A DNA stretch of 42,162 nt from a virus: IMG/VR virus record IMGVR_UViG_3300031569_000012, positions 1-42,162 of that record. One strand, given 5' to 3'. Below, piece by piece: positions 1 to 42,162 of this stretch. The notes beneath the pieces are model-generated. The model saw only the letters and a list, made by a program, of their open reading frames with translations, made no database searches and was not told where the DNA came from. Numbering within the stretch: position 1 is the first letter of the stretch; the number at the start of each line of letters is the position of its first letter. Made by a program: the position numbers and the translations under genes.

Positions 1-89
1 GGTAGTTCGAACTCCGTTAAGCGAAAATATTTGGGTTGAAAAATGTGCGCGCTTCTTCCGTTCTCAGATAGATCAAAAGAGCCCTAAAA
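1..89. other. Non-coding left end before terS
   Basis: No gene is visible here. The stretch precedes the small terminase gene, which is where lambda-like phages keep the terminase-binding part of cos, so this could be part of the packaging site. I see no clear cohesive-end palindrome. The first five bases would supply a stop codon (GGG TAG) to the gene cut off at 42162 if the two window ends are joined. Confidence 0.35.
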
Positions 90-644
90 ATGGCTGGTGA
101 ATATTTCTGCAACAAGGTCGAGTTCGCCCGGTTCATGGGGCTTTCAGTGCGATCTCTCGATAGGTTGATAGATCAAGGCATGCCGGTTTCTCAGAAAGGC
201 AAGAAAGGCAAAGAGCTGAGAATTGACACCTCTACGGCTGTGACCTGGTACGTTGAGCATAAAGCGCACAGCCTCGGTTTCATTCGGCCAGATGGCGGCG
301 AGGACATGGAGTTTGACAACAACTCCGCCCGAAACCTCGTCTACGTTGAGCAGCACAGAAAGCTCAAACTGGAGAACGATAAAACTGAAGGTGAGCTGAT
401 ACCGTGCGAAGAAGTGGACATGCTTTTTAATAACGCCATCACCATGCTGGCGGGTCAGCTTGATGGCGTCGCCGGCAGAGCTTCGAGCGGTGATGCAGTA
501 CTGAGGCAAAAACTACTTGATGAACACAGACGAATCCGTGGCGCTTACGCCAATGCACTCGCAGCTTACGCAGCTGATCAGCAGGGCATCGAACCTGATG
601 ATGCCGCCGCCGAGTCGGGCGGCGTGGCAGTGGGCGAAGGATAA
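90..644 (+). CDS. Terminase small subunit, Nu1-like
   Basis: This 184-aa protein is probably the DNA-recognition subunit of the packaging motor, which binds the cos/pac region and hands DNA to the large subunit. The first ~30 residues form a winged HTH of the Nu1/MerR type (NKVEFARFMGLSVRSLDRL), as in lambda gpNu1 and related small terminases. The middle (about 80-105) is charged and probably helical, suited to oligomerisation. The C-terminus is Ala/Asp-rich. The ATG at 90 is the first start after the left-end gap. The 3' end overlaps the large subunit gene by 125 nt. Position and HTH support the call; the exact subfamily is uncertain. Confidence 0.75.
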   Translation: MAGEYFCNKVEFARFMGLSVRSLDRLIDQGMPVSQKGKKGKELRIDTSTAVTWYVEHKAHSLGFIRPDGGEDMEFDNNSARNLVYVEQHRKLKLENDKTEGELIPCEEVDMLFNNAITMLAGQLDGVAGRASSGDAVLRQKLLDEHRRIRGAYANALAAYAADQQGIEPDDAAAESGGVAVGEG

Positions 645-2544
645 GCGAGAGCTTCCTCCGGGCAGCGCGGAGCCCGGCCCGTTCAACCCTCACAGAGCCC
701 CTTGGGTTATCGGTATCACCGAGGCGATCCGTAACCCGCGCTACAACAATGTTGTCGGTGTAATGGGGTCGCAGATGTCCAAGACCGACGGCTGCATTCT
801 CAACGCAATCGGCTGGAAACTCGACGACGATCCACAGCCGATCCTTTACATCGGCCCAACACGTAAAAACACCGAATCAATCAGTCGGGACCGCGTCGGC
901 AAAATGATCATGGGCGTGCAAAGCCTAAAAGAAGGCCTGCTTTCCGGCAAGCAAGACAAGATAGCCGAGAAGTTTGTAAACGGCGTCAGACTGGGCTTTG
1001 GCTGGGCTGGCTCTGCAACAGAGTTGGCGTCACACCCTGCATTTTATGTATTTATTGATGAGAGAGATAGGATGGGCGGTGACGTGGAGGGTGAGGGCGA
1101 CGTTAACACGTTAGCAGATGCTCGTACTGCGACATATGACGGCTGCACAGTGACAACATCAACGCCGCTCATAGGCGACGTGGAATGCATAATCGACGAC
1201 GACACAGGCCTTGAGCGCTGGGATGTATCCGACAACGTTGCATCACCGACCTGGCGATTGTGGCAAGAAGGCACCCGTCATGAGTGGGCGTGGCCATGCC
1301 CTACGTGCTTCGAGTATTTTATACCAAGATTCAAGCTCTTAGCGTGGCCCGAAGATTCAACACCGCAGCAGGCATTCAAGGAATCAAGAATAACGTGCCC
1401 GCATTGCGGCGAACTGCATGATGACTCTAGGAAAGAATGGATGAATGATCGGGGCGTATTCGTAGCGCCCCGGCAAAAAATCAAGGCTCACAGCGAAGAT
1501 GTTGAAGCGGTAGAAATACGAAACATTGACTCAACAGACTTATATGAGCAGATCACATACGGAGACTTTCACCCGACGGCAGAAGAGTCAACAGACGCTA
1601 CGTTCTGGGTGTCTGGTCTGTGCAGCCCATGGAGATCTTACGGGCACAGAGCCCGAACGTTTCTGAACGCAGTACGGTCAAATGAGCCAGGCAGAATACA
1701 AGCTGCAATAAACACAGGCTTCGGCGAGCTATACAGGCTCTCAGGTGATGCCCCAGACTGGCAGCAACTAAGAGAGCTGATAGAAGACTACAGAGACGGT
1801 CAAGTCCCTGACGGCGTTAAGGTTGTAGTGTGCAGCGTCGATGTGCAAAAAGAATCGCTGTACTACGTCGTGCGCGGCTTCGGTGTCAATTACGAAAGCT
1901 GGCGCATCGAGGCCGGGCAGATCTTCGGAAAAACCGACCAGGATTACATCTGGAATCAACTCGCCGATCTGCTGCAGAAAAAGTTCGACGGGTTCCCGAT
2001 TTACAGGATGCTCATCGACTCAGGCTACAAACCCGGCGAGAAGAGCAACCCTAAAAATCAGATTTATTACTTCTGTCGTAGGTTCCATGGCTGGGCATTC
2101 CCGATCAAAGGGCAGGAAAGAATGGATAAGCCCCTGCGACCATCAAAGATAGATGTGAACTACAGGGGGAAAATCATTAAAGGCGGCCTTCAGCTTTGGC
2201 ATTTAGATTCGGACTATTTCAAAAGTTTTGTACATGCAAGGCTGGAGTGGCCAGAAGACCAACCGGGTCGATTTCATTTATCACAAGACACTGACGATGA
2301 CTACCTCAAGCAAATCACCGCAGAAGCTAAGATCATCAAGCCTAGCGGCCATGTCGTCTGGGTTAAGATCCGAAAAGATAACCATTACTTTGACTGCGAA
2401 TATATGAACTTTGCAGGCGCGCATATGCTGGGGGTTGAGAGATTATCTCTCGCGTCTAAATCGGCCAAGCCATCCTCAAGCGGTGGCTCATCAGGTGTTA
2501 CAGTCAAGCGTAAACGTATAAAATCAAAAGGAGTTAGGCTCTAA
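520..2544 (+). CDS. Terminase large subunit, GpA family
   Basis: This is the ATPase and nuclease of DNA packaging, acting at the portal vertex. The ATPase domain has a Walker A-like loop GSQMSKTDG at about 83-91 and a Walker B strand ending FIDERD at about 176-181. Two CxxC knuckles (CPTC near 259, CPHC near 293) match the zinc ribbon of GpA-type terminases. The nuclease domain starts with the acidic CSVDVQ strand near 437, and a basic tail (KRKRIKSKG) ends the protein. The 674-aa length is close to lambda gpA (641). I chose ATG 520 because gpA has a similar ~30-residue N-terminal helix for binding the small subunit; ATG 598 is the alternative. The stop overlaps the next start (TAATGA). Confidence 0.93.
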   Translation: MNTDESVALTPMHSQLTQLISRASNLMMPPPSRAAWQWAKDKRELPPGSAEPGPFNPHRAPWVIGITEAIRNPRYNNVVGVMGSQMSKTDGCILNAIGWKLDDDPQPILYIGPTRKNTESISRDRVGKMIMGVQSLKEGLLSGKQDKIAEKFVNGVRLGFGWAGSATELASHPAFYVFIDERDRMGGDVEGEGDVNTLADARTATYDGCTVTTSTPLIGDVECIIDDDTGLERWDVSDNVASPTWRLWQEGTRHEWAWPCPTCFEYFIPRFKLLAWPEDSTPQQAFKESRITCPHCGELHDDSRKEWMNDRGVFVAPRQKIKAHSEDVEAVEIRNIDSTDLYEQITYGDFHPTAEESTDATFWVSGLCSPWRSYGHRARTFLNAVRSNEPGRIQAAINTGFGELYRLSGDAPDWQQLRELIEDYRDGQVPDGVKVVVCSVDVQKESLYYVVRGFGVNYESWRIEAGQIFGKTDQDYIWNQLADLLQKKFDGFPIYRMLIDSGYKPGEKSNPKNQIYYFCRRFHGWAFPIKGQERMDKPLRPSKIDVNYRGKIIKGGLQLWHLDSDYFKSFVHARLEWPEDQPGRFHLSQDTDDDYLKQITAEAKIIKPSGHVVWVKIRKDNHYFDCEYMNFAGAHMLGVERLSLASKSAKPSSSGGSSGVTVKRKRIKSKGVRL

Positions 2545-2759
2545 TGAGCGAAGAGCTAGATGACGCAAAGAAGCAGCTGACAGCGTGGAAAGAGGCGTCG
2601 ATCCGCGTATCCAAACGCCAAAGCTACACCGTGAACGGTCGATCAATCACGTTCGCAAACACAGCAGAAATAAAAGATATGATCACCTACTGGCGCAGCG
2701 AAGTTAACAGATTAACACGCGGCGGAATCAGAGTGAGAAGGGTTAAGTTCATTGACTAA
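2544..2759 (+). CDS. Head-tail joining protein, gpW-like
   Basis: This 71-aa protein resembles lambda gpW, which stabilises packaged DNA in the head and forms part of the connector to the tail. It has a helical N-terminus, a short beta hairpin around SYTVNGRSITF (about 27-37), a second helix (IKDMITYWRSEVNRL) and a basic C-terminus (GGIRVRRVKF), matching gpW's helix-hairpin-helix plan and length (68 aa). Its position between large terminase and portal is exactly that of W in lambda. Its start overlaps the terL stop and its end overlaps the portal start, so translation is probably coupled. Confidence 0.8.
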   Translation: MSEELDDAKKQLTAWKEASIRVSKRQSYTVNGRSITFANTAEIKDMITYWRSEVNRLTRGGIRVRRVKFID

Positions 2760-4323
2760 AAAACTCAAAGTAGAGCTTAATTGGCTCGATAAAACCATTA
2801 TGAAGCTCGCGCCGATACACGGCCAGAAGCGATTCATGGCGCGGGCGCACATGGCAATGGCGGGCGCCTACACTGGCGCCTCAAGATCCCGTAAATCCCT
2901 GGACGGCTGGAACTCATCGGGCGGCGACGCAGACGGAGACCTGCTGCCAGACTTGCCTTATTTGCGCGAACGATCACGAGACCTATGCCGCAACAACCCA
3001 TTAGCAGCCGGAGCAATCAACACAAAGGTGACCAATATTGTCGGCACCGGCTTACGAGTCCAATCACAAGTAAAAGCCAAGTTCCTCGGATTAACACCAG
3101 ATCAAGCTAAAGAATTTCAGGAGAACGCCGAGCGAGAATACAATCTCTGGGCAAGCTCAACCGAATGCGATGTCGAACGAACGCAGAACTTCGCGCAAAT
3201 ACAAGAAACCGCGCTTCGTTCAACATTCGAAAACGGAGACGTGTTCGCGCTGTTGCCCTTTATTGAGCGCGCGCCGTTCCCCTACGGAACAAAAATACAG
3301 CTCATAGAAGCTGATCGCGCCTGCAACAAAGACTTTGAGCCTGACAGTGATAGGCTCGCCGGCGGTGTAGTCAAGGACGAGTGGGGCGCACCCGTTAAAT
3401 ATCAATTTATGCGCGCACACCCCGGCGACCACAAAACATCGAAGGCGCTACAATGGGATGAGCGCGATGCATTCGGCAGCACTGGCCGTAGAAACGTGCT
3501 GCATATTTACAAAAAACTCAGGCCTGGGCAAACTCGCGGCGTACCGGACTTGGCACCTGTGATAGAGGCATTGAAACAGATAGGCCGGTACACAGAAGCC
3601 GAATTGATGGCGGCCGTCGTGTCCGGGATGTTCACGGTATTCATAGAGAGCGAAGCGGGAGAAGGCTTGGCGCCGTTCGAGACTGAAGACACGGGCGGTG
3701 ACGGAGACTATGAGCTTGGTAATGGGGCGATAATGGAGCTTGCGCCAGGTCAAAAGGCGTCATCTCAAAACCCAGGCCGACCCAATTCGGCATTTGACCC
3801 CTTTGTTCTCGCAATAATTAGACAGATCGGTATGGCTCTTGAGTTGCCGTTCGAGATCCTAATCAAGCATTTCACGGCCAGCTATTCCGCGTCACGTGCC
3901 GCCCTTCTAGAGGCCTGGCGCATGTTTAAATCTCGACGTCGATGGCTTGCTGATATGTTGTGCCAACCCGTATACGAGGCCGTGATAACCGAGTCCGTAA
4001 TGCGGGGCAGACTCTACGCGCCTGGATTTTTAGAAGACTACACAATACGTCAATCGTACCTAAACACAACTTGGGCCGGTGACGCTCCGGGGCAGCTCGA
4101 CCCGCTCAAAGAGGCCAACGCCGCAAAAGTACGCATCGACGAAGATCTTTCAACAAGGACAAGAGAGTGCGCCGAGCTGACCGGTGAGGACTGGGACAGC
4201 GTAGTTGATAAGAGAGCCCAGGAGGAAGATAAACGCGGACATTCACAGCCTGAAGCGGGCCCCACTGAAAACATCGAGGAAGATGATGACAGCGACGAAC
4301 AAGACCGAGAAGACGAAGATTAG
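2752..4323 (+). CDS. Portal protein, lambda gpB family
   Basis: This 523-aa protein should form the dodecameric portal ring through which DNA enters and leaves the head. The family signature is visible: an N-terminal SRSRKSLDGW-type stretch, 'RERSRDLCRNNPLAAGAI' near 64-81, a 'NIVGTGLRVQ' strand, and a C-terminal half with 'ALELPFEIL' and 'SYSASRAALLEAWRMF' as in lambda-type portals. The tail (about 490-523) is very acidic. The start at 2752 is a TTG overlapping gpW by 8 nt. The end overlaps the protease gene by 38 nt. Confidence 0.92.
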   Translation: MTKKLKVELNWLDKTIMKLAPIHGQKRFMARAHMAMAGAYTGASRSRKSLDGWNSSGGDADGDLLPDLPYLRERSRDLCRNNPLAAGAINTKVTNIVGTGLRVQSQVKAKFLGLTPDQAKEFQENAEREYNLWASSTECDVERTQNFAQIQETALRSTFENGDVFALLPFIERAPFPYGTKIQLIEADRACNKDFEPDSDRLAGGVVKDEWGAPVKYQFMRAHPGDHKTSKALQWDERDAFGSTGRRNVLHIYKKLRPGQTRGVPDLAPVIEALKQIGRYTEAELMAAVVSGMFTVFIESEAGEGLAPFETEDTGGDGDYELGNGAIMELAPGQKASSQNPGRPNSAFDPFVLAIIRQIGMALELPFEILIKHFTASYSASRAALLEAWRMFKSRRRWLADMLCQPVYEAVITESVMRGRLYAPGFLEDYTIRQSYLNTTWAGDAPGQLDPLKEANAAKVRIDEDLSTRTRECAELTGEDWDSVVDKRAQEEDKRGHSQPEAGPTENIEEDDDSDEQDREDED

Positions 4324-5626
4324 AGCAGCAGATTACGCGCTCAGAGAACCCTGGGCAATACGTGAAGACGCGCTTGAGAATATCATAGCAATCGCTGATC
4401 GCCGTATTGATGTAGAAGCTGTCGAAGCCAGGATGGGAAAACCGCTTGAGAATACCCGAACGGTTTCGATGCGCGGCGATATTGCTGTTATTCCAGTTTT
4501 AGGCCCTATTTTTAGGTACGCAAATATCTTCACAAGAGTTTCTGGCGCGACTTCTCTAGAGACGCTCGCTTTAGATTTCAACACCGCGCTCGATAATCCG
4601 AAAGTGAGCGGGATCGTTCTAGAGATTGATTCGCCGGGCGGTATGGCTGCCGGAATATCTGAATTCGCTGACATGGTGCGCGCATCATCAAAGCGCGTGA
4701 CAGCGTACGCTTCCAACAACGCGGCGAGCGCTGCGTATTGGATCGGGGCAGCAGCTAAAGAATTTTACATATCAGATACCGCTCAGCTTGGCTCTATTGG
4801 CGTCATATCTGGAATCCGCAAAGAGAGCGATCCGGGCGTGGTGCAGTTCATTAGCTCACAGAGCCCTAAGAAGCGGCTCGACATGGAAAAAGATGACGAC
4901 CGAGGCGCGATGCAGAAAACCATCGATCAGATGGCTGATGTATTCGTCGATAAAGTTTCAAAATTTCGCGACGTAAGCCGTGAGACCGTCCTGTCCGATT
5001 TTGGGCAGGGCTGGGTGTTAGTGGGGGAGCATGCGGTGAAAGCCGGTATGGCCGACGGTGTAAGCTCCCTCGAATCCGTAATAGCCGGATTATCCGGTAC
5101 AACAGCAACGAAAGAGGCATTTAAAATGAAGCCAGAAGCTGTAAAGCCGGAGTCAACCCCGGCACTTACATTGGAAACTCTCAAAGCAAACCACTCAGCA
5201 ATCTATGATCAAGCGTTCGCAGAGGGCGCCACGGCAGGCAGCGACAAGGAGCGAGAGCGCATCCAGTCTGTTGAGTCAGCGGCTTTGCCAGGTCATGAGA
5301 AGCTGATCTCATCGCTGAAGTTCGACGGGAAAACAACGGGCGCTGAGGCGGCTCTTGAGATCGTAAAAGCCGAGCGTGAAAACCGCGCACAGGGGCTTCA
5401 GAGCTTCGGAAGTGAGGCGCCGAAACCTGTCGCGCAGCCCGCAAAAGACGACCTAAGCTCGAATCATAAAGCCGATGAAGATGACGGCATGTCAGATGAT
5501 GACAAGGCAAAAGCAAAATGGGGCAGAGATTCAGAGCTTCGCGCTGAATTCGGTGATGATTTCGAAGCATACAGCGCATACGAAAAGGCTAACGCAAGCG
5601 GCTACGTGAAAGTACTCAAGAAATAA
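4286..5626 (+). CDS. Head maturation protease (S49, ClpP fold) fused to scaffold
   Basis: This 446-aa protein is a lambda gpC-type capsid protease with a C-terminal scaffolding part. The S49/SppA fold is clear: 'LEIDSPGG' at 112-119, the nucleophile in NAASAAYW (Ser148), 'GSIGVI' at 169-174, and lysines in SPKKR (about 194-198) as likely dyad partners. Residues from about 281 on are charged and helical with an acidic, low-complexity stretch and a basic end, as expected for a scaffold. ATG 4286 follows a GAGGA ribosome site 5 nt upstream; the open frame reaches further back, but that part overlaps the portal coding end. Confidence 0.88.
   Translation: MTATNKTEKTKIRAADYALREPWAIREDALENIIAIADRRIDVEAVEARMGKPLENTRTVSMRGDIAVIPVLGPIFRYANIFTRVSGATSLETLALDFNTALDNPKVSGIVLEIDSPGGMAAGISEFADMVRASSKRVTAYASNNAASAAYWIGAAAKEFYISDTAQLGSIGVISGIRKESDPGVVQFISSQSPKKRLDMEKDDDRGAMQKTIDQMADVFVDKVSKFRDVSRETVLSDFGQGWVLVGEHAVKAGMADGVSSLESVIAGLSGTTATKEAFKMKPEAVKPESTPALTLETLKANHSAIYDQAFAEGATAGSDKERERIQSVESAALPGHEKLISSLKFDGKTTGAEAALEIVKAERENRAQGLQSFGSEAPKPVAQPAKDDLSSNHKADEDDGMSDDDKAKAKWGRDSELRAEFGDDFEAYSAYEKANASGYVKVLKK
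5126..5626 (+). CDS. Nested scaffold protein (Nu3-like internal start)
   Basis: An in-frame ATG at 5126 (residue 281 of the protease) has its own Shine-Dalgarno, AGAGG at 5113-5117, eight bases upstream. It would make a 166-aa protein equal to the charged, helical C-terminal part, beginning MKPEAVKPES. Lambda does the same: Nu3 scaffold is made from an internal start in gene C. The arrangement here is seen in the sequence; that the internal start is used is inferred. Confidence 0.6.
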   Translation: MKPEAVKPESTPALTLETLKANHSAIYDQAFAEGATAGSDKERERIQSVESAALPGHEKLISSLKFDGKTTGAEAALEIVKAERENRAQGLQSFGSEAPKPVAQPAKDDLSSNHKADEDDGMSDDDKAKAKWGRDSELRAEFGDDFEAYSAYEKANASGYVKVLKK

Positions 5627-5681
5627 CCCCTAAACCAGTACAGCACACTCTTATTCACAACTAAATTAGGAGCTAGGAATA

Positions 5682-6104
5682 ATGGCTTTATCAAACGATG
5701 AACCACGCGAATACATGGTAGGCGATATTCGTGAATACCCGATCGAGGCCGGTGAGATCTGCTATGAGGGCGCCGCAATCGGTGAGAATGGCTCTGGATA
5801 CTCTCGCGCACTGAATGCCGCCGACGTCTTCCAGGGATTCGCAGAAGAACAGGTCGATAACAGTACCGGTGCAGCCGGAGACAAGAACGTCCGCGTAAAA
5901 ACTCGCGGCAGTGTACTGCTAGAGATAGCCGCTCTGCCTATCACCTCGAACGACCGGCCAGCTGTATACGCATCTGACGACGGAACCTTCACTTTGACCT
6001 CGACCAGCAATAGCCTCATCGGCTATGTATCACAATGGAAAGAGACGGGGTTGGCTCACGTCGAATTTGATGCCGCCCTAGTGCGAGCTGCTCTACAAGC
6101 GTAA
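5682..6104 (+). CDS. Head decoration / capsid cement protein
   Basis: This 140-aa protein lies between the protease/scaffold and major capsid genes, the place of gpD-type decoration proteins. The sequence is mostly beta: an N-terminal acidic 'VGDIREYPIEAGEICYEGAA', a central 'KNVRVKTRGSVLLEI', and a C-terminal 'IGYVSQWKETGLAHVEFDA'. This is the pattern of small capsid cement proteins found beside Mu gpT-type capsids. A strong ribosome site (TTAGGAG) lies upstream. It should trimerise on the capsid surface and stabilise the head against DNA pressure. The exact family is not certain. Confidence 0.65.
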   Translation: MALSNDEPREYMVGDIREYPIEAGEICYEGAAIGENGSGYSRALNAADVFQGFAEEQVDNSTGAAGDKNVRVKTRGSVLLEIAALPITSNDRPAVYASDDGTFTLTSTSNSLIGYVSQWKETGLAHVEFDAALVRAALQA

Positions 6105-6163
6105 CAAAGCAACCACCTGTTTAACCAGAGTTTAATTTAAAACCAATTCAGAGGAATAGATTC

Positions 6164-7102
6164 ATGAAGCGAATCACGAGCCGCGCGGTGATCGGCGAAT
6201 TCTACAAAACGTTAAACGCGGGAACCGGCGCACGCTGGATCAACCCGATATCTATGTATTTCACATCGGACCAAGACTCGGAGGAGTATGCATGGCTCGG
6301 CATGGCGCCAACGCTGCAAAAATGGATTGGTGGCCGAAATGCGAAGGGGTTCCGTGAAAACGGCCTGACAATCGAAAACCTGCATTTTGAGGCAACGATT
6401 GAGGTTCTTGTGCGCATGATGCGTCGAGACAAATCCGGGCAGGTGATGGTTCGTATCCGAGAGCTTGCGCGCCGCGCAAACACCCATTGGGCCAGCTTGC
6501 TGACCACTCTGATACAGAACGCTGAATCACAGGCGTGCTACGATGGCCAGTTCTTCTTCGATACAGACCACGAAGAAGGGAAAAGCGGCACCCAAAGTAA
6601 TGATATCACCACGGATATCTCCACATTACCGGCCCAGGTACATGGCACAGCCGCCCTGCCGAGCCCCGAAGAGATGCAGCAAGCTATCATCAAATCTGTT
6701 GTCCAGATGATCGGCTTCAAAGACGACCAAGGCGAGCCAATGAATGAGGACGCGACGAGCTTTCTTGTGATGGTCCCGTTGAGCATGTATATACCCGCTA
6801 CAAATGCAATCAGCATTCCGCGAGTTGCTGGCGTCTCTGCTCAAAGCGACATGCCTGACAATATCAACATCCAAATAGAGGCGAATCCGCGCCTTACTTG
6901 GACTGATAAATTCGCAACATTCAGGACGGACGGCGAAGTCAAGCCGATGATACGACAGGAAGAGACCGGCGCAATCATGAAGGCCAAGGCAGAAGGCTCG
7001 GAGTTTGAGTTTGACAATGATGCTCATCAGTACGGTATCGATACATGGCGAAATGTCGGGTACGGGTATTGGCAGCACGCTGTACTTAATCAGCTCGTTT
7101 AA
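6164..7102 (+). CDS. Major capsid protein, Mu gpT-like
   Basis: This 312-aa protein matches the Mu-like major head subunit gpT family rather than lambda gpE. Recognisable stretches are 'ISMYFTSDQDSEEYAWLGMAP' split around 31-51, 'LQKWIGGRNAKGF' near 52-64, 'GLTIENLHFEATIEV' near 68-82, and the C-terminal 'YGIDTWRNVGYGYWQ' near 290-304. It should adopt the HK97 fold. Length is close to Mu gpT (305 aa). It has a strong ribosome site (CAGAGGAA). A lambda-type motor and protease beside a Mu-type capsid points to a mosaic head module. Confidence 0.9.
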   Translation: MKRITSRAVIGEFYKTLNAGTGARWINPISMYFTSDQDSEEYAWLGMAPTLQKWIGGRNAKGFRENGLTIENLHFEATIEVLVRMMRRDKSGQVMVRIRELARRANTHWASLLTTLIQNAESQACYDGQFFFDTDHEEGKSGTQSNDITTDISTLPAQVHGTAALPSPEEMQQAIIKSVVQMIGFKDDQGEPMNEDATSFLVMVPLSMYIPATNAISIPRVAGVSAQSDMPDNINIQIEANPRLTWTDKFATFRTDGEVKPMIRQEETGAIMKAKAEGSEFEFDNDAHQYGIDTWRNVGYGYWQHAVLNQLV

Positions 7103-7134
7103 ATCAAGCGTACAGAGCGAAACAAAAAAGATAG

Positions 7135-7155
7135 GCCAGGCGTAGACCTGGCTTT
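7135..7155 (+). terminator. Weak terminator-like hairpin after the capsid gene
   Basis: GCCAGG (7135-7140) and CCTGGC (7147-7152) pair around a 6-nt loop, followed by TTTAATATTT. The T-tract is short, so this would be a partial terminator or RNA-stabilising hairpin, able to give extra capsid mRNA relative to downstream genes. Confidence 0.45.
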
Positions 7156-7173
7156 AATATTTGAGGTGGTTAT

Positions 7174-7464
7174 ATGAAAGTCTATGAAGTAAGGACCCCA
7201 GTCACGCTAAAGCATGGCCGGATAGCATTTGACGAAGATGAGAAAAGCAAAGGTAAGTCGCTTGTTTCTCGGCTTGGCTCTTCTTTAAAGCCTTTAAAAG
7301 GCAAAAAAGGGGAGTATCAGATTACCGCTGATATATGCTTAAAAAGAGGTGTTATCTTCGCCTTCGATGGTAATTTGAAGCCGCTACTAGGGAAGCATTT
7401 AGTTTGTCTTGACGCACCTGAAGCTGCCGCCTCTGAAGATGCCGGCGGCGAACCTAAAAAATAG
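7174..7464 (+). CDS. Hypothetical protein in the head-tail connector region
   Basis: I do not recognise this 96-aa protein. It begins MKVYEVRTPVTLKHG, has a basic middle (residues 27-50, lysine-rich), a beta-like stretch 'GVIFAFDGNLKPLLGKHLV', and an acidic/Ala tail. A good ribosome site (TGAGGTGG) precedes the ATG. It sits between major capsid and the gpFII-like gene, where lambda has the small head-completion gene FI and related phages have connector proteins, so a head-completion role is likely by position only. Confidence 0.55.
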   Translation: MKVYEVRTPVTLKHGRIAFDEDEKSKGKSLVSRLGSSLKPLKGKKGEYQITADICLKRGVIFAFDGNLKPLLGKHLVCLDAPEAAASEDAGGEPKK

Positions 7465-7471
7465 GTAAACC

Positions 7472-7747
7472 ATGTTCGAGGAAGATTTGACGCTATTCTT
7501 TGAAAAAGATGAACTTGCCGATGAGATTGTCATTAGGAAAAGCGGCGAGATCATCGTAGGGATGATTGAGAATGACTACGTTGATATTGACTCTATCTCT
7601 GGCAGTAATCCTGTCTTGGTGTGCGCAACATCAGATTTATACGGACTTAGAAGGGGCGACATCATCGAGCATGGAAGCATTGCCTACGTATTCATTAAAG
7701 ATGAGCCGGACGGCACAGGCGTATCTCGCGCAATACTGGAGCAGTGA
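7472..7747 (+). CDS. Head-tail joining protein, gpFII-like
   Basis: This 91-aa protein resembles lambda gpFII, which sits at the head vertex and makes the surface to which the tail binds. Features: an N-terminal acidic segment, strands 'EIVIRKSGEIIVGMIENDY' (about 18-36), then 'NPVLVCATSDLYGLRRGDIIEHGSI' split over 45-69, and 'YVFIKDEPDGTGVSRAIL' at the end. Lengths are similar in lambda (117 aa) and its relatives. The stop overlaps the next ATG (TGATG), so the two are probably translated together. Confidence 0.65.
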   Translation: MFEEDLTLFFEKDELADEIVIRKSGEIIVGMIENDYVDIDSISGSNPVLVCATSDLYGLRRGDIIEHGSIAYVFIKDEPDGTGVSRAILEQ

Positions 7748-8172
7748 TGAACAGAGCGGAAGCAATACTGGAATCGATCTTGAAAACATTAAGAGATCTA
7801 GAGTCTACGCAGTGCAACATAGAGCGCGATCGGATTTACCCCCCTGAAGATCTACCGGCTCTATCAGTAAACCAGGGCAGCGAAACCCCGGCAGGCGAGA
7901 GTACAATGCAGTTTCAAGACGTGATTCTTGATGTGTCTGTTGAGATCTATCTAAAATCATCAGCATTGAATACGCTATTAAACACTATTAAAAGTGAGGT
8001 CTACGCAGCGCTACTCTCAAGCCCGCAATTAAACCTCCCGTTTGTGCTCAACACGCATTGGCGCGGGGATACCGCACCGGACGTGAGCGGAGACGCAGAA
8101 AGGCCCACGTCACGCTGTAGAATGCGTTTTGAGGTGCATTATCGACACTCATACACGAGTAAAGAGGAATAA
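7747..8172 (+). CDS. Tail terminator / minor tail protein U-like
   Basis: This 141-aa protein begins MNRAEAILESILKTL, an N-terminal helix, followed by beta strands with 'LPALSVNQGSE' and 'QDVILDVSVEIYLKS' and a final 'CRMRFEVHYRHSY'. That helix-plus-sheet plan and its place between the connector and the tail tube fit the gpU/gpZ-type tail terminator family, which caps the tail tube and docks the head. The ATG overlaps the upstream stop. The assignment rests on fold pattern and synteny. Confidence 0.6.
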   Translation: MNRAEAILESILKTLRDLESTQCNIERDRIYPPEDLPALSVNQGSETPAGESTMQFQDVILDVSVEIYLKSSALNTLLNTIKSEVYAALLSSPQLNLPFVLNTHWRGDTAPDVSGDAERPTSRCRMRFEVHYRHSYTSKEE

Positions 8173-8174
8173 CC

Positions 8175-8300
8175 ATGCCGGACGAACAGCAGCCCAGACG
8201 CCGCACGTACAGCATCAAAAAGGGCGGCACACGCACAACAGCCCCGAAGCCGCCAAAACCGCCTAAAGACGAGGTAAAACAGAATGCTGATAAACCGTGA
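8175..8300 (+). CDS. Small basic Pro/Lys-rich protein
   Basis: This 41-aa reading frame starts at ATG 8175 behind a strong AGAGGAA ribosome site. It is rich in Arg, Lys and Pro (RRRTYSIKKGG, then PKPPKPPKDE). It ends 17 nt inside the tail tube gene, which suggests translational coupling. It has no recognised domain and may be a small virion or assembly protein. Confidence 0.5.
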   Translation: MPDEQQPRRRTYSIKKGGTRTTAPKPPKPPKDEVKQNADKP

Positions 8301-9207
8301 AGTGATCCTTGCGAAAATTGAATCTACATACAACACAGACTCCAGCCCAGGTGCCGGTGACGGAATTCTCATCGAGGCGCCATCGTGGACCCACGAGAAT
8401 GCATCAATGGTCGAGCGCGCAGTTGTAAAGGGCACGTTAGGCAAGCATCAGAGCATTTACGCCGGCAACATGAAGGGCGTATCATTTGATGTTGAGATCA
8501 AAGGCTCAGGCGCAGCAGGCACGGCCCCAGAAGTCGGACCACTCTTGCGCGCGTGCTCTCTCGGTGAAACAATTGTAGGCTCTACGAGCGTGACTTACGC
8601 CACCGTTTCAGATTCTCAAGAATCCATCACTCTCTACTACTACAGTGACGGATTGCTGCATAAAATCACCGGCGCGATGGGCAACGCCTCTTTTGATATG
8701 TCTTCAAACGGCATTGGTAAAATCAATTTCACGTTTCTAGGGCATGATGCGGGGCACTCTGACGCTTCGCTCGTCTCAGGCAGTTATGATGCAACAGTAC
8801 CGCCGCCTATCATCAATGTACCGTTCAGTATTGGCGGCTACTCAGCAGCTATTGCAGCGCTATCAATGGACTTGGGTAACAGCGTCACAGCTCCCCCCGA
8901 CATGTCATCAAGTGACGGTTTTGGTGATGTCATCATAAACGCACGCGACGTCAGCGGCTCGTTTGATCCAGCTCAAGTGCTCATTGCCCAAAAAGATTTC
9001 ATCGGCGAATGGAAAGCAGGGACCACGGGCAGCTTAACAACGGGTGTAATCGGCAGCTCGGCGGGTAATCGATACGCGCTCACATGCCCAGCAGCATATT
9101 ACCGCGAAGTAAGCCCCGGCGACCGCGAAGGTTTACGCACGTATGAGATCGGGTTCGCCGCTGCAGAGGTTAGCGGAGACGATGAATTTTCACTAGTATT
9201 TACATAA
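8284..9207 (+). CDS. Major tail tube protein
   Basis: This 307-aa protein should polymerise into the tail tube. The N-terminus 'VILAKIESTYNTDSSPGAGD' and the following 'APSWTHENASMVERAVVKG' are typical of the phage tail tube family that uses 'E..YG..PTP' type openings. The rest is beta-rich with many Gly/Ser/Thr, including 'YAGNMKGVSFDVEIKGSG' near 60-77 and a C-terminal 'YEIGFAAAEVSGDDEFSLVFT' split near 287-307. It follows the tail terminator and precedes the tail assembly chaperone pair, as in most siphoviruses. A GAGGT ribosome site lies upstream. Confidence 0.8.
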   Translation: MLINREVILAKIESTYNTDSSPGAGDGILIEAPSWTHENASMVERAVVKGTLGKHQSIYAGNMKGVSFDVEIKGSGAAGTAPEVGPLLRACSLGETIVGSTSVTYATVSDSQESITLYYYSDGLLHKITGAMGNASFDMSSNGIGKINFTFLGHDAGHSDASLVSGSYDATVPPPIINVPFSIGGYSAAIAALSMDLGNSVTAPPDMSSSDGFGDVIINARDVSGSFDPAQVLIAQKDFIGEWKAGTTGSLTTGVIGSSAGNRYALTCPAAYYREVSPGDREGLRTYEIGFAAAEVSGDDEFSLVFT

Positions 9208-9220
9208 GTAGAGGCTTGAA

Positions 9221-9559
9221 ATGACAATTAATGCAATCAGAAAACTAGATCACGAGTGGTACGAGCCAGAGCGCGACGATCTGGACTCAGAAGAGGCCCA
9301 GCTACCTGGCGCTGAGTATTCGGGGTTTAAAATACGGCCTTTAACCGGCTCTGAACTGATGGATGTATCCGATGTGCAGGGGCTTACAGGGCATCAAAAA
9401 TCGATAATGTTCGCTATGTCCGACTGGCGGAACTTTGCCGACGGCGAGAAGTTCAAGCTAACCAGCGCGCTCAAGCTGATCCCAGCAAAGTATCAGGTGC
9501 GGATCGGTAAACGTATTTTAGAGATTTCAGACTACAGCGGCGAACAGCAAAAAAACTAA
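9221..9559 (+). CDS. Tail assembly chaperone (G-type, zero frame)
   Basis: This 112-aa protein, directly before the tape measure gene, occupies the position of lambda gpG, which coats the tape measure protein during tail assembly. It is acidic at the N-terminus (PERDDLDSEEAQ) with a helical middle containing 'SELMDVSDVQGL' and 'SALKLIPAKYQVRIGKRIL'. Its last sense codons lie on an A AAA AAC slippery heptamer immediately before the stop TAA, and an open -1 frame follows. This is the hallmark of G/GT chaperone pairs. Confidence 0.75.
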   Translation: MTINAIRKLDHEWYEPERDDLDSEEAQLPGAEYSGFKIRPLTGSELMDVSDVQGLTGHQKSIMFAMSDWRNFADGEKFKLTSALKLIPAKYQVRIGKRILEISDYSGEQQKN

Positions 9560-9858
9560 TAATCGCAATTGAGGTCAGCAGGAACGCAAAAGACTACAAT
9601 TGCGAGAAATGCCCGCACAGGCACTGTGATTCTGATAGACAGATTCCCGGCTCGAACGGTCCTGCTCCGTTCCCTAAGTGGGCCATACCTAATGTTATCG
9701 AGACAAACACATGCTTGCTCCCCATGATCACAGAAGAGTCCAACATGTTCTTGCGCCTGCATAAACATTACAAAAACGGCTACCTACCATTTTCCGGCGG
9801 CCTACTGGATCAGCCTCACGTTTTTCTTTGCGCTATGGAGACAATTGATGGGTATTAA
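9221..9858 (+). CDS. GT-type frameshifted tail assembly chaperone
   Basis: If ribosomes slip -1 at 9550-9556, translation continues from CTA at 9556 for 100 codons to TAA at 9856-9858, giving a fusion of about 212 aa. The extension has no good start of its own. It holds a Cys/His cluster 'CEKCPHRHCDSD' and a hydrophobic end, and it overlaps the first 11 nt of the tape measure gene. In lambda, the T part of GT binds the tail tube protein and the G part binds the tape measure. The extension fills the gap that would otherwise separate the G-type and tape measure genes. Confidence 0.75.
9550..9556 (+). promoter_or_regulatory. Programmed -1 frameshift slippery site A AAA AAC
   Basis: The heptamer A AAA AAC is in the correct zero-frame register (CAA AAA AAC TAA) and is followed directly by the stop codon. 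Both tRNAs can re-pair in the -1 frame. No strong downstream pseudoknot was identified by eye. Confidence 0.8.
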
Positions 9859-11815
9859 TGCCGCGTATAAATTCGCAATAAGTGCGAAAAATGATACAAA
9901 AGGGGCTTTTGATGCAATCAACAAAGACCTGCAAAAATCAAACGTAAACATCAGCGCAATGAAGCAAGAGATGCGCTCTCTCACTAACGCAGCCGGCATG
10001 GGCCTTGTTGGCGGCCTGGGCGCTGCGGTTGGCGGCATAGGAACCATGCTCGTTCAAACCGCTGACGCCGCGAGAGAGATACAGAACCTAAGCGATATAG
10101 CCGGAGTCACAAGTGAAACACTGCAGACTGTAGCGTACGGGGCCAAAGCGTTTGGCGTTGAGCAGAGCGATGTGTCAGACGTATTAAAAGACGTGAATGA
10201 TAAGCTCGGGGATTTCATGCAAACCGGCGCCGGGCCAATGGTTGATTTCTTCGAACAGATTGGACCCAAGGTCGGCGTCACGGCTGATCAGTTCAGAAAT
10301 CTGAATTCGGCTGATGCGCTGCAACTTTACGTCTCAAGTCTCGAAAAAGCCAACGTTTCACAGGCTGAAATGACATTTTATATGGAAGCAATCGCTAGTA
10401 ACTCTACCGCACTTTTACCTCTATTTGAAAAAAACGGTGAAGCGCTGGCGGCACAGGCCGAAGAGGCGGAAAAGCTCGGTCTTGTGCTCTCCAATACAGA
10501 CGTTGCTATGCTCGACATGGCCGATAAACAAATGGATAAAGTAGCGGGCTCTCTGAAATCATTCTCAAACGAGATAGCAACAGAGTTCGCGCCGATAATG
10601 CTTGAGCTATCCAATGAATTCTTAAACATGGCAAAAGAGGCCGGTGGTTTCGGCTCAATAGCAACACGAGTCTTTGATGCATCAATCAAAGCCGTGGGCT
10701 ACCTCGGCAACTCTATTCGGGGCCTTGAAGTCATATGGCACGGTCTGAGATTCGTCGCGGTAACGTTCATTGAGGAGAGTATACGCCTCTTTGAGCAGTT
10801 TGAAACAGCGGGGAGGGCGGCTATCAACTGGATACCAGGCGTTGAGGTGTCAGCAGAATCAGCAATAGGAAATATGAGGCAGTCATTTACTAATGTACGA
10901 CATTCAATAGAGCAAGATATTCACGAATCACTAATGAAGCCGATACCGTCGGAAGCCATCACGCTATGGGCCGAAGAGGTTAAAACAAAATCTGAGGAAG
11001 TGGCCCGAACTATTGCCGCCGCTAAAGATGGGCGCATTGATAACGGCGCTGGTGGCGTTGTTGGTTTTGACGCTGCAAATGATCCCGAAGTTTTGGAAGC
11101 ACAGGCGCGCATGCAAGAACTGCAGCTATTAAAAGACGTGCAGCTACAAACGGATCTAGAAAATGAAGAGCTGCAGCATCTATCAAGCGTTGAGCGTTTG
11201 CGCGCTCAGCTAGAAGAGAAAGAGATCACAAGGCAAGAGTTCTATGACCGTGAGCTTGCTCTTATCGGAAAATGGAACGCCGGCATACGTAAAGTCAACG
11301 ACAAGAAATCAAAGGAGGATTTGAAAAACGACAAAACCTCTTTTTCGGGGCGTCTCGGAATGCTGCACGAATTCGCCAGTTCAGCGTCTGAGGTATCAGA
11401 CGACATGCTGAAGGTTTCACAGATAACCGGAGCAGCGCAGGCGCTAATAGCGACATTTCAGGGGCAAGCGGAAGCTCTGAAGCTAGGGTTTCCCCAAGGC
11501 CTGATTGCAGCCGTAAAAGTCGGCGCGGCGGGCTTCGGCTTTGTTAATGCGATAAAGAGCACAACAAAGGGCTCCAGCGGCTCCCCGTCGTCCGGCGTCA
11601 CGTCCCCTACATCGCTGGGGTCACAATCGAACGGCGTAAATCAGCCGCCCTCATCATCCGGAAATACACAAACATTCGAGCCGCAGCAAGTGACAAACGT
11701 GACAATGATCATCGAGCCAGACTCAGACGTATCAGACAAAAAGCTGCGTAAAATAATCGATGGCGTCGTGGACCAGGTCGAAAACCTCAACGTTGAATAC
11801 ATAGCGAGAAGCTGA
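9848..11815 (+). CDS. Tail tape measure protein
   Basis: This 655-aa protein should set tail length and pass into the host envelope on infection. It has a helical N-terminus (YKFAISAKNDTKGAFDAINKD), a Gly/Ala-rich hydrophobic stretch at about 50-72 and 'VTSETLQTVAYGAKAFGVEQ' near 88-107, both typical of siphovirus tape measures. A long charged coiled-coil-like region covers about 400-470, and a Ser/Pro/Gly linker precedes a C-terminal 'DSDVSDKKLRKIIDGVVDQVENL'-type helix. ATG 9848 follows GGAG by 7 nt. At about 0.15 nm per residue it implies a tail near 100 nm. Confidence 0.9.
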   Translation: MGINAAYKFAISAKNDTKGAFDAINKDLQKSNVNISAMKQEMRSLTNAAGMGLVGGLGAAVGGIGTMLVQTADAAREIQNLSDIAGVTSETLQTVAYGAKAFGVEQSDVSDVLKDVNDKLGDFMQTGAGPMVDFFEQIGPKVGVTADQFRNLNSADALQLYVSSLEKANVSQAEMTFYMEAIASNSTALLPLFEKNGEALAAQAEEAEKLGLVLSNTDVAMLDMADKQMDKVAGSLKSFSNEIATEFAPIMLELSNEFLNMAKEAGGFGSIATRVFDASIKAVGYLGNSIRGLEVIWHGLRFVAVTFIEESIRLFEQFETAGRAAINWIPGVEVSAESAIGNMRQSFTNVRHSIEQDIHESLMKPIPSEAITLWAEEVKTKSEEVARTIAAAKDGRIDNGAGGVVGFDAANDPEVLEAQARMQELQLLKDVQLQTDLENEELQHLSSVERLRAQLEEKEITRQEFYDRELALIGKWNAGIRKVNDKKSKEDLKNDKTSFSGRLGMLHEFASSASEVSDDMLKVSQITGAAQALIATFQGQAEALKLGFPQGLIAAVKVGAAGFGFVNAIKSTTKGSSGSPSSGVTSPTSLGSQSNGVNQPPSSSGNTQTFEPQQVTNVTMIIEPDSDVSDKKLRKIIDGVVDQVENLNVEYIARS

Positions 11816-12549
11816 TGGCCGCATTCTATTATGACAATCTCTTGCGCTCCGCTACCGTTCTGAGCGAAGACACAGCAACAGATTTTGAAGTCGAGCGCGG
11901 CCTCGATGGCCGCACGTCAACTCAGGTCGGGATGGAAACCGGCGCGAACAGAGATCTCGTGTTCGATTTCGGCAGCGCTAAATCATTCAGCCATGTTTGC
12001 GTTGCAAACCACAACCTCAACGGGGCGACTCTTACAGTAGCCGGTTCATCTGATAACGCCACTTACACGACAGTAGGCACAATCGCATATGACAACGATT
12101 ATGTTCGGGTGGATGCAGTTACGTCATCGAGCTATCGCTATTTACGGCTCAGATTCAGCGGCCACGCCTCCACGATCTACATAGCAGACATATTCGTCGG
12201 CCAACCGCTTAGCCTGCTCTACGGCATCCCGCACGGCTTCACCCCGCCCGAGCAGGCCGACCAGGACGAGATCCAGGCGCACATGACCGGCGGTGGCTCA
12301 CTAGTGGGCATCAGCATCAAACAAAAGCCAAAAAGGATCAGGCTCGCTCTAAACGATTACCCTGCATCGTGGTTTAAATCAAATTGGCTCGCATTCACTG
12401 AGAGCATGAAAATCTACCCCGGCTATTTCCTCTGGAAAGACGGCGAGCGCGCAATGTTTTTCACTTTCGATCGGCTCATTGGCATTCCTGCGTTTCGCGG
12501 AAATATACGGCAATCAATCAATTTAAATATGATCGGATTCGTTGAATGA
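11815..12549 (+). CDS. Tail tip protein with discoidin-like domain
   Basis: This 244-aa protein follows the tape measure gene (TGATG overlap), the usual place of distal tail proteins. Residues about 25-130 look like an F5/8 type C (discoidin) beta sandwich: 'DLVFDFGSAKSFSHVCVANHNL' split near 46-67, 'TLTVAGSSDNATYTTVG' and 'SSYRYLRLRFSG'. Such domains often bind sugars. The C-terminal half with 'SLLYGIPHGFTPPEQADQDE' and 'RAMFFTFDRLIG' is shared with tail tip proteins of other long-tailed phages. It probably forms part of the tail tip ring. Confidence 0.6.
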   Translation: MAAFYYDNLLRSATVLSEDTATDFEVERGLDGRTSTQVGMETGANRDLVFDFGSAKSFSHVCVANHNLNGATLTVAGSSDNATYTTVGTIAYDNDYVRVDAVTSSSYRYLRLRFSGHASTIYIADIFVGQPLSLLYGIPHGFTPPEQADQDEIQAHMTGGGSLVGISIKQKPKRIRLALNDYPASWFKSNWLAFTESMKIYPGYFLWKDGERAMFFTFDRLIGIPAFRGNIRQSINLNMIGFVE

Positions 12550-14153
12550 GTTTTGAAACAGAAGCCGCGAAACTGTCACGCCATCCGTTCTGGATTGTGA
12601 AGCTGGAGCTGGATGCATCAATCAGCCCTGGCGGATCAGAGTACCACTGCAGCGGGCGACCACCGCTCGGCTACATGTTCCACCCATCGATAAACGATAA
12701 CGGCATTGATACATCACCGACGCGCATGGGCATTGGCGCGGGCTTTGGTCGGCTTGGCCGCGTAACGATTAATTTTCAGGATTTTACATGGGGTGAAAAT
12801 GGTACGTATTGGGCGAAACTATTCGCAGAAAACCCCTACCGACTAGACCGAAAACTGAAATTATACACCGGCTTTTATGACGGCAAAAACTTCGATTGGA
12901 ACAACTTCAGAGAGCAGCTCTATTTCATCAAAAAGGTCACCGGGCCAAACTCAACAGGGCGAGTCACGATACAAGCAGACGACCCGCTCACGCTAATAAA
13001 TCCGGAGCAATCAAGCACGCCAACAGCACCCAACGCTAAATTATTCGCAGACATCACAGCGACGCAAACCGGAACAATCAACATCACCGACAATACCGAT
13101 TTTGAAGCAACCGGCGGGATAGTCGATCTAGACGGGGAGTTCGCAAGATACACGGCCACATCCGGCGCTGATTCGCTTGTTGTCAGTGAGCGCGGTGTCT
13201 ATGGGTCAAAGTCTGACGAGCACTCAGAGGGCGATCAAGTGAGCCCCTGCTATGATTTTGATAAACAAAACGCTGTCGATGTTATTCGAAACCTAATCGA
13301 TAAATTCACGCCAATTCCCATAGCCACATACGTAGATAGTACAGATTGGGATTTTCAGCGCGACGAATATCTTTTTGGGGCAATAGCAACCGGCGTAATC
13401 AAAGCCGGTCAGAGTATCAAAACGGAAATAGAGTCACTCTGTAAAAACTTTTACATATCAGTATTCTTTGATACTGAAGAGCAAAAAGCAAAGCTCGTAC
13501 CCATCGGCCCGCTTGTGACAGCCGCACGGCGCATTACGATAGATAAAAACATATTCTCTTACAGAGAAAATAAAACAGAAGATCAGACAAAGATAGTCAC
13601 ACAGACGCGAATTTATTACGGGCGACGAAACCACTACAGCGGCGAAACTGATAAAAACAACTACAAAGAATGGCTCATTGTTGATAACGGAACAACAGCG
13701 GCCCAGGTCGGAAAAGATCTCGTTCGAGAAGTTTACGCGCAATACATACCTGAAGGCGGCGCATCATCAGCTAACAACCTAGCTGCAAAAATAAACAAAC
13801 AATTTGTGCTTGGCTTGATTAAATACGAATGCACGCTTGACGCAATTGATTCTGACATCAAAGTTGGCGACATAATAGAAGTTTTCAGCCCTGTAATTAC
13901 AGGCACAGACGGCCTACCCGTGCCCACAAGCTTCATTTGTATTGAGCGCGACCACTACGACGGCAGCCTCTATCATTACAAATTTGTAAGAACCGGATTC
14001 GCGCTCGGCAGTAAATATCGATTAATTGCGCCTAACACCATGTCGGGCGTCACGTACACGACCGCGACAGACGAGCAAAAGGCAAAGTACCTGTTTATCT
14101 GTGGCAACAACGGCGAATTCTCAAACGCAGACGCCGGCCATTGCATACTATGA
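12546..14153 (+). CDS. Tail tip / hub protein
   Basis: This 535-aa protein overlaps the previous gene (ATGA). It opens with a beta domain that includes 'FWIVKLELDASI' and 'GFGRLGRVTINFQDF', then a region resembling baseplate hub proteins, with 'LYTGFYDGKNFDWNNFREQLYFIKKVTGP' spread over about 103-137. Later parts include 'DVIRNLIDKFTPIP' and 'YRENKTEDQTKIVTQTRIYYG'. It probably forms the central tail spike or hub through which DNA leaves. The family is inferred from position and beta-rich composition. Confidence 0.55.
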   Translation: MSFETEAAKLSRHPFWIVKLELDASISPGGSEYHCSGRPPLGYMFHPSINDNGIDTSPTRMGIGAGFGRLGRVTINFQDFTWGENGTYWAKLFAENPYRLDRKLKLYTGFYDGKNFDWNNFREQLYFIKKVTGPNSTGRVTIQADDPLTLINPEQSSTPTAPNAKLFADITATQTGTINITDNTDFEATGGIVDLDGEFARYTATSGADSLVVSERGVYGSKSDEHSEGDQVSPCYDFDKQNAVDVIRNLIDKFTPIPIATYVDSTDWDFQRDEYLFGAIATGVIKAGQSIKTEIESLCKNFYISVFFDTEEQKAKLVPIGPLVTAARRITIDKNIFSYRENKTEDQTKIVTQTRIYYGRRNHYSGETDKNNYKEWLIVDNGTTAAQVGKDLVREVYAQYIPEGGASSANNLAAKINKQFVLGLIKYECTLDAIDSDIKVGDIIEVFSPVITGTDGLPVPTSFICIERDHYDGSLYHYKFVRTGFALGSKYRLIAPNTMSGVTYTTATDEQKAKYLFICGNNGEFSNADAGHCIL

Positions 14154-14165
14154 GGCATTAAATAA

Positions 14166-15035
14166 ATGGCAGATTGGAACGACATACCGGACACAGCTAT
14201 CGATGGCGACAGCGCTGCAATACAAAATATATTTTTTTGGTTGCGCGACAACTTGATCGCAGCTCTAGAGGGCTCTGCAAGCGCTGATCGTTTAAAGAAT
14301 GCTGCTCTTGAACTTTTTCAGCCAAACGTTTACACAGATTTTGGCGACGGCTCAGACGGCGCTCTCACAGTCTCGACAAACTCAAACATAGTGCCGGGCG
14401 TACATCAGTACACATCTTTTACGCTCAACAGCGGCATAACGCTAACTAAAGACACGGCTTATTGCGGCCCTCTCATAATCAAATGTACCGGCACGGTCAC
14501 AATAAACGGCACAATACGCGCCGAGAACACGCACACATCTAGCGCGGACACCGGCGGCGGGGGCGGTTACGGGACTGAAGGCGACGGCGACAGCGAGAAT
14601 GGCGTGTCGTCAGCGTACGGCCCCGGCGGAACGTCAGGTAGCAAAAATGGCCAAAGTCTGCTCGGCTCTCAAATGCAGGCCTCTATCATGACCGGCAACC
14701 TATCCCTCGGCGGCGGGCGAGGCGGCAACGGCGGCAACGGCGGCGGCGCAGGCGGCAACGGCGGCGGGGTTGTTGTGATTGTAGCTAAAAGCATAGTGTT
14801 TGACGCTTCCGGTCTGATCGACGCGGCGGGTGACGGCGGCGGGAACGGCTCGCCCAGCGACGGCTCCGGCGGGGGCGGTGGCGGCGGCTCAGTAGTATTG
14901 ATGCACGAAGACAGCATTACGGGACTAGACAGCGACAGCACAGATATCAGCGGCGGCAGCGGCGGATCTTATGCTGCAAATATTGGCGGCGACGGCGGCG
15001 ACGGCGCTGTATTAAGTTTAAACATAAAACAGTAG
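14166..15035 (+). CDS. Glycine-rich tail tip adhesin
   Basis: This 289-aa protein has an N-terminal attachment part (about 1-60, including 'IQNIFFWLRDNL'), a beta part around 70-115, then several glycine-rich stretches: GGGGGYG near 136, GGGRGGNGGNGGGAGGNGGG near 180-200, GDGGGNG, GGGGGGG and a final GGDGGDG. Repeated Gly-Gly-X blocks like these form the polyglycine-II receptor-binding core of gp38-type adhesins on T-even-like phages. The last gene of the rightward tail operon is a usual place for a receptor-binding protein. It ends about 115 bp before a terminator. Confidence 0.65.
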   Translation: MADWNDIPDTAIDGDSAAIQNIFFWLRDNLIAALEGSASADRLKNAALELFQPNVYTDFGDGSDGALTVSTNSNIVPGVHQYTSFTLNSGITLTKDTAYCGPLIIKCTGTVTINGTIRAENTHTSSADTGGGGGYGTEGDGDSENGVSSAYGPGGTSGSKNGQSLLGSQMQASIMTGNLSLGGGRGGNGGNGGGAGGNGGGVVVIVAKSIVFDASGLIDAAGDGGGNGSPSDGSGGGGGGGSVVLMHEDSITGLDSDSTDISGGSGGSYAANIGGDGGDGAVLSLNIKQ

Positions 15036-15162
15036 CGTTGACAGATCAAGAGTCAGGGTATATGATTCCATTAGTTCATCGCTCACTGCTGAAAAGCAGC
15101 TTAGAAATATTAGTGACGAACTTATGTGTATACTGCTGTACAAGCAGAAAAAAGGGGCTTAA
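15028..15162 (+). other. Open frame without a start codon after the adhesin
   Basis: This stretch is open in the +1 frame relative to the adhesin, from AAC at 15028 to a TAA at 15160-15162 inside the terminator loop. It encodes a plausible hydrophilic peptide (VDRSRVRVYDS..., ...AEKQLRNISDELMCILLYKQ). There is no ATG, GTG or TTG before the internal ATG near its end. It may be a remnant, a +1 extension of the adhesin, or chance. Two small hairpins with CTGCT/AGCAG stems lie at 15086-15099 and 15133-15147. Confidence 0.2.
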
Positions 15163-15177
15163 TTGCCCCTTTTCTAT
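15150..15177. terminator. Bidirectional intrinsic terminator between convergent operons
   Basis: AAAAGGGGC (15150-15158) and GCCCCTTTT (15165-15173) form a perfect 9-bp stem with a TTAATT loop, flanked by A-runs on one side and T-runs on the other. It lies where the rightward tail operon meets the leftward accessory operon and should stop transcription from both. Confidence 0.9.
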
Positions 15178-15419
15178 TCTATATCTATCAGCTTTTCGCT
15201 GTATAAGCCATCAATAAACGCATCCAGTGCCTTGCGCGGCATCGGTCTATATCCTGGGCTTTTTGTCCCAGTTTTAGTGCTCCAAGACTTGATTTTTGAC
15301 TTTGTCACGTCTTGAACGCCCTGTTTTTCGAATATCTCAATTATTAAATCTTTGTCTTTGTGTATCTGCATCAACATCAATAAATGCTTAAATACATCAT
15401 TTGTTGGAATGAATTCCAT
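15174..15419 (-). CDS. Small protein resembling a DUF1456/YehS-type domain
   Basis: This 81-aa protein has the sequence plan of one DUF1456 (YehS-like) repeat: a helix with 'NDVFKHLLMLMQIHKDKD', then 'LIIEIFEKQGVQDVTKSKI', a loop, and 'MPRKALDAFIDGLYSEKL'. The function of this family is unknown. It is the last gene of the leftward accessory operon, one base after the AcrIF11-like gene, and it stops at the shared terminator. The family call is by eye and tentative. Confidence 0.5.
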   Translation of the reverse strand: MEFIPTNDVFKHLLMLMQIHKDKDLIIEIFEKQGVQDVTKSKIKSWSTKTGTKSPGYRPMPRKALDAFIDGLYSEKLIDIE

Positions 15420-15420
15420 A

Positions 15421-15861
15421 CTACCCCCTTTTAGAGATCAATTTTAAATCAGATTCCCGCCCCATCATCGGGACAATATAGACTGTTCCTTGCTCGTCTG
15501 TTGACTGACAAGCTTTGTAACCCATCTTTTTAGCACACTCGCCCTGCTTTGACTGTATCCACCAATCCGCCTCCCCCGCATCTTCAAGCATCAAGTCATT
15601 CGCGCTCTGAGAGCCATCAAGAAGAGATTCGGCGATATCGTTATCTACGCCCAGATTATCCGCTATCTCTGCAATGATCTCGTCGTCATACAGCTCATAA
15701 TCTTCAATGATCTCGTCGTCTTGAATCTCAAGCGCATATACATAATAGCCTTCTGCAGCTGTCATGACGTACTCGTTATTCGAGAAGAAAAGACAATCTG
15801 CGAACAGACCATAAGAGCGGATTTTCTCAATTTTAGCGGGGCTTGTGTGAATTACGTTCAT
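15421..15861 (-). CDS. Candidate anti-CRISPR, AcrIF11-like ADP-ribosyltransferase
   Basis: This 146-aa acidic protein resembles AcrIF11, which ADP-ribosylates Cas8f so that the type I-F Cascade cannot bind the PAM. Shared plan: an N-terminal His strand 'VIHTSPAKIEKIRSYGLF' matching the AcrIF11 opening (H-G/T-S, then E-I-x-x-I-R-x-x-G-x-F), a hydrophobic strand ending LFFS, 'LGVDNDIAESLL' in place of 'GGDENVAEAIM', then 'MGYKACQSTDEQGTVYIVP' in place of 'LGYTSVEMEDEHGT...'. Length is close (132 aa in the Pseudomonas protein). It has its own promoter with a palindromic operator and a GGAG ribosome site. A different small ART-fold protein is the alternative. Confidence 0.6.
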   Translation of the reverse strand: MNVIHTSPAKIEKIRSYGLFADCLFFSNNEYVMTAAEGYYVYALEIQDDEIIEDYELYDDEIIAEIADNLGVDNDIAESLLDGSQSANDLMLEDAGEADWWIQSKQGECAKKMGYKACQSTDEQGTVYIVPMMGRESDLKLISKRG

Positions 15862-15954
15862 TGTTCGATCTCCGATTCAGAGTTCAACTAAGCGAATCAA
15901 CTGCCTAAGCGGCAATCATATTTTTCTCAATCAGCGTCTCAGCTGATGTATATC

Positions 15955-15982
15955 ATTGTACCTCAAATGAGGTACAAGTAAA
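15955..15982 (-). promoter_or_regulatory. Promoter with palindromic operator for the AcrIF11-like gene
   Basis: A perfect inverted repeat has arms TTGTACCTCA (15956-15965) and TGAGGTACAA (15968-15977) with a 2-bp centre. On the minus strand a -10 TACAAT (15955-15960) overlaps one arm and a -35 TTTACT (15977-15982) touches the other, 16 bp apart. A repressor bound here would block the promoter. Anti-CRISPR promoters are typically controlled this way by Aca proteins. Confidence 0.75.
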
Positions 15983-15991
15983 GCATTGAGT

Positions 15992-16240
15992 CTATCTTTT
16001 TGAGATTATCTCTAAAGCCTGATTAATTTGAGCGTTTCGATCATGTATTAAGCGCTCTATGTCCGCCCAAATATTGCCCGGAATAGCTCGCTCATTATTC
16101 AGCCATTGCCTGACACGACGAACGCTTGAGAGCTGCAGCGCATTAGACAGATCTGTCTGCCATCTCTCACCGTACAGCGCTTGACCGATATCGATCAAGC
16201 GCTGCACGTCCTCATTGCTGTTTTTGAGCGTTTCAGTCAT
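15992..16240 (-). CDS. Small HTH regulator, possible Aca (anti-CRISPR associated)
   Basis: This 82-aa protein contains a helix-turn-helix: 'IGQALYGERWQTDLSNAL', then 'RRVRQWLNNERAIPGNIWADIERL'. Size and sequence style match short phage HTH repressors that include several Aca families, which bind inverted repeats in acr promoters and shut them down after early expression. It lies directly upstream of the palindrome-controlled AcrIF11-like gene, so that operator is its likely target. It could instead regulate the upstream operon promoter at 17599-17627. Confidence 0.6.
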   Translation of the reverse strand: MTETLKNSNEDVQRLIDIGQALYGERWQTDLSNALQLSSVRRVRQWLNNERAIPGNIWADIERLIHDRNAQINQALEIISKR

Positions 16241-16283
16241 TTACAGTCTATTTTCTCAGTTTTTTAGCGATGACAATCGCATG

Positions 16284-16475
16284 TTATTCATTATTAGCAC
16301 GTTCTTCTCTTCTTTTCGTGAATCTTTTTAGCCCGTCTTCTTCGTTCAGTTTTCTAACGAAGTTTTTAAGACTCGATAGAGACTCTGGGTAGATCCAGAT
16401 TTCACGCGAAATAAAACCTCTATCCTTTTTTCGTTGTCGCTCGCTGCGCTTTCTTTCTGACACTGTAGCGGCCAT
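16284..16475 (-). CDS. Small basic protein, ribbon-helix-helix-like
   Basis: This 63-aa, strongly basic protein starts MAATVSERKRSERQRKKDRG, followed by a possible beta strand 'ISREIWIYPESL' and a helix 'SSLKNFVRKLNEEDGL'. The strand-then-helix order resembles Arc/MetJ-type ribbon-helix-helix DNA-binding proteins. An AGGGTG ribosome site is present. It could be a second regulator of the accessory operon. The fold is a guess from pattern only. Confidence 0.5.
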   Translation of the reverse strand: MAATVSERKRSERQRKKDRGFISREIWIYPESLSSLKNFVRKLNEEDGLKRFTKRREERANNE

Positions 16476-16516
16476 ATTGCATTCACCCTAAAACATGGTT
16501 AAAGTTGGTCATTTTT

Positions 16517-16738
16517 TTATGCCACTTCATTTCTGTAAGCGCTCAGTAGATATCTGTCAATATCATCATAATCTTCACCTTTTTTAAAAGCATCAACATA
16601 AAGGTCTTTCGTGCCTTCACAAGCTGTATCACCGTCATTTGTTAACGCTACCTCACCATCTTGATCGATATCAAAGTGTATTTTATACGTTTGGCTTTTG
16701 TAAGTTATCAATCTGCTTGTGGTTTTAATCTCTGCCAT
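16517..16738 (-). CDS. Small acidic accessory protein
   Basis: I do not recognise this 73-aa protein. It opens MAEIKTTSRLITYKSQTYKI and then turns acidic (DIDQDGEVALTNDGDTACEG, GEDYDDIDRYLL). ATG 16738 is preferred because AGGAG lies 9 nt upstream; a longer frame starting with TTG at 16804 would overlap the upstream stop. Small acidic proteins in anti-CRISPR operons are frequently further inhibitors or DNA mimics, so it deserves testing, but nothing in the sequence proves a function. Confidence 0.55.
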   Translation of the reverse strand: MAEIKTTSRLITYKSQTYKIHFDIDQDGEVALTNDGDTACEGTKDLYVDAFKKGEDYDDIDRYLLSAYRNEVA

Positions 16739-16800
16739 CTCGGTTTGCTCCTGCTGTTGTGGCCGCCGGTGCGGCGGCCTATTCATCGACTTTTTCTTGA

Positions 16801-17526
16801 TCAATCTACATACAGAGCGTTATCGATTCCTAACTTTTCATAAATTTCTTCAGCTAACCAACCATCGCCTAATAAATCTTTGATCTCTTCAAAGTTGTCG
16901 CACACCGTAGCCTGATGCCTGTCTTTTTCACCCTGCCAGCACGTTACGCCGATCACACACACTATATACTTACCGCCTACGGTTTTGTATACCTCTATAT
17001 TAGTCCACCGCCCTTTGTCGTTGTAAGGATCTCGTGAGCAAGCTTTAGCAATTTGTACGCCTATAAATTTGTAGTTTCTTTCATTGTCATTTAAAGCTAT
17101 ATGCTCCTCGACCTTTTCGCCGTTTATTTCAGTGATTTGTTGATCTTCTGCAATCTCTTCAGTTTGCACTATCTCGCCTGTTATCGAATCGTAATCAACA
17201 GTATCAAAGCCGGTATTTTTACTGTCGAGCTGGTCACAGATGTATTGGTTTAAATTTACGCTGTCACCCTCCTCATCTACTAAAATAAAATTGGCTGTAT
17301 ACCCGTCGTCACTGTCGCTACAACCGTGATCAAAAGAGTACTGGTCCTGTTGAGTGTACTGCCAAGACTCTTTATAGTTTATAAAGATGTCGTCTATAGT
17401 GCTGACGACCGCGCCCCAGCCAAAGACAAGTCCCTCATTATTGTCAAACTCGCCAGTGTCGGAAGCGTGCACCCAATCTTTTGATTCAAGTAAATTATCT
17501 AATTGTGCTGTAGTTAATGTTTTCAT
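16801..17526 (-). CDS. Two-part acidic accessory protein of unknown function
   Basis: This 241-aa protein is the first gene of the accessory operon. Residues 1-100 are rich in Asp/Glu/Asn with aromatic residues (KESWQYTQQDQYSFDHG). A very acidic linker follows (about 105-145). Residues 150-241 form a second part with 'YKFIGVQIAKACSRDPYNDKGRW', 'IEVYKTVGGKYIVCVIGVTCWQGE' and 'DGWLAEEIYEKLGI' (quoted in pieces), a pattern I associate with uncharacterised phage proteins. An AGGA ribosome site lies upstream, and the promoter with a palindrome lies about 75 bp upstream. It may counter a host defence. Confidence 0.55.
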   Translation of the reverse strand: MKTLTTAQLDNLLESKDWVHASDTGEFDNNEGLVFGWGAVVSTIDDIFINYKESWQYTQQDQYSFDHGCSDSDDGYTANFILVDEEGDSVNLNQYICDQLDSKNTGFDTVDYDSITGEIVQTEEIAEDQQITEINGEKVEEHIALNDNERNYKFIGVQIAKACSRDPYNDKGRWTNIEVYKTVGGKYIVCVIGVTCWQGEKDRHQATVCDNFEEIKDLLGDGWLAEEIYEKLGIDNALYVD

Positions 17527-17598
17527 AGTCTTGATTCCTATTGTCTGCCGGTAGTCGCCGCCGGCTGTCGGCTGCTAGTGTCTCTAGCTGATAAGATC

Positions 17599-17627
17599 AT
17601 TGTAATGCCCGTGACTGTCACAGTCAA
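17599..17627 (-). promoter_or_regulatory. Strong promoter of the accessory operon with palindromic operator
   Basis: On the minus strand TTGACT (17622-17627) and TACAAT (17599-17604) are separated by exactly 17 bp, close to sigma-70 consensus. A perfect palindrome, TGACTGT-C-ACAGTCA read on the plus strand (17612-17626), covers the -35 element and part of the spacer. A repressor at this site would silence the operon. The downstream leader carries a GC-rich hairpin (GCCG...CGGC). Confidence 0.8.
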
Positions 17628-17707
17628 CAGGATAATACATAAATTTAGTTTTTTTTCTGCGCCCAGCATCTATGATGCCCACCGATTTGACCACCGCAGC
17701 GCGTTTC

Positions 17708-17781
17708 GTTGTGATCCGCTGTGACATTAAAAAATGCAAGTCATTGATTTACAAACGCTTAAAATCACAGCAGATCACAAC
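17708..17781. repeat. Long inverted repeat beside attP
   Basis: GTTGTGATCCGCTGTGA (17708-17724) is repeated in inverse at 17765-17781 with one mismatch across 17 bp; about 40 bp of AT-rich DNA separates them. It ends 12 bp before the tRNA-like att core. It is probably a pair of recombinase or accessory-factor (Int/Xis/IHF-type) sites of attP. A cruciform or regulatory role is possible. Confidence 0.6.
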
Positions 17782-17793
17782 AAAGCACGTAAA

Positions 17794-17821
17794 GCGGGTT
17801 CGAGTCCCGTCCGCTCCGCCA
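17794..17821 (+). other. attP core: 3' end of a tRNA-Asp gene
   Basis: The 28 bases starting GCGGGTTCGAGTCCCG and ending GCTCCGCCA reproduce a tRNA 3' end: a 5-bp T-stem, the TTCGAGT loop, the 3' acceptor strand, a G discriminator and CCA. Compared with my memory of E. coli tRNA-Asp, it differs at one acceptor position. No anticodon or D-arm precedes it, so it is not a tRNA gene. It lies 26 bp beyond the int stop. Integration here would rebuild the 3' end of the host tRNA-Asp. Confidence 0.85.
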
Positions 17822-17847
17822 CATTAGCCCTTATAGAACGGGGCCTC

Positions 17848-18963
17848 TCATGAATCAGCCCTGGCCGTGTCCACCATATGACCACCGTCAGGGCTTTCTT
17901 GACCACTGCCTAACAACTTTTCCCTGTCCCCGCTATTCGAATACTCATCAATAAACTCGCTGTAGGTTCTCAAAAACATCTCTACTGTGTGCCCCAGCTC
18001 TTTTGATGCCCTAGCGGGATCTATGCCCATCGATAACATTTCAGCCGCCCTCGTGTGACGGCACACGTACGGGATTCGATAGTGTATGCCAGCTCTAATG
18101 ATGCTTTTCTGTTTAAACACAGCGTGCCACTGCTCATTGAATCGATCAGTGTCCACGTGATGACCACCGATCGAGTTAATGAAAACGTGACCGCCCTCAA
18201 AGCGAGTAGTGTGATCGTTCAAGATCTTCTGAACCCAGTGCGGCACGAGCACAGTTCTAGCTTCGTGAGTTTTCGTTGTTCTCTTCTGCTTGCGGCGGAC
18301 AATGCTCTGATGAATATGCAACGATTCGCCGTTATAGTCACACCATTTGAGGCCTATCGCCTCACCTGGCCGTAATCCACAGCCGAACAGCAGCGCAAAA
18401 TAAACGAGATACTGTCCGTCGAGCTGCCTCAAAATCAGGTCACGCTCGGCTGGTAGAAATCTGTCTATCTTCGGCTTTTGGTGCCGCTGCATTTTGAATT
18501 TTGCCGGATTGGGGGTGACGCAGGCATAATCTAGAATACCCCGCAGCGGTATCAGAGCGTTGCGCTTGGTCTTGATGGTCACGTCAAAATCAGCGAGCCG
18601 CTTCTTGATATCTTTAGTCGTGATCTGAGAAGTCGGCCACTGCGAAAAAGCCGGTATCCAATATCTGTTTATCAGGTTTTCATAACTCAAATGTGTCGAG
18701 AGATCCGCTTGAAGTTGATCAAGATACTCTTGAGCGTCATGCCCAAACGATCGGCTTAACCCCTTCTGCTCATCTTCAAGCGGGTTTATGCCAAGCTTGA
18801 GCGCCGCTTTTATACGATCGCGCTCATCAACCGCCGCTTTGATGTCACTTTTCGAATGGGGGTTGCACTCGATCTGTATTTCGTGCGAGATGCCGTTGTG
18901 TTTGATTCTGAGCTGGAGACCGTTTCCACGGGGGCGGATTCCAGTTGGCCATTTGTTATCCAT
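17848..18963 (-). CDS. int: Tyrosine-recombinase integrase
   Basis: This 371-aa integrase should recombine attP with a host tRNA-Asp gene and, with Xis, excise the prophage. It has an N-terminal arm-binding domain (KWPTGIRPRGNGLQLR at 4-19), a SAM-like core-binding domain (about 70-155) and the catalytic domain. Catalytic residues are Arg198 (GCGLRPGEA), Lys near 231, Arg302 in PYVCRHTRA, His325 (ELGH) and the nucleophile Tyr334 (LRTYSEF). Tyr299 stands where many relatives have the first box-II His, a common variant in this 'PYxxRHT' subgroup. The gene overlaps xis by 154 nt, as int and xis do in lambda. Confidence 0.95.
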   Translation of the reverse strand: MDNKWPTGIRPRGNGLQLRIKHNGISHEIQIECNPHSKSDIKAAVDERDRIKAALKLGINPLEDEQKGLSRSFGHDAQEYLDQLQADLSTHLSYENLINRYWIPAFSQWPTSQITTKDIKKRLADFDVTIKTKRNALIPLRGILDYACVTPNPAKFKMQRHQKPKIDRFLPAERDLILRQLDGQYLVYFALLFGCGLRPGEAIGLKWCDYNGESLHIHQSIVRRKQKRTTKTHEARTVLVPHWVQKILNDHTTRFEGGHVFINSIGGHHVDTDRFNEQWHAVFKQKSIIRAGIHYRIPYVCRHTRAAEMLSMGIDPARASKELGHTVEMFLRTYSEFIDEYSNSGDREKLLGSGQESPDGGHMVDTARADS

Positions 18964-19112
18964 TCGTCTACTGCCTCCGGATTAATGAATGTGTTGCGCC
19001 CAATTATCTGATAATGAACGCCTCGCTGGAAGTGTCTGTATATCCAGCTTTTCAAAGTGCCGAGCGAGATCCCGACCTCTTCAATAAATTTGTCTTTATG
19101 CACCCATGCCAT
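18810..19112 (-). CDS. Excisionase-like DNA-binding protein
   Basis: This 100-aa protein has a winged-helix N-terminus (residues 1-55: 'FIEEVGISLGTLKSWIYRHF', then 'RGVHYQIIGRNTFINPEAVDEWI'), the pattern of small phage excisionases such as those in lambdoid prophages. Residues 60-100 are Ser/Thr-rich and basic and overlap the int start region. It would bend attP DNA and direct Int toward excision. It lies in the leftward early operon, so excision functions are made together with Int after PL is switched on. Confidence 0.7.
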   Translation of the reverse strand: MAWVHKDKFIEEVGISLGTLKSWIYRHFQRGVHYQIIGRNTFINPEAVDEWITNGQLESAPVETVSSSESNTTASRTKYRSSATPIRKVTSKRRLMSAIV

Positions 19113-19117
19113 CCGGC

Positions 19118-19354
19118 CTACCCCCCTTTGAGATGATTGTAATAATCGTTAAACAGCCAGATAAACGAACACGGCAGCGTAATCAGCGCAGCGCCCAGCG
19201 CTATGAGCACAGACACTGCAGTGATCAACATACGTGTAGCTCTATTGAGTTCAACATCTGCCACCTCCTCTTTCACAACCGGGGGTGGCGTAGCCACGGC
19301 TCGCTCACCCCATCCGTTCTTTGGCCTCACTATCACTCTGCCGTACTCTGTCAT
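19118..19354 (-). CDS. Small membrane protein
   Basis: This 78-aa protein starts MTEYGRVIVRPKNGWG, has a Pro/Val/Glu-rich stretch, and ends with one or two membrane segments (about 42-70: 'MLITAVSVLIALGAALITLP', then 'FIWLFNDYY'). I prefer ATG 19354 because it overlaps the upstream stop as ATGA; a TTG start three codons earlier is possible. Function unknown; see the run of coupled membrane proteins upstream. Confidence 0.6.
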   Translation of the reverse strand: MTEYGRVIVRPKNGWGERAVATPPPVVKEEVADVELNRATRMLITAVSVLIALGAALITLPCSFIWLFNDYYNHLKGG

Positions 19355-19494
19355 CGCGTCCAATCCTCCACGTGCGACTTAGCCGCCTCAGCGCTGCTAA
19401 CAACAACGTCAGCAGCTATTGAAATACCATTAAAATAACAAACACACCAGCCGATCAAGAGAGCTCCTACGGTTTCTTTTCTGATATACCTCAT
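19351..19494 (-). CDS. Very small membrane protein
   Basis: This 47-aa frame begins MRYIRKETVGALLIGWCVCY, a basic start followed by a hydrophobic segment, and continues as an amphipathic Ala-rich tail ending WTR. Its ATG overlaps the stop of the upstream gene and its stop overlaps the ATG of the next, so it fits a chain of coupled translation. Single-pass topology is likely. No function can be assigned. Confidence 0.55.
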   Translation of the reverse strand: MRYIRKETVGALLIGWCVCYFNGISIAADVVVSSAEAAKSHVEDWTR

Positions 19495-19703
19495 GCCTCA
19501 ATCACCCTTCTATCTCTATTGAGCAACGCAACCGAGTTAACAAGATTCAGCGCCGCCCCGCCTGCGAAAATTGCGGCCACTGCATAATAGCCATCACTGA
19601 CCAACCACCTCACCTCGTAGCACAAAAATACAGCAGCTAGAACGCTGACTATGACCATCAGTAACTCGATTAATGACACGCGATTTGTTTTAAAATTAAG
19701 CAT
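19491..19703 (-). CDS. Small two-pass membrane protein
   Basis: This 70-aa protein (MLNFKTNRVSLIELL...) has two hydrophobic stretches, about 11-30 ('IELLMVIVSVLAAVFLCYEV') and 36-58 ('DGYYAVAAIFAGGAALNLV'), with a short loop and a basic C-terminus. ATG 19703 is chosen because it lies at the end of the upstream gene; the frame extends further upstream but would overlap that gene heavily. It may be a superinfection-exclusion or membrane-modifying protein, by context only. Confidence 0.55.
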   Translation of the reverse strand: MLNFKTNRVSLIELLMVIVSVLAAVFLCYEVRWLVSDGYYAVAAIFAGGAALNLVNSVALLNRDRRVIEA

Positions 19704-20085
19704 ATTTAGATCCTCTATTTTCCTCTGTCCATTTCCATTGACCCACTTTTTCAATCCATCCCGCGCGTTCAGCGATCTTCTGAGCCCTAACAACTGTGCT
19801 CTGCGATCCACCTTTTGCATACTGTTTGAGTAGCTTCCCGCTCGGCTTTTCGATCAATCTGTGTTCGAGAGCTTTCAGCATAGGGTTGAGATATTTTGTA
19901 CTCGTTTTGCCGCTGCGGTCGGGAGCGGTACGGTTTCTTGCTGAATGAATATCTGTAACATTTGTACTCGATTTAGAAACTGTACTCTCTAAAACTGTAC
20001 TATTTGGGCGTTTCCGTACAGTTTGAGTACGTTTTTGGGGTTGTACAGTTTCCCCAGCGGGTACAGTTTTGGCCCTGCGTGTCAC
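19696..20085 (-). CDS. Basic protein with Thr-Val repeats and a possible DNA-binding end
   Basis: This 129-aa protein has a low-complexity basic N-terminus with recurring Thr-Val pairs (KTVPAG, ETVQPQ, QTVRKR, STVLES, STVSKS), encoded by repeated GTAC-containing DNA at about 19960-20070. The C-terminal 60 residues ('YLNPMLKALEHRLIEKPSGK' and 'SQSTVVRAQKIAERAGWIEK') look like a winged helix, with the Arg/Lys content of a DNA binder. The start is a GTG that overlaps the upstream stop (GTGA). Function unknown. Confidence 0.55.
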   Translation of the reverse strand: MTRRAKTVPAGETVQPQKRTQTVRKRPNSTVLESTVSKSSTNVTDIHSARNRTAPDRSGKTSTKYLNPMLKALEHRLIEKPSGKLLKQYAKGGSQSTVVRAQKIAERAGWIEKVGQWKWTEENRGSKYA

Positions 20086-20777
20086 GCCGCCGCGCGCCTC
20101 TTTAGTGGAGCGTCCCCAACTAGTCGGCCCCAGAACATCCAGAACCCAGCCATCAATGCGCTCATCATTACAGGCACCGCGAACGCTCTCGCATAGATCC
20201 CGACCCGCTCAATTACGTAGCCGGGGAGGCCACTCTTAGCTTCAACAGCGTCAGTGATGTCGATCTGTTCTGCACGCTGACTGTCCACAGTATCATCAAG
20301 CGCATCCTCAATTTTATTAGATAGGGTGGCTAGTCTTCGTTCAGTGATAGAGCAGGGTACGAAGTAATTGTCGCGCTCGCACTCTTTCATTTTCTTGTTC
20401 AGCATCTTAATCTCAGATTCCCAGCGCTCGATTTTTTTCTCGTTGCCGTTTTGTCGATTGTGTTCGATCCGGCCGCTGCCATCATTAGACGCATAATCAA
20501 TCGATACGGCCTGGATTGTGAGAGATGCCGAGAAGAGGCCGGCAACAAGCACTGTGAGCCACAGCCCGCACTGAGTCGCCCTATCTTTAGTGATGCTAGC
20601 AATCGAGCCGAGAGCGAGTAGGCCGATGACAACGCCGATCGCGACGAGCTGATGCGAGAATGCAGAGTCGCCCGTCGAACCCATGATCGCGCTCGCAGAC
20701 TTATTGATGAACGCATCTGACGTGGATAAAAACACTGCTCCGAACCCGCATAGCAGCATACAGATAAAATTTCTCAT
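20082..20777 (-). CDS. Multi-pass membrane protein with central coiled coil
   Basis: This 231-aa protein has hydrophobic segments near 1-20, 43-62 and 72-95, a charged helical stretch (about 105-175, likely coiled coil: 'KKIERWESEIKMLNKKMKEC') and a last membrane segment near 200-222. ATG 20777 follows GGAGATCAAA, a good ribosome site; the frame opens 7 codons earlier. It heads the chain of coupled membrane genes that runs down to xis. It may act in exclusion or sensing at the envelope. Not recognised. Confidence 0.6.
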   Translation of the reverse strand: MRNFICMLLCGFGAVFLSTSDAFINKSASAIMGSTGDSAFSHQLVAIGVVIGLLALGSIASITKDRATQCGLWLTVLVAGLFSASLTIQAVSIDYASNDGSGRIEHNRQNGNEKKIERWESEIKMLNKKMKECERDNYFVPCSITERRLATLSNKIEDALDDTVDSQRAEQIDITDAVEAKSGLPGYVIERVGIYARAFAVPVMMSALMAGFWMFWGRLVGDAPLKRRAAA

Positions 20778-20835
20778 TTTGATCTCCGTTGTGTACAATT
20801 ATTCCAGCATCGCGTCATGATCTCCGTGCGCGATG

Positions 20836-20873
20836 GGCTGCAATGTTCTGAGCATTGCAGCCACCTATTTTTT
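20836..20873 (+). terminator. Rightward-facing intrinsic terminator hairpin
   Basis: GGCTGCAATG (20836-20845) and CATTGCAGCC (20853-20862) make a perfect 10-bp stem with a 7-nt loop, followed on the plus strand by TTTTTT at 20868-20873. No rightward gene precedes it. In the leftward transcript it is a stable hairpin with no U-tract, so it may protect or punctuate that mRNA or stop antisense transcription. Confidence 0.6.
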
Positions 20874-20982
20874 AGAGCGTCTCCTCACTGTTAACAGAGT
20901 AAGAGGGCGCCCGCTAATCTTGAACCGCCTCACTGATCGCCACTGTCATGATTCAAATAAATATTGCCATCGCTTCTATCAT

Positions 20983-21216
20983 CTAAAACTCCTCAAAATC
21001 CTCTGCGTTTTGTTGTGCTGCCTGTTGCGGGGCCGGCTGCTGCTTGGGTTTAAACTTCGTCGAGATGTATTTTCTGCCGCTCGCAGCTTCGTTTACCCAC
21101 GCATCCATCCAGTACTCGACCCCATTAACTAGCGCAGTGCCTTTGTAGTAGGGGTGACTGTCTGATTGTCTGTCGTCGTTTTTGAATAAAGCGCCCTGAT
21201 TGTTCCTCGGTTCCAA
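20983..21216 (-). CDS. Small phage protein with SSB-like acidic tail
   Basis: This 77-aa protein reads 'NNQGALFKNDDRQSDSHPYY', 'KGTALVNGVEYWMDAWVNEA' and 'GRKYISTKFKPK', a short beta domain seen in many uncharacterised phage proteins. It then has a Gln/Ala/Pro linker and an acidic, aromatic end (EDFEEF) like the C-terminal tip by which single-stranded DNA-binding proteins recruit partners. The start is TTG 21216 behind AGAGG. It overlaps the upstream gene by 92 nt. A single-strand DNA or replication role is plausible, not shown. Confidence 0.55.
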   Translation of the reverse strand: MEPRNNQGALFKNDDRQSDSHPYYKGTALVNGVEYWMDAWVNEAASGRKYISTKFKPKQQPAPQQAAQQNAEDFEEF

Positions 21217-21409
21217 GATCTAAACCTCTCATTTCGTAGTTGAGTTTGTGATGTATTTTCATCAGAGACAGACGGGCATCTCTGATGTCGTCTAAAAGCT
21301 CTTGCTGCTCGATCGGTATGATCAAGCCTCTCAGCAGTAGCGCAGCGTCATGAATCTGCTTGATACTGATGCGGTGAATGTCTTCTACTGTCACTCTGTT
21401 CGTATTCAT
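21125..21409 (-). CDS. Hypothetical early leftward protein
   Basis: This 94-aa frame begins MNTNRVTVEDIHRISIKQIH behind an AAAGGA site and is predicted mostly helical ('AALLLRGLIIPIEQQELLDD', 'IRDARLSLMKIHHKLNYEM'). Its last 30 codons overlap the next gene, and that part (ending LLQRHCAS) is less convincing. Not recognised. It lies in the early leftward operon between PL and the membrane-protein chain. Confidence 0.45.
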   Translation of the reverse strand: MNTNRVTVEDIHRISIKQIHDAALLLRGLIIPIEQQELLDDIRDARLSLMKIHHKLNYEMRGLDLGTEEQSGRFIQKRRQTIRQSPLLQRHCAS

Positions 21410-21548
21410 TCAATAGTTCCTTTATTGAGTCAATGGTACTTATAGCCCTTTGTCGGTGGTTGAATCCGAAAACTACAGGTAGGTGTAAATAACGATTAAT
21501 CGTGATGCGGGAGTAGAGCAAGTGTGTTTCGATCGATACGATATTCAT
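21348..21548 (-). CDS. Hypothetical early leftward protein
   Basis: This 66-aa protein starts MNIVSIETHLLYSRITINRY. It follows a near-perfect GGAGG ribosome site at the right distance, which is why I choose ATG 21548 over the longer frame. The second half contains a helix 'AISTIDSIKELLNEYEQ'. It overlaps the genes on both sides. Not recognised. The tight packing suggests coupled translation. Confidence 0.45.
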   Translation of the reverse strand: MNIVSIETHLLYSRITINRYLHLPVVFGFNHRQRAISTIDSIKELLNEYEQSDSRRHSPHQYQADS

Positions 21549-21648
21549 CCCGAAATCCTCCGATAGCCCTTGAACAAAAAATAATCCCGCAGCAGGTAAT
21601 ACAAGCAGCGAGCAGAAGTGCGTCCACGATATTTGATAACATGCGCAT
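21496..21648 (-). CDS. First leftward early gene: tiny membrane protein
   Basis: This 50-aa frame begins MRMLSNIVDALLLAACITCC behind GAGGAG and has one hydrophobic segment (about 5-26) and a basic hydrophilic tail. A second in-frame ATG at 21642 sits better from the ribosome site. It is the first reading frame after PL, where lambda has N, but it does not look like an arginine-rich N protein. Confidence 0.45.
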   Translation of the reverse strand: MRMLSNIVDALLLAACITCCGIIFCSRAIGGFRDEYRIDRNTLALLPHHD

Positions 21649-21675
21649 ATACTCCTCAAGTGTTGCCTTGAATCA

Positions 21676-21704
21676 AGTATCACTCAGGTGTTATTAGGAG
21701 TCAA
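21676..21704 (-). promoter_or_regulatory. PL-type leftward early promoter with operators
   Basis: On the minus strand TTGACT (21699-21704) and GATACT (21676-21681) are 17 bp apart. Two copies of the switch operator motif AACACYTnAG lie here: at 21681-21692 (spacer) and 21656-21664 (just downstream). The same motif recurs three times between cI and cro, so this is the likely PL/OL, controlled by the same repressor. Transcription should begin near 21669. Confidence 0.8.
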
Positions 21705-21748
21705 GCACAAAGGTGGTATTTAGTTTAATTATTTCATATAAAGCGTAA

Positions 21749-21781
21749 TAAATAGCGCATATGGCGATATGCAGCTATTTA
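21749..21781. terminator. Long hairpin after cI
   Basis: TAAATAGC-GCATAT (21749-21762) pairs with ATATGC and GCTATTTA (21767-21781) with one bulged A, giving a 14-bp stem and a GGCG loop. On the minus strand it is followed by TTACGCTTTATAT. It is a probable terminator or end-stabilising hairpin for the cI transcript, and it separates cI from PL. Confidence 0.5.
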
Positions 21782-21831
21782 ACGCAATAAATATGAGAGG
21801 ATTATTTGCTGGGGCAGACGCAGAGAGAGGC

Positions 21832-21864
21832 AAAAAGGGAAAAAAGAGAGAGAAGGGGGGGGGG
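21832..21864 (+). repeat. 33-nt pure purine tract ending in ten G
   Basis: Only A and G occur from 21832 to 21864, ending with G10, directly against the stop codon of cI (complementary strand C10). It lies just outside the coding region, so slippage in the G-run would not change the CI protein but could alter the 3' end of its mRNA. It could also reflect assembly uncertainty. Confidence 0.5.
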
Positions 21865-22536
21865 TTACTTGCTACCGACTTTGAGAGAAATCGCCTTGAC
21901 GCCAACGATGTTGCTCATATCGTCCAGTATTCGACATTTTATCAACCTATCGACTGATATCGCGGTATAACTCTCATCAGCATTAACCGCCAACCGGCCT
22001 ATCATATAACCGTGTTTAGTTTTGACGCACACAAAATCACCAGGTTCCGGGGTTTTTGTTGTGTCGATCAATATATATTCGCCTAATGACAGCTCAGGCT
22101 CGTTATTCCTGTCTATCAGTCGAATAAAAAAGCTTTCCTCTACGTTAGCGCATCCCATCATCACCGGTAACTCCATCAACCGCCTAGTTCCTTCTCGATG
22201 CATCGCAATGACATCACTGAAAGTGTCTATATCAGCGTATCGTATAACCGGCACTGTTTCTAGTAACGTTGTGGTATAAGAATTTCCTAGGTCTGCGTGT
22301 TTTGAGCTATCTGCTCTAGCGGCCAAGTTCCTGGCTTTTGGTCCTGAGCCGCTTAGAAGCCAGTCTGTATTGACGCCGAGCGCACGAGCTATTTGAGCTG
22401 CGTACTGAGTAGATTCAGCATGCTCACGCTCCAACTTCGAGATAAGCGTTTGTCCGCAGCCAGCAAGGCTGGCGAGCTTGGGCTGAGTCATTTTAAGACG
22501 TTGTCTTTCTTGCTTAATTCTATCGCCTAATTTCAT
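21865..22536 (-). CDS. CI-type repressor with degenerate S24 domain
   Basis: This 223-aa lysogeny repressor has an N-terminal XRE HTH ('RLKMTQPKLASLAGCGQTLI' and 'SKLEREHAES', residues 13-42), a linker, and a C-terminal S24/LexA-like beta domain from about 95. The dimerisation fold is kept (FFIRLIDRNNEP, LGEYILID, PGDFVCVKTKHGYMIGRL). The catalytic Ser of the usual GxSM motif aligns with Asn (about 144-145), the catalytic Lys of the VKRL-type strand is Gly180, and no Ala-Gly cleavage site is obvious. Self-cleavage is therefore unlikely. ATG 22536 is used; the -10 lies only 6 bp upstream, so the mRNA may be leaderless. Confidence 0.85.
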   Translation of the reverse strand: MKLGDRIKQERQRLKMTQPKLASLAGCGQTLISKLEREHAESTQYAAQIARALGVNTDWLLSGSGPKARNLAARADSSKHADLGNSYTTTLLETVPVIRYADIDTFSDVIAMHREGTRRLMELPVMMGCANVEESFFIRLIDRNNEPELSLGEYILIDTTKTPEPGDFVCVKTKHGYMIGRLAVNADESYTAISVDRLIKCRILDDMSNIVGVKAISLKVGSK

Positions 22537-22542
22537 CGTCAG

Positions 22543-22613
22543 AGAATACAACCTTGGTGTTATTTTGCAAAGGTCTTTAGTGTTTGATTTAAACCACTAA
22601 AGTGTTAGTATAT
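22543..22613. promoter_or_regulatory. cI-cro operator region with divergent PRM and PR
   Basis: Leftward: TTGCAA (22565-22570), 16 bp, TATTCT (22543-22548). Rightward: TTGATT (22584-22589), 16 bp, TAGTAT (22606-22611). Three operator half-site motifs (plus-strand cores CTT-GGTGTT 22552-22561, CTTTAGTGTT 22575-22584 and CACTAAAGTGTT 22595-22606) cover both promoters. The second and third make a 28-bp imperfect palindrome with 8-bp perfect outer arms. Confidence 0.8.
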
Positions 22614-22618
22614 TTCGC

Positions 22619-22873
22619 ATGAGCAGAAAACACGTAGAACACATTCGACGCGCAGTGAAAATACTCGGTAGTCAAGTCGAGCTAGCGGAGGCCTGCGGCG
22701 TTCGTCAAAGCCATGTATCAAACTGGATATGTAGAGATAAGACTATCCCGCTTGAGCGCGCGCTAGCTATTGAGATAGCCACTGATGGTGAAGTAACCAT
22801 GCAGCAGCTTCGCCCGGATCTCTTTAAGAAATTAAGAAGCAATGCAGCGAAAATAAAAGCGCGTAGTACATAA
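22619..22873 (+). CDS. Cro / YdaS-type regulator
   Basis: This 84-aa protein is a YdaS/Cro-like HTH: 'VKILGSQVELAEACGVRQSHVSNWI' (about 13-37, quoted as the HTH span) and 'IPLERALAIEIATDGEVTMQQLRPDLF', the signature end of the family. It is divergent from cI and the first gene of PR, so it should shut off PRM and tune early transcription. The ATG lies about 7 bp after the -10 hexamer and has no ribosome site, so it may be translated from a leaderless mRNA. Confidence 0.85.
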   Translation: MSRKHVEHIRRAVKILGSQVELAEACGVRQSHVSNWICRDKTIPLERALAIEIATDGEVTMQQLRPDLFKKLRSNAAKIKARST

Positions 22874-22921
22874 ATCTATTTTACGCAAATACTAATGTGA
22901 TAGATACAGAAGAAATAAATT

Positions 22922-22999
22922 ATGCGTCAAAAATATGACTGTGCGGTTTTGATCATCAAGCCGTGCAAATTACGAGCTGACATAGCAGCGGGGGGTTAA
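22922..22999 (+). CDS. Possible 25-aa peptide after cro
   Basis: A short open frame, MRQKYDCAVLIIKPCKLRAD..., lies between cro and the zinc-finger gene. Its ribosome site (AGAAGAAAT) is weak. It could be a real small peptide, or this could simply be an untranslated gap. Confidence 0.25.
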   Translation: MRQKYDCAVLIIKPCKLRADIAAGG

Positions 23000-23004
23000 G
23001 TAGA

Positions 23005-23196
23005 GTGGATTGCGAACAGTGTGGATTACAGATCAGCTCGGAGAGAGAGCGGAGCGGGCGCATCACATGCTCTGATCAATGCTCTGATGACTATCTAGCA
23101 AATTGTGAGATAGCGTCACGCATGCTCAATCACATCAACGAAGAGACGGGCGCCCGACCCCAACCCAATTTTATGAGGGACAACATCAATGAGTAA
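23005..23196 (+). CDS. Small zinc-finger-like protein
   Basis: This 63-aa protein has CEQC at 3-6 and CSDQC at 22-26, a C-x2-C ... C-x3-C arrangement that could bind one zinc ion, as in short treble-clef or FCS-like fingers of phage early proteins. The rest is helical. The start is GTG. It ends inside the next gene (ATGAGTAA overlap), pointing to coupled translation. Function unknown; possible nucleic-acid or protein binding. Confidence 0.5.
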   Translation: MDCEQCGLQISSERERSGRITCSDQCSDDYLANCEIASRMLNHINEETGARPQPNFMRDNINE

Positions 23197-23332
23197 ATTC
23201 ATGCCGAGCGCATTAATGGGGCTGGTTATTTTTACAGGTATTTTATACGCCTGCTGGAGCGAGGGAGTATTTCCGGCAGACGGAACAGGGCAGTTTCAAA
23301 AATTGATTGATTGCCAGGAGCAGCAACGATGA
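23189..23332 (+). CDS. Tiny single-pass membrane protein
   Basis: This 47-aa frame begins MSKFMPSALMGLVIFTGILY, a hydrophobic segment (about 7-24), followed by a short periplasm- or cytoplasm-facing tail ending CQEQQR. It overlaps the zinc-finger gene at its start and almost touches the next ATG. It is compatible with an early exclusion or inhibitor peptide. Not recognised. Confidence 0.45.
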   Translation: MSKFMPSALMGLVIFTGILYACWSEGVFPADGTGQFQKLIDCQEQQR

Positions 23333-23640
23333 ATGCAGTGAGAGCGTCAATGGTCTCGCACGCTATACAGATAGCTATGAGCGCTCAGTGGTCTGATGAT
23401 GAGCATAATTATGATTTCGTAAGAGTTGACGGAAAAGTGCGTCTCTGCATATCAGCTGATCAGCTATTGAAGATGTCAGGTCAGGAGTCGCTCAGTTATC
23501 TGATATTAGCGCTCACTTATCTTGCTGAACAAGATCTCTACAGCTGGCAAATATTCGCAGATAGAAATGATTCCGAGCAGATTATCGTCTGGTACAACAG
23601 CTCGGCGGCAGTGCAGGGAGAAGACAACAGTGAAACATAA
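23333..23640 (+). CDS. Hypothetical early rightward protein
   Basis: This 102-aa protein begins MNAVRASMVSHAIQIAMSAQ, with AGGAG about 12 nt upstream, chosen over a longer frame that would overlap the previous gene. It has a helix, a short hairpin 'YDFVRVDGKVRLCISADQL', a long helix 'SLSYLILALTYLAEQDL' and a strand 'EQIIVWY'. Not recognised. It is the last gene before the c4-like RNA module. Confidence 0.5.
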
Positions 23641-23720
23641 TAATATTAGAACGCCTTCAATTGGCCTTCAAAATAATATCAATGGTCTCGAAAATCACGG
23701 GGTTTTACTCGCTGATCATC

Positions 23721-23749
23721 TTGACTGCTCGCTAATACCGCGCAATACT
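23721..23749 (+). promoter_or_regulatory. Candidate promoter for the c4-like RNA
   Basis: TTGACT (23721-23726) and AATACT (23744-23749) are 17 bp apart, within a 350-bp gene-free stretch and about 100 bp before the c4-like core. A constitutive lysogenic promoter is needed at this position in P1/P4-type immunity. Transcription would begin near 23756. Confidence 0.6.
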
Positions 23750-23810
23750 GACTGTGTATCTGCAAAATCAGATGCCGAGGTTGGTCCCTCGAAACCACAG
23801 AGGCGCACAA

Positions 23811-23838
23811 GTCGCCAAGTCAGAAAGCGGCTTTTTTT
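23811..23838 (+). terminator. Terminator-like hairpin before the c4-like core
   Basis: GTCGC (23811-23815) pairs with GCGGC (23827-23831), one wobble, followed by seven T (23832-23838). An overlapping alternative pairs GCGCACAA (from 23803) with TTGTGCGC (to 23844), 8 bp, which would hide the terminator. Mutually exclusive hairpins suggest a regulated stop. Confidence 0.5.
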
Positions 23839-23848
23839 GTGCGCAAAT

Positions 23849-23911
23849 TCCCCCCGAGTTATGGCGGGGAGTTTGGGGAGCTTTGCGGCTCGCCGTTTCC
23901 TTTGTGGCGGT
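23849..23911 (+). ncRNA. c4 / P4-CI-type antisense immunity RNA
   Basis: The segment CCCCCGAGTTATGGCGGGG, then GTTTGGGGAGC, TTTGCGGCTCGCC and TTTCCTTTGTGGCGG, reads like the c4 antisense RNA family of phages P1, P7, P4 and N15 as I remember it. Stem 1 is CCCCG/CGGGG with an AGTTATGG loop; stem 2 is GGGGAGC/GCTCGCC with one mismatch. Bases 23862-23877 can pair with 23920-23935 over 16 consecutive positions (14 Watson-Crick, 2 G-U), matching the self-target arrangement of that family. Such RNAs, processed from a leader transcript, block expression of downstream genes during lysogeny. Confidence 0.7.
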
Positions 23912-23985
23912 AGGACCAACCCAAACTCTCTGCCACCCAATAGTTGGTCCTATTGTGTGGCGGTTAATCAACCACACACAAGGGA
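23911..23985 (+). promoter_or_regulatory. Target leader of the c4-like RNA
   Basis: TAGGACCAAC (23911-23920) and GTTGGTCCTA (23943-23952) form a perfect 10-bp stem that shows the antisense target (23921-23935) in its 22-nt loop. A second hairpin, TGTGTGG/CCACACA (23954-23960 / 23972-23978), sits just before the ribosome site AGGGA (23981-23985). A second GTTGGTCC at 23780-23787 competes for pairing with 23913-23920. Switching between these folds could control translation or termination. Confidence 0.65.
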
Positions 23986-23992
23986 ATCAATC

Positions 23993-24265
23993 ATGTCTAA
24001 TGACTACGTGCGCCCACGCGCCTCATACGTCTACATATCCGCTAAATACGCCCCTCAGCACCGCGAAGCAATACACAACACTGGGATACTATCCCAATAC
24101 GATGGAATCACCCGTATGGCGATCTCACGCCTGCTCATGACTCTTGATCGAGGGGAGGGGGTGGTCATCGAATGGTTTCACGAGCCCTCAAAGATATCAC
24201 CACGCTACTATCTCATGTTGAACGGCACTCATTCTGTTACTGAAATGAAGGGGGTGGCGGCATGA
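23993..24265 (+). CDS. Small protein under the c4-like leader; antirepressor candidate
   Basis: This 90-aa protein begins MSNDYVRPRASYVYISAKYA and includes 'GITRMAISRLLMTLDRGEG' and 'RYYLMLNGTHSVTEMKG', an alpha-beta protein that I do not recognise. ATG 23993 is chosen because it follows AGGGA by 7 nt; longer frames run back through the RNA module. In P1 the gene behind c4 leads to antirepressor synthesis. With a repressor here that looks non-cleavable, an antirepressor role is a reasonable guess. The stop overlaps the initiator gene (ATGA). Confidence 0.55.
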   Translation: MSNDYVRPRASYVYISAKYAPQHREAIHNTGILSQYDGITRMAISRLLMTLDRGEGVVIEWFHEPSKISPRYYLMLNGTHSVTEMKGVAA

Positions 24266-25287
24266 CACAGCATCACTACGATTGTGAGATTGTTGAGACC
24301 GTAGGCATTCAAGCCGCCGTGATTTTCCGTAATTTTCGTTACTGGGTCGAAGCTAACGCAGCTGCAGATCGAAACAAGAGAAACGGCCTCCATTGGAGCT
24401 ACAACAGCATCACACAGCTGACGCGGCTATTCCCGTACATGTCGCGAGATAAAATCCGCTATGCACTCAAGAAGCTTGAGCAATCAGGCCTTTTAATAGT
24501 CGCCGAGTTCAACAAGATGAAGGCGGATAAAACTAAATGGTACTCCGTCGATTACGCAGTTTTCGAGCGGATGAAAGAGGAGTACAGCAACAAGTACACA
24601 CCTCTTTTGCAAGGCAATAGCGCACAAGAAATGGCCGAAGATGACGAAGAGGAGGGGGGTGGTAAAATTCCCGCGGGGGGGTGGGAAAATTCCCAGGGGG
24701 GGTGGGAAAATTCCCAAATGCCTATGGTAAATTTCCCAAATGGGGGTGGTAAAATTCCCAAACCAATACCAGATATAAACATACCAGATATAAACATACC
24801 AGATATAAACATACCAAATATAAACCCCCCTAACCCCCCAAGGGGGGAATCTGAGCAAGCTCAGTCGAGTGTGGGAAAATCTTACTCTGATAACTTTTTG
24901 ATCTTTTGGGAAGCCATCAAAACTGAGTTTGAGTCGGTGGGTTGTTCCATGGGCTCGAAGTCGGAGGCTCTGAAAGAATTCAAAAAGCTCAAGCCTGAAC
25001 AACAAACAATCGATCGCTGGATCGAAGCGGCGAAGCGCCAAGCTGGCGATAAGCTCAGCAGGTCGGCTCGCGGTGAGTTCGCTGAGCAGTTCCAACACGT
25101 CAGCCGATGGCTGAAAAATAAACGTTTCGATGATGAGGTTCAGATTGGGCTACCGGCGCTGATTTCGCCTGCGCAGGCAGGCAGAGCAAAACCGGCCGGC
25201 GCAGCGAAGATCGACGCTATCCGGGCCCACAACCAGCGCGCCTCGATCGAGGCCTACGAAGAAATGATGGCCGAGGAGGCTAACTGA
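24262..25287 (+). CDS. Replication initiator, O-like, containing the origin
   Basis: This 341-aa protein has an N-terminal winged-helix region ('GLHWSYNSITQLTRLFPYMS' and 'RDKIRYALKKLEQSGLLIV', about 43-81) typical of phage replication initiators that bind iterons. Its middle (about 130-200) is low complexity: GGGKIP / GGWENSQ blocks then four IPDIN pentads, because the DNA there is the iteron array and AT-rich repeats. The C-terminal part (about 215-340) is a helical domain ('FWEAIKTEFESVG', 'EQFQHVSRWLKNKRFDDE') found in O-type proteins that contact the helicase loader. Lambda O has the same origin-in-gene layout. It overlaps genes on both sides. Confidence 0.8.
   Translation: MTQHHYDCEIVETVGIQAAVIFRNFRYWVEANAAADRNKRNGLHWSYNSITQLTRLFPYMSRDKIRYALKKLEQSGLLIVAEFNKMKADKTKWYSVDYAVFERMKEEYSNKYTPLLQGNSAQEMAEDDEEEGGGKIPAGGWENSQGGWENSQMPMVNFPNGGGKIPKPIPDINIPDINIPDINIPNINPPNPPRGESEQAQSSVGKSYSDNFLIFWEAIKTEFESVGCSMGSKSEALKEFKKLKPEQQTIDRWIEAAKRQAGDKLSRSARGEFAEQFQHVSRWLKNKRFDDEVQIGLPALISPAQAGRAKPAGAAKIDAIRAHNQRASIEAYEEMMAEEAN
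24654..24759 (+). repeat. Five origin iterons
   Basis: 19-bp units GGGGGGTGGKAAAATTCCC start at 24654, 24676, 24697, 24719 (degenerate) and 24741, spaced 21-22 bp, close to two helical turns, so all bound proteins would face one side. The G-runs could also form quadruplexes on the plus strand. Confidence 0.9.
24766..24847 (+). other. Origin unwinding element: four tandem 15-bp AT-rich repeats
   Basis: ATACCAGATATAAAC repeats at 24766, 24781 and 24796 and, with one change, at 24811 (to 24825). It follows the iterons directly, as the AT-rich unwinding element follows the O-binding sites in lambda. It is closed by CCCCCC-AA-GGGGGG at 24834-24847. Confidence 0.85.
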
Positions 25288-25919
25288 TGGATGCTCAAAA
25301 ACTATTTGCACTGATCAACGGCATGGCTGAGTACTACGAAAAAACACTATCGAAAATGCAGATTAAGTTCTATGTCAACGGCCTCAGAGAGCATGATTAC
25401 TCTGCTGTTGAGCAGGCGTTAATGAATCACATGAACGATCCAGATAGCGGGCAGTGGATGCCTAAAATTGCGGATTTCAAGCGAGCGCTCGACGGCACTA
25501 AAAAATCACGTACAGCGGTTGCATGGGCAAAAGTCGATCAAGCCATTCGCAGCGCGGGACCGTACTCAACAGTCAGTTTTGATGATCCGGTGATAAATCG
25601 CGTAATCGCAGACATGGGCGGCTGGATGTCTCTGTGTGAAACAAAAACTGAAAAGGATCTCAGTTTTAAATCAAACGAGTTCGGCAGAATTTACGAGGGT
25701 TATTTATTCCAGGGCGGCCCGAAGGAGTACCCGAAAAAGCTCACGGGCATTGTTGATGCGGAAAACGGGGAGAGCGGCGAGGCGCTACTGATCGGCGATG
25801 CCGCGAAAGCTAAAAACTGCGTTGAGGGTGGAACAAATACAGCTCGATTGCAGATTACACGATTGAGCGATGTGCAAGATACTGTTAAAGATCTGAAATT
25901 GATAGGGGGCTCGGTATGA
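25287..25919 (+). CDS. Replication protein P-like (helicase loader)
   Basis: This 210-aa protein follows the initiator (TGATG overlap), the lambda O-P order. The N-terminal helical domain (MAEYYEKTLSKMQIKFYV, then GLREHDYSAVEQALMNHM and GQWMPKIADFKRALDG) matches a family of phage replication proteins in P/loader position. Later 'AVAWAKVDQAIRSAGPYSTV' and 'RIYEGYLFQGG' are also shared with it. It should deliver the host DnaB helicase to the melted origin. A trailing region (about 165-210) is less conserved-looking. Confidence 0.7.
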   Translation: MDAQKLFALINGMAEYYEKTLSKMQIKFYVNGLREHDYSAVEQALMNHMNDPDSGQWMPKIADFKRALDGTKKSRTAVAWAKVDQAIRSAGPYSTVSFDDPVINRVIADMGGWMSLCETKTEKDLSFKSNEFGRIYEGYLFQGGPKEYPKKLTGIVDAENGESGEALLIGDAAKAKNCVEGGTNTARLQITRLSDVQDTVKDLKLIGGSV

Positions 25920-26158
25920 GTTTTACAGCTGACTCAAACGACCTGGGGCGATGCACTTGCGGTAAGTGCAGACCAGAAAAAACCAATTCTGAAATAAAAA
26001 ACAGTATTTCAGCATTACAAGATAGTCTGACTTGGGATGTTGAAAAATACAGATATCTCGTTACTGATAACGAGCATATAAAAAATTACGCTGCGTACCA
26101 TGTTGCTACGCTCGAAACAATAATTCGTCGATTGGAAAATATCGTGGACGGCTGCTAG
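25916..26158 (+). CDS. Small Cys-motif protein
   Basis: This 80-aa protein overlaps the P-like gene (ATGA). It has CTCGKC near 13-18, too few cysteines for a full zinc site in a monomer, and a helical remainder ('[20 protein letters not shown]', '[16 protein letters not shown]') likely to form a helical bundle or coiled coil. Not recognised. It is the last gene before an intrinsic terminator. Confidence 0.5.
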
Positions 26159-26175
26159 AGGTTGTTAAAGTTGCC

Positions 26176-26206
26176 AGAGGCTCGGTATATTTTGGGCCTC
26201 TTTTTT
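26176..26206 (+). terminator. Intrinsic terminator upstream of csrA
   Basis: AGAGGC (26176-26181) pairs with GCCTCT (26196-26201) around a 14-nt loop and is followed by a T-run to 26206. It separates the replication genes from csrA and the genes up to Q, so these would need antitermination, or read-through, for full expression. Confidence 0.8.
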
Positions 26207-26229
26207 ATACCGTTACCCAGGGAATGATT

Positions 26230-26439
26230 ATGTTAATACTAACGCGAAGACCCGGCGAGAGCTTGATAATCGGGGATGATATCAAAATAACCGTTCTGGG
26301 CGTAAAGGGAAATCAGGTGCGACTAGGGGTAGATGCACCGCAGTACATAACAGTGCATAGAGAAGAGGTTTATAATAGAATCAAGGGGAAACGGCATGCG
26401 CGCAATCAGTCAGCAGGCTCATCTATTGACGATAAATGA
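26230..26439 (+). CDS. csrA: CsrA/RsmA translational regulator
   Basis: This 69-aa protein is a clear Csr[21 protein letters not shown], then [15 protein letters not shown]-type core strands and '[10 protein letters not shown]'. The RNA-contact residues at the first strand (LTRR) and the VHREE arginine are kept, so it should bind GGA hairpin loops in mRNA leaders as a domain-swapped dimer. ATG 26230 matches the family N-terminus; an in-frame ATG two codons earlier exists. Its own ribosome site is AGGGA (26219-26223), which fits the CsrA core ANGGA and suggests autoregulation. The tail ([12 protein letters not shown]) is phage-specific. Confidence 0.95.
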
Positions 26440-26680
26440 AAATTATCAAAAATGGGCACAGTCGCAGAGGCTCGCGTTTATGAGTAGTGAGGGGCATAGA
26501 TATCAAGGCGTGGTGCTGACCCCCCAGCGGCTCGCTAACGAGTTTTTAAAATGGTGTTGTGGCATAGAGTCAAAAAAAGAGATTGAATCGTGTGATGTGG
26601 CTCGCTCTGCGTTTGTGTTGCATCACAGACAGTACACGAGATGGTGCGTCAGGCACGGACTAGCGACGGCGGGCGCGTAA
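26396..26680 (+). CDS. Hypothetical protein downstream of csrA
   Basis: This 94-aa frame starts at ATG 26396 with AAGGGG 7 nt upstream and overlaps the end of csrA by 44 nt. It includes '[20 protein letters not shown]', '[17 protein letters not shown]' and '[17 protein letters not shown]', basic and aromatic with three Cys. Not recognised; probably helical. Its stop overlaps the next start (TAATG). Confidence 0.5.
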
Positions 26681-27096
26681 TGAATCGAGACGAGCTGCGA
26701 ATGTTGCGCCACGCTAATCAGTGCATGAATAAACTATCAGAGCGCGAGATGCAGTTCATAGACTCGCTGAATGATTCCGATCATCGCTACATACTAAGCA
26801 ATGGACAGATAAAGTTTCTGCGCAACATATTCTGCAAGCTGACCGGCGGCGGTAGTTGGGGTGATATCGGGCAGGGCGCAACTAAAACAGTTAGGAGATC
26901 TGAAAAAATGGAATCTGAGCATATTAAAACGATCACTGTAGCGCTCGATAACAGCGACAAGGTTTCAGAATGGGAGTATAAATTTGTGTCGGATCTCGCT
27001 GATAGAGATGATTCGTACACGCTGAGCGAAAAGCAGCTTGAAGCTATTTATAGAATTAAATCGAAACTAGAGCGAGAGGGTGTTTATGTCAGTTGA
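26680..27096 (+). CDS. Protein with two copies of a short helical repeat
   Basis: This 138-aa protein is built from a duplicated unit. Copy one, about 19-54, reads 'LSEREMQFIDSLNDSDHRY' then 'ILSNGQIKFLRNIFCKL'. Copy two, about 96-131, reads 'VSEWEYKFVSDLADRDDSY' then 'TLSEKQLEAIYRIKSKL'. They share the S-E-x-E-x-x-F/L, D-x-x-Y-x-L-S-x-x-Q pattern. A glycine-rich linker (TGGGSWGDIGQGATKT) separates them. A single copy of such a unit occurs in other small phage early proteins. Function unknown. Confidence 0.6.
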   Translation: MNRDELRMLRHANQCMNKLSEREMQFIDSLNDSDHRYILSNGQIKFLRNIFCKLTGGGSWGDIGQGATKTVRRSEKMESEHIKTITVALDNSDKVSEWEYKFVSDLADRDDSYTLSEKQLEAIYRIKSKLEREGVYVS

Positions 27097-27346
27097 GGAT
27101 ACGCTAAAGGAGCGCGGCAAGCGATACGGTGAGTTTATCAATAACGCATCAACCGCACAGATGATAAAATTCGCTATGCGCGGCGGGCAGGGGTGGGGCG
27201 GCTTGACGGTGGATCAGGTCGAGGCGCTTGAAGTGATTGCGCAAAAGATAGCGCGCATCATCAACGGTGATGCAACGTATGCTGATAACTGGCATGACAT
27301 AGCGGGTTATGCGCAACTCGTTGAGAATAGATTACTTGGCAAATAG
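27086..27346 (+). CDS. Phage protein of the DUF6378 type
   Basis: This 86-aa protein reads 'SVEDTLKERGKRYGEFINNA', 'ALEVIAQKIARIINGDATYA' and 'DNWHDIAGYAQLVENRLL'. This is the familiar pattern of a short, widespread phage family annotated as DUF6378, whose helical fold and conserved Glu, Lys and Asp residues resemble nucleotide pyrophosphatases such as MazG. The reaction is unproven. ATG 27086 is preferred over one two codons earlier. Confidence 0.7.
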   Translation: MSVEDTLKERGKRYGEFINNASTAQMIKFAMRGGQGWGGLTVDQVEALEVIAQKIARIINGDATYADNWHDIAGYAQLVENRLLGK

Positions 27347-27370
27347 TAACGCATTTAGAGAGGCCCGACA

Positions 27371-27775
27371 TTGTACACGACGAGACGAAGAAACAAATAC
27401 GGGGCAAAAAAAACCGAGTACAACAATCGTAAATTTGACAGCAAACATGAGGCTGCAGTTGCGCATGATCTCGAAATGGAAAAACGCGCAGGGTTAATCG
27501 CTGATTACGATTGTCAGTATAAAGTCTACATGCATGCATACTCAAAATGCGGCACGTATAAACTAGAAAAGACCCATAAAATTGATTTTAGAATTCATAA
27601 TCTTGATGGTTCGTATACTCTACTAGAAGCTAAAGGGGCGGAAACGGCAGACTACAAGGATCGGCGACGCTGGCTTGAAACATTTTGGCTGCCGCTGAAT
27701 TTGGATCATGATTATCAGGTAATTTATTGTAAATCAAACCGTAAGCTCGCGAGCAGTTGGGCAAAAAAACGCTAA
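27371..27775 (+). CDS. DUF1064 family protein, probable nuclease fold
   Basis: This 134-aa protein matches the DUF1064 pattern: 'RRNKYGAKKTEYNNRKFDSK', HEAAVAHDLEMEKRAGLI, 'KTHKIDFRIHNLDGSYTLLE', 'AKGAETADYKDRRRWLETF'. The Asp in KIDF, the Glu-x-Lys in LEAKG and the upstream Glu in KHEA are spaced like the PD-(D/E)xK active site of Holliday-junction-type endonucleases. This suggests a recombination or DNA-processing role. The start is a TTG with AGAGG upstream. Confidence 0.75.
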   Translation: MYTTRRRNKYGAKKTEYNNRKFDSKHEAAVAHDLEMEKRAGLIADYDCQYKVYMHAYSKCGTYKLEKTHKIDFRIHNLDGSYTLLEAKGAETADYKDRRRWLETFWLPLNLDHDYQVIYCKSNRKLASSWAKKR

Positions 27776-27793
27776 ACAATACAGGGGTGTGAT

Positions 27794-28210
27794 GTGGAGC
27801 AGATAATTGAAGATCTAAAGAGGGATGAGGGGTTCAGGGGCGTTCCGTACGTTTGCACAGGCGGCATGCTGACAGTTGGTTACGGCCGTAATCTTGTCAG
27901 CAACGGACTCACGGAAAACGAGGCTGATTATCTGTTACGTAACGACGTCGCGCGGGCAATCATTGATTTACAAATTCTGTCATTTTGGGCCGGTTTGAGT
28001 TCTGTTCGTCGTGATGTGCTCGTCAACATGTGCGTCAATTTGGGGTTTGACGGTTTGATGCAGTTTAAAAAGATGCTCAAGGCGCTCGCAGATCGAGATT
28101 ACAGGCTCGCGGCAGATGAGATGATCCGTAGCCGCTGGTATACGCAAACAGGGAGCAGGGCGCGGCGCCTGGTCGGTATGATGATTCGTAACGAGAGGGA
28201 ATGCGTATGA
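27794..28210 (+). CDS. Endolysin, T4-type lysozyme (GH24)
   Basis: This 138-aa muramidase should cut the glycan strands of peptidoglycan at lysis. The family triad is visible in 'RDEGFRGVPYVCTGGMLTVGYG': Glu12, Cys21 in the place of T4 Asp20, and Thr27. Cys at this place occurs in many phage lysozymes of the E-8aa-C/D-5aa-T type. The usual His after GYG is Arg. No signal peptide is seen, so release needs a holin. The start is GTG. It is separated from the membrane lysis proteins at 29245 by Q and the late promoter, an unusual split. Confidence 0.88.
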   Translation: MEQIIEDLKRDEGFRGVPYVCTGGMLTVGYGRNLVSNGLTENEADYLLRNDVARAIIDLQILSFWAGLSSVRRDVLVNMCVNLGFDGLMQFKKMLKALADRDYRLAADEMIRSRWYTQTGSRARRLVGMMIRNERECV

Positions 28211-28641
28211 GAGAGCAGAAAATCAGCGCAGAAAAAGCCGCGCAGAGCGAAATGATAAAACGGCAGACAGAGGAGTTTTTAGCGCGCGGCGGAGAGATAA
28301 AGCGCGATGAGGTAAGCCGAGGCGCAAAAGACCTTTTTAATCCTCGTTTCGCCAAGTTGCATCTCGACTGGCTCAGCTCTGGAAGGGTGCAGACCCACGA
28401 AGAGTACGCTGAGCGCGTTAACACTGTGCTTGATCTGTATAATAGCGTCTGCTTGTCAAAGCGCCGGCTCGTCTCGTACGTCAACGCAGCGCCAATTATC
28501 ATGAGGGAGATGCGCGACAAAGAGTTGCAGCATATCCCCGAACTAACAATCTTGAAATATTTATCAAAGCACGCAGCACGCAAGCGCGCAAAATCGGCTG
28601 TCGAGGCGCTAGCGCTGGGGGCTGCTGAATGTCGGGAATAA
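28207..28641 (+). CDS. Hypothetical helical protein before Q
   Basis: This 144-aa protein is highly charged and helical: 'EQKISAEKAAQSEMIKRQTE', 'GRVQTHEEYAERVNTVLDLY', 'ELTILKYLSKHAARKRAKSA'. ATG 28207 overlaps the lysozyme stop (ATGA) and has AGAGGGA 6 nt upstream; an ATG two codons earlier is also in frame. Its place just before Q is where many phages keep DNA-processing genes (rusA, ninG type), but no such motif is visible. Confidence 0.5.
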   Translation: MREQKISAEKAAQSEMIKRQTEEFLARGGEIKRDEVSRGAKDLFNPRFAKLHLDWLSSGRVQTHEEYAERVNTVLDLYNSVCLSKRRLVSYVNAAPIIMREMRDKELQHIPELTILKYLSKHAARKRAKSAVEALALGAAECRE

Positions 28642-29015
28642 TGGAGGATGAGGTTGTGCAGCTGCTTCGGGGTTGGGGCGCGTGGGCGGGGCGTGATCCG
28701 ATGCGCCTAGGGTACGATCGAATGAATCTGCTGGGCAGGATGAAGGGCTCAACAGTGCGCAGTGTCTCGATCGATGAGACTGAAGCTCTTGCTGTTGATC
28801 ATGCTGTCAGTCAGTTAGCATTGATAGACAAGTTTAGATTCGACGTCGCCGGCTATGCATTTATTCTCAATCTGCCTGACGCTAAGATCTCGCGGATACT
28901 CAAGCGGGGCCAAACGAGCGTAAGAACAGCCCGCCACTGCGTTGTAGCCTACGTGATGGGGCAGCTGCCAGCCAGTATCGATGCTGTGAAAAAAACGCTT
29001 GACGCGCGCGCATAA
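28629..29015 (+). CDS. Late antiterminator, Q-like
   Basis: This 128-aa protein resembles phage antitermination proteins of the Q family: 'VVQLLRGWGAWAGRDPMRLG' near the start recalls 'LERWGAWA', followed by a helical part ('ETEALAVDHAVSQLALIDKF') and a helix-turn-helix end ('LPDAKISRILKRGQTSVRTA'). It would load onto RNA polymerase at the late promoter that lies across its own 3' end and allow read-through of the terminator at 29182. An in-frame ATG at 28641 (MEDEVV) is an alternative start. Confidence 0.75.
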   Translation: MSGIMEDEVVQLLRGWGAWAGRDPMRLGYDRMNLLGRMKGSTVRSVSIDETEALAVDHAVSQLALIDKFRFDVAGYAFILNLPDAKISRILKRGQTSVRTARHCVVAYVMGQLPASIDAVKKTLDARA

Positions 29016-29026
29016 AGCAGTATATT
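28999..29026 (+). promoter_or_regulatory. Late promoter, PR'-like
   Basis: TTGACG (28999-29004) and TATATT (29021-29026) are 16 bp apart and overlap the last codons of Q. Transcription from about 29033 would run through a structured leader into a strong terminator, the lambda PR'-tR' layout on which Q acts. Confidence 0.75.
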
Positions 29027-29032
29027 TGAGTT

Positions 29033-29209
29033 ATGCTTGGCAGAGCTGCAGACATTGTTAGCACTGCGTCATGTTAGACCCTGCCAGGTAACTTAGATGT
29101 TCTCAGGATGGAGCCTGTTTAAAATCTTGCCGGACTCAAACGGGCTTCATCTCTTCTATCTAAGATACACAGATTCACACTAAAGGCAGCGGTTAAGCTG
29201 CCTTTTTTT
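29033..29209 (+). ncRNA. Late leader RNA, analogous to lambda 6S RNA
   Basis: From the late promoter to the terminator is about 177 nt with no gene. It can form two stems: CTTGGCAG (29036-29043) with CTGCCAGG (29081-29088), and a 14-bp stem GATGGAGCCTGTTT (29107-29120) with AAACGGGCTTCATC (29138-29151) including two G-U pairs. Without Q this would accumulate as a short stable RNA. A regulatory role of its own is possible. Confidence 0.6.
29182..29209 (+). terminator. Late terminator, tR'-like
   Basis: AAAGGCAGC (29182-29190) and GCTGCCTTT (29197-29205) make a perfect 9-bp stem with a 6-nt loop, running into a T-tract to 29209. It is the gate to all late genes if Q-type antitermination operates. 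Confidence 0.9.
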
Positions 29210-29244
29210 ATGCCCAAAATAAACTACAGCTCAACAATCAATAC

Positions 29245-29547
29245 ATGGAAATCACAATAGAACACATCTTCACAGCGCTCAGCTCGATCGCTGCAGTGAT
29301 CAGTGTGCTAGCTGGCGTGATTGCGTATCTGTACAAAATACTCAACGAGCGGCAGCAGCGCTCTGAAGATATGCTGATTGATCGGCAGGGTGCGACAGAC
29401 AAAAAGCTCGACGAGTGCGAGGCATCCCATCGAGCCACTCATGAGAGGATAATCAGCATATCGGAAGATCTCGGCAGATTGAAAGGGATGGAAGCTATGC
29501 ATGATGCGGTGTTGCGAGAAGTGAGGAGCATCAAAGATGATTCATGA
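29245..29547 (+). CDS. Membrane-anchored coiled-coil protein (holin or spanin candidate)
   Basis: This 100-aa protein has one N-terminal membrane segment (about 8-30: 'IFTALSSIAAVISVLAGVIA') and then a charged coiled coil to the end ('NERQQRSEDMLIDRQGATDK', 'ISISEDLGRLKGMEAMH'). It is the first late gene. The plan fits XhlA-type holin partners or an inner-membrane spanin. No outer-membrane lipoprotein partner was seen nearby. It overlaps the next gene by 11 nt. Confidence 0.55.
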   Translation: MEITIEHIFTALSSIAAVISVLAGVIAYLYKILNERQQRSEDMLIDRQGATDKKLDECEASHRATHERIISISEDLGRLKGMEAMHDAVLREVRSIKDDS

Positions 29548-29968
29548 TGTTTTCACGCTCCTCAGCCTCGGGCTTACGCCGCTGACTATTATCTCGTGTT
29601 TCGTTGTCGTTGCGCTTTGGTATAAGTCGGCACTGCGCTCATATAGAAAAGATGAGCGCGAAGATATCGATTGGTTCATTATCGGCGTGGTGATCGGTTT
29701 CGTTGGGTCATCAGTCGATAATATGTATTGGGGTGTCGCGTGGTCTGCTGATTTCGTTCGTAGTGACTCCGCTGCTGAAATATTCAAAGGCGGGGTTTAT
29801 AGCAATACATTTTTCCGACAGGCATGCACCGCTATTGCTGCTCTATGTCACATTAAAGCCGCTTCTGAAATGCGTATGAGCGTCGTTAAGTTATTACTAA
29901 TGTTTAGCGCGGGTTTCGGTGTGCTGTACTGTCTGCTATTACTAATGATCCGTTTAAATTGGGTATAA
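29537..29968 (+). CDS. Multi-pass membrane protein, holin candidate
   Basis: This 143-aa protein has membrane segments near 8-28, 45-65, about 90-105 (weak) and 113-140 ('VVKLLLMFSAGFGVLYCLLL'), with a short charged loop 'SALRSYRKDEREDID'. It is placed with the coiled-coil membrane protein at the start of the late operon, so a pore-forming holin that frees the endolysin is likely. Similar four-helix proteins occur in other phages as uncharacterised membrane proteins. Confidence 0.5.
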   Translation: MIHDVFTLLSLGLTPLTIISCFVVVALWYKSALRSYRKDEREDIDWFIIGVVIGFVGSSVDNMYWGVAWSADFVRSDSAAEIFKGGVYSNTFFRQACTAIAALCHIKAASEMRMSVVKLLLMFSAGFGVLYCLLLLMIRLNWV

Positions 29969-29970
29969 AT

Positions 29971-30135
29971 ATGCTAAAAAAAGTATTTATGGCGCTCGGT
30001 CGTGAAAAGCTTCTTGATCTTCTGATTGTCGCGTTTGAGGCGCTGCAAGAGATTGATATTGATAAAGATTCGCAGCGCGATGAGCAGTTCTTTGATTTTA
30101 TTCTCGCGCTGCTTCACGCTGCAAAATCCGGGTAG
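29971..30135 (+). CDS. Small helical protein in the lysis region
   Basis: This 54-aa frame starts two bases after the previous stop (MLKKVFMALGREKLLDLLIV...) and continues helical and acidic ('EALQEIDIDKDSQRDEQFFD'), ending AAKSG. It looks like an amphipathic helical protein, possibly a holin regulator. Not recognised. It is too short and too overlapped to support more. Confidence 0.45.
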   Translation: MLKKVFMALGREKLLDLLIVAFEALQEIDIDKDSQRDEQFFDFILALLHAAKSG

Positions 30136-30140
30136 ATTAA

Positions 30141-31532
30141 ATGAGATATAAAATACTAACATTGTTTATCACCGCACTTTTTAGCACTGTTGCGCTTGCT
30201 GCATTCACAACGCAAGACGACAGTATTTTCGCGCGATTGTTGTCTGGCAGCTGGATATCTGATTTTTTTCACGACGGCGAAGATACTCCTGTTGCCAATC
30301 AACCGCCGGTAATTACATTAACAGGGGCCGGCACGGTCCAGTACACAACCGGCGACGCATACACGGAATTAGGCGCAAGCTGTGCAGATCCAGAGGATGG
30401 CTCTGTCACAGTTCCTGCGCCCACTTTCGCCAGCGCTTTAAACATGAATATTGCTGCAACATACACTGCAACATACACATGCACAGACGCTGGCTCACTC
30501 ACTGATACTGCGCAGCGTAGCGTTGTTGTTAGTGATCCGCTCATAGCGAGTTATGGACCGCAGTCATCGAGCGCGTACCTCGATTGGGATTTCGATTTTG
30601 TTGAAACGTTCGACGGTCTGCAGGACTGGAAACCCGCGACAGGCTCACAGGGCAACGTGGGGGCCAACGTGGAGCCCGGCGAAGACGGTAATATTCACCC
30701 CGACCGAATGCCCTATCTCGCCGACGGCGTAACGCGCGGTGCGTGGGGTTACTATTCGCAATGGAGCAGCGATACAGGCGGCGATAATTGGATAGGCGCT
30801 TATGGTGATAACAGGGTATGGCGCGGGACTAAATCATTTACTCTCGATATGAGCGGCGCAAGCGGACCCAGTCGGTTTGGCCTATCGATGGGCGCAGGAT
30901 ATGAGGATGAGGTGTTTTTGTTTTTCATGGTAAATATGCCGAAAAGTATGTTTCCAACAAGCTGTGAAGGGGGCTCTTGTCAGTCCGGCGCAACGGGTAC
31001 ATATACAGAAGGGCAGCCGTACAGCTGGTTTGGTTCTTTCAAATTCGTTACGTGGAATGGGCATTGTGATGCAGAGATGTGTATTCCGTATTCCCCAGAA
31101 TGGCATCAAATTTTCCACATCCAGCCCTACAATTATTGGCCTGATTCGCAGTACAACGGCGATTTAACGTTTCACATGGAGAGCCCCGAGCATGATGCCG
31201 ATCATTGGGTGACGGGTTACGGGACGTCACTTGATAGCTATGTCGGCGACTGGTTCGGCGTTGAGTTGCATTTAACGCAAACTGACACACAAACTCTACA
31301 CAGCATTTGGATTTATGACCAGCAAGGTAATGCGATAAAAGTTATTGATCAGCAGCCGTGGTCAACGCCAGGCGCTATGCAGGGCTTGTCTTGGAATAAC
31401 TTTTTCTTCGGTGGAAACAACTCTGGCTTTTACGATTGGGGGCCAACAATGGACAGCTCTTATAACATAGACGATGTCATTATTGACTCTGATCGAATAG
31501 GCCCGAAATATTTCGGCATAATAAACCCGTAA
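30141..31532 (+). CDS. Secreted protein with Ig-like domain and lyase-like jelly roll
   Basis: This 463-aa protein has a Sec signal peptide (residues 1-20, MRYKILTLFITALFSTVALA), a linker, a DUF5011-type Ig domain at about 54-131 ('PPVITLTGAGTVQYTTGDAY' then 'TELGASCADPEDGSVTV'), and a large C-terminal beta domain (about 150-460) rich in Trp, Tyr, Gly and Asp with 'DWFGVELHLTQTD' and 'LHSIWIYDQQGNAI'. This is the 'heparin/alginate-lyase' jelly-roll style, so it probably binds or cuts a polysaccharide. A signal peptide is odd for a virion protein and suggests export from the infected cell or lysogen. Confidence 0.6.
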   Translation: MRYKILTLFITALFSTVALAAFTTQDDSIFARLLSGSWISDFFHDGEDTPVANQPPVITLTGAGTVQYTTGDAYTELGASCADPEDGSVTVPAPTFASALNMNIAATYTATYTCTDAGSLTDTAQRSVVVSDPLIASYGPQSSSAYLDWDFDFVETFDGLQDWKPATGSQGNVGANVEPGEDGNIHPDRMPYLADGVTRGAWGYYSQWSSDTGGDNWIGAYGDNRVWRGTKSFTLDMSGASGPSRFGLSMGAGYEDEVFLFFMVNMPKSMFPTSCEGGSCQSGATGTYTEGQPYSWFGSFKFVTWNGHCDAEMCIPYSPEWHQIFHIQPYNYWPDSQYNGDLTFHMESPEHDADHWVTGYGTSLDSYVGDWFGVELHLTQTDTQTLHSIWIYDQQGNAIKVIDQQPWSTPGAMQGLSWNNFFFGGNNSGFYDWGPTMDSSYNIDDVIIDSDRIGPKYFGIINP

Positions 31533-31542
31533 GAGTTCATCT

Positions 31543-32319
31543 ATGAAATTACAATTCGATTTAGGTACAGCAAGCAACTACCAGGACGCCGACACAAGCG
31601 AGTATTTCAACGCTGTGTCTGCTATCGATGCCGTGATAGCGTCAGGCTCTGTTGTCGATGTAGATAATGCTACAGCCACGGGCGTCGCGTTTTCTTTGTC
31701 TGCCAGCCCGTTTCAAGGGATCGGCGGCGCAACGGATGGTGGCGCTGATCCGTTCCCGTCCGATATCGCAGCGACCGCTGCCGGCAGGCCGATGACGATG
31801 AACGCCTCTTTTGCTTCTGCTGAAGCCGTTATTTCAGGTCTCCCAGACGGTGATTATGTTGTAACTGTTTTCGGGGCGCGCAATCTAAATAACGATTATC
31901 CCGCAACAGTTTCTGTTAACGGGCAGTCAGGCGTAAATTACAACGCAGACAATGCCGGCGATTATGCAGCGCACACAGCAACTGATACAGTCACGATATC
32001 CGGCGGCGCTGATTTAGATGTAAATATCAGTCACACTACCGGCGTCGGAAAATACGCATACGCCAACTTGATAACAATCGAAACATCAACGGCGCCAGCA
32101 ATTACAAATATCGACGGAGATAATGAGGTTGCTCAGGGTCAAACGTCGGTCACGATAGCGTGCAATAACACACCCGCATCCGTTAGTAGCTGGGATGCCG
32201 ATATCGGCGGTGATTCATTGACGCCGGTCAGCTGGAACAGCGGAAACCCCATCGTTGACATACCTGGGGGGACTACGTTGACCGGCTCCGCTACGTTAAC
32301 GGTCAACTACACGGAATAA
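31543..32319 (+). CDS. Beta-rich adhesin with carbohydrate-binding-like domain
   Basis: This 258-aa protein begins 'KLQFDLGTASNYQDADTSEY' and forms a jelly-roll-like domain (about 1-185) with 'SAEAVISGLPDGDYVVTVFG' and 'ARNLNNDYPATVSVNGQ', a pattern seen in carbohydrate-binding modules. A short C-terminal Ig-like domain follows (about 187-258). It has no catalytic motif. It is probably a tail-associated receptor-binding or fibre component. Confidence 0.5.
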   Translation: MKLQFDLGTASNYQDADTSEYFNAVSAIDAVIASGSVVDVDNATATGVAFSLSASPFQGIGGATDGGADPFPSDIAATAAGRPMTMNASFASAEAVISGLPDGDYVVTVFGARNLNNDYPATVSVNGQSGVNYNADNAGDYAAHTATDTVTISGGADLDVNISHTTGVGKYAYANLITIETSTAPAITNIDGDNEVAQGQTSVTIACNNTPASVSSWDADIGGDSLTPVSWNSGNPIVDIPGGTTLTGSATLTVNYTE

Positions 32320-32323
32320 AATA

Positions 32324-34213
32324 ATGGTTGCGATTACTCTAAATGCTGTCTCTGTTGTAGCGGCGGGTGATGTTGATGAGCCTAATTTATCGAGTCCGTC
32401 AGCGTCGGCGTTATCTGCAACAACGGCGTCGGGCAGTATCACAACTGACGAGGATAACGGCACGCTCTACTATTTGGCGTCTGAAAACGCCTCAGAAGAT
32501 GCCGCGACAGTAAAAGCAGCCGGCAGTCAGGCGGTGAGCGCCACGGGTGCGCAGGCGGTTAGTTTTACGGGATTAACGCCGGGCACGATTTACTATGCGC
32601 ATTACGTGCATCGAGATACCGCCGGAAACGATTCGACGGTATCTACCAGCGCGGCGATAACTACGCACTTTCGATTAACGCTGTCCGGCGTGTCCGTCGC
32701 CGGTGTCGCGCCAGTTATTGCGAGCGCGACAGGTAACGCCGCCGGCGGCACGGTCACAATAACGATTGAGTCCGGTTTTGATTTAACAGCAGCGGAAGCG
32801 GTCGCGGTAACGCTCAGCGGCACTGTATGCACAAACATAGTCGCAACCGGCGCGCTCACGTGTACTGCGACACTACCAGCTGACGGTTTCGCACTCGGAT
32901 CAAATCAAAATCTTGTCATAGCTGTAGACGGGGCAAGCAGTTCACCACTTGCTCACGCATTTAATCCAGCGCTTGGCGCGTTCGTAACGCTCACACAGCC
33001 CTACGCAACATTACACCCCGACTCCCCTCTAAAAAATCCCGCTTACAGTGCGCTGGTTGCAGGCGATCAAGTCGAGTATGACCCAACGTCAAATCCGACC
33101 GCGCTCACTGTGTCGATCGCAGGTGACGGTCTCGTTACTATTACGGGCGCTGACGGCGAGGACGATCAATATGTCGATTTCGCGCTTATCGATGCTAGTG
33201 ACAGCTATGCACGATCAAATGTTTCGACTTGGACTTTTTCAGAGTCCGGCGTTGATCAAGCGCCGACAGTCACGCCGCCGGCGAATTTAAACATTGAATA
33301 CGCTAATGGCGGCTCGGGTCTCGATAAAAGTAACTCTAACTTAATCGCTTGGCTTGCGTCTGCGACTGCTGCCGATCCCGAGGAGGGGGCGATAACCGCA
33401 AGCGGTGACGTGTCAGCTCTCGCGGACCCGATACCCCCCGGCACGCATGTCATCACGTTTACAGCAACAGATACGGGCGGAAACGAAGGAACAGCGACAG
33501 CGTCGCTCATAGTCGCTGAGGCTGCTCTACCGCCCCCCAATACCGCACGCTACACAAGCGGCATGCAGACAGCGCGCATTGCCAGTGGCAGAGTAGATCA
33601 ATACGTTTATTTTACCGCTGTTGATGAAACAGATTTAACAACCTCTGAAACCGGTTTAACAAATTTCACTGTAACCCGCACGCGCAACGGTGGCGCCCCT
33701 GTCGCGATGGATACCCCAACGGTCACAGAGGTCGATCCAGTCGAGATGCCAGGCGTTTACAGCCTTCTGGTTGATGAGGACACGACGATCGACGGGGGCA
33801 GCGAAAACGAGGAGATGGTGTTGAGTATCAAAGCCTCGGGCATGGCCGGCACGCTGAAATTTATAGAGCTCTACAACCCGAAAGTGACGGTTGAGGCTAA
33901 TGAAGATAAGGGAGGCTATGCGATATCAGGCACTAAAAACACGCTCGATGATCTCGTTGATGTGACGATTGAAGCAATCGCTGCAGAGATCGTAAGCGCT
34001 ATTTTTGCACGCTCTCACGCTGAATCTGTAGAGCCGCCCGCTGCGAACGCGAATCTTGCAGATAAAATCAACTGGATGTTTGCGCTGTCAAAAAATGATT
34101 TGATTCAAAACGCGAATACATTAGCGCTGCGCGATGACTCGGGCAATAACGACATTGCTGTTGCCCCTATTTCAGACGTGTCGGGGGTGACCAGACGCGG
34201 TAAATTCGTATGA
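32324..34213 (+). CDS. Multi-domain Ig/FnIII tail protein
   Basis: This 629-aa protein is a string of beta domains: an FnIII-like unit (about 17-117, 'VSFTGLTPGTIYYAHYVHRD'), an IPT-like unit, then a HYR-like unit (about 320-400, 'PPGTHVITFTATDTGGNEGT') and another beta unit with 'ARIASGRVDQYVYFTAVDE'. The C-terminal 90 residues turn helical ('VTIEAIAAEIVSAIFARSHA', 'LADKINWMFALSKNDLI') and end 'DDSGNNDIAVAPI', an ending shared by many phage tail proteins. It is probably a tail fibre or adhesin. Its stop overlaps the next start. Confidence 0.6.
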   Translation: MVAITLNAVSVVAAGDVDEPNLSSPSASALSATTASGSITTDEDNGTLYYLASENASEDAATVKAAGSQAVSATGAQAVSFTGLTPGTIYYAHYVHRDTAGNDSTVSTSAAITTHFRLTLSGVSVAGVAPVIASATGNAAGGTVTITIESGFDLTAAEAVAVTLSGTVCTNIVATGALTCTATLPADGFALGSNQNLVIAVDGASSSPLAHAFNPALGAFVTLTQPYATLHPDSPLKNPAYSALVAGDQVEYDPTSNPTALTVSIAGDGLVTITGADGEDDQYVDFALIDASDSYARSNVSTWTFSESGVDQAPTVTPPANLNIEYANGGSGLDKSNSNLIAWLASATAADPEEGAITASGDVSALADPIPPGTHVITFTATDTGGNEGTATASLIVAEAALPPPNTARYTSGMQTARIASGRVDQYVYFTAVDETDLTTSETGLTNFTVTRTRNGGAPVAMDTPTVTEVDPVEMPGVYSLLVDEDTTIDGGSENEEMVLSIKASGMAGTLKFIELYNPKVTVEANEDKGGYAISGTKNTLDDLVDVTIEAIAAEIVSAIFARSHAESVEPPAANANLADKINWMFALSKNDLIQNANTLALRDDSGNNDIAVAPISDVSGVTRRGKFV

Positions 34214-34713
34214 TCGATTCGAGGGCCGCAAGGCTTGCAGTGCTGAACATGGGCGCCTCTTGCCCTCGCGCTCTATTTGATCCCAGTGGCTCAGTCACTG
34301 ACAGCAACCGCCGCCATCTGCTCGGGCTGTTTATCAGTATCCGCGTGTATGTCGTCGGTCAAATCGTTTTTTATTCACGCGAAAAGAAAATATTCGTCGG
34401 TGATGATAAGTTGGATAATTTAGTGGACGTAAGAACATATGAGGTACCGCAGGGTGACCCGCGCACGATAACCGCCGACTTTACATCGACGGCTGAAAAC
34501 TTTGATGTACCCGTGGAATTTGTCGATTGGTTCGTTGTTGAGGGCACGTCTGTATCGTTGCAGAGTATCAGCAGCTTAAACGATGGCATCAGCACGATAC
34601 TCATCAAGGCGCATGACAAAAAGATCGGGTGCTCTCTGATACGTGCTAGGGCAACTTTCAGTGATGGCCAGATGGCATCTAAATACGTTAAAATTCATGT
34701 AGTGAAACCGTGA
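34210..34713 (+). CDS. Hypothetical tail-cassette protein
   Basis: This 167-aa protein overlaps the previous gene (ATGA). The N-terminus 'DSRAARLAVLNMGASCPRAL' resembles the opening of small phage proteins that lie beside adhesins. The rest is beta-rich ('ISIRVYVVGQIVFYSREKKI', 'FVDWFVVEGTSVSLQSISSL', 'DGQMASKYVKIHVV'). No motif was recognised. It is likely structural by position. Confidence 0.5.
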   Translation: MIDSRAARLAVLNMGASCPRALFDPSGSVTDSNRRHLLGLFISIRVYVVGQIVFYSREKKIFVGDDKLDNLVDVRTYEVPQGDPRTITADFTSTAENFDVPVEFVDWFVVEGTSVSLQSISSLNDGISTILIKAHDKKIGCSLIRARATFSDGQMASKYVKIHVVKP

Positions 34714-34720
34714 GAGCGTT

Positions 34721-34909
34721 ATGGAATTAGAGAAATGTAAGAGGCCTGGTTGCGATGTTCGTGCAGTATGTTTGAATACGTGCTGCGGAGGCGTGGAGTG
34801 CACGGTCAAATGCCGTAAGTGCAAGTTGAGTCTTGAAGAGCCATTGTCATCTGCATGCGTCGCAGAGGTCTGGATCGAATATTTGGATTCTGAAGGGGCT
34901 AGGCAATGA
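34721..34909 (+). CDS. Cysteine-rich small protein
   Basis: This 62-aa protein has nine cysteines in 46 residues (C6, C11, C17, C21, C22, C27, C31, C34, C46), enough for one or two zinc sites or several disulphides. It ends with a strand 'AEVWIEYLDSEG'. It overlaps the lyase gene start. Its place among adhesins suggests a chaperone or virion part; nothing specific is visible. Confidence 0.5.
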   Translation: MELEKCKRPGCDVRAVCLNTCCGGVECTVKCRKCKLSLEEPLSSACVAEVWIEYLDSEGARQ

Positions 34910-37593
34910 CTATTGATTCAGTAGCGATTACTCGTCAAGCAGTACTAAACCCATCAAATAGTACTGTTCGACTTCAGTCGACTGGAGACAGTGGGGCAGT
35001 ACAGCTTGACGTTCGGCCTAACGCCCTTGGGTCACGAGTGATACAGTGCGGGGTGCAGCTACCCGAGGCTGGCGTATCTAGCGTCAGCGAGCTTATGCTT
35101 AAAGACGAGCTGGGGCAAGAGGTTCCGGCCCAGTATGATATACAGGGGAATTGGCCCGACGGTTCGATAAAATCCGCTCTTGTTGCGGCTAGAGTAACCC
35201 CCGATCCAGTCAATAAAAAAACCTTTAATCTTGAATATGGCGCGGGGGTGACGCAGTCAAGCTACAGCTCTAATTTGAGCATGACGGAAAGCACTACTGA
35301 GTACGTAATCTCGACTGGAAAGATACGCGCCACGCTAGATAAAACGACTGGGCAGCTGATTAAAAGCGTCTACGCAGATACGGCAGGCGATCAGAGTTAC
35401 GCGACTCAATTGTTAGGGCAGTCAGAAATATCGTCTGTTAATGCTCTAAATCAGGTTGAGTACCTCGCATCAAATGAGGTTGCTCCCACTTGGTCCGTAA
35501 AGCGAAACGGCACAAAGCATATCAGTTTGCAGGCCGTTGGGTATCTGCGCGACAATACCAACGCTCAGTACACAGAATTTAGAGTGTGGTTTGAGTTTTA
35601 TGATGACTGCGCGGAAATTAATATTAAATATACGATGGTCGATAAAGAGGATAATAGCTCCAATCTAAGACCTGCAATGTATGAACATGACGTTGAATTC
35701 GCTGCCTCAAATCTCATCTGGAATTTTAATCATCAGCTCTCATCTAATTTAAAGTACATTTTCGGGGGAGAGAGCGCCAACGCGATTGGTGATTTGTCTG
35801 GGTATCAGCATCTTTTTCAGTCTGGCAATTGGACAATACAGCAAAATGGTCGAATAACCGCCGATCCTGCTAGCAGCGATAACGAACGCTCGGGAAATCA
35901 GCAGGTTTATTCTGGAGTGCAAGAAGGGAAGAGATCTAAGGGCTTTTGTACTCTGCATAATGGCACGGTTGGCGTGACATTAATGATCAAGCATATGTGG
36001 CAGAGGTGGCCGAAAGAGCTAGGGATGGATGATGGCTCTATCACTGCCGGTCTGTGGCCTGATCGATATCACGGAGGTTCACCGACAACTATTCATTCTG
36101 TTAAGGATGATGGCGAGTGGGTAAGACCTAATACTCTATTCCATGTCAGACATGGCATGGCAAAAACGTATGAGATGAAGCTTTTGTTTCATACCTCGAC
36201 GCCTGATGCTGAAAATATCGAAAGAATTAAAGAGAACTACGAGTCACTTACCCCTGACCTTCTGGCCACTTCTCAGCACTACTGTACGAACAAGCACTTG
36301 TTCGATCTTATCCCAATGGACTCTGACTCAAGCACCCATTTTAATGCGCTTCACACGAATGTGCTTCATCGATCTTTGCTTAGATACCCCGACCATATCG
36401 AGCCTTTTGGAGATAGAGATTGGGGCGACCGCTATCGGACGGCAGGCTGGGAGATAACGTCACCGGTTAAACTAAACGGTTTTCTGAACGGCGCACATAT
36501 CGGAGCGATAAATTATTACCTTCTCTACTTCAGGACGATGGAAGAGGACTGGCTATACGAGGGATACAGAGAGACCCGGTATTTTATGGATCTCGCAGTA
36601 TGTCACTCAAACTTCACAAATCGATCCAAATTGGCGGAGTATGAACCGTTTCCGCCTGGATTGATTCAGGCGGCAAGTCACAAAGATATCGAGCATGCGA
36701 CTCGTAACGGGCATACAGGGCATTGGCATCTATCCGGATTGGTACCCCATTATTGGCTGACAGGTGACCAGCGCGCGTATGAAGTTCTTGAAGAGATCGC
36801 TAAATATTTGGAGCATACTTCACAGTTTGACTTTCGTGTGCCAAGACCAGTGAATTACAGTTCTGACGGCCTTTCTAGAGGCTTTATAGAGGCAGAGCGC
36901 GACTTTGGATGGCCTTTTTATATAGCGATTGAGTGGGTTAAGGTCTCGAACAGCTCCGAATATTTTATGAATGTCACAACCCAGATGATGAAGTTCCTAG
37001 TGTCGTGGTGGCAGACACCTGATGATCACGTTTTAATAGACGTTGTGATTGGGCGTTCTGACTGGGAGCAAGGTACCGGTTATTGGCTTTTGGATAATAC
37101 GGATAACGGCCCGTCTGGTACGTACTCAAACGGCCCGCAACCCTGGATATCTGGCTCTATTTTCCATCCAGCAGTCGAGTGGCATAAATTAGACGAGCGC
37201 TTTAACAGCGGTGTAGACCGACAGTTAGTGCGCAATATGCTTTATCAATGCATGCAGTTTCTTTTTACTTGGACATTATCTCCTGACGATACACATTTTT
37301 ATTACTCTGAGGCTCGCAAGGGTGATCCTGATGATCCTGAGCTGTCGAATCCGAGGCCGTTAATAAGTCCGTTAACATGGATATACCTAAAGTACAAAGA
37401 GGATCTGTCCGCAGGCAATATTGAGCATCCGGAATGGTTCGATCACGAGCTTTGGAAGAGGGTGTTGATCAATAATTATAGAATACTGCAAAGTACTGGC
37501 TCACCGCTTTATAGTCATGGATTCTACGGGTATGAGAATGTATTCCCCGGTGAGTTTTGGAAAAATATGAAAATTATCGAGGCTGAAGTATGA
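34906..37593 (+). CDS. Putative polysaccharide lyase / depolymerase, PcRGLX-YetA-like
   Basis: This 895-aa protein has an N-terminal beta domain with 'VIQCGVQLPEAGVSSVSELM', 'LKDELGQEVPAQYDIQGNWP' and DGSIKSALV, the pattern of the RIFT-barrel start of PcRGLX/YetA-type exo-rhamnogalacturonan lyases. A beta-sandwich region follows, then an alpha-helical toroid-like part (about 470-890) rich in Trp, Tyr and His ('GDRDWGDRYRTAGWE', 'HTGHWHLSGLVPHYWLTGD', 'ISPLTWIYLKYKEDL'). It has no signal peptide, so it is probably a tail-borne enzyme that degrades capsule or exopolysaccharide to reach the cell. The substrate is unknown. Confidence 0.6.
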   Translation: MTIDSVAITRQAVLNPSNSTVRLQSTGDSGAVQLDVRPNALGSRVIQCGVQLPEAGVSSVSELMLKDELGQEVPAQYDIQGNWPDGSIKSALVAARVTPDPVNKKTFNLEYGAGVTQSSYSSNLSMTESTTEYVISTGKIRATLDKTTGQLIKSVYADTAGDQSYATQLLGQSEISSVNALNQVEYLASNEVAPTWSVKRNGTKHISLQAVGYLRDNTNAQYTEFRVWFEFYDDCAEINIKYTMVDKEDNSSNLRPAMYEHDVEFAASNLIWNFNHQLSSNLKYIFGGESANAIGDLSGYQHLFQSGNWTIQQNGRITADPASSDNERSGNQQVYSGVQEGKRSKGFCTLHNGTVGVTLMIKHMWQRWPKELGMDDGSITAGLWPDRYHGGSPTTIHSVKDDGEWVRPNTLFHVRHGMAKTYEMKLLFHTSTPDAENIERIKENYESLTPDLLATSQHYCTNKHLFDLIPMDSDSSTHFNALHTNVLHRSLLRYPDHIEPFGDRDWGDRYRTAGWEITSPVKLNGFLNGAHIGAINYYLLYFRTMEEDWLYEGYRETRYFMDLAVCHSNFTNRSKLAEYEPFPPGLIQAASHKDIEHATRNGHTGHWHLSGLVPHYWLTGDQRAYEVLEEIAKYLEHTSQFDFRVPRPVNYSSDGLSRGFIEAERDFGWPFYIAIEWVKVSNSSEYFMNVTTQMMKFLVSWWQTPDDHVLIDVVIGRSDWEQGTGYWLLDNTDNGPSGTYSNGPQPWISGSIFHPAVEWHKLDERFNSGVDRQLVRNMLYQCMQFLFTWTLSPDDTHFYYSEARKGDPDDPELSNPRPLISPLTWIYLKYKEDLSAGNIEHPEWFDHELWKRVLINNYRILQSTGSPLYSHGFYGYENVFPGEFWKNMKIIEAEV

Positions 37594-40500
37594 CAAACAG
37601 CATTGCTCTACCGATTAAATCAGATTACCGGATTAATGACGACGCTTATGTTAAATCGGTAGAGCATGCCGGGCGCGTTTATGATGTAGAGATCGGCGAC
37701 CAAAAACAGAAAGGTCGCTTCTATCCACAGCTAAAAACAAAGCTATTCGACAATCAAGCTAATCTTTCCGTTAGATATCTCAGTGACGACGATCAGACCA
37801 CTCCGCACGTCGAGAAAGACATGATTGTCTGGGAAAACGACAAAGAGCGCGCAGAGATTTATGAGCTTGAGCGTGGGTTTGAATTTTCGGTTGTTCTCAA
37901 AGAAAAGCCAGCTGATGAGTACCTCAAGTTTAGTCTGCAACATAAAAACCTCATTTTCTGCAAACAAGGCGAGATCACACAAAAAGAAGCAAAAGAACTT
38001 GGCGTAAGTCTCAAAGAGGCAAGAGCAGGGCGACCCGAGAATGTCGTCAACTCGTATGCTGTATATCACGACCCGCGCAACACTGATGTAACACAGATAA
38101 ATAACTACAAAACCGGTAAAGCATTCCACATTTACAGACCGTGGGCCGAGGACGACAGCGGAAACCGGGTGTGGTGCGACATAGATATTATCGACGATAT
38201 CATGATTGTCACGCTACCCCTCGAATTTTACCGGACAGCAAAATACCCTTTACTCGTTGACCCTACATTCGGTTACAGCAGCCAAGGCGCCACAGAAGTG
38301 ACAATAGGCGACGTCGGCGCAAGCGGTATGAAAATCATATTAGCAGACGCTAACAAGCTGCTAAACGCTCCAGCGGGCAAGTCTGTCAGCAAGCTCTCTA
38401 TGTATGTGAGAGCTGTTACAGGCACGGGAACGGTCGAGGTGGGCGCGTACGACCTCGGCGACCTGAGCTTACTCGGTAAGACAACGCTATCATTTGCGAG
38501 CACTGACGCTGTGCTCGTTGAAAATAGTGTGAGCTTAGCGCTGACGGCAACAAACGACTACACGCTCGCATTCGGAAACACTGAAGATTCTGGCGTTGAA
38601 ATTAAAGGCTTTTATGACACGCCGGGCGGCACAACCATGGTTCGAGGCAGCCCTGAAACCGGCGCGCTACCAGATCCGTTTGTCCTGGGCGGTGGTGTCT
38701 CTCAGTTGTTCTCATTATTTGCGACCTACGGCGACGCAGCAGCGGCACCCACGTTCAATGGCGCGGTCCCTAACTACAGTGGCCCGCGCACAACACCTGT
38801 CGTTATCAAGGCAGGTACGTATTTCGATAACGCCGACAGCTACTCAGTCGCTAATTTGCCCGCAGGCGCGGCATTTAGCACGACTACCGGTGAATTGACA
38901 TGGGCGAGCCCAACGAATGGCGCGTACAGCAACATACAGATAACCGCTGCAAACGCATTGGGCACAGCAGACTCAAACACGTTTAGCATCACTGTCAATG
39001 CTCAGTCTCCAGTGCTCATAGAGCCAATTAATAACATGATCAGCTCGAAAGACAGTGCAATAGCGAGCTTTGACGCTTCAACACATTTTGATTTTGGGGC
39101 ATCATTTGCTGCAACTGAACTGCCAGAGGGGCTATCAGTCAGTGCGCTGGGGGTGATCAGCGGCACTCCTACAGAGGAGTCAGGATTCTCAACGTATGTT
39201 ACTGCAACTAATTCAGATGGCTCGACGAACTCAAATACGTTCCTATGGACAATTGGCGCAGCGTTACCTATCCCAACGGTATCTTCAGTAAACAGCGGTA
39301 ACCATCTCCAGAGATCGCAAACCATTACCATAACCGGTAGTAATTTCGGGGGCACCCAGGGTTCAGGGTCAGTTGAGTTTAATAATACAGCGCTTACAGT
39401 CACTAGCTGGGCGAACACTTCGATATCGGTTGTCGTGCCTGATGAAGGTTTCATTTTTGGCGCAATACACGCGCTTATTGTCGAAAACGATGCCGGGTAC
39501 TCTGTGACCCTGTCAGAACAGTTTGTGCCGGGGCCTGGATATTCGTACACAACTCTTAGCGTTAATTACGCTGGGTTGCCATCGGATTCTTTCATGTACG
39601 GGCAAGCCGCCTTGGGCTCGCTTGCGGTAGGTGATCAGGTGTCATTTCAGAGTGTTGCCAGCCCGCAAGGCACGTTAACGATTGACGGCTTCGGGGTAGC
39701 GGTGATCTCTGGTGCCGGCGTAGCGGGTAATTACACGTTTAACTACATGATCAACGACGTCTCTGATTTGACCGTGTCATCTAACGGCACTGCAGTTGTG
39801 ACGTATGCAGGCTCTGACGACGATGTTAATGCCCCGAACTGGGCTACGGCACCAGCGGTTTCTAATATTGTCGAAAACGGGCTGACTGTGACGGCTGCTA
39901 TCAGTGAGATAGGTAACATCGGTGTAGTTATTGTTCCGACTGATGAACTTACGCCGAGTCCGACACAAGTCCTCGCAGGCCAAAACGCGCTTGGGGGTGA
40001 GCCCTCAGCCTCTGCGGCTATTACAGATGGCACATCTATCAGCGAATTAATCACAGGCCTCGATGATGGCTCACCGTATAAAGTTTGTTTTGCCGCTGAA
40101 GACGACGAAACGCCGGCGAACATTCAGGCATCAGTGTCTGTGATCATCGCTACAACGCTAAAGACGCCAGACTTAACGCCTCCGGAATTCATCAGGGGGC
40201 CAACGGTCAGCGCTGTTACGCAGTCGGGCGCAGTCCTAAACGCTGAAATCAATGAGTCTGGCACCGTTTTCGCTATTATTATCGATGCAATACATGGCGA
40301 CCCCTCTAGTCCTGAGGTTATCCTCGGTTATTACACTAATGAGTCCGGTGGGTCTGTAAACCCTGCTGTCGTAGCATCTGCGTCCGAATTCAATAATTAT
40401 TCTATCAGTAATCTTGCCGCAGGTAAGGCTTATAAGGCCTGTTTTGCTGCGAGAGATTCTGCTAATAACGCGCAGCAGGCCCCGACAATCATTAGCTTCA

Positions 40501-40766
40501 CTACGTCACAAGCCGGCTCTATTCGCTCGTTAACTGAGACGCTAAAAGATGAGCGCGGTAGCGCAATTGCTAGCCGCCTCCTTGACTGGCAGGTACAGGA
40601 TGAGTGGGGGGTGATGACGGATAGAGGACAATTAACAACTGATGCTAATGGCGAATTTACTCTAACTGATCTGCAGGCTTCCCCGCTTGGCGCTTATCTA
40701 TTTGTAAAAGATCCGGCAGATCAGAATGTACTGGGTGCATATCCAGTTAGTATAGTGGAGAGCTAA
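37590..40766 (+). CDS. Very large multi-domain tail fibre / adhesin
   Basis: This is the largest protein of the window (1058 aa). The N-terminal ~230 residues form a distinct beta domain ('YRTAKYPLLVDPTFGYSSQG' at its end) shared with other phage tail proteins. Then come a carbohydrate-binding-like unit (about 230-390), a cadherin/He-PIG unit (about 395-475, 'ANLPAGAAFSTTTGELTWAS'), another such unit, an IPT/TIG unit (about 570-650, 'SQTITITGSNFGGTQGSGSV'), FnIII-like units, and a carboxypeptidase-regulatory-like C-terminus ('DANGEFTLTDLQASPLGAYL'). It starts overlapping the lyase gene. Confidence 0.65.
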   Translation: MTNSIALPIKSDYRINDDAYVKSVEHAGRVYDVEIGDQKQKGRFYPQLKTKLFDNQANLSVRYLSDDDQTTPHVEKDMIVWENDKERAEIYELERGFEFSVVLKEKPADEYLKFSLQHKNLIFCKQGEITQKEAKELGVSLKEARAGRPENVVNSYAVYHDPRNTDVTQINNYKTGKAFHIYRPWAEDDSGNRVWCDIDIIDDIMIVTLPLEFYRTAKYPLLVDPTFGYSSQGATEVTIGDVGASGMKIILADANKLLNAPAGKSVSKLSMYVRAVTGTGTVEVGAYDLGDLSLLGKTTLSFASTDAVLVENSVSLALTATNDYTLAFGNTEDSGVEIKGFYDTPGGTTMVRGSPETGALPDPFVLGGGVSQLFSLFATYGDAAAAPTFNGAVPNYSGPRTTPVVIKAGTYFDNADSYSVANLPAGAAFSTTTGELTWASPTNGAYSNIQITAANALGTADSNTFSITVNAQSPVLIEPINNMISSKDSAIASFDASTHFDFGASFAATELPEGLSVSALGVISGTPTEESGFSTYVTATNSDGSTNSNTFLWTIGAALPIPTVSSVNSGNHLQRSQTITITGSNFGGTQGSGSVEFNNTALTVTSWANTSISVVVPDEGFIFGAIHALIVENDAGYSVTLSEQFVPGPGYSYTTLSVNYAGLPSDSFMYGQAALGSLAVGDQVSFQSVASPQGTLTIDGFGVAVISGAGVAGNYTFNYMINDVSDLTVSSNGTAVVTYAGSDDDVNAPNWATAPAVSNIVENGLTVTAAISEIGNIGVVIVPTDELTPSPTQVLAGQNALGGEPSASAAITDGTSISELITGLDDGSPYKVCFAAEDDETPANIQASVSVIIATTLKTPDLTPPEFIRGPTVSAVTQSGAVLNAEINESGTVFAIIIDAIHGDPSSPEVILGYYTNESGGSVNPAVVASASEFNNYSISNLAAGKAYKACFAARDSANNAQQAPTIISFTTSQAGSIRSLTETLKDERGSAIASRLLDWQVQDEWGVMTDRGQLTTDANGEFTLTDLQASPLGAYLFVKDPADQNVLGAYPVSIVES

Positions 40767-40767
40767 A

Positions 40768-41520
40768 ATGGCTTTAATACTGAGAGATACGCTATCAGAT
40801 GACGGTACAAGCCGAATACTCGATAACGTCATCTATTTAGCACCGTTTAATGATCCGCCTGTATTTACCAACGGAAACTCTATTTCTGTTATTCAAAATC
40901 AATCTGCTCAATTGCAATTAACTGCGACCGATCCCGAAAGCGACACGCTAACGTTTAGCGTTGTTGGCAGCTGGCCGGCGTGGGCGACGCTTGCAGGCGA
41001 CACGATCACAGTAGCGCCTGACATTACTGTTGCGCACGGCAGCTATGCGATTGTTGCGCGTGTGAGCGATGCTGAAAACTCAGTTGATCAGACGATAACT
41101 GTCAGCGTTGCGTGTGCAGACGTCTTGATAATTGCCCCATTCAAACGCGCTGTTATTTGGGACGAATTGCAAACGCCTGATTTAATCATTGGCGACACGT
41201 TCTTGCATACTGTGACGCTTGTCTCTGGCTCGTGCGGGGACTCTTACGATCTATCTGCAGCTGATTCGGTGCGTGTTGCGCTTGTTAGCGCTACACATGA
41301 GCGTCTATATAGTAGCGTTGTAGAGCTGCTATCTAGCGATATTGGCGCTGACTGGGATAATGGCGTGGTCACTGTGCTGATCCCCGAGTCTGTCACGCAG
41401 GAGGCGGAGGGCGCGATTAAAGGCGTCTCTCTCGCTAAACTGGAGATTGAGGTGAGATTGCTGGGCAATTCTTTCACGTGGTTTGCGCCCGTGCGTGTTG
41501 TTTCGGGTTTTGTTGGATGA
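40768..41520 (+). CDS. Cadherin-like tail protein
   Basis: This 250-aa protein has a cadherin/Ig-like domain (about 28-115, 'QSAQLQLTATDPESDTLTFS') followed by a second beta domain (about 125-250) with 'ELQTPDLIIGDTFLHTVTLV' and 'SLAKLEIEVRLLGNSFTWFA', a plan seen in BppU-like upper baseplate proteins. It begins one base after the giant adhesin and its stop overlaps the next ATG. It is probably a fibre or fibre-linker subunit. Confidence 0.55.
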   Translation: MALILRDTLSDDGTSRILDNVIYLAPFNDPPVFTNGNSISVIQNQSAQLQLTATDPESDTLTFSVVGSWPAWATLAGDTITVAPDITVAHGSYAIVARVSDAENSVDQTITVSVACADVLIIAPFKRAVIWDELQTPDLIIGDTFLHTVTLVSGSCGDSYDLSAADSVRVALVSATHERLYSSVVELLSSDIGADWDNGVVTVLIPESVTQEAEGAIKGVSLAKLEIEVRLLGNSFTWFAPVRVVSGFVG

Positions 41521-42162
41521 GGATTGGGCTTAAGAGCGAGATGGAGCGGCTCACAAAAGACCTAAACGAGCTTCAGAAAAAACAAATCCCATTCGCTACA
41601 TCCAAGGCTATCAACAGCATCATAAACAAGCAGATATCGGCACAGAAAAAAGAAATTAAAAAGGTCTTTGATAGGCCTGCCCCTCTCACAAGCCGGTTTT
41701 CAATTCACTTCATTAAGTCGCGCAAGGACCGGCTTGAGGGCCGGGTCTATCTCAATGATTGGGTGATGAAGGGTAACGCGCCAGAGAAGTACTTAAAATA
41801 TCAGATTGAAGGCGGCGAGCGGGCGCTCAAGGGTTTCGAGAAGTTATTGGCAAGAGTAGGCGTTCTGCCCAAGGGATATTTTGCTATACCGAGCAAGCGA
41901 GCTAAGCGCAACGCATACGGTAATATGATGCCTGGGCGGCTGAACTATGCGCTTTCATTTTTCGGCGCTCAGAGAATGCGCGAAACGAATGTGCAGCATC
42001 ACAAGAAGCGAAGAACCAAGTTCCAGTTCATCGTGCGCAAGCCAAGAAACGGTATGTCGGGCGGCATATGGCGCCTCGATGACAACGGCAATGCATACCC
42101 GTACCTCATTTTTGTAAAGAGCGTTAAGTACAAGCCCCGCTATGACTTCGACGCTGTATCAG
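41517..42162 (+). CDS. Minor structural protein, cut by the window end
   Basis: At least 215 codons are open from ATG 41517 to the window edge. The N-terminus is helical ('RLTKDLNELQKKQIPFATSK', 'AINSIINKQISAQKKEIKKV') followed by 'FDRPAPLTSRFSIHFIKSRK' and 'EGGERALKGFEKLLARVGVL', the pattern of phage virion proteins in the gpZ / tail-completion style. It is very basic. If the window ends are contiguous, a stop at positions 3-5 would end it at 216 aa. Confidence 0.6.
   Translation, partial: MRIGLKSEMERLTKDLNELQKKQIPFATSKAINSIINKQISAQKKEIKKVFDRPAPLTSRFSIHFIKSRKDRLEGRVYLNDWVMKGNAPEKYLKYQIEGGERALKGFEKLLARVGVLPKGYFAIPSKRAKRNAYGNMMPGRLNYALSFFGAQRMRETNVQHHKKRRTKFQFIVRKPRNGMSGGIWRLDDNGNAYPYLIFVKSVKYKPRYDFDAVS

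Follow-up and report, generated by a model that had tools for sequence, protein, structure and literature searches.

A divergent phage repressor predicted to have lost autocleavage while keeping the S24 fold

Repressors of temperate phages are described as differing in self-cleavage: CB of phage N15 is reported to be non-proteolytic and CI of VP882 autoproteolytic, and in the same account 210 of 271 cI proteins of telN phages are labelled putatively non-autoproteolytic on the basis of predicted catalytic sites (Silpe 2023, PMC10432266). Tum of phage 186 and AntC of N15 are presented as LexA-controlled antirepressors, and the passages on the Gifsy repressors describe proteins without a two-domain structure (Lemire 2011, PMC3121763). 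N15 induction is described as going through antC, and PY54 as having a single operator (PMC4488713). In the annotation of the 186 record, tum is LexA-repressed and its product inhibits DNA binding by CI.

The stretch of DNA analyzed here (the window) is a 42162-base phage genome record with terminase, portal, head, and tail genes (features in Table 1). The repressor reading frame is intact, from an ATG at 22536 to a stop at 21865 on the minus strand, in agreement with the coordinates of the initial annotation. The Pfam HTH_3 match has an E-value of 7e-8, and the best PHROG is PHROG 4, transcriptional repressor (4e-21, residues 1-196). The order of the repressor, cro, replication, and DUF6475 genes resembles that of the annotated phage CBW1004C-Prop1 (39% identity for the DUF6475 protein and 30% for the repressor, its best phage match). 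The middle of the replication protein contains short repeated units, GGWENSQ-like and PDINI-like. Elsewhere in the window, a 146-aa protein (28201-28641, plus strand) carries a SutA-type RNA-polymerase-binding domain whose score narrowly exceeds the Pfam cut-off, and its gene is adjoined by a Q-like antiterminator gene (28629-29015).

Table 1. Coordinates of features in the window
Feature	Position	Strand	Basis or remarks
CI-type prophage repressor	21865..22536	-	223 aa; HTH_3 at residues 7-60 and degenerate S24-fold C-terminal domain at about 95-223
Codon of Asn144, place of nucleophile Ser	22105..22107	-	Alignments; arithmetic from ATG 22536
Codon of Gly180, place of general-base Lys	21997..21999	-	Alignments; arithmetic from ATG 22536
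Codons of Ile103-Asp104, place of Ala-Gly scissile bond	22225..22230	-	Alignments; arithmetic from ATG 22536
Candidate operator, 28-bp palindrome CTTTAGTG...CACTAAAG	22575..22602		Between repressor and cro genes; symmetry
Candidate repressor promoter TTTGCA-17-TATTCT	22543..22571	-	By eye; weak
Cro-like gene, 84 aa (YdaS / P22 Cro family), divergent from repressor	22619..22873	+	YdaS 7.7e-21, P22_Cro 7.5e-11, PHROG 35
Replication initiation protein	24262..25287	+	PHROG 11233, 2e-27
DUF6475 protein	25287..25919	+	Pfam
Integrase	17848-18963		
tRNA 3' half, looks like attP	17794		
LexA-box-like site CTGTTGACTGTGACAG	17615..17630	-	Exact CTGT-N8-ACAG; lead only
Orphan 241-aa ORF, speculative antirepressor candidate	16801..17526	-	Downstream of LexA-like promoter
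AcrIF11-family anti-CRISPR ADP-ribosyltransferase	15421-15861	-	NCBIfam 4e-40, above cut-off; further downstream of orphan

It had been proposed from inspection by eye that both residues of the S24 catalytic dyad are lost, with Asn in place of the nucleophile Ser and Gly180 in place of the general-base Lys. Both placements were borne out: four MAFFT alignments of different composition, with lambda CI, E. coli LexA, and phage repressors as references, agree in putting Asn144 in the Ser column and Gly180 in the Lys column, and lambda Ser149 and Lys192 share exactly these columns in a 45-row alignment. An hmmsearch with a profile of 34 relatives built without the query returned the identical placement at 99.6 bits. 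The equivalence of Asn144 and Gly180 with the dyad is one of sequence alignment, VIA-align 2 returning ranges without residue pairs. A third loss, absent from the initial annotation, appears in the alignments and the profile, where Ile103-Asp104 replaces the scissile Ala-Gly pair; within the GxSM motif, Gly is replaced by Asp142 and Met by Asn145. The window repressor is identical at 23 of the 38 columns conserved among the relatives in the profile, but keeps none of the six linked to cleavage (103, 104, 142, 144, 145, and 180), compared with 8 of the 15 remaining conserved C-terminal columns (Fisher one-sided p = 0.03, for columns chosen post hoc).

An AlphaFold2 model was made from the window repressor and 18 of 21 non-redundant relatives from the fetched contigs (mean pLDDT 73, pTM 0.47). 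Confidence is good for the HTH and for most strands of the C-terminal domain, pLDDT is about 78 around Asn144, and the linker (72-95 and 100-122) is of low confidence, with pLDDT under 50 at 100-122. The best Foldseek matches were lambda repressor fragments, 186 CI, LexA, and UmuD, with 434 Cro for the HTH. In VIA-align, the model gave Z 12.9-13.0 to the lambda CI C-terminal domain (1f39/1kca; 1.4 Å over 92 residues) and Z 10.4 to that of 186 CI (2fkd); the comparison with LexA, which the initial annotation had suggested alongside structure prediction, gave Z about 13. The model has an S24-like C-terminal fold. Among the solved mutants matched was G85D LexA (1jhf), presumably the lexA3 non-cleavable allele. 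The earlier description of the surrounding strands as well kept is supported for the fold by the model and overstated at the sequence level, where Peptidase_S24 scores 13.3 bits against a Pfam cut-off of 23.3. Although that score lies below the cut-off, the model supports the prediction that the S24 fold of the C-terminal domain is kept. Loss of autocleavage with retention of this fold, as first suggested, is well supported: the three cleavage elements are dead by sequence, Z to the lambda CI C-terminal domain reaches 13.0, and N15 CB, reported as non-proteolytic, has the same signature.

Between the repressor gene and the divergent cro gene lies a candidate operator, a palindrome with 11-nt arms that are 91% complementary. 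It is present once in the window, with no copy expected in shuffles, and equal symmetry arose in 28 of 20000 shuffled versions of the intergenic region. The candidate repressor promoter, missing from the output of the promoter scan, ends 6 nt before the ATG, which would give a near-leaderless mRNA.

The best explanation, which taken as a whole we consider quite probable, is that a temperate tailed phage uses the protein as its lysogeny repressor, a non-self-cleaving S24-fold repressor that acts at the palindrome and is released by another factor. Its HTH would bind the palindrome in the repressor-cro intergenic region, and the C-terminal domain, with its LexA/lambda-CI fold, would most likely serve oligomerization, presumably dimerization. 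Self-cleavage would be gone, with Ile-Asp, Asn, and Gly standing for Ala-Gly, Ser, and Lys, and, with all three elements replaced, RecA filaments should leave the repressor active. RecA-driven repressor cleavage is accordingly predicted not to be the inducing step of this phage. Induction would instead depend on a different factor, most likely an antirepressor encoded by the phage and binding to the repressor; the existence of such a protein is suggested by the precedent of AntC acting on N15 CB and Tum on 186 CI.

The frequency of dyad loss was evaluated in a sample in which 143 domain rows were reduced to 67 ORFs (near-full coverage, E under 1e-3) and, after removal of exact core duplicates, to 45. 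Both Ser and Lys are kept in 40 of these 45 unique full-length repressor ORFs of the fetched loci, window included, a set biased by being drawn from repressor matches and neighbors of DUF6475 genes and containing near-identical rows; at under 90% identity, the dyad is present in 30 of 35 rows. Both residues are gone in only two of the 45, the window repressor (Asn, Gly) and that of Flyfo siphovirus Tbat2_3 (Thr, Tyr). The repressors of phiHAP-1 and Vibrio penaeicida (L069) keep Ser, with Lys replaced by Arg and an Ala-Ala cleavage site, and that of Algicola (L073) keeps Lys, with Ser replaced by Thr and an Ala-Glu site. In three others (L043, L041, and L031), the dyad is intact and the first cut-site residue is different. 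The degenerate label needs four changes in a tree of the 35 rows (3-4 in bootstraps; starred branches force 2), in which phiHAP-1, degenerate, and VP882, with its dyad intact, are sisters. The degenerate repressors give no indication of a single origin by clustering in the tree, 113 of 500 shuffles needing as few as four changes. Together with N15 CB (Gln, Gln) and 186 CI (Gly, Arg), these changes indicate that dyad loss probably happened repeatedly.

Close homologs of the repressor were not found by protein search of viral_contigs or genome_contigs; the phage and plasmid collections yielded 17 and 6 records, all under 60% identity, and the best identity of any relative is about 32%, over a partial match. 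Repressor matches at E<=1e-6 were present in 5 of 369 gammaproteobacterial genomes. Two of the five were read: in L196, Ser and Lys are present in their motifs, and L197 has a 118-aa ORF in which, by eye, Ser is kept and Arg stands at the place of Lys. A search for relatives through the integrase was discarded; of the five loci, the one read came from an unrelated phage. Many of the loci L074-L107 carry a near-identical repressor and DUF6475 gene across marine Gammaproteobacteria (Vibrio, Shewanella, Marinomonas, Idiomarina, Colwellia, and others) and are apparently one widely shared mobile element.

The tree also bears on a less probable, though possible, account in which SOS induction has fallen into disuse in favor of spontaneous or other induction, cleavage has been lost, and the C-terminal domain is drifting under relaxed constraint rather than being selected for dimerization. 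Selection for dimerization, the other part of the initial interpretation, is a possibility, but the long terminal branch of the window repressor (2.55, against a median of 0.84) is equally compatible with relaxation. Tbat2_3 (2.39) and phiHAP-1 (2.09, compared with 0.60 in VP882, the cleavable sister) likewise have long branches, and several non-catalytic conserved columns are gone too, for example, the L-N-P stretch. However, repressors whose dyad is intact can have long branches too (3.09 for L006 and 2.25 for lambda), the partial losses of L069 and L073 sit on ordinary branches (0.79 and 0.84), and the fold-defining Gly152, Asp158, Val169, Leu182, and last conserved Gly are retained in the window repressor.

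If, as in the preferred reading, an antirepressor releases the repressor, it did not come to light by homology: the antirepressor families sought, PHROG 10889, PHROG 189 (Tum/DinI), and Bro-N, had no match at E<=1 in the window, a possibly incomplete record, and when 30 window genes were compared with stretches of N15, 186, VP882, and phiHAP-1, the repressor was the only one with a match at E under 0.01. It could be proposed that the antirepressor is SOS-controlled and lies in the AcrIF11 operon, with LexA repressing a promoter at 17627-17599 and the orphan ORF or a small neighbor inactivating the repressor after damage. The LexA-like box overlaps the -35 of this sigma-70-type promoter (TTGACT-17-TACAAT, 10 of 12), 88 nt before the orphan's ATG, and the exact CTGT-N8-ACAG pattern also occurs at the LexA site annotated for 186 tum and immediately in front of an N15 ORF matching the PHROG 10889 anti-repressor family. 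Nevertheless, this location is unlikely. By chance, 0.47 boxes are expected per window, and 37 of 100 shuffles have one; the inner 8 bases of the window box are not AT-rich, unlike those of 186 and N15; and the host may use a different LexA box.

Nor does the orphan resemble any antirepressor family. It has no Pfam or PHROG match and only a weak NCBIfam match (EXLDI); its sole relative in the 369 gammaproteobacterial genomes at E<=1e-4 (L203) covers the last 71 residues only, at 46%. A comparison with 186 Orf97, of similar length, was not convincing (32% over 53 aa, E 0.025 as a single comparison). Beside the AcrIF11 gene are a small HTH-like gene (15992-16240; weak YdaS and Aca2/YdiL matches) and a gene for a DUF1456 protein (15174-15419).

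LexA-like boxes were also counted around other repressors, giving 4 in 104.9 kb for the 5 degenerate loci vs. 6 in 654.4 kb for 52 intact ones. Separate counts were kept for the N15 and 186 loci (2 in 25.1 kb) and for 100 loci that lack a complete S24 repressor (21 in 1246.4 kb). Near-duplicates were left out of this count, as were 27 loci skipped by hand (window or reference duplicates, unrelated integrase loci, small genome pieces, and some DUF6475 phage records). Enrichment near degenerate repressors was rejected as evidence, control palindromes being as frequent there: the eight that were counted occur between 1 and 6 times in these five loci. It is quite improbable that the induction switch as a whole has moved into a LexA-controlled operon with AcrIF11, in which damage would free a new type of antirepressor (the orphan or a neighbor) together with the anti-CRISPR; if true, a single signal would induce the prophage and at the same time protect it against type I-F CRISPR. 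In phiHAP-1, a LexA-like box (16929-16944 of L021) lies 27 nt before ORF35 (95 aa; 16614-16901, minus strand), located between the protelomerase and replication genes. ORF35 is possibly an antirepressor; it shows no significant similarity to the N15 ORF that follows a LexA-like box.

Two further readings concern the repressor protein itself. The first is proteolysis in trans, by an ImmA-like peptidase or a host protease, for which ICEBs1 offers a precedent in the ImmA-type cleavage of repressors that do not cut themselves. Peptidase_M78 (ImmA-type) has no match at E<=1 in the window, and we regard such proteolysis as very improbable. Misalignment, with the Ser and Lys elsewhere in the cleft, might be entertained given the low identity to every relative and the pLDDT near Asn144, but is hardly credible with four alignments and the profile in agreement, Pro147, Gly152, and Leu182 in register on the flanks, and the cleavage site lost as well.

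A non-self-cleaving repressor released by another factor has its nearest counterpart in N15 CB, which aligns with the window repressor over 215 aa (24.7% identity, E 1.8e-5 in a six-locus search) and likewise combines an HTH, an S24-fold-type domain, and a divergent cro. In CB, both dyad residues are replaced by Gln and the cut site reads Thr-Gly, compared with Asn, Gly, and Ile-Asp in the window repressor, and N15 differs in its several operators, its linear plasmid-prophage, and an antirepressor family without a match in the window. In 186 CI (18% identity in the alignment), the dyad is likewise replaced, Ser by Gly and Lys by Arg, and the cleavage columns are gapped; the genome type is different, and the LexA-controlled Tum that induces 186 belongs to a family without a match in the window. 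The phiHAP-1 repressor (ORF37) is degenerate like that of the window, with Arg for Lys and Ala-Ala at the site, but keeps Ser, and the terminases of the two phages are related. Tbat2_3 has a similar order of repressor, cro, rep, and DUF6475 genes, and its repressor has apparently lost dyad and cleavage site too, with a less certainly aligned Ser column, but forms a separate lineage in the tree; its gene lies at 2852-3535 of L024 (minus strand), and an AT-rich LexA-like box is found at 2720-2735. Lambda CI and LexA share the domain order and fold and have the Ser, Lys, and Ala-Gly, of which the window repressor has none. The Gifsy-type short repressors GfoR and GtgR (about 150 aa) lack the C-terminal peptidase-like domain that the 223-aa window repressor keeps, and antirepressor induction, conjectured here, is shown there (Lemire 2011, PMC3121763).

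The sister pair of cleavable VP882 CI and degenerate phiHAP-1 repressor is a good place to study how self-cleavage is traded for an antirepressor. The window repressor adds a divergent case in which the S24 domain is predicted to be kept and all three cleavage parts are lost. By its sequence signature, it groups with N15 CB and 186 CI, with which it has in common the replacement of both dyad residues, a divergent gene of cro/apl type, and, by symmetry, a candidate operator between the two genes. It is thus a divergent new example of an already known class, other phages being known whose repressors are switched off by another protein.

Follow-up and report, generated by a model that had tools for sequence, protein, structure and literature searches.

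A predicted C4-family antisense RNA with an IsrK-type RNA between cro and the replication gene of a temperate phage

Small antisense RNAs that control phage immunity have been described under several names. C4 and IsrK form separate entries in the literature, including a 2025 review (PMC12197685), and C4 and c4-a1b1 are listed as RNA motifs (PMC2864571). In phage P1 the C4 RNA acts around the ribosome site of the first ORF and keeps it from being translated (PMC12197685; PMC8198154), the annotated order of the elements being a1, b1, C4, a2, b2 and icd; in the immI region of P1 and P7 the coupled gene is an antirepressor and the c4 promoter is under C1. In P4, a satellite, the CI RNA pairs with seqA and seqC, which leads to termination (described in PMC4825925). 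The study of Gifsy-1 noted that IsrK resembles P4 SeqA and discussed STnc1160 as CI-like (PMC4825925). There, isrK-orf45(STnc1160)-anrP follows a Q-like gene outside the cro-replication operon and the target gene is an antirepressor. Rfam models place isrK and C4 together in P4, N15, SfV, 2H10, YDC107_1, phiARM81ld and Gifsy-1 (isrK at 1292-1368 and C4 at 1394-1477 of the Gifsy-1 locus, L345), while P1 carries C4 with c4-a1b1 and no isrK over cut-off. The isrK and c4-a1b1 families overlap in place in Gifsy-1, with isrK outside that clan.

The closest arrangement is that of SfV, Ayreon, 2H10 and one E. coli prophage, which display the order cI-cro-orf-[isrK-C4]-short ORFs-replication protein, Ayreon being included from a DNA match only. 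The SfV module is present in 1215 of 5426 complete E. coli genomes. No function test of this module was found in the mainly open-access literature searched, a result that does not imply absence.

Organisation of the isrK-C4 region

The window, i.e. the whole stretch of 42,162 nt analysed here (IMG/VR record IMGVR_UViG_3300031569_000012), derives from a temperate phage and, as read from its sequence, encodes a predicted C4-family antisense RNA together with a putative IsrK-type decoy RNA. The main features of the region are the following.

21865-22551, - strand: CI-like repressor gene (HTH; weak S24 peptidase match)
22619-22873, + strand: Cro-like HTH gene of the early right operon (YdaS family, P22 Cro)
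23721-23749, + strand: putative sigma-70-like promoter of the isrK-C4 transcript (TTGACT-17-AATACT)
23756-23837, + strand: isrK-family sRNA (RF01394), comprising hairpin 1, hairpin 2 with a1, and an intrinsic terminator
23857-23940, + strand: C4 antisense RNA (RF01695), from covariance match and fold
23862-23877, + strand: 5' arm of the C4 closing stem, TGGCGGGGAGTTTGGG, pairing with 23920-23935 (Rfam alignment and fold)
23920-23935, + strand: 3' arm of the C4 closing stem, CCCAAACTCTCTGCCA (Rfam alignment and fold)
23993-24265, + strand: ORF90, in the icd position, starting 52 nt past the C4 end
24262-25287, + strand: replication initiation gene (O-like / DnaD-like; phrog_11233, E=2e-27)

A comparison of all Rfam families with the window gave just two matches above cut-off, isrK and C4, both on the + strand of this region. 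The C4 model RF01695 aligns over its full length (1-87/87) with 23857-23940(+), scoring 60.8 bits against a gathering threshold of 45 (E=1.8e-9 for the whole 42-kb window). The first-pass annotation had taken the phage to have a lambda-like CI/Cro switch and, within its early right operon, a c4/P4-CI-type antisense RNA, a proposal to be given up if a C4 covariance search gave no hit; with a match above the cut-off, it stands. Folded by itself, the C4 RNA takes on the structure of its family with an energy of -41.2 kcal/mol (z=-4.0), a stability equalled by 0 of 200 shuffled sequences, and its closing stem joins TGGCGGGGAGTTTGGG to CCCAAACTCTCTGCCA through 16 consecutive pairs, two of them G-U. 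The core motif also occurs by chance in 46 phage contigs, where Rfam rescoring returned 0 C4 covariance matches; thus the motif alone is insufficient for an RF01695 match. All elements that had been named from the sequence (the promoter-like sequence, the terminator-like hairpin, the core, the 16-base pairing and the 10-bp hairpin) are found in their places, but the two pairings had been assigned each other's role. The 16-bp pairing 23862-23877/23920-23935, taken for the contact of core and target, is the internal closing stem of C4 in both the Rfam alignment and the fold, whereas the 10-bp hairpin 23911-23920/23943-23952, thought to present the target, is itself the predicted antisense contact a'/a2. 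Because the 16-bp pairing is the closing stem of C4 itself, motif and complementarity do not support each other independently as had been held, and changes at 23862-23877/23920-23935 bear on C4 folding and not on targeting. Two elements had been overlooked, namely a1, the copy of the target 5' of C4, and the isrK-family RNA (23756-23837) that carries it.

The isrK model RF01394 matches 23756-23837(+) with 55.1 bits (gathering threshold 50; E=3e-9), again over its full length (1-77/77) and with a terminator at its end. This terminator-like hairpin is formed by AGTCGC (23810-23815) and GCGGCT (23827-23832), followed by a T run to 23838, its 3' part GCGGCTTTTTTT corresponding to 23827-23838. The full-length fold contains an extended terminator hairpin and a CCCC/GGGG alternative near 23850-23870, which is probably what had been noted as a competing fold. 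The promoter-like TTGACT-17-AATACT is by itself no more than chance would give, with 1 occurrence against 1.5 expected from shuffles. Its -10 element ends 7 nt upstream of the first base of the isrK match (23756), a spacing that appears correct for the putative promoter to start the isrK-like RNA. The c4-a1b1 model (RF03163) remained below its cut-off, with 24.4 against 46.7 bits at 23743-23795, where it overlaps the isrK match; the a1 and b1 pairings are present despite this score.

Six segments of the region make up the contacts between C4 and the flanking leader, named here after their P1 and P4 equivalents.

23780-23787, + strand: a1, upstream copy of the C4 target, GTTGGTCC, in isrK hairpin 2, mostly loop
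23796-23803, + strand: b1, upstream partner of b', CACAGAGG
23896-23906, + strand: b', loop region of C4 hairpin 2, anti-Shine-Dalgarno, TTTCCTTTGTG
23911-23920, + strand: a' (equivalent of P4 seqB), TAGGACCAAC, mostly single-stranded, after C4 hairpin 2
23943-23952, + strand: a2 (equivalent of P4 seqC), downstream target of a', GTTGGTCCTA, 10-bp perfect complement of a'
23977-23986, + strand: b2, Shine-Dalgarno sequence of ORF90, partner of b', CACAAGGGAA

The a' segment is complementary to targets on both sides of C4. Its 8-mer GGACCAAC complements both 23780-23787 and 23943-23950, and when the flanks were shuffled 20000 times, an 8-mer of the a' region with complements both upstream and downstream arose in 3 cases. 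The segment duplex of a' with a2 reaches -18.8 kcal/mol and that with a1, an exact complement (GTTGGTCC), -17.6 kcal/mol. Judged by this complementarity, a' 23911-23920 and a2 23943-23952 would form a real antisense contact. Similarly, b' can pair with the ribosome-binding region of ORF90, forming a 10-bp duplex including one G-U with b2 (segment energy -14.8 kcal/mol) and a 9-bp duplex with b1 (-14.4 kcal/mol). The b2 segment begins 16 nt 5' of the ORF90 ATG. ORF90 and the replication initiation gene overlap in the sequence ATGA, an arrangement that makes their translational coupling likely.

The genes around the module have few relatives. ORF90 displays no family match in PHROGs, Pfam or NCBIfam and no relative among the viral contigs or phages searched. 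No relative of the 25287 ORF was found among the viral contigs searched, and four annotated phages have a similar replication gene. Neither the module region nor the 20-27.5 kb interval has DNA similarity to annotated phages, and a search for CI-operator-like repeats between the CI and Cro genes gave nothing convincing. The protein encoded by the replication gene (24262-25287, + strand) bears INIPD/GGWENSQ-type repeats, arranged in tandem in its central part. A CsrA-like regulator (26230-26439; Pfam CsrA, E=1.7e-26) is encoded on this strand as well, beyond the replication gene, placing an RNA-binding protein of the phage close to an RNA switch. At 1-15000 of the + strand the head and tail genes (small and large terminase, portal, S49 peptidase) follow, by eye, a lambda/N15-like order, in contrast to the early region, which has no DNA relative among annotated phages.

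Covariation and geometry across C4 loci

The conservation of these contacts was examined in 41 C4 loci, comprising the window and 40 loci from bacterial genomes and phage contigs collected via Rfam rescoring, in which 23 of 369 genomes of one class were positive. An isrK pattern scan of genome contigs was too loose, but bacterial genomes from it were used further on. In viral contigs, isrK and C4-core DNA patterns proved to be mostly chance sequence, C4 being recovered in only 2 of 50 pattern-matched viral records rescored with Rfam, both through the isrK pattern. An exact complement of a 7-mer of the a' region occurs both upstream (within 320 nt) and downstream (within 100 nt) in 34 of the 41 loci, against a mean of 2.0 and a maximum of 7 when C4 cores were swapped among flanks in 200 permutations. 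A few of these loci share a 7-mer from the b' loop and not from a', but the conclusion holds all the same. The C4 loop pairs with the Shine-Dalgarno region of its own locus at a mean of -19.5 kcal/mol, compared with -13.4 kcal/mol for permuted partners (sd 0.44, best -14.7). The loci are phylogenetically non-independent, so the covariation is a strong indication and not an exact probability. An ATG lies 40-58 nt 3' of C4 in 48 of 49 loci (range searched 38-75 nt), and the spacing of the ORF90 start codon matches that of the other loci.

Published mutations of Gifsy-1 map onto the a1/a' contact. Mutations G28A/C162U and G31A/C159U alter translation of the downstream gene and partly compensate each other when combined (PMC4825925), and G28/C162 and G31/C159 fall exactly on a1/a' pairs (own numbering, +1 = L345:1292). 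The Gifsy-1 orf45 begins at an AUG within the conserved 5' part of C4 (L345 1292-1477), thus orf45 occupies the C4 RNA. An 'ash family protein' annotation of E. coli (L351 3448-3993) crosses the C4 RNA, as does the cI/ash ORF of P4 (L338 8168-8584); at least that part of these ORFs may therefore be a reading of an RNA gene.

The window resembles SfV, P4 and P1, each in different respects. SfV displays the same two Rfam matches in the same order (isrK 64.2 bits, C4 82.3 bits), likewise located between cro and a replication protein, and its short ORF starts 54 nt past C4, compared with 52 nt for ORF90. The window shares the whole SfV-type order of the early right operon, with cI on the - strand and cro on the + strand, followed by isrK-C4, a short ORF and the replication protein. 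In contrast, SfV, Ayreon and 2H10 have no detectable DNA similarity to the window, and SfV carries two short ORFs (about 77 and 78 aa) where the window has a single unrelated ORF of 90 aa. With P4 the window has in common the isrK and C4 matches, a leader antisense RNA before a replication operon and target copies upstream and downstream. The likeness does not extend to homology of the replication protein; the P4 operon encodes the alpha primase and not an O-like initiator, and P4 lacks a lambda-like CI/Cro pair. With P1 it shares the order from a1 to the icd position and much of the geometry: b1 lies 14 nt after a1 in P1 and 16 nt in the window, the placement of a1 is alike, b2 starts 18 nt before icd and 16 nt before the ORF90 ATG, respectively, and icd overlaps ant1 by 4 nt just as ORF90 overlaps the replication gene. 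The P1 likeness ends there, as no coupled antirepressor follows in the window, where the next genes are ORF90, without a family, and the replication initiator. The view that a c4 RNA is uncommon on a lambda-like switch does not hold, because N15, Gifsy-1, SfV and 2H10 combine isrK and C4 with lambda-like control; the close C4 DNA match in Ayreon and the number of E. coli genomes with the SfV module contradict it as well.

C4 also occurs in a different setting. In the genome of Pseudomonas maioricensis S25, rescoring of 150 out of 1113 candidates yielded at least 19 C4 matches, with scores of 59-82 bits. The genes that follow them encode paralogous small proteins (DUF6124/DUF3077) or Bro-N-like proteins, most of the matches retain both a' targets, and at least two adjoin apparent core genes (by eye, selD-like and acyl-CoA-dehydrogenase-like). 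Here a C4 switch seems to have multiplied outside prophages.

Proposed mechanism and alternatives

We consider it very probable that the region is a C4-type antisense module in the SfV/P4 arrangement, which would lock the replication operon via ORF90, with the isrK-like RNA as a possible decoy. The putative promoter at 23721-23749 would start an isrK-like RNA that mostly stops at its own terminator (23838). Transcripts reading through would carry C4, which would be excised by processing in the manner of P4 CI. C4 would then bind the leader of the same operon twice, through a' with a2 and through b' with b2, the Shine-Dalgarno sequence of ORF90. A block of ORF90 translation would silence the replication initiation gene through the loss of coupling, possibly with premature (Rho-type) termination. 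In the lysogen this would provide a second, RNA-level lock on replication behind CI, together with superinfection immunity. Since both target sites also occur in the isrK-like RNA, as a1 and b1, this RNA can pair with C4; by doing so in cis or, as a decoy, in trans it would release the lock. We infer that the RNA is made, processed and acts along these lines, and a C4 block on ORF90 translation and, by coupling, on the replication operon seems the most likely mode of action. In Gifsy-1 the short IsrK activated translation, while co-expression of STnc1160 and IsrK did not relieve the growth arrest (PMC4825925), which makes the decoy step uncertain. A more specific reading, offered tentatively and with a probability somewhat below even, is that in the window and the SfV group C4 acts as a direct RNA lock on a lambda-type replication initiator, behind CI and with no antirepressor involved, and that the isrK-like decoy opens this lock on induction.

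Pairing of C4 with a1 and a2 could instead act mainly by premature termination of leader transcription, as P4 CI terminates via seqA and seqC (described in PMC4825925), and not by a block of the ribosome site. The a1 copy lies just 5' of an intrinsic terminator and the P4 record displays both isrK and C4 matches, but the strong covariation of b' with the Shine-Dalgarno region argues for the ribosome site as direct target and no intrinsic terminator was found 3' of C4 on the + strand. Termination as the main mode is possible, with some doubt, and the two mechanisms can coexist.

The identity of ORF90 bears on what the lock finally guards. As ORF90 is without a known relative, the final target of C4 may be either the replication gene or ORF90 itself as an antirepressor or Icd-like protein. 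In the latter case C4 would guard CI indirectly, as in P1, with any effect on replication being secondary. ORF90 occupies the icd position, many C4 loci have an antirepressor as the next or second gene (Bro-N, AntA or Rha-like by inspection; Bro-N by Pfam), and icd-ant follows C4 in P1 as AnrP does in Gifsy-1 (PMC4825925). ORF90 nevertheless has no family match and the gene after it is a replication initiator, so that an antirepressor role appears rather unlikely here.

It is very improbable that the open frame encodes a translated protein (as annotated for Gifsy-1 'orf45', P4 'cI'/ash and the PGAP 'ash family protein') and that the RNA pairing is incidental. The frame of ORF90 is open from 23522 across the entire module, the equivalent frame is open in 30 of 48 C4 loci (18 and 15 in the other two frames), and orf45 of Gifsy-1 was detected with a tag (PMC4825925). 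In contrast, the AUG of C4 and the downstream start share a frame at just 16 of 45 loci, which is at chance level, the nucleotides of Gifsy orf45 are conserved while its amino acids are not (PMC4825925), and the covariation of the a' and b' partners has no coding explanation. A conserved protein translated through C4 was set aside on these frame counts. A chance resemblance or a decayed, functionless remnant is extremely improbable given two above-cut-off families in the right order, exact complementarity on both sides, the absence of C4 matches from the 46 phage contigs with chance core motifs, and an intact start site and ORF90/replication gene overlap.

The preferred reading of a C4-type lock on the replication operon thus describes a well-preserved new example of a known arrangement and not a new kind of system, its placement between cro and the replication gene being common since SfV, Ayreon, 2H10 and E. 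coli prophages share the gene order. It extends an antisense immunity module known experimentally from P1, P4 and, under other names, Gifsy-1 to a phage without a detectable DNA relative. C4, the seqA/CI/seqC elements of P4 and IsrK/orf45, described separately, are linked by covariation, and a direct control of replication by C4 in lambda-like phages becomes simply testable.
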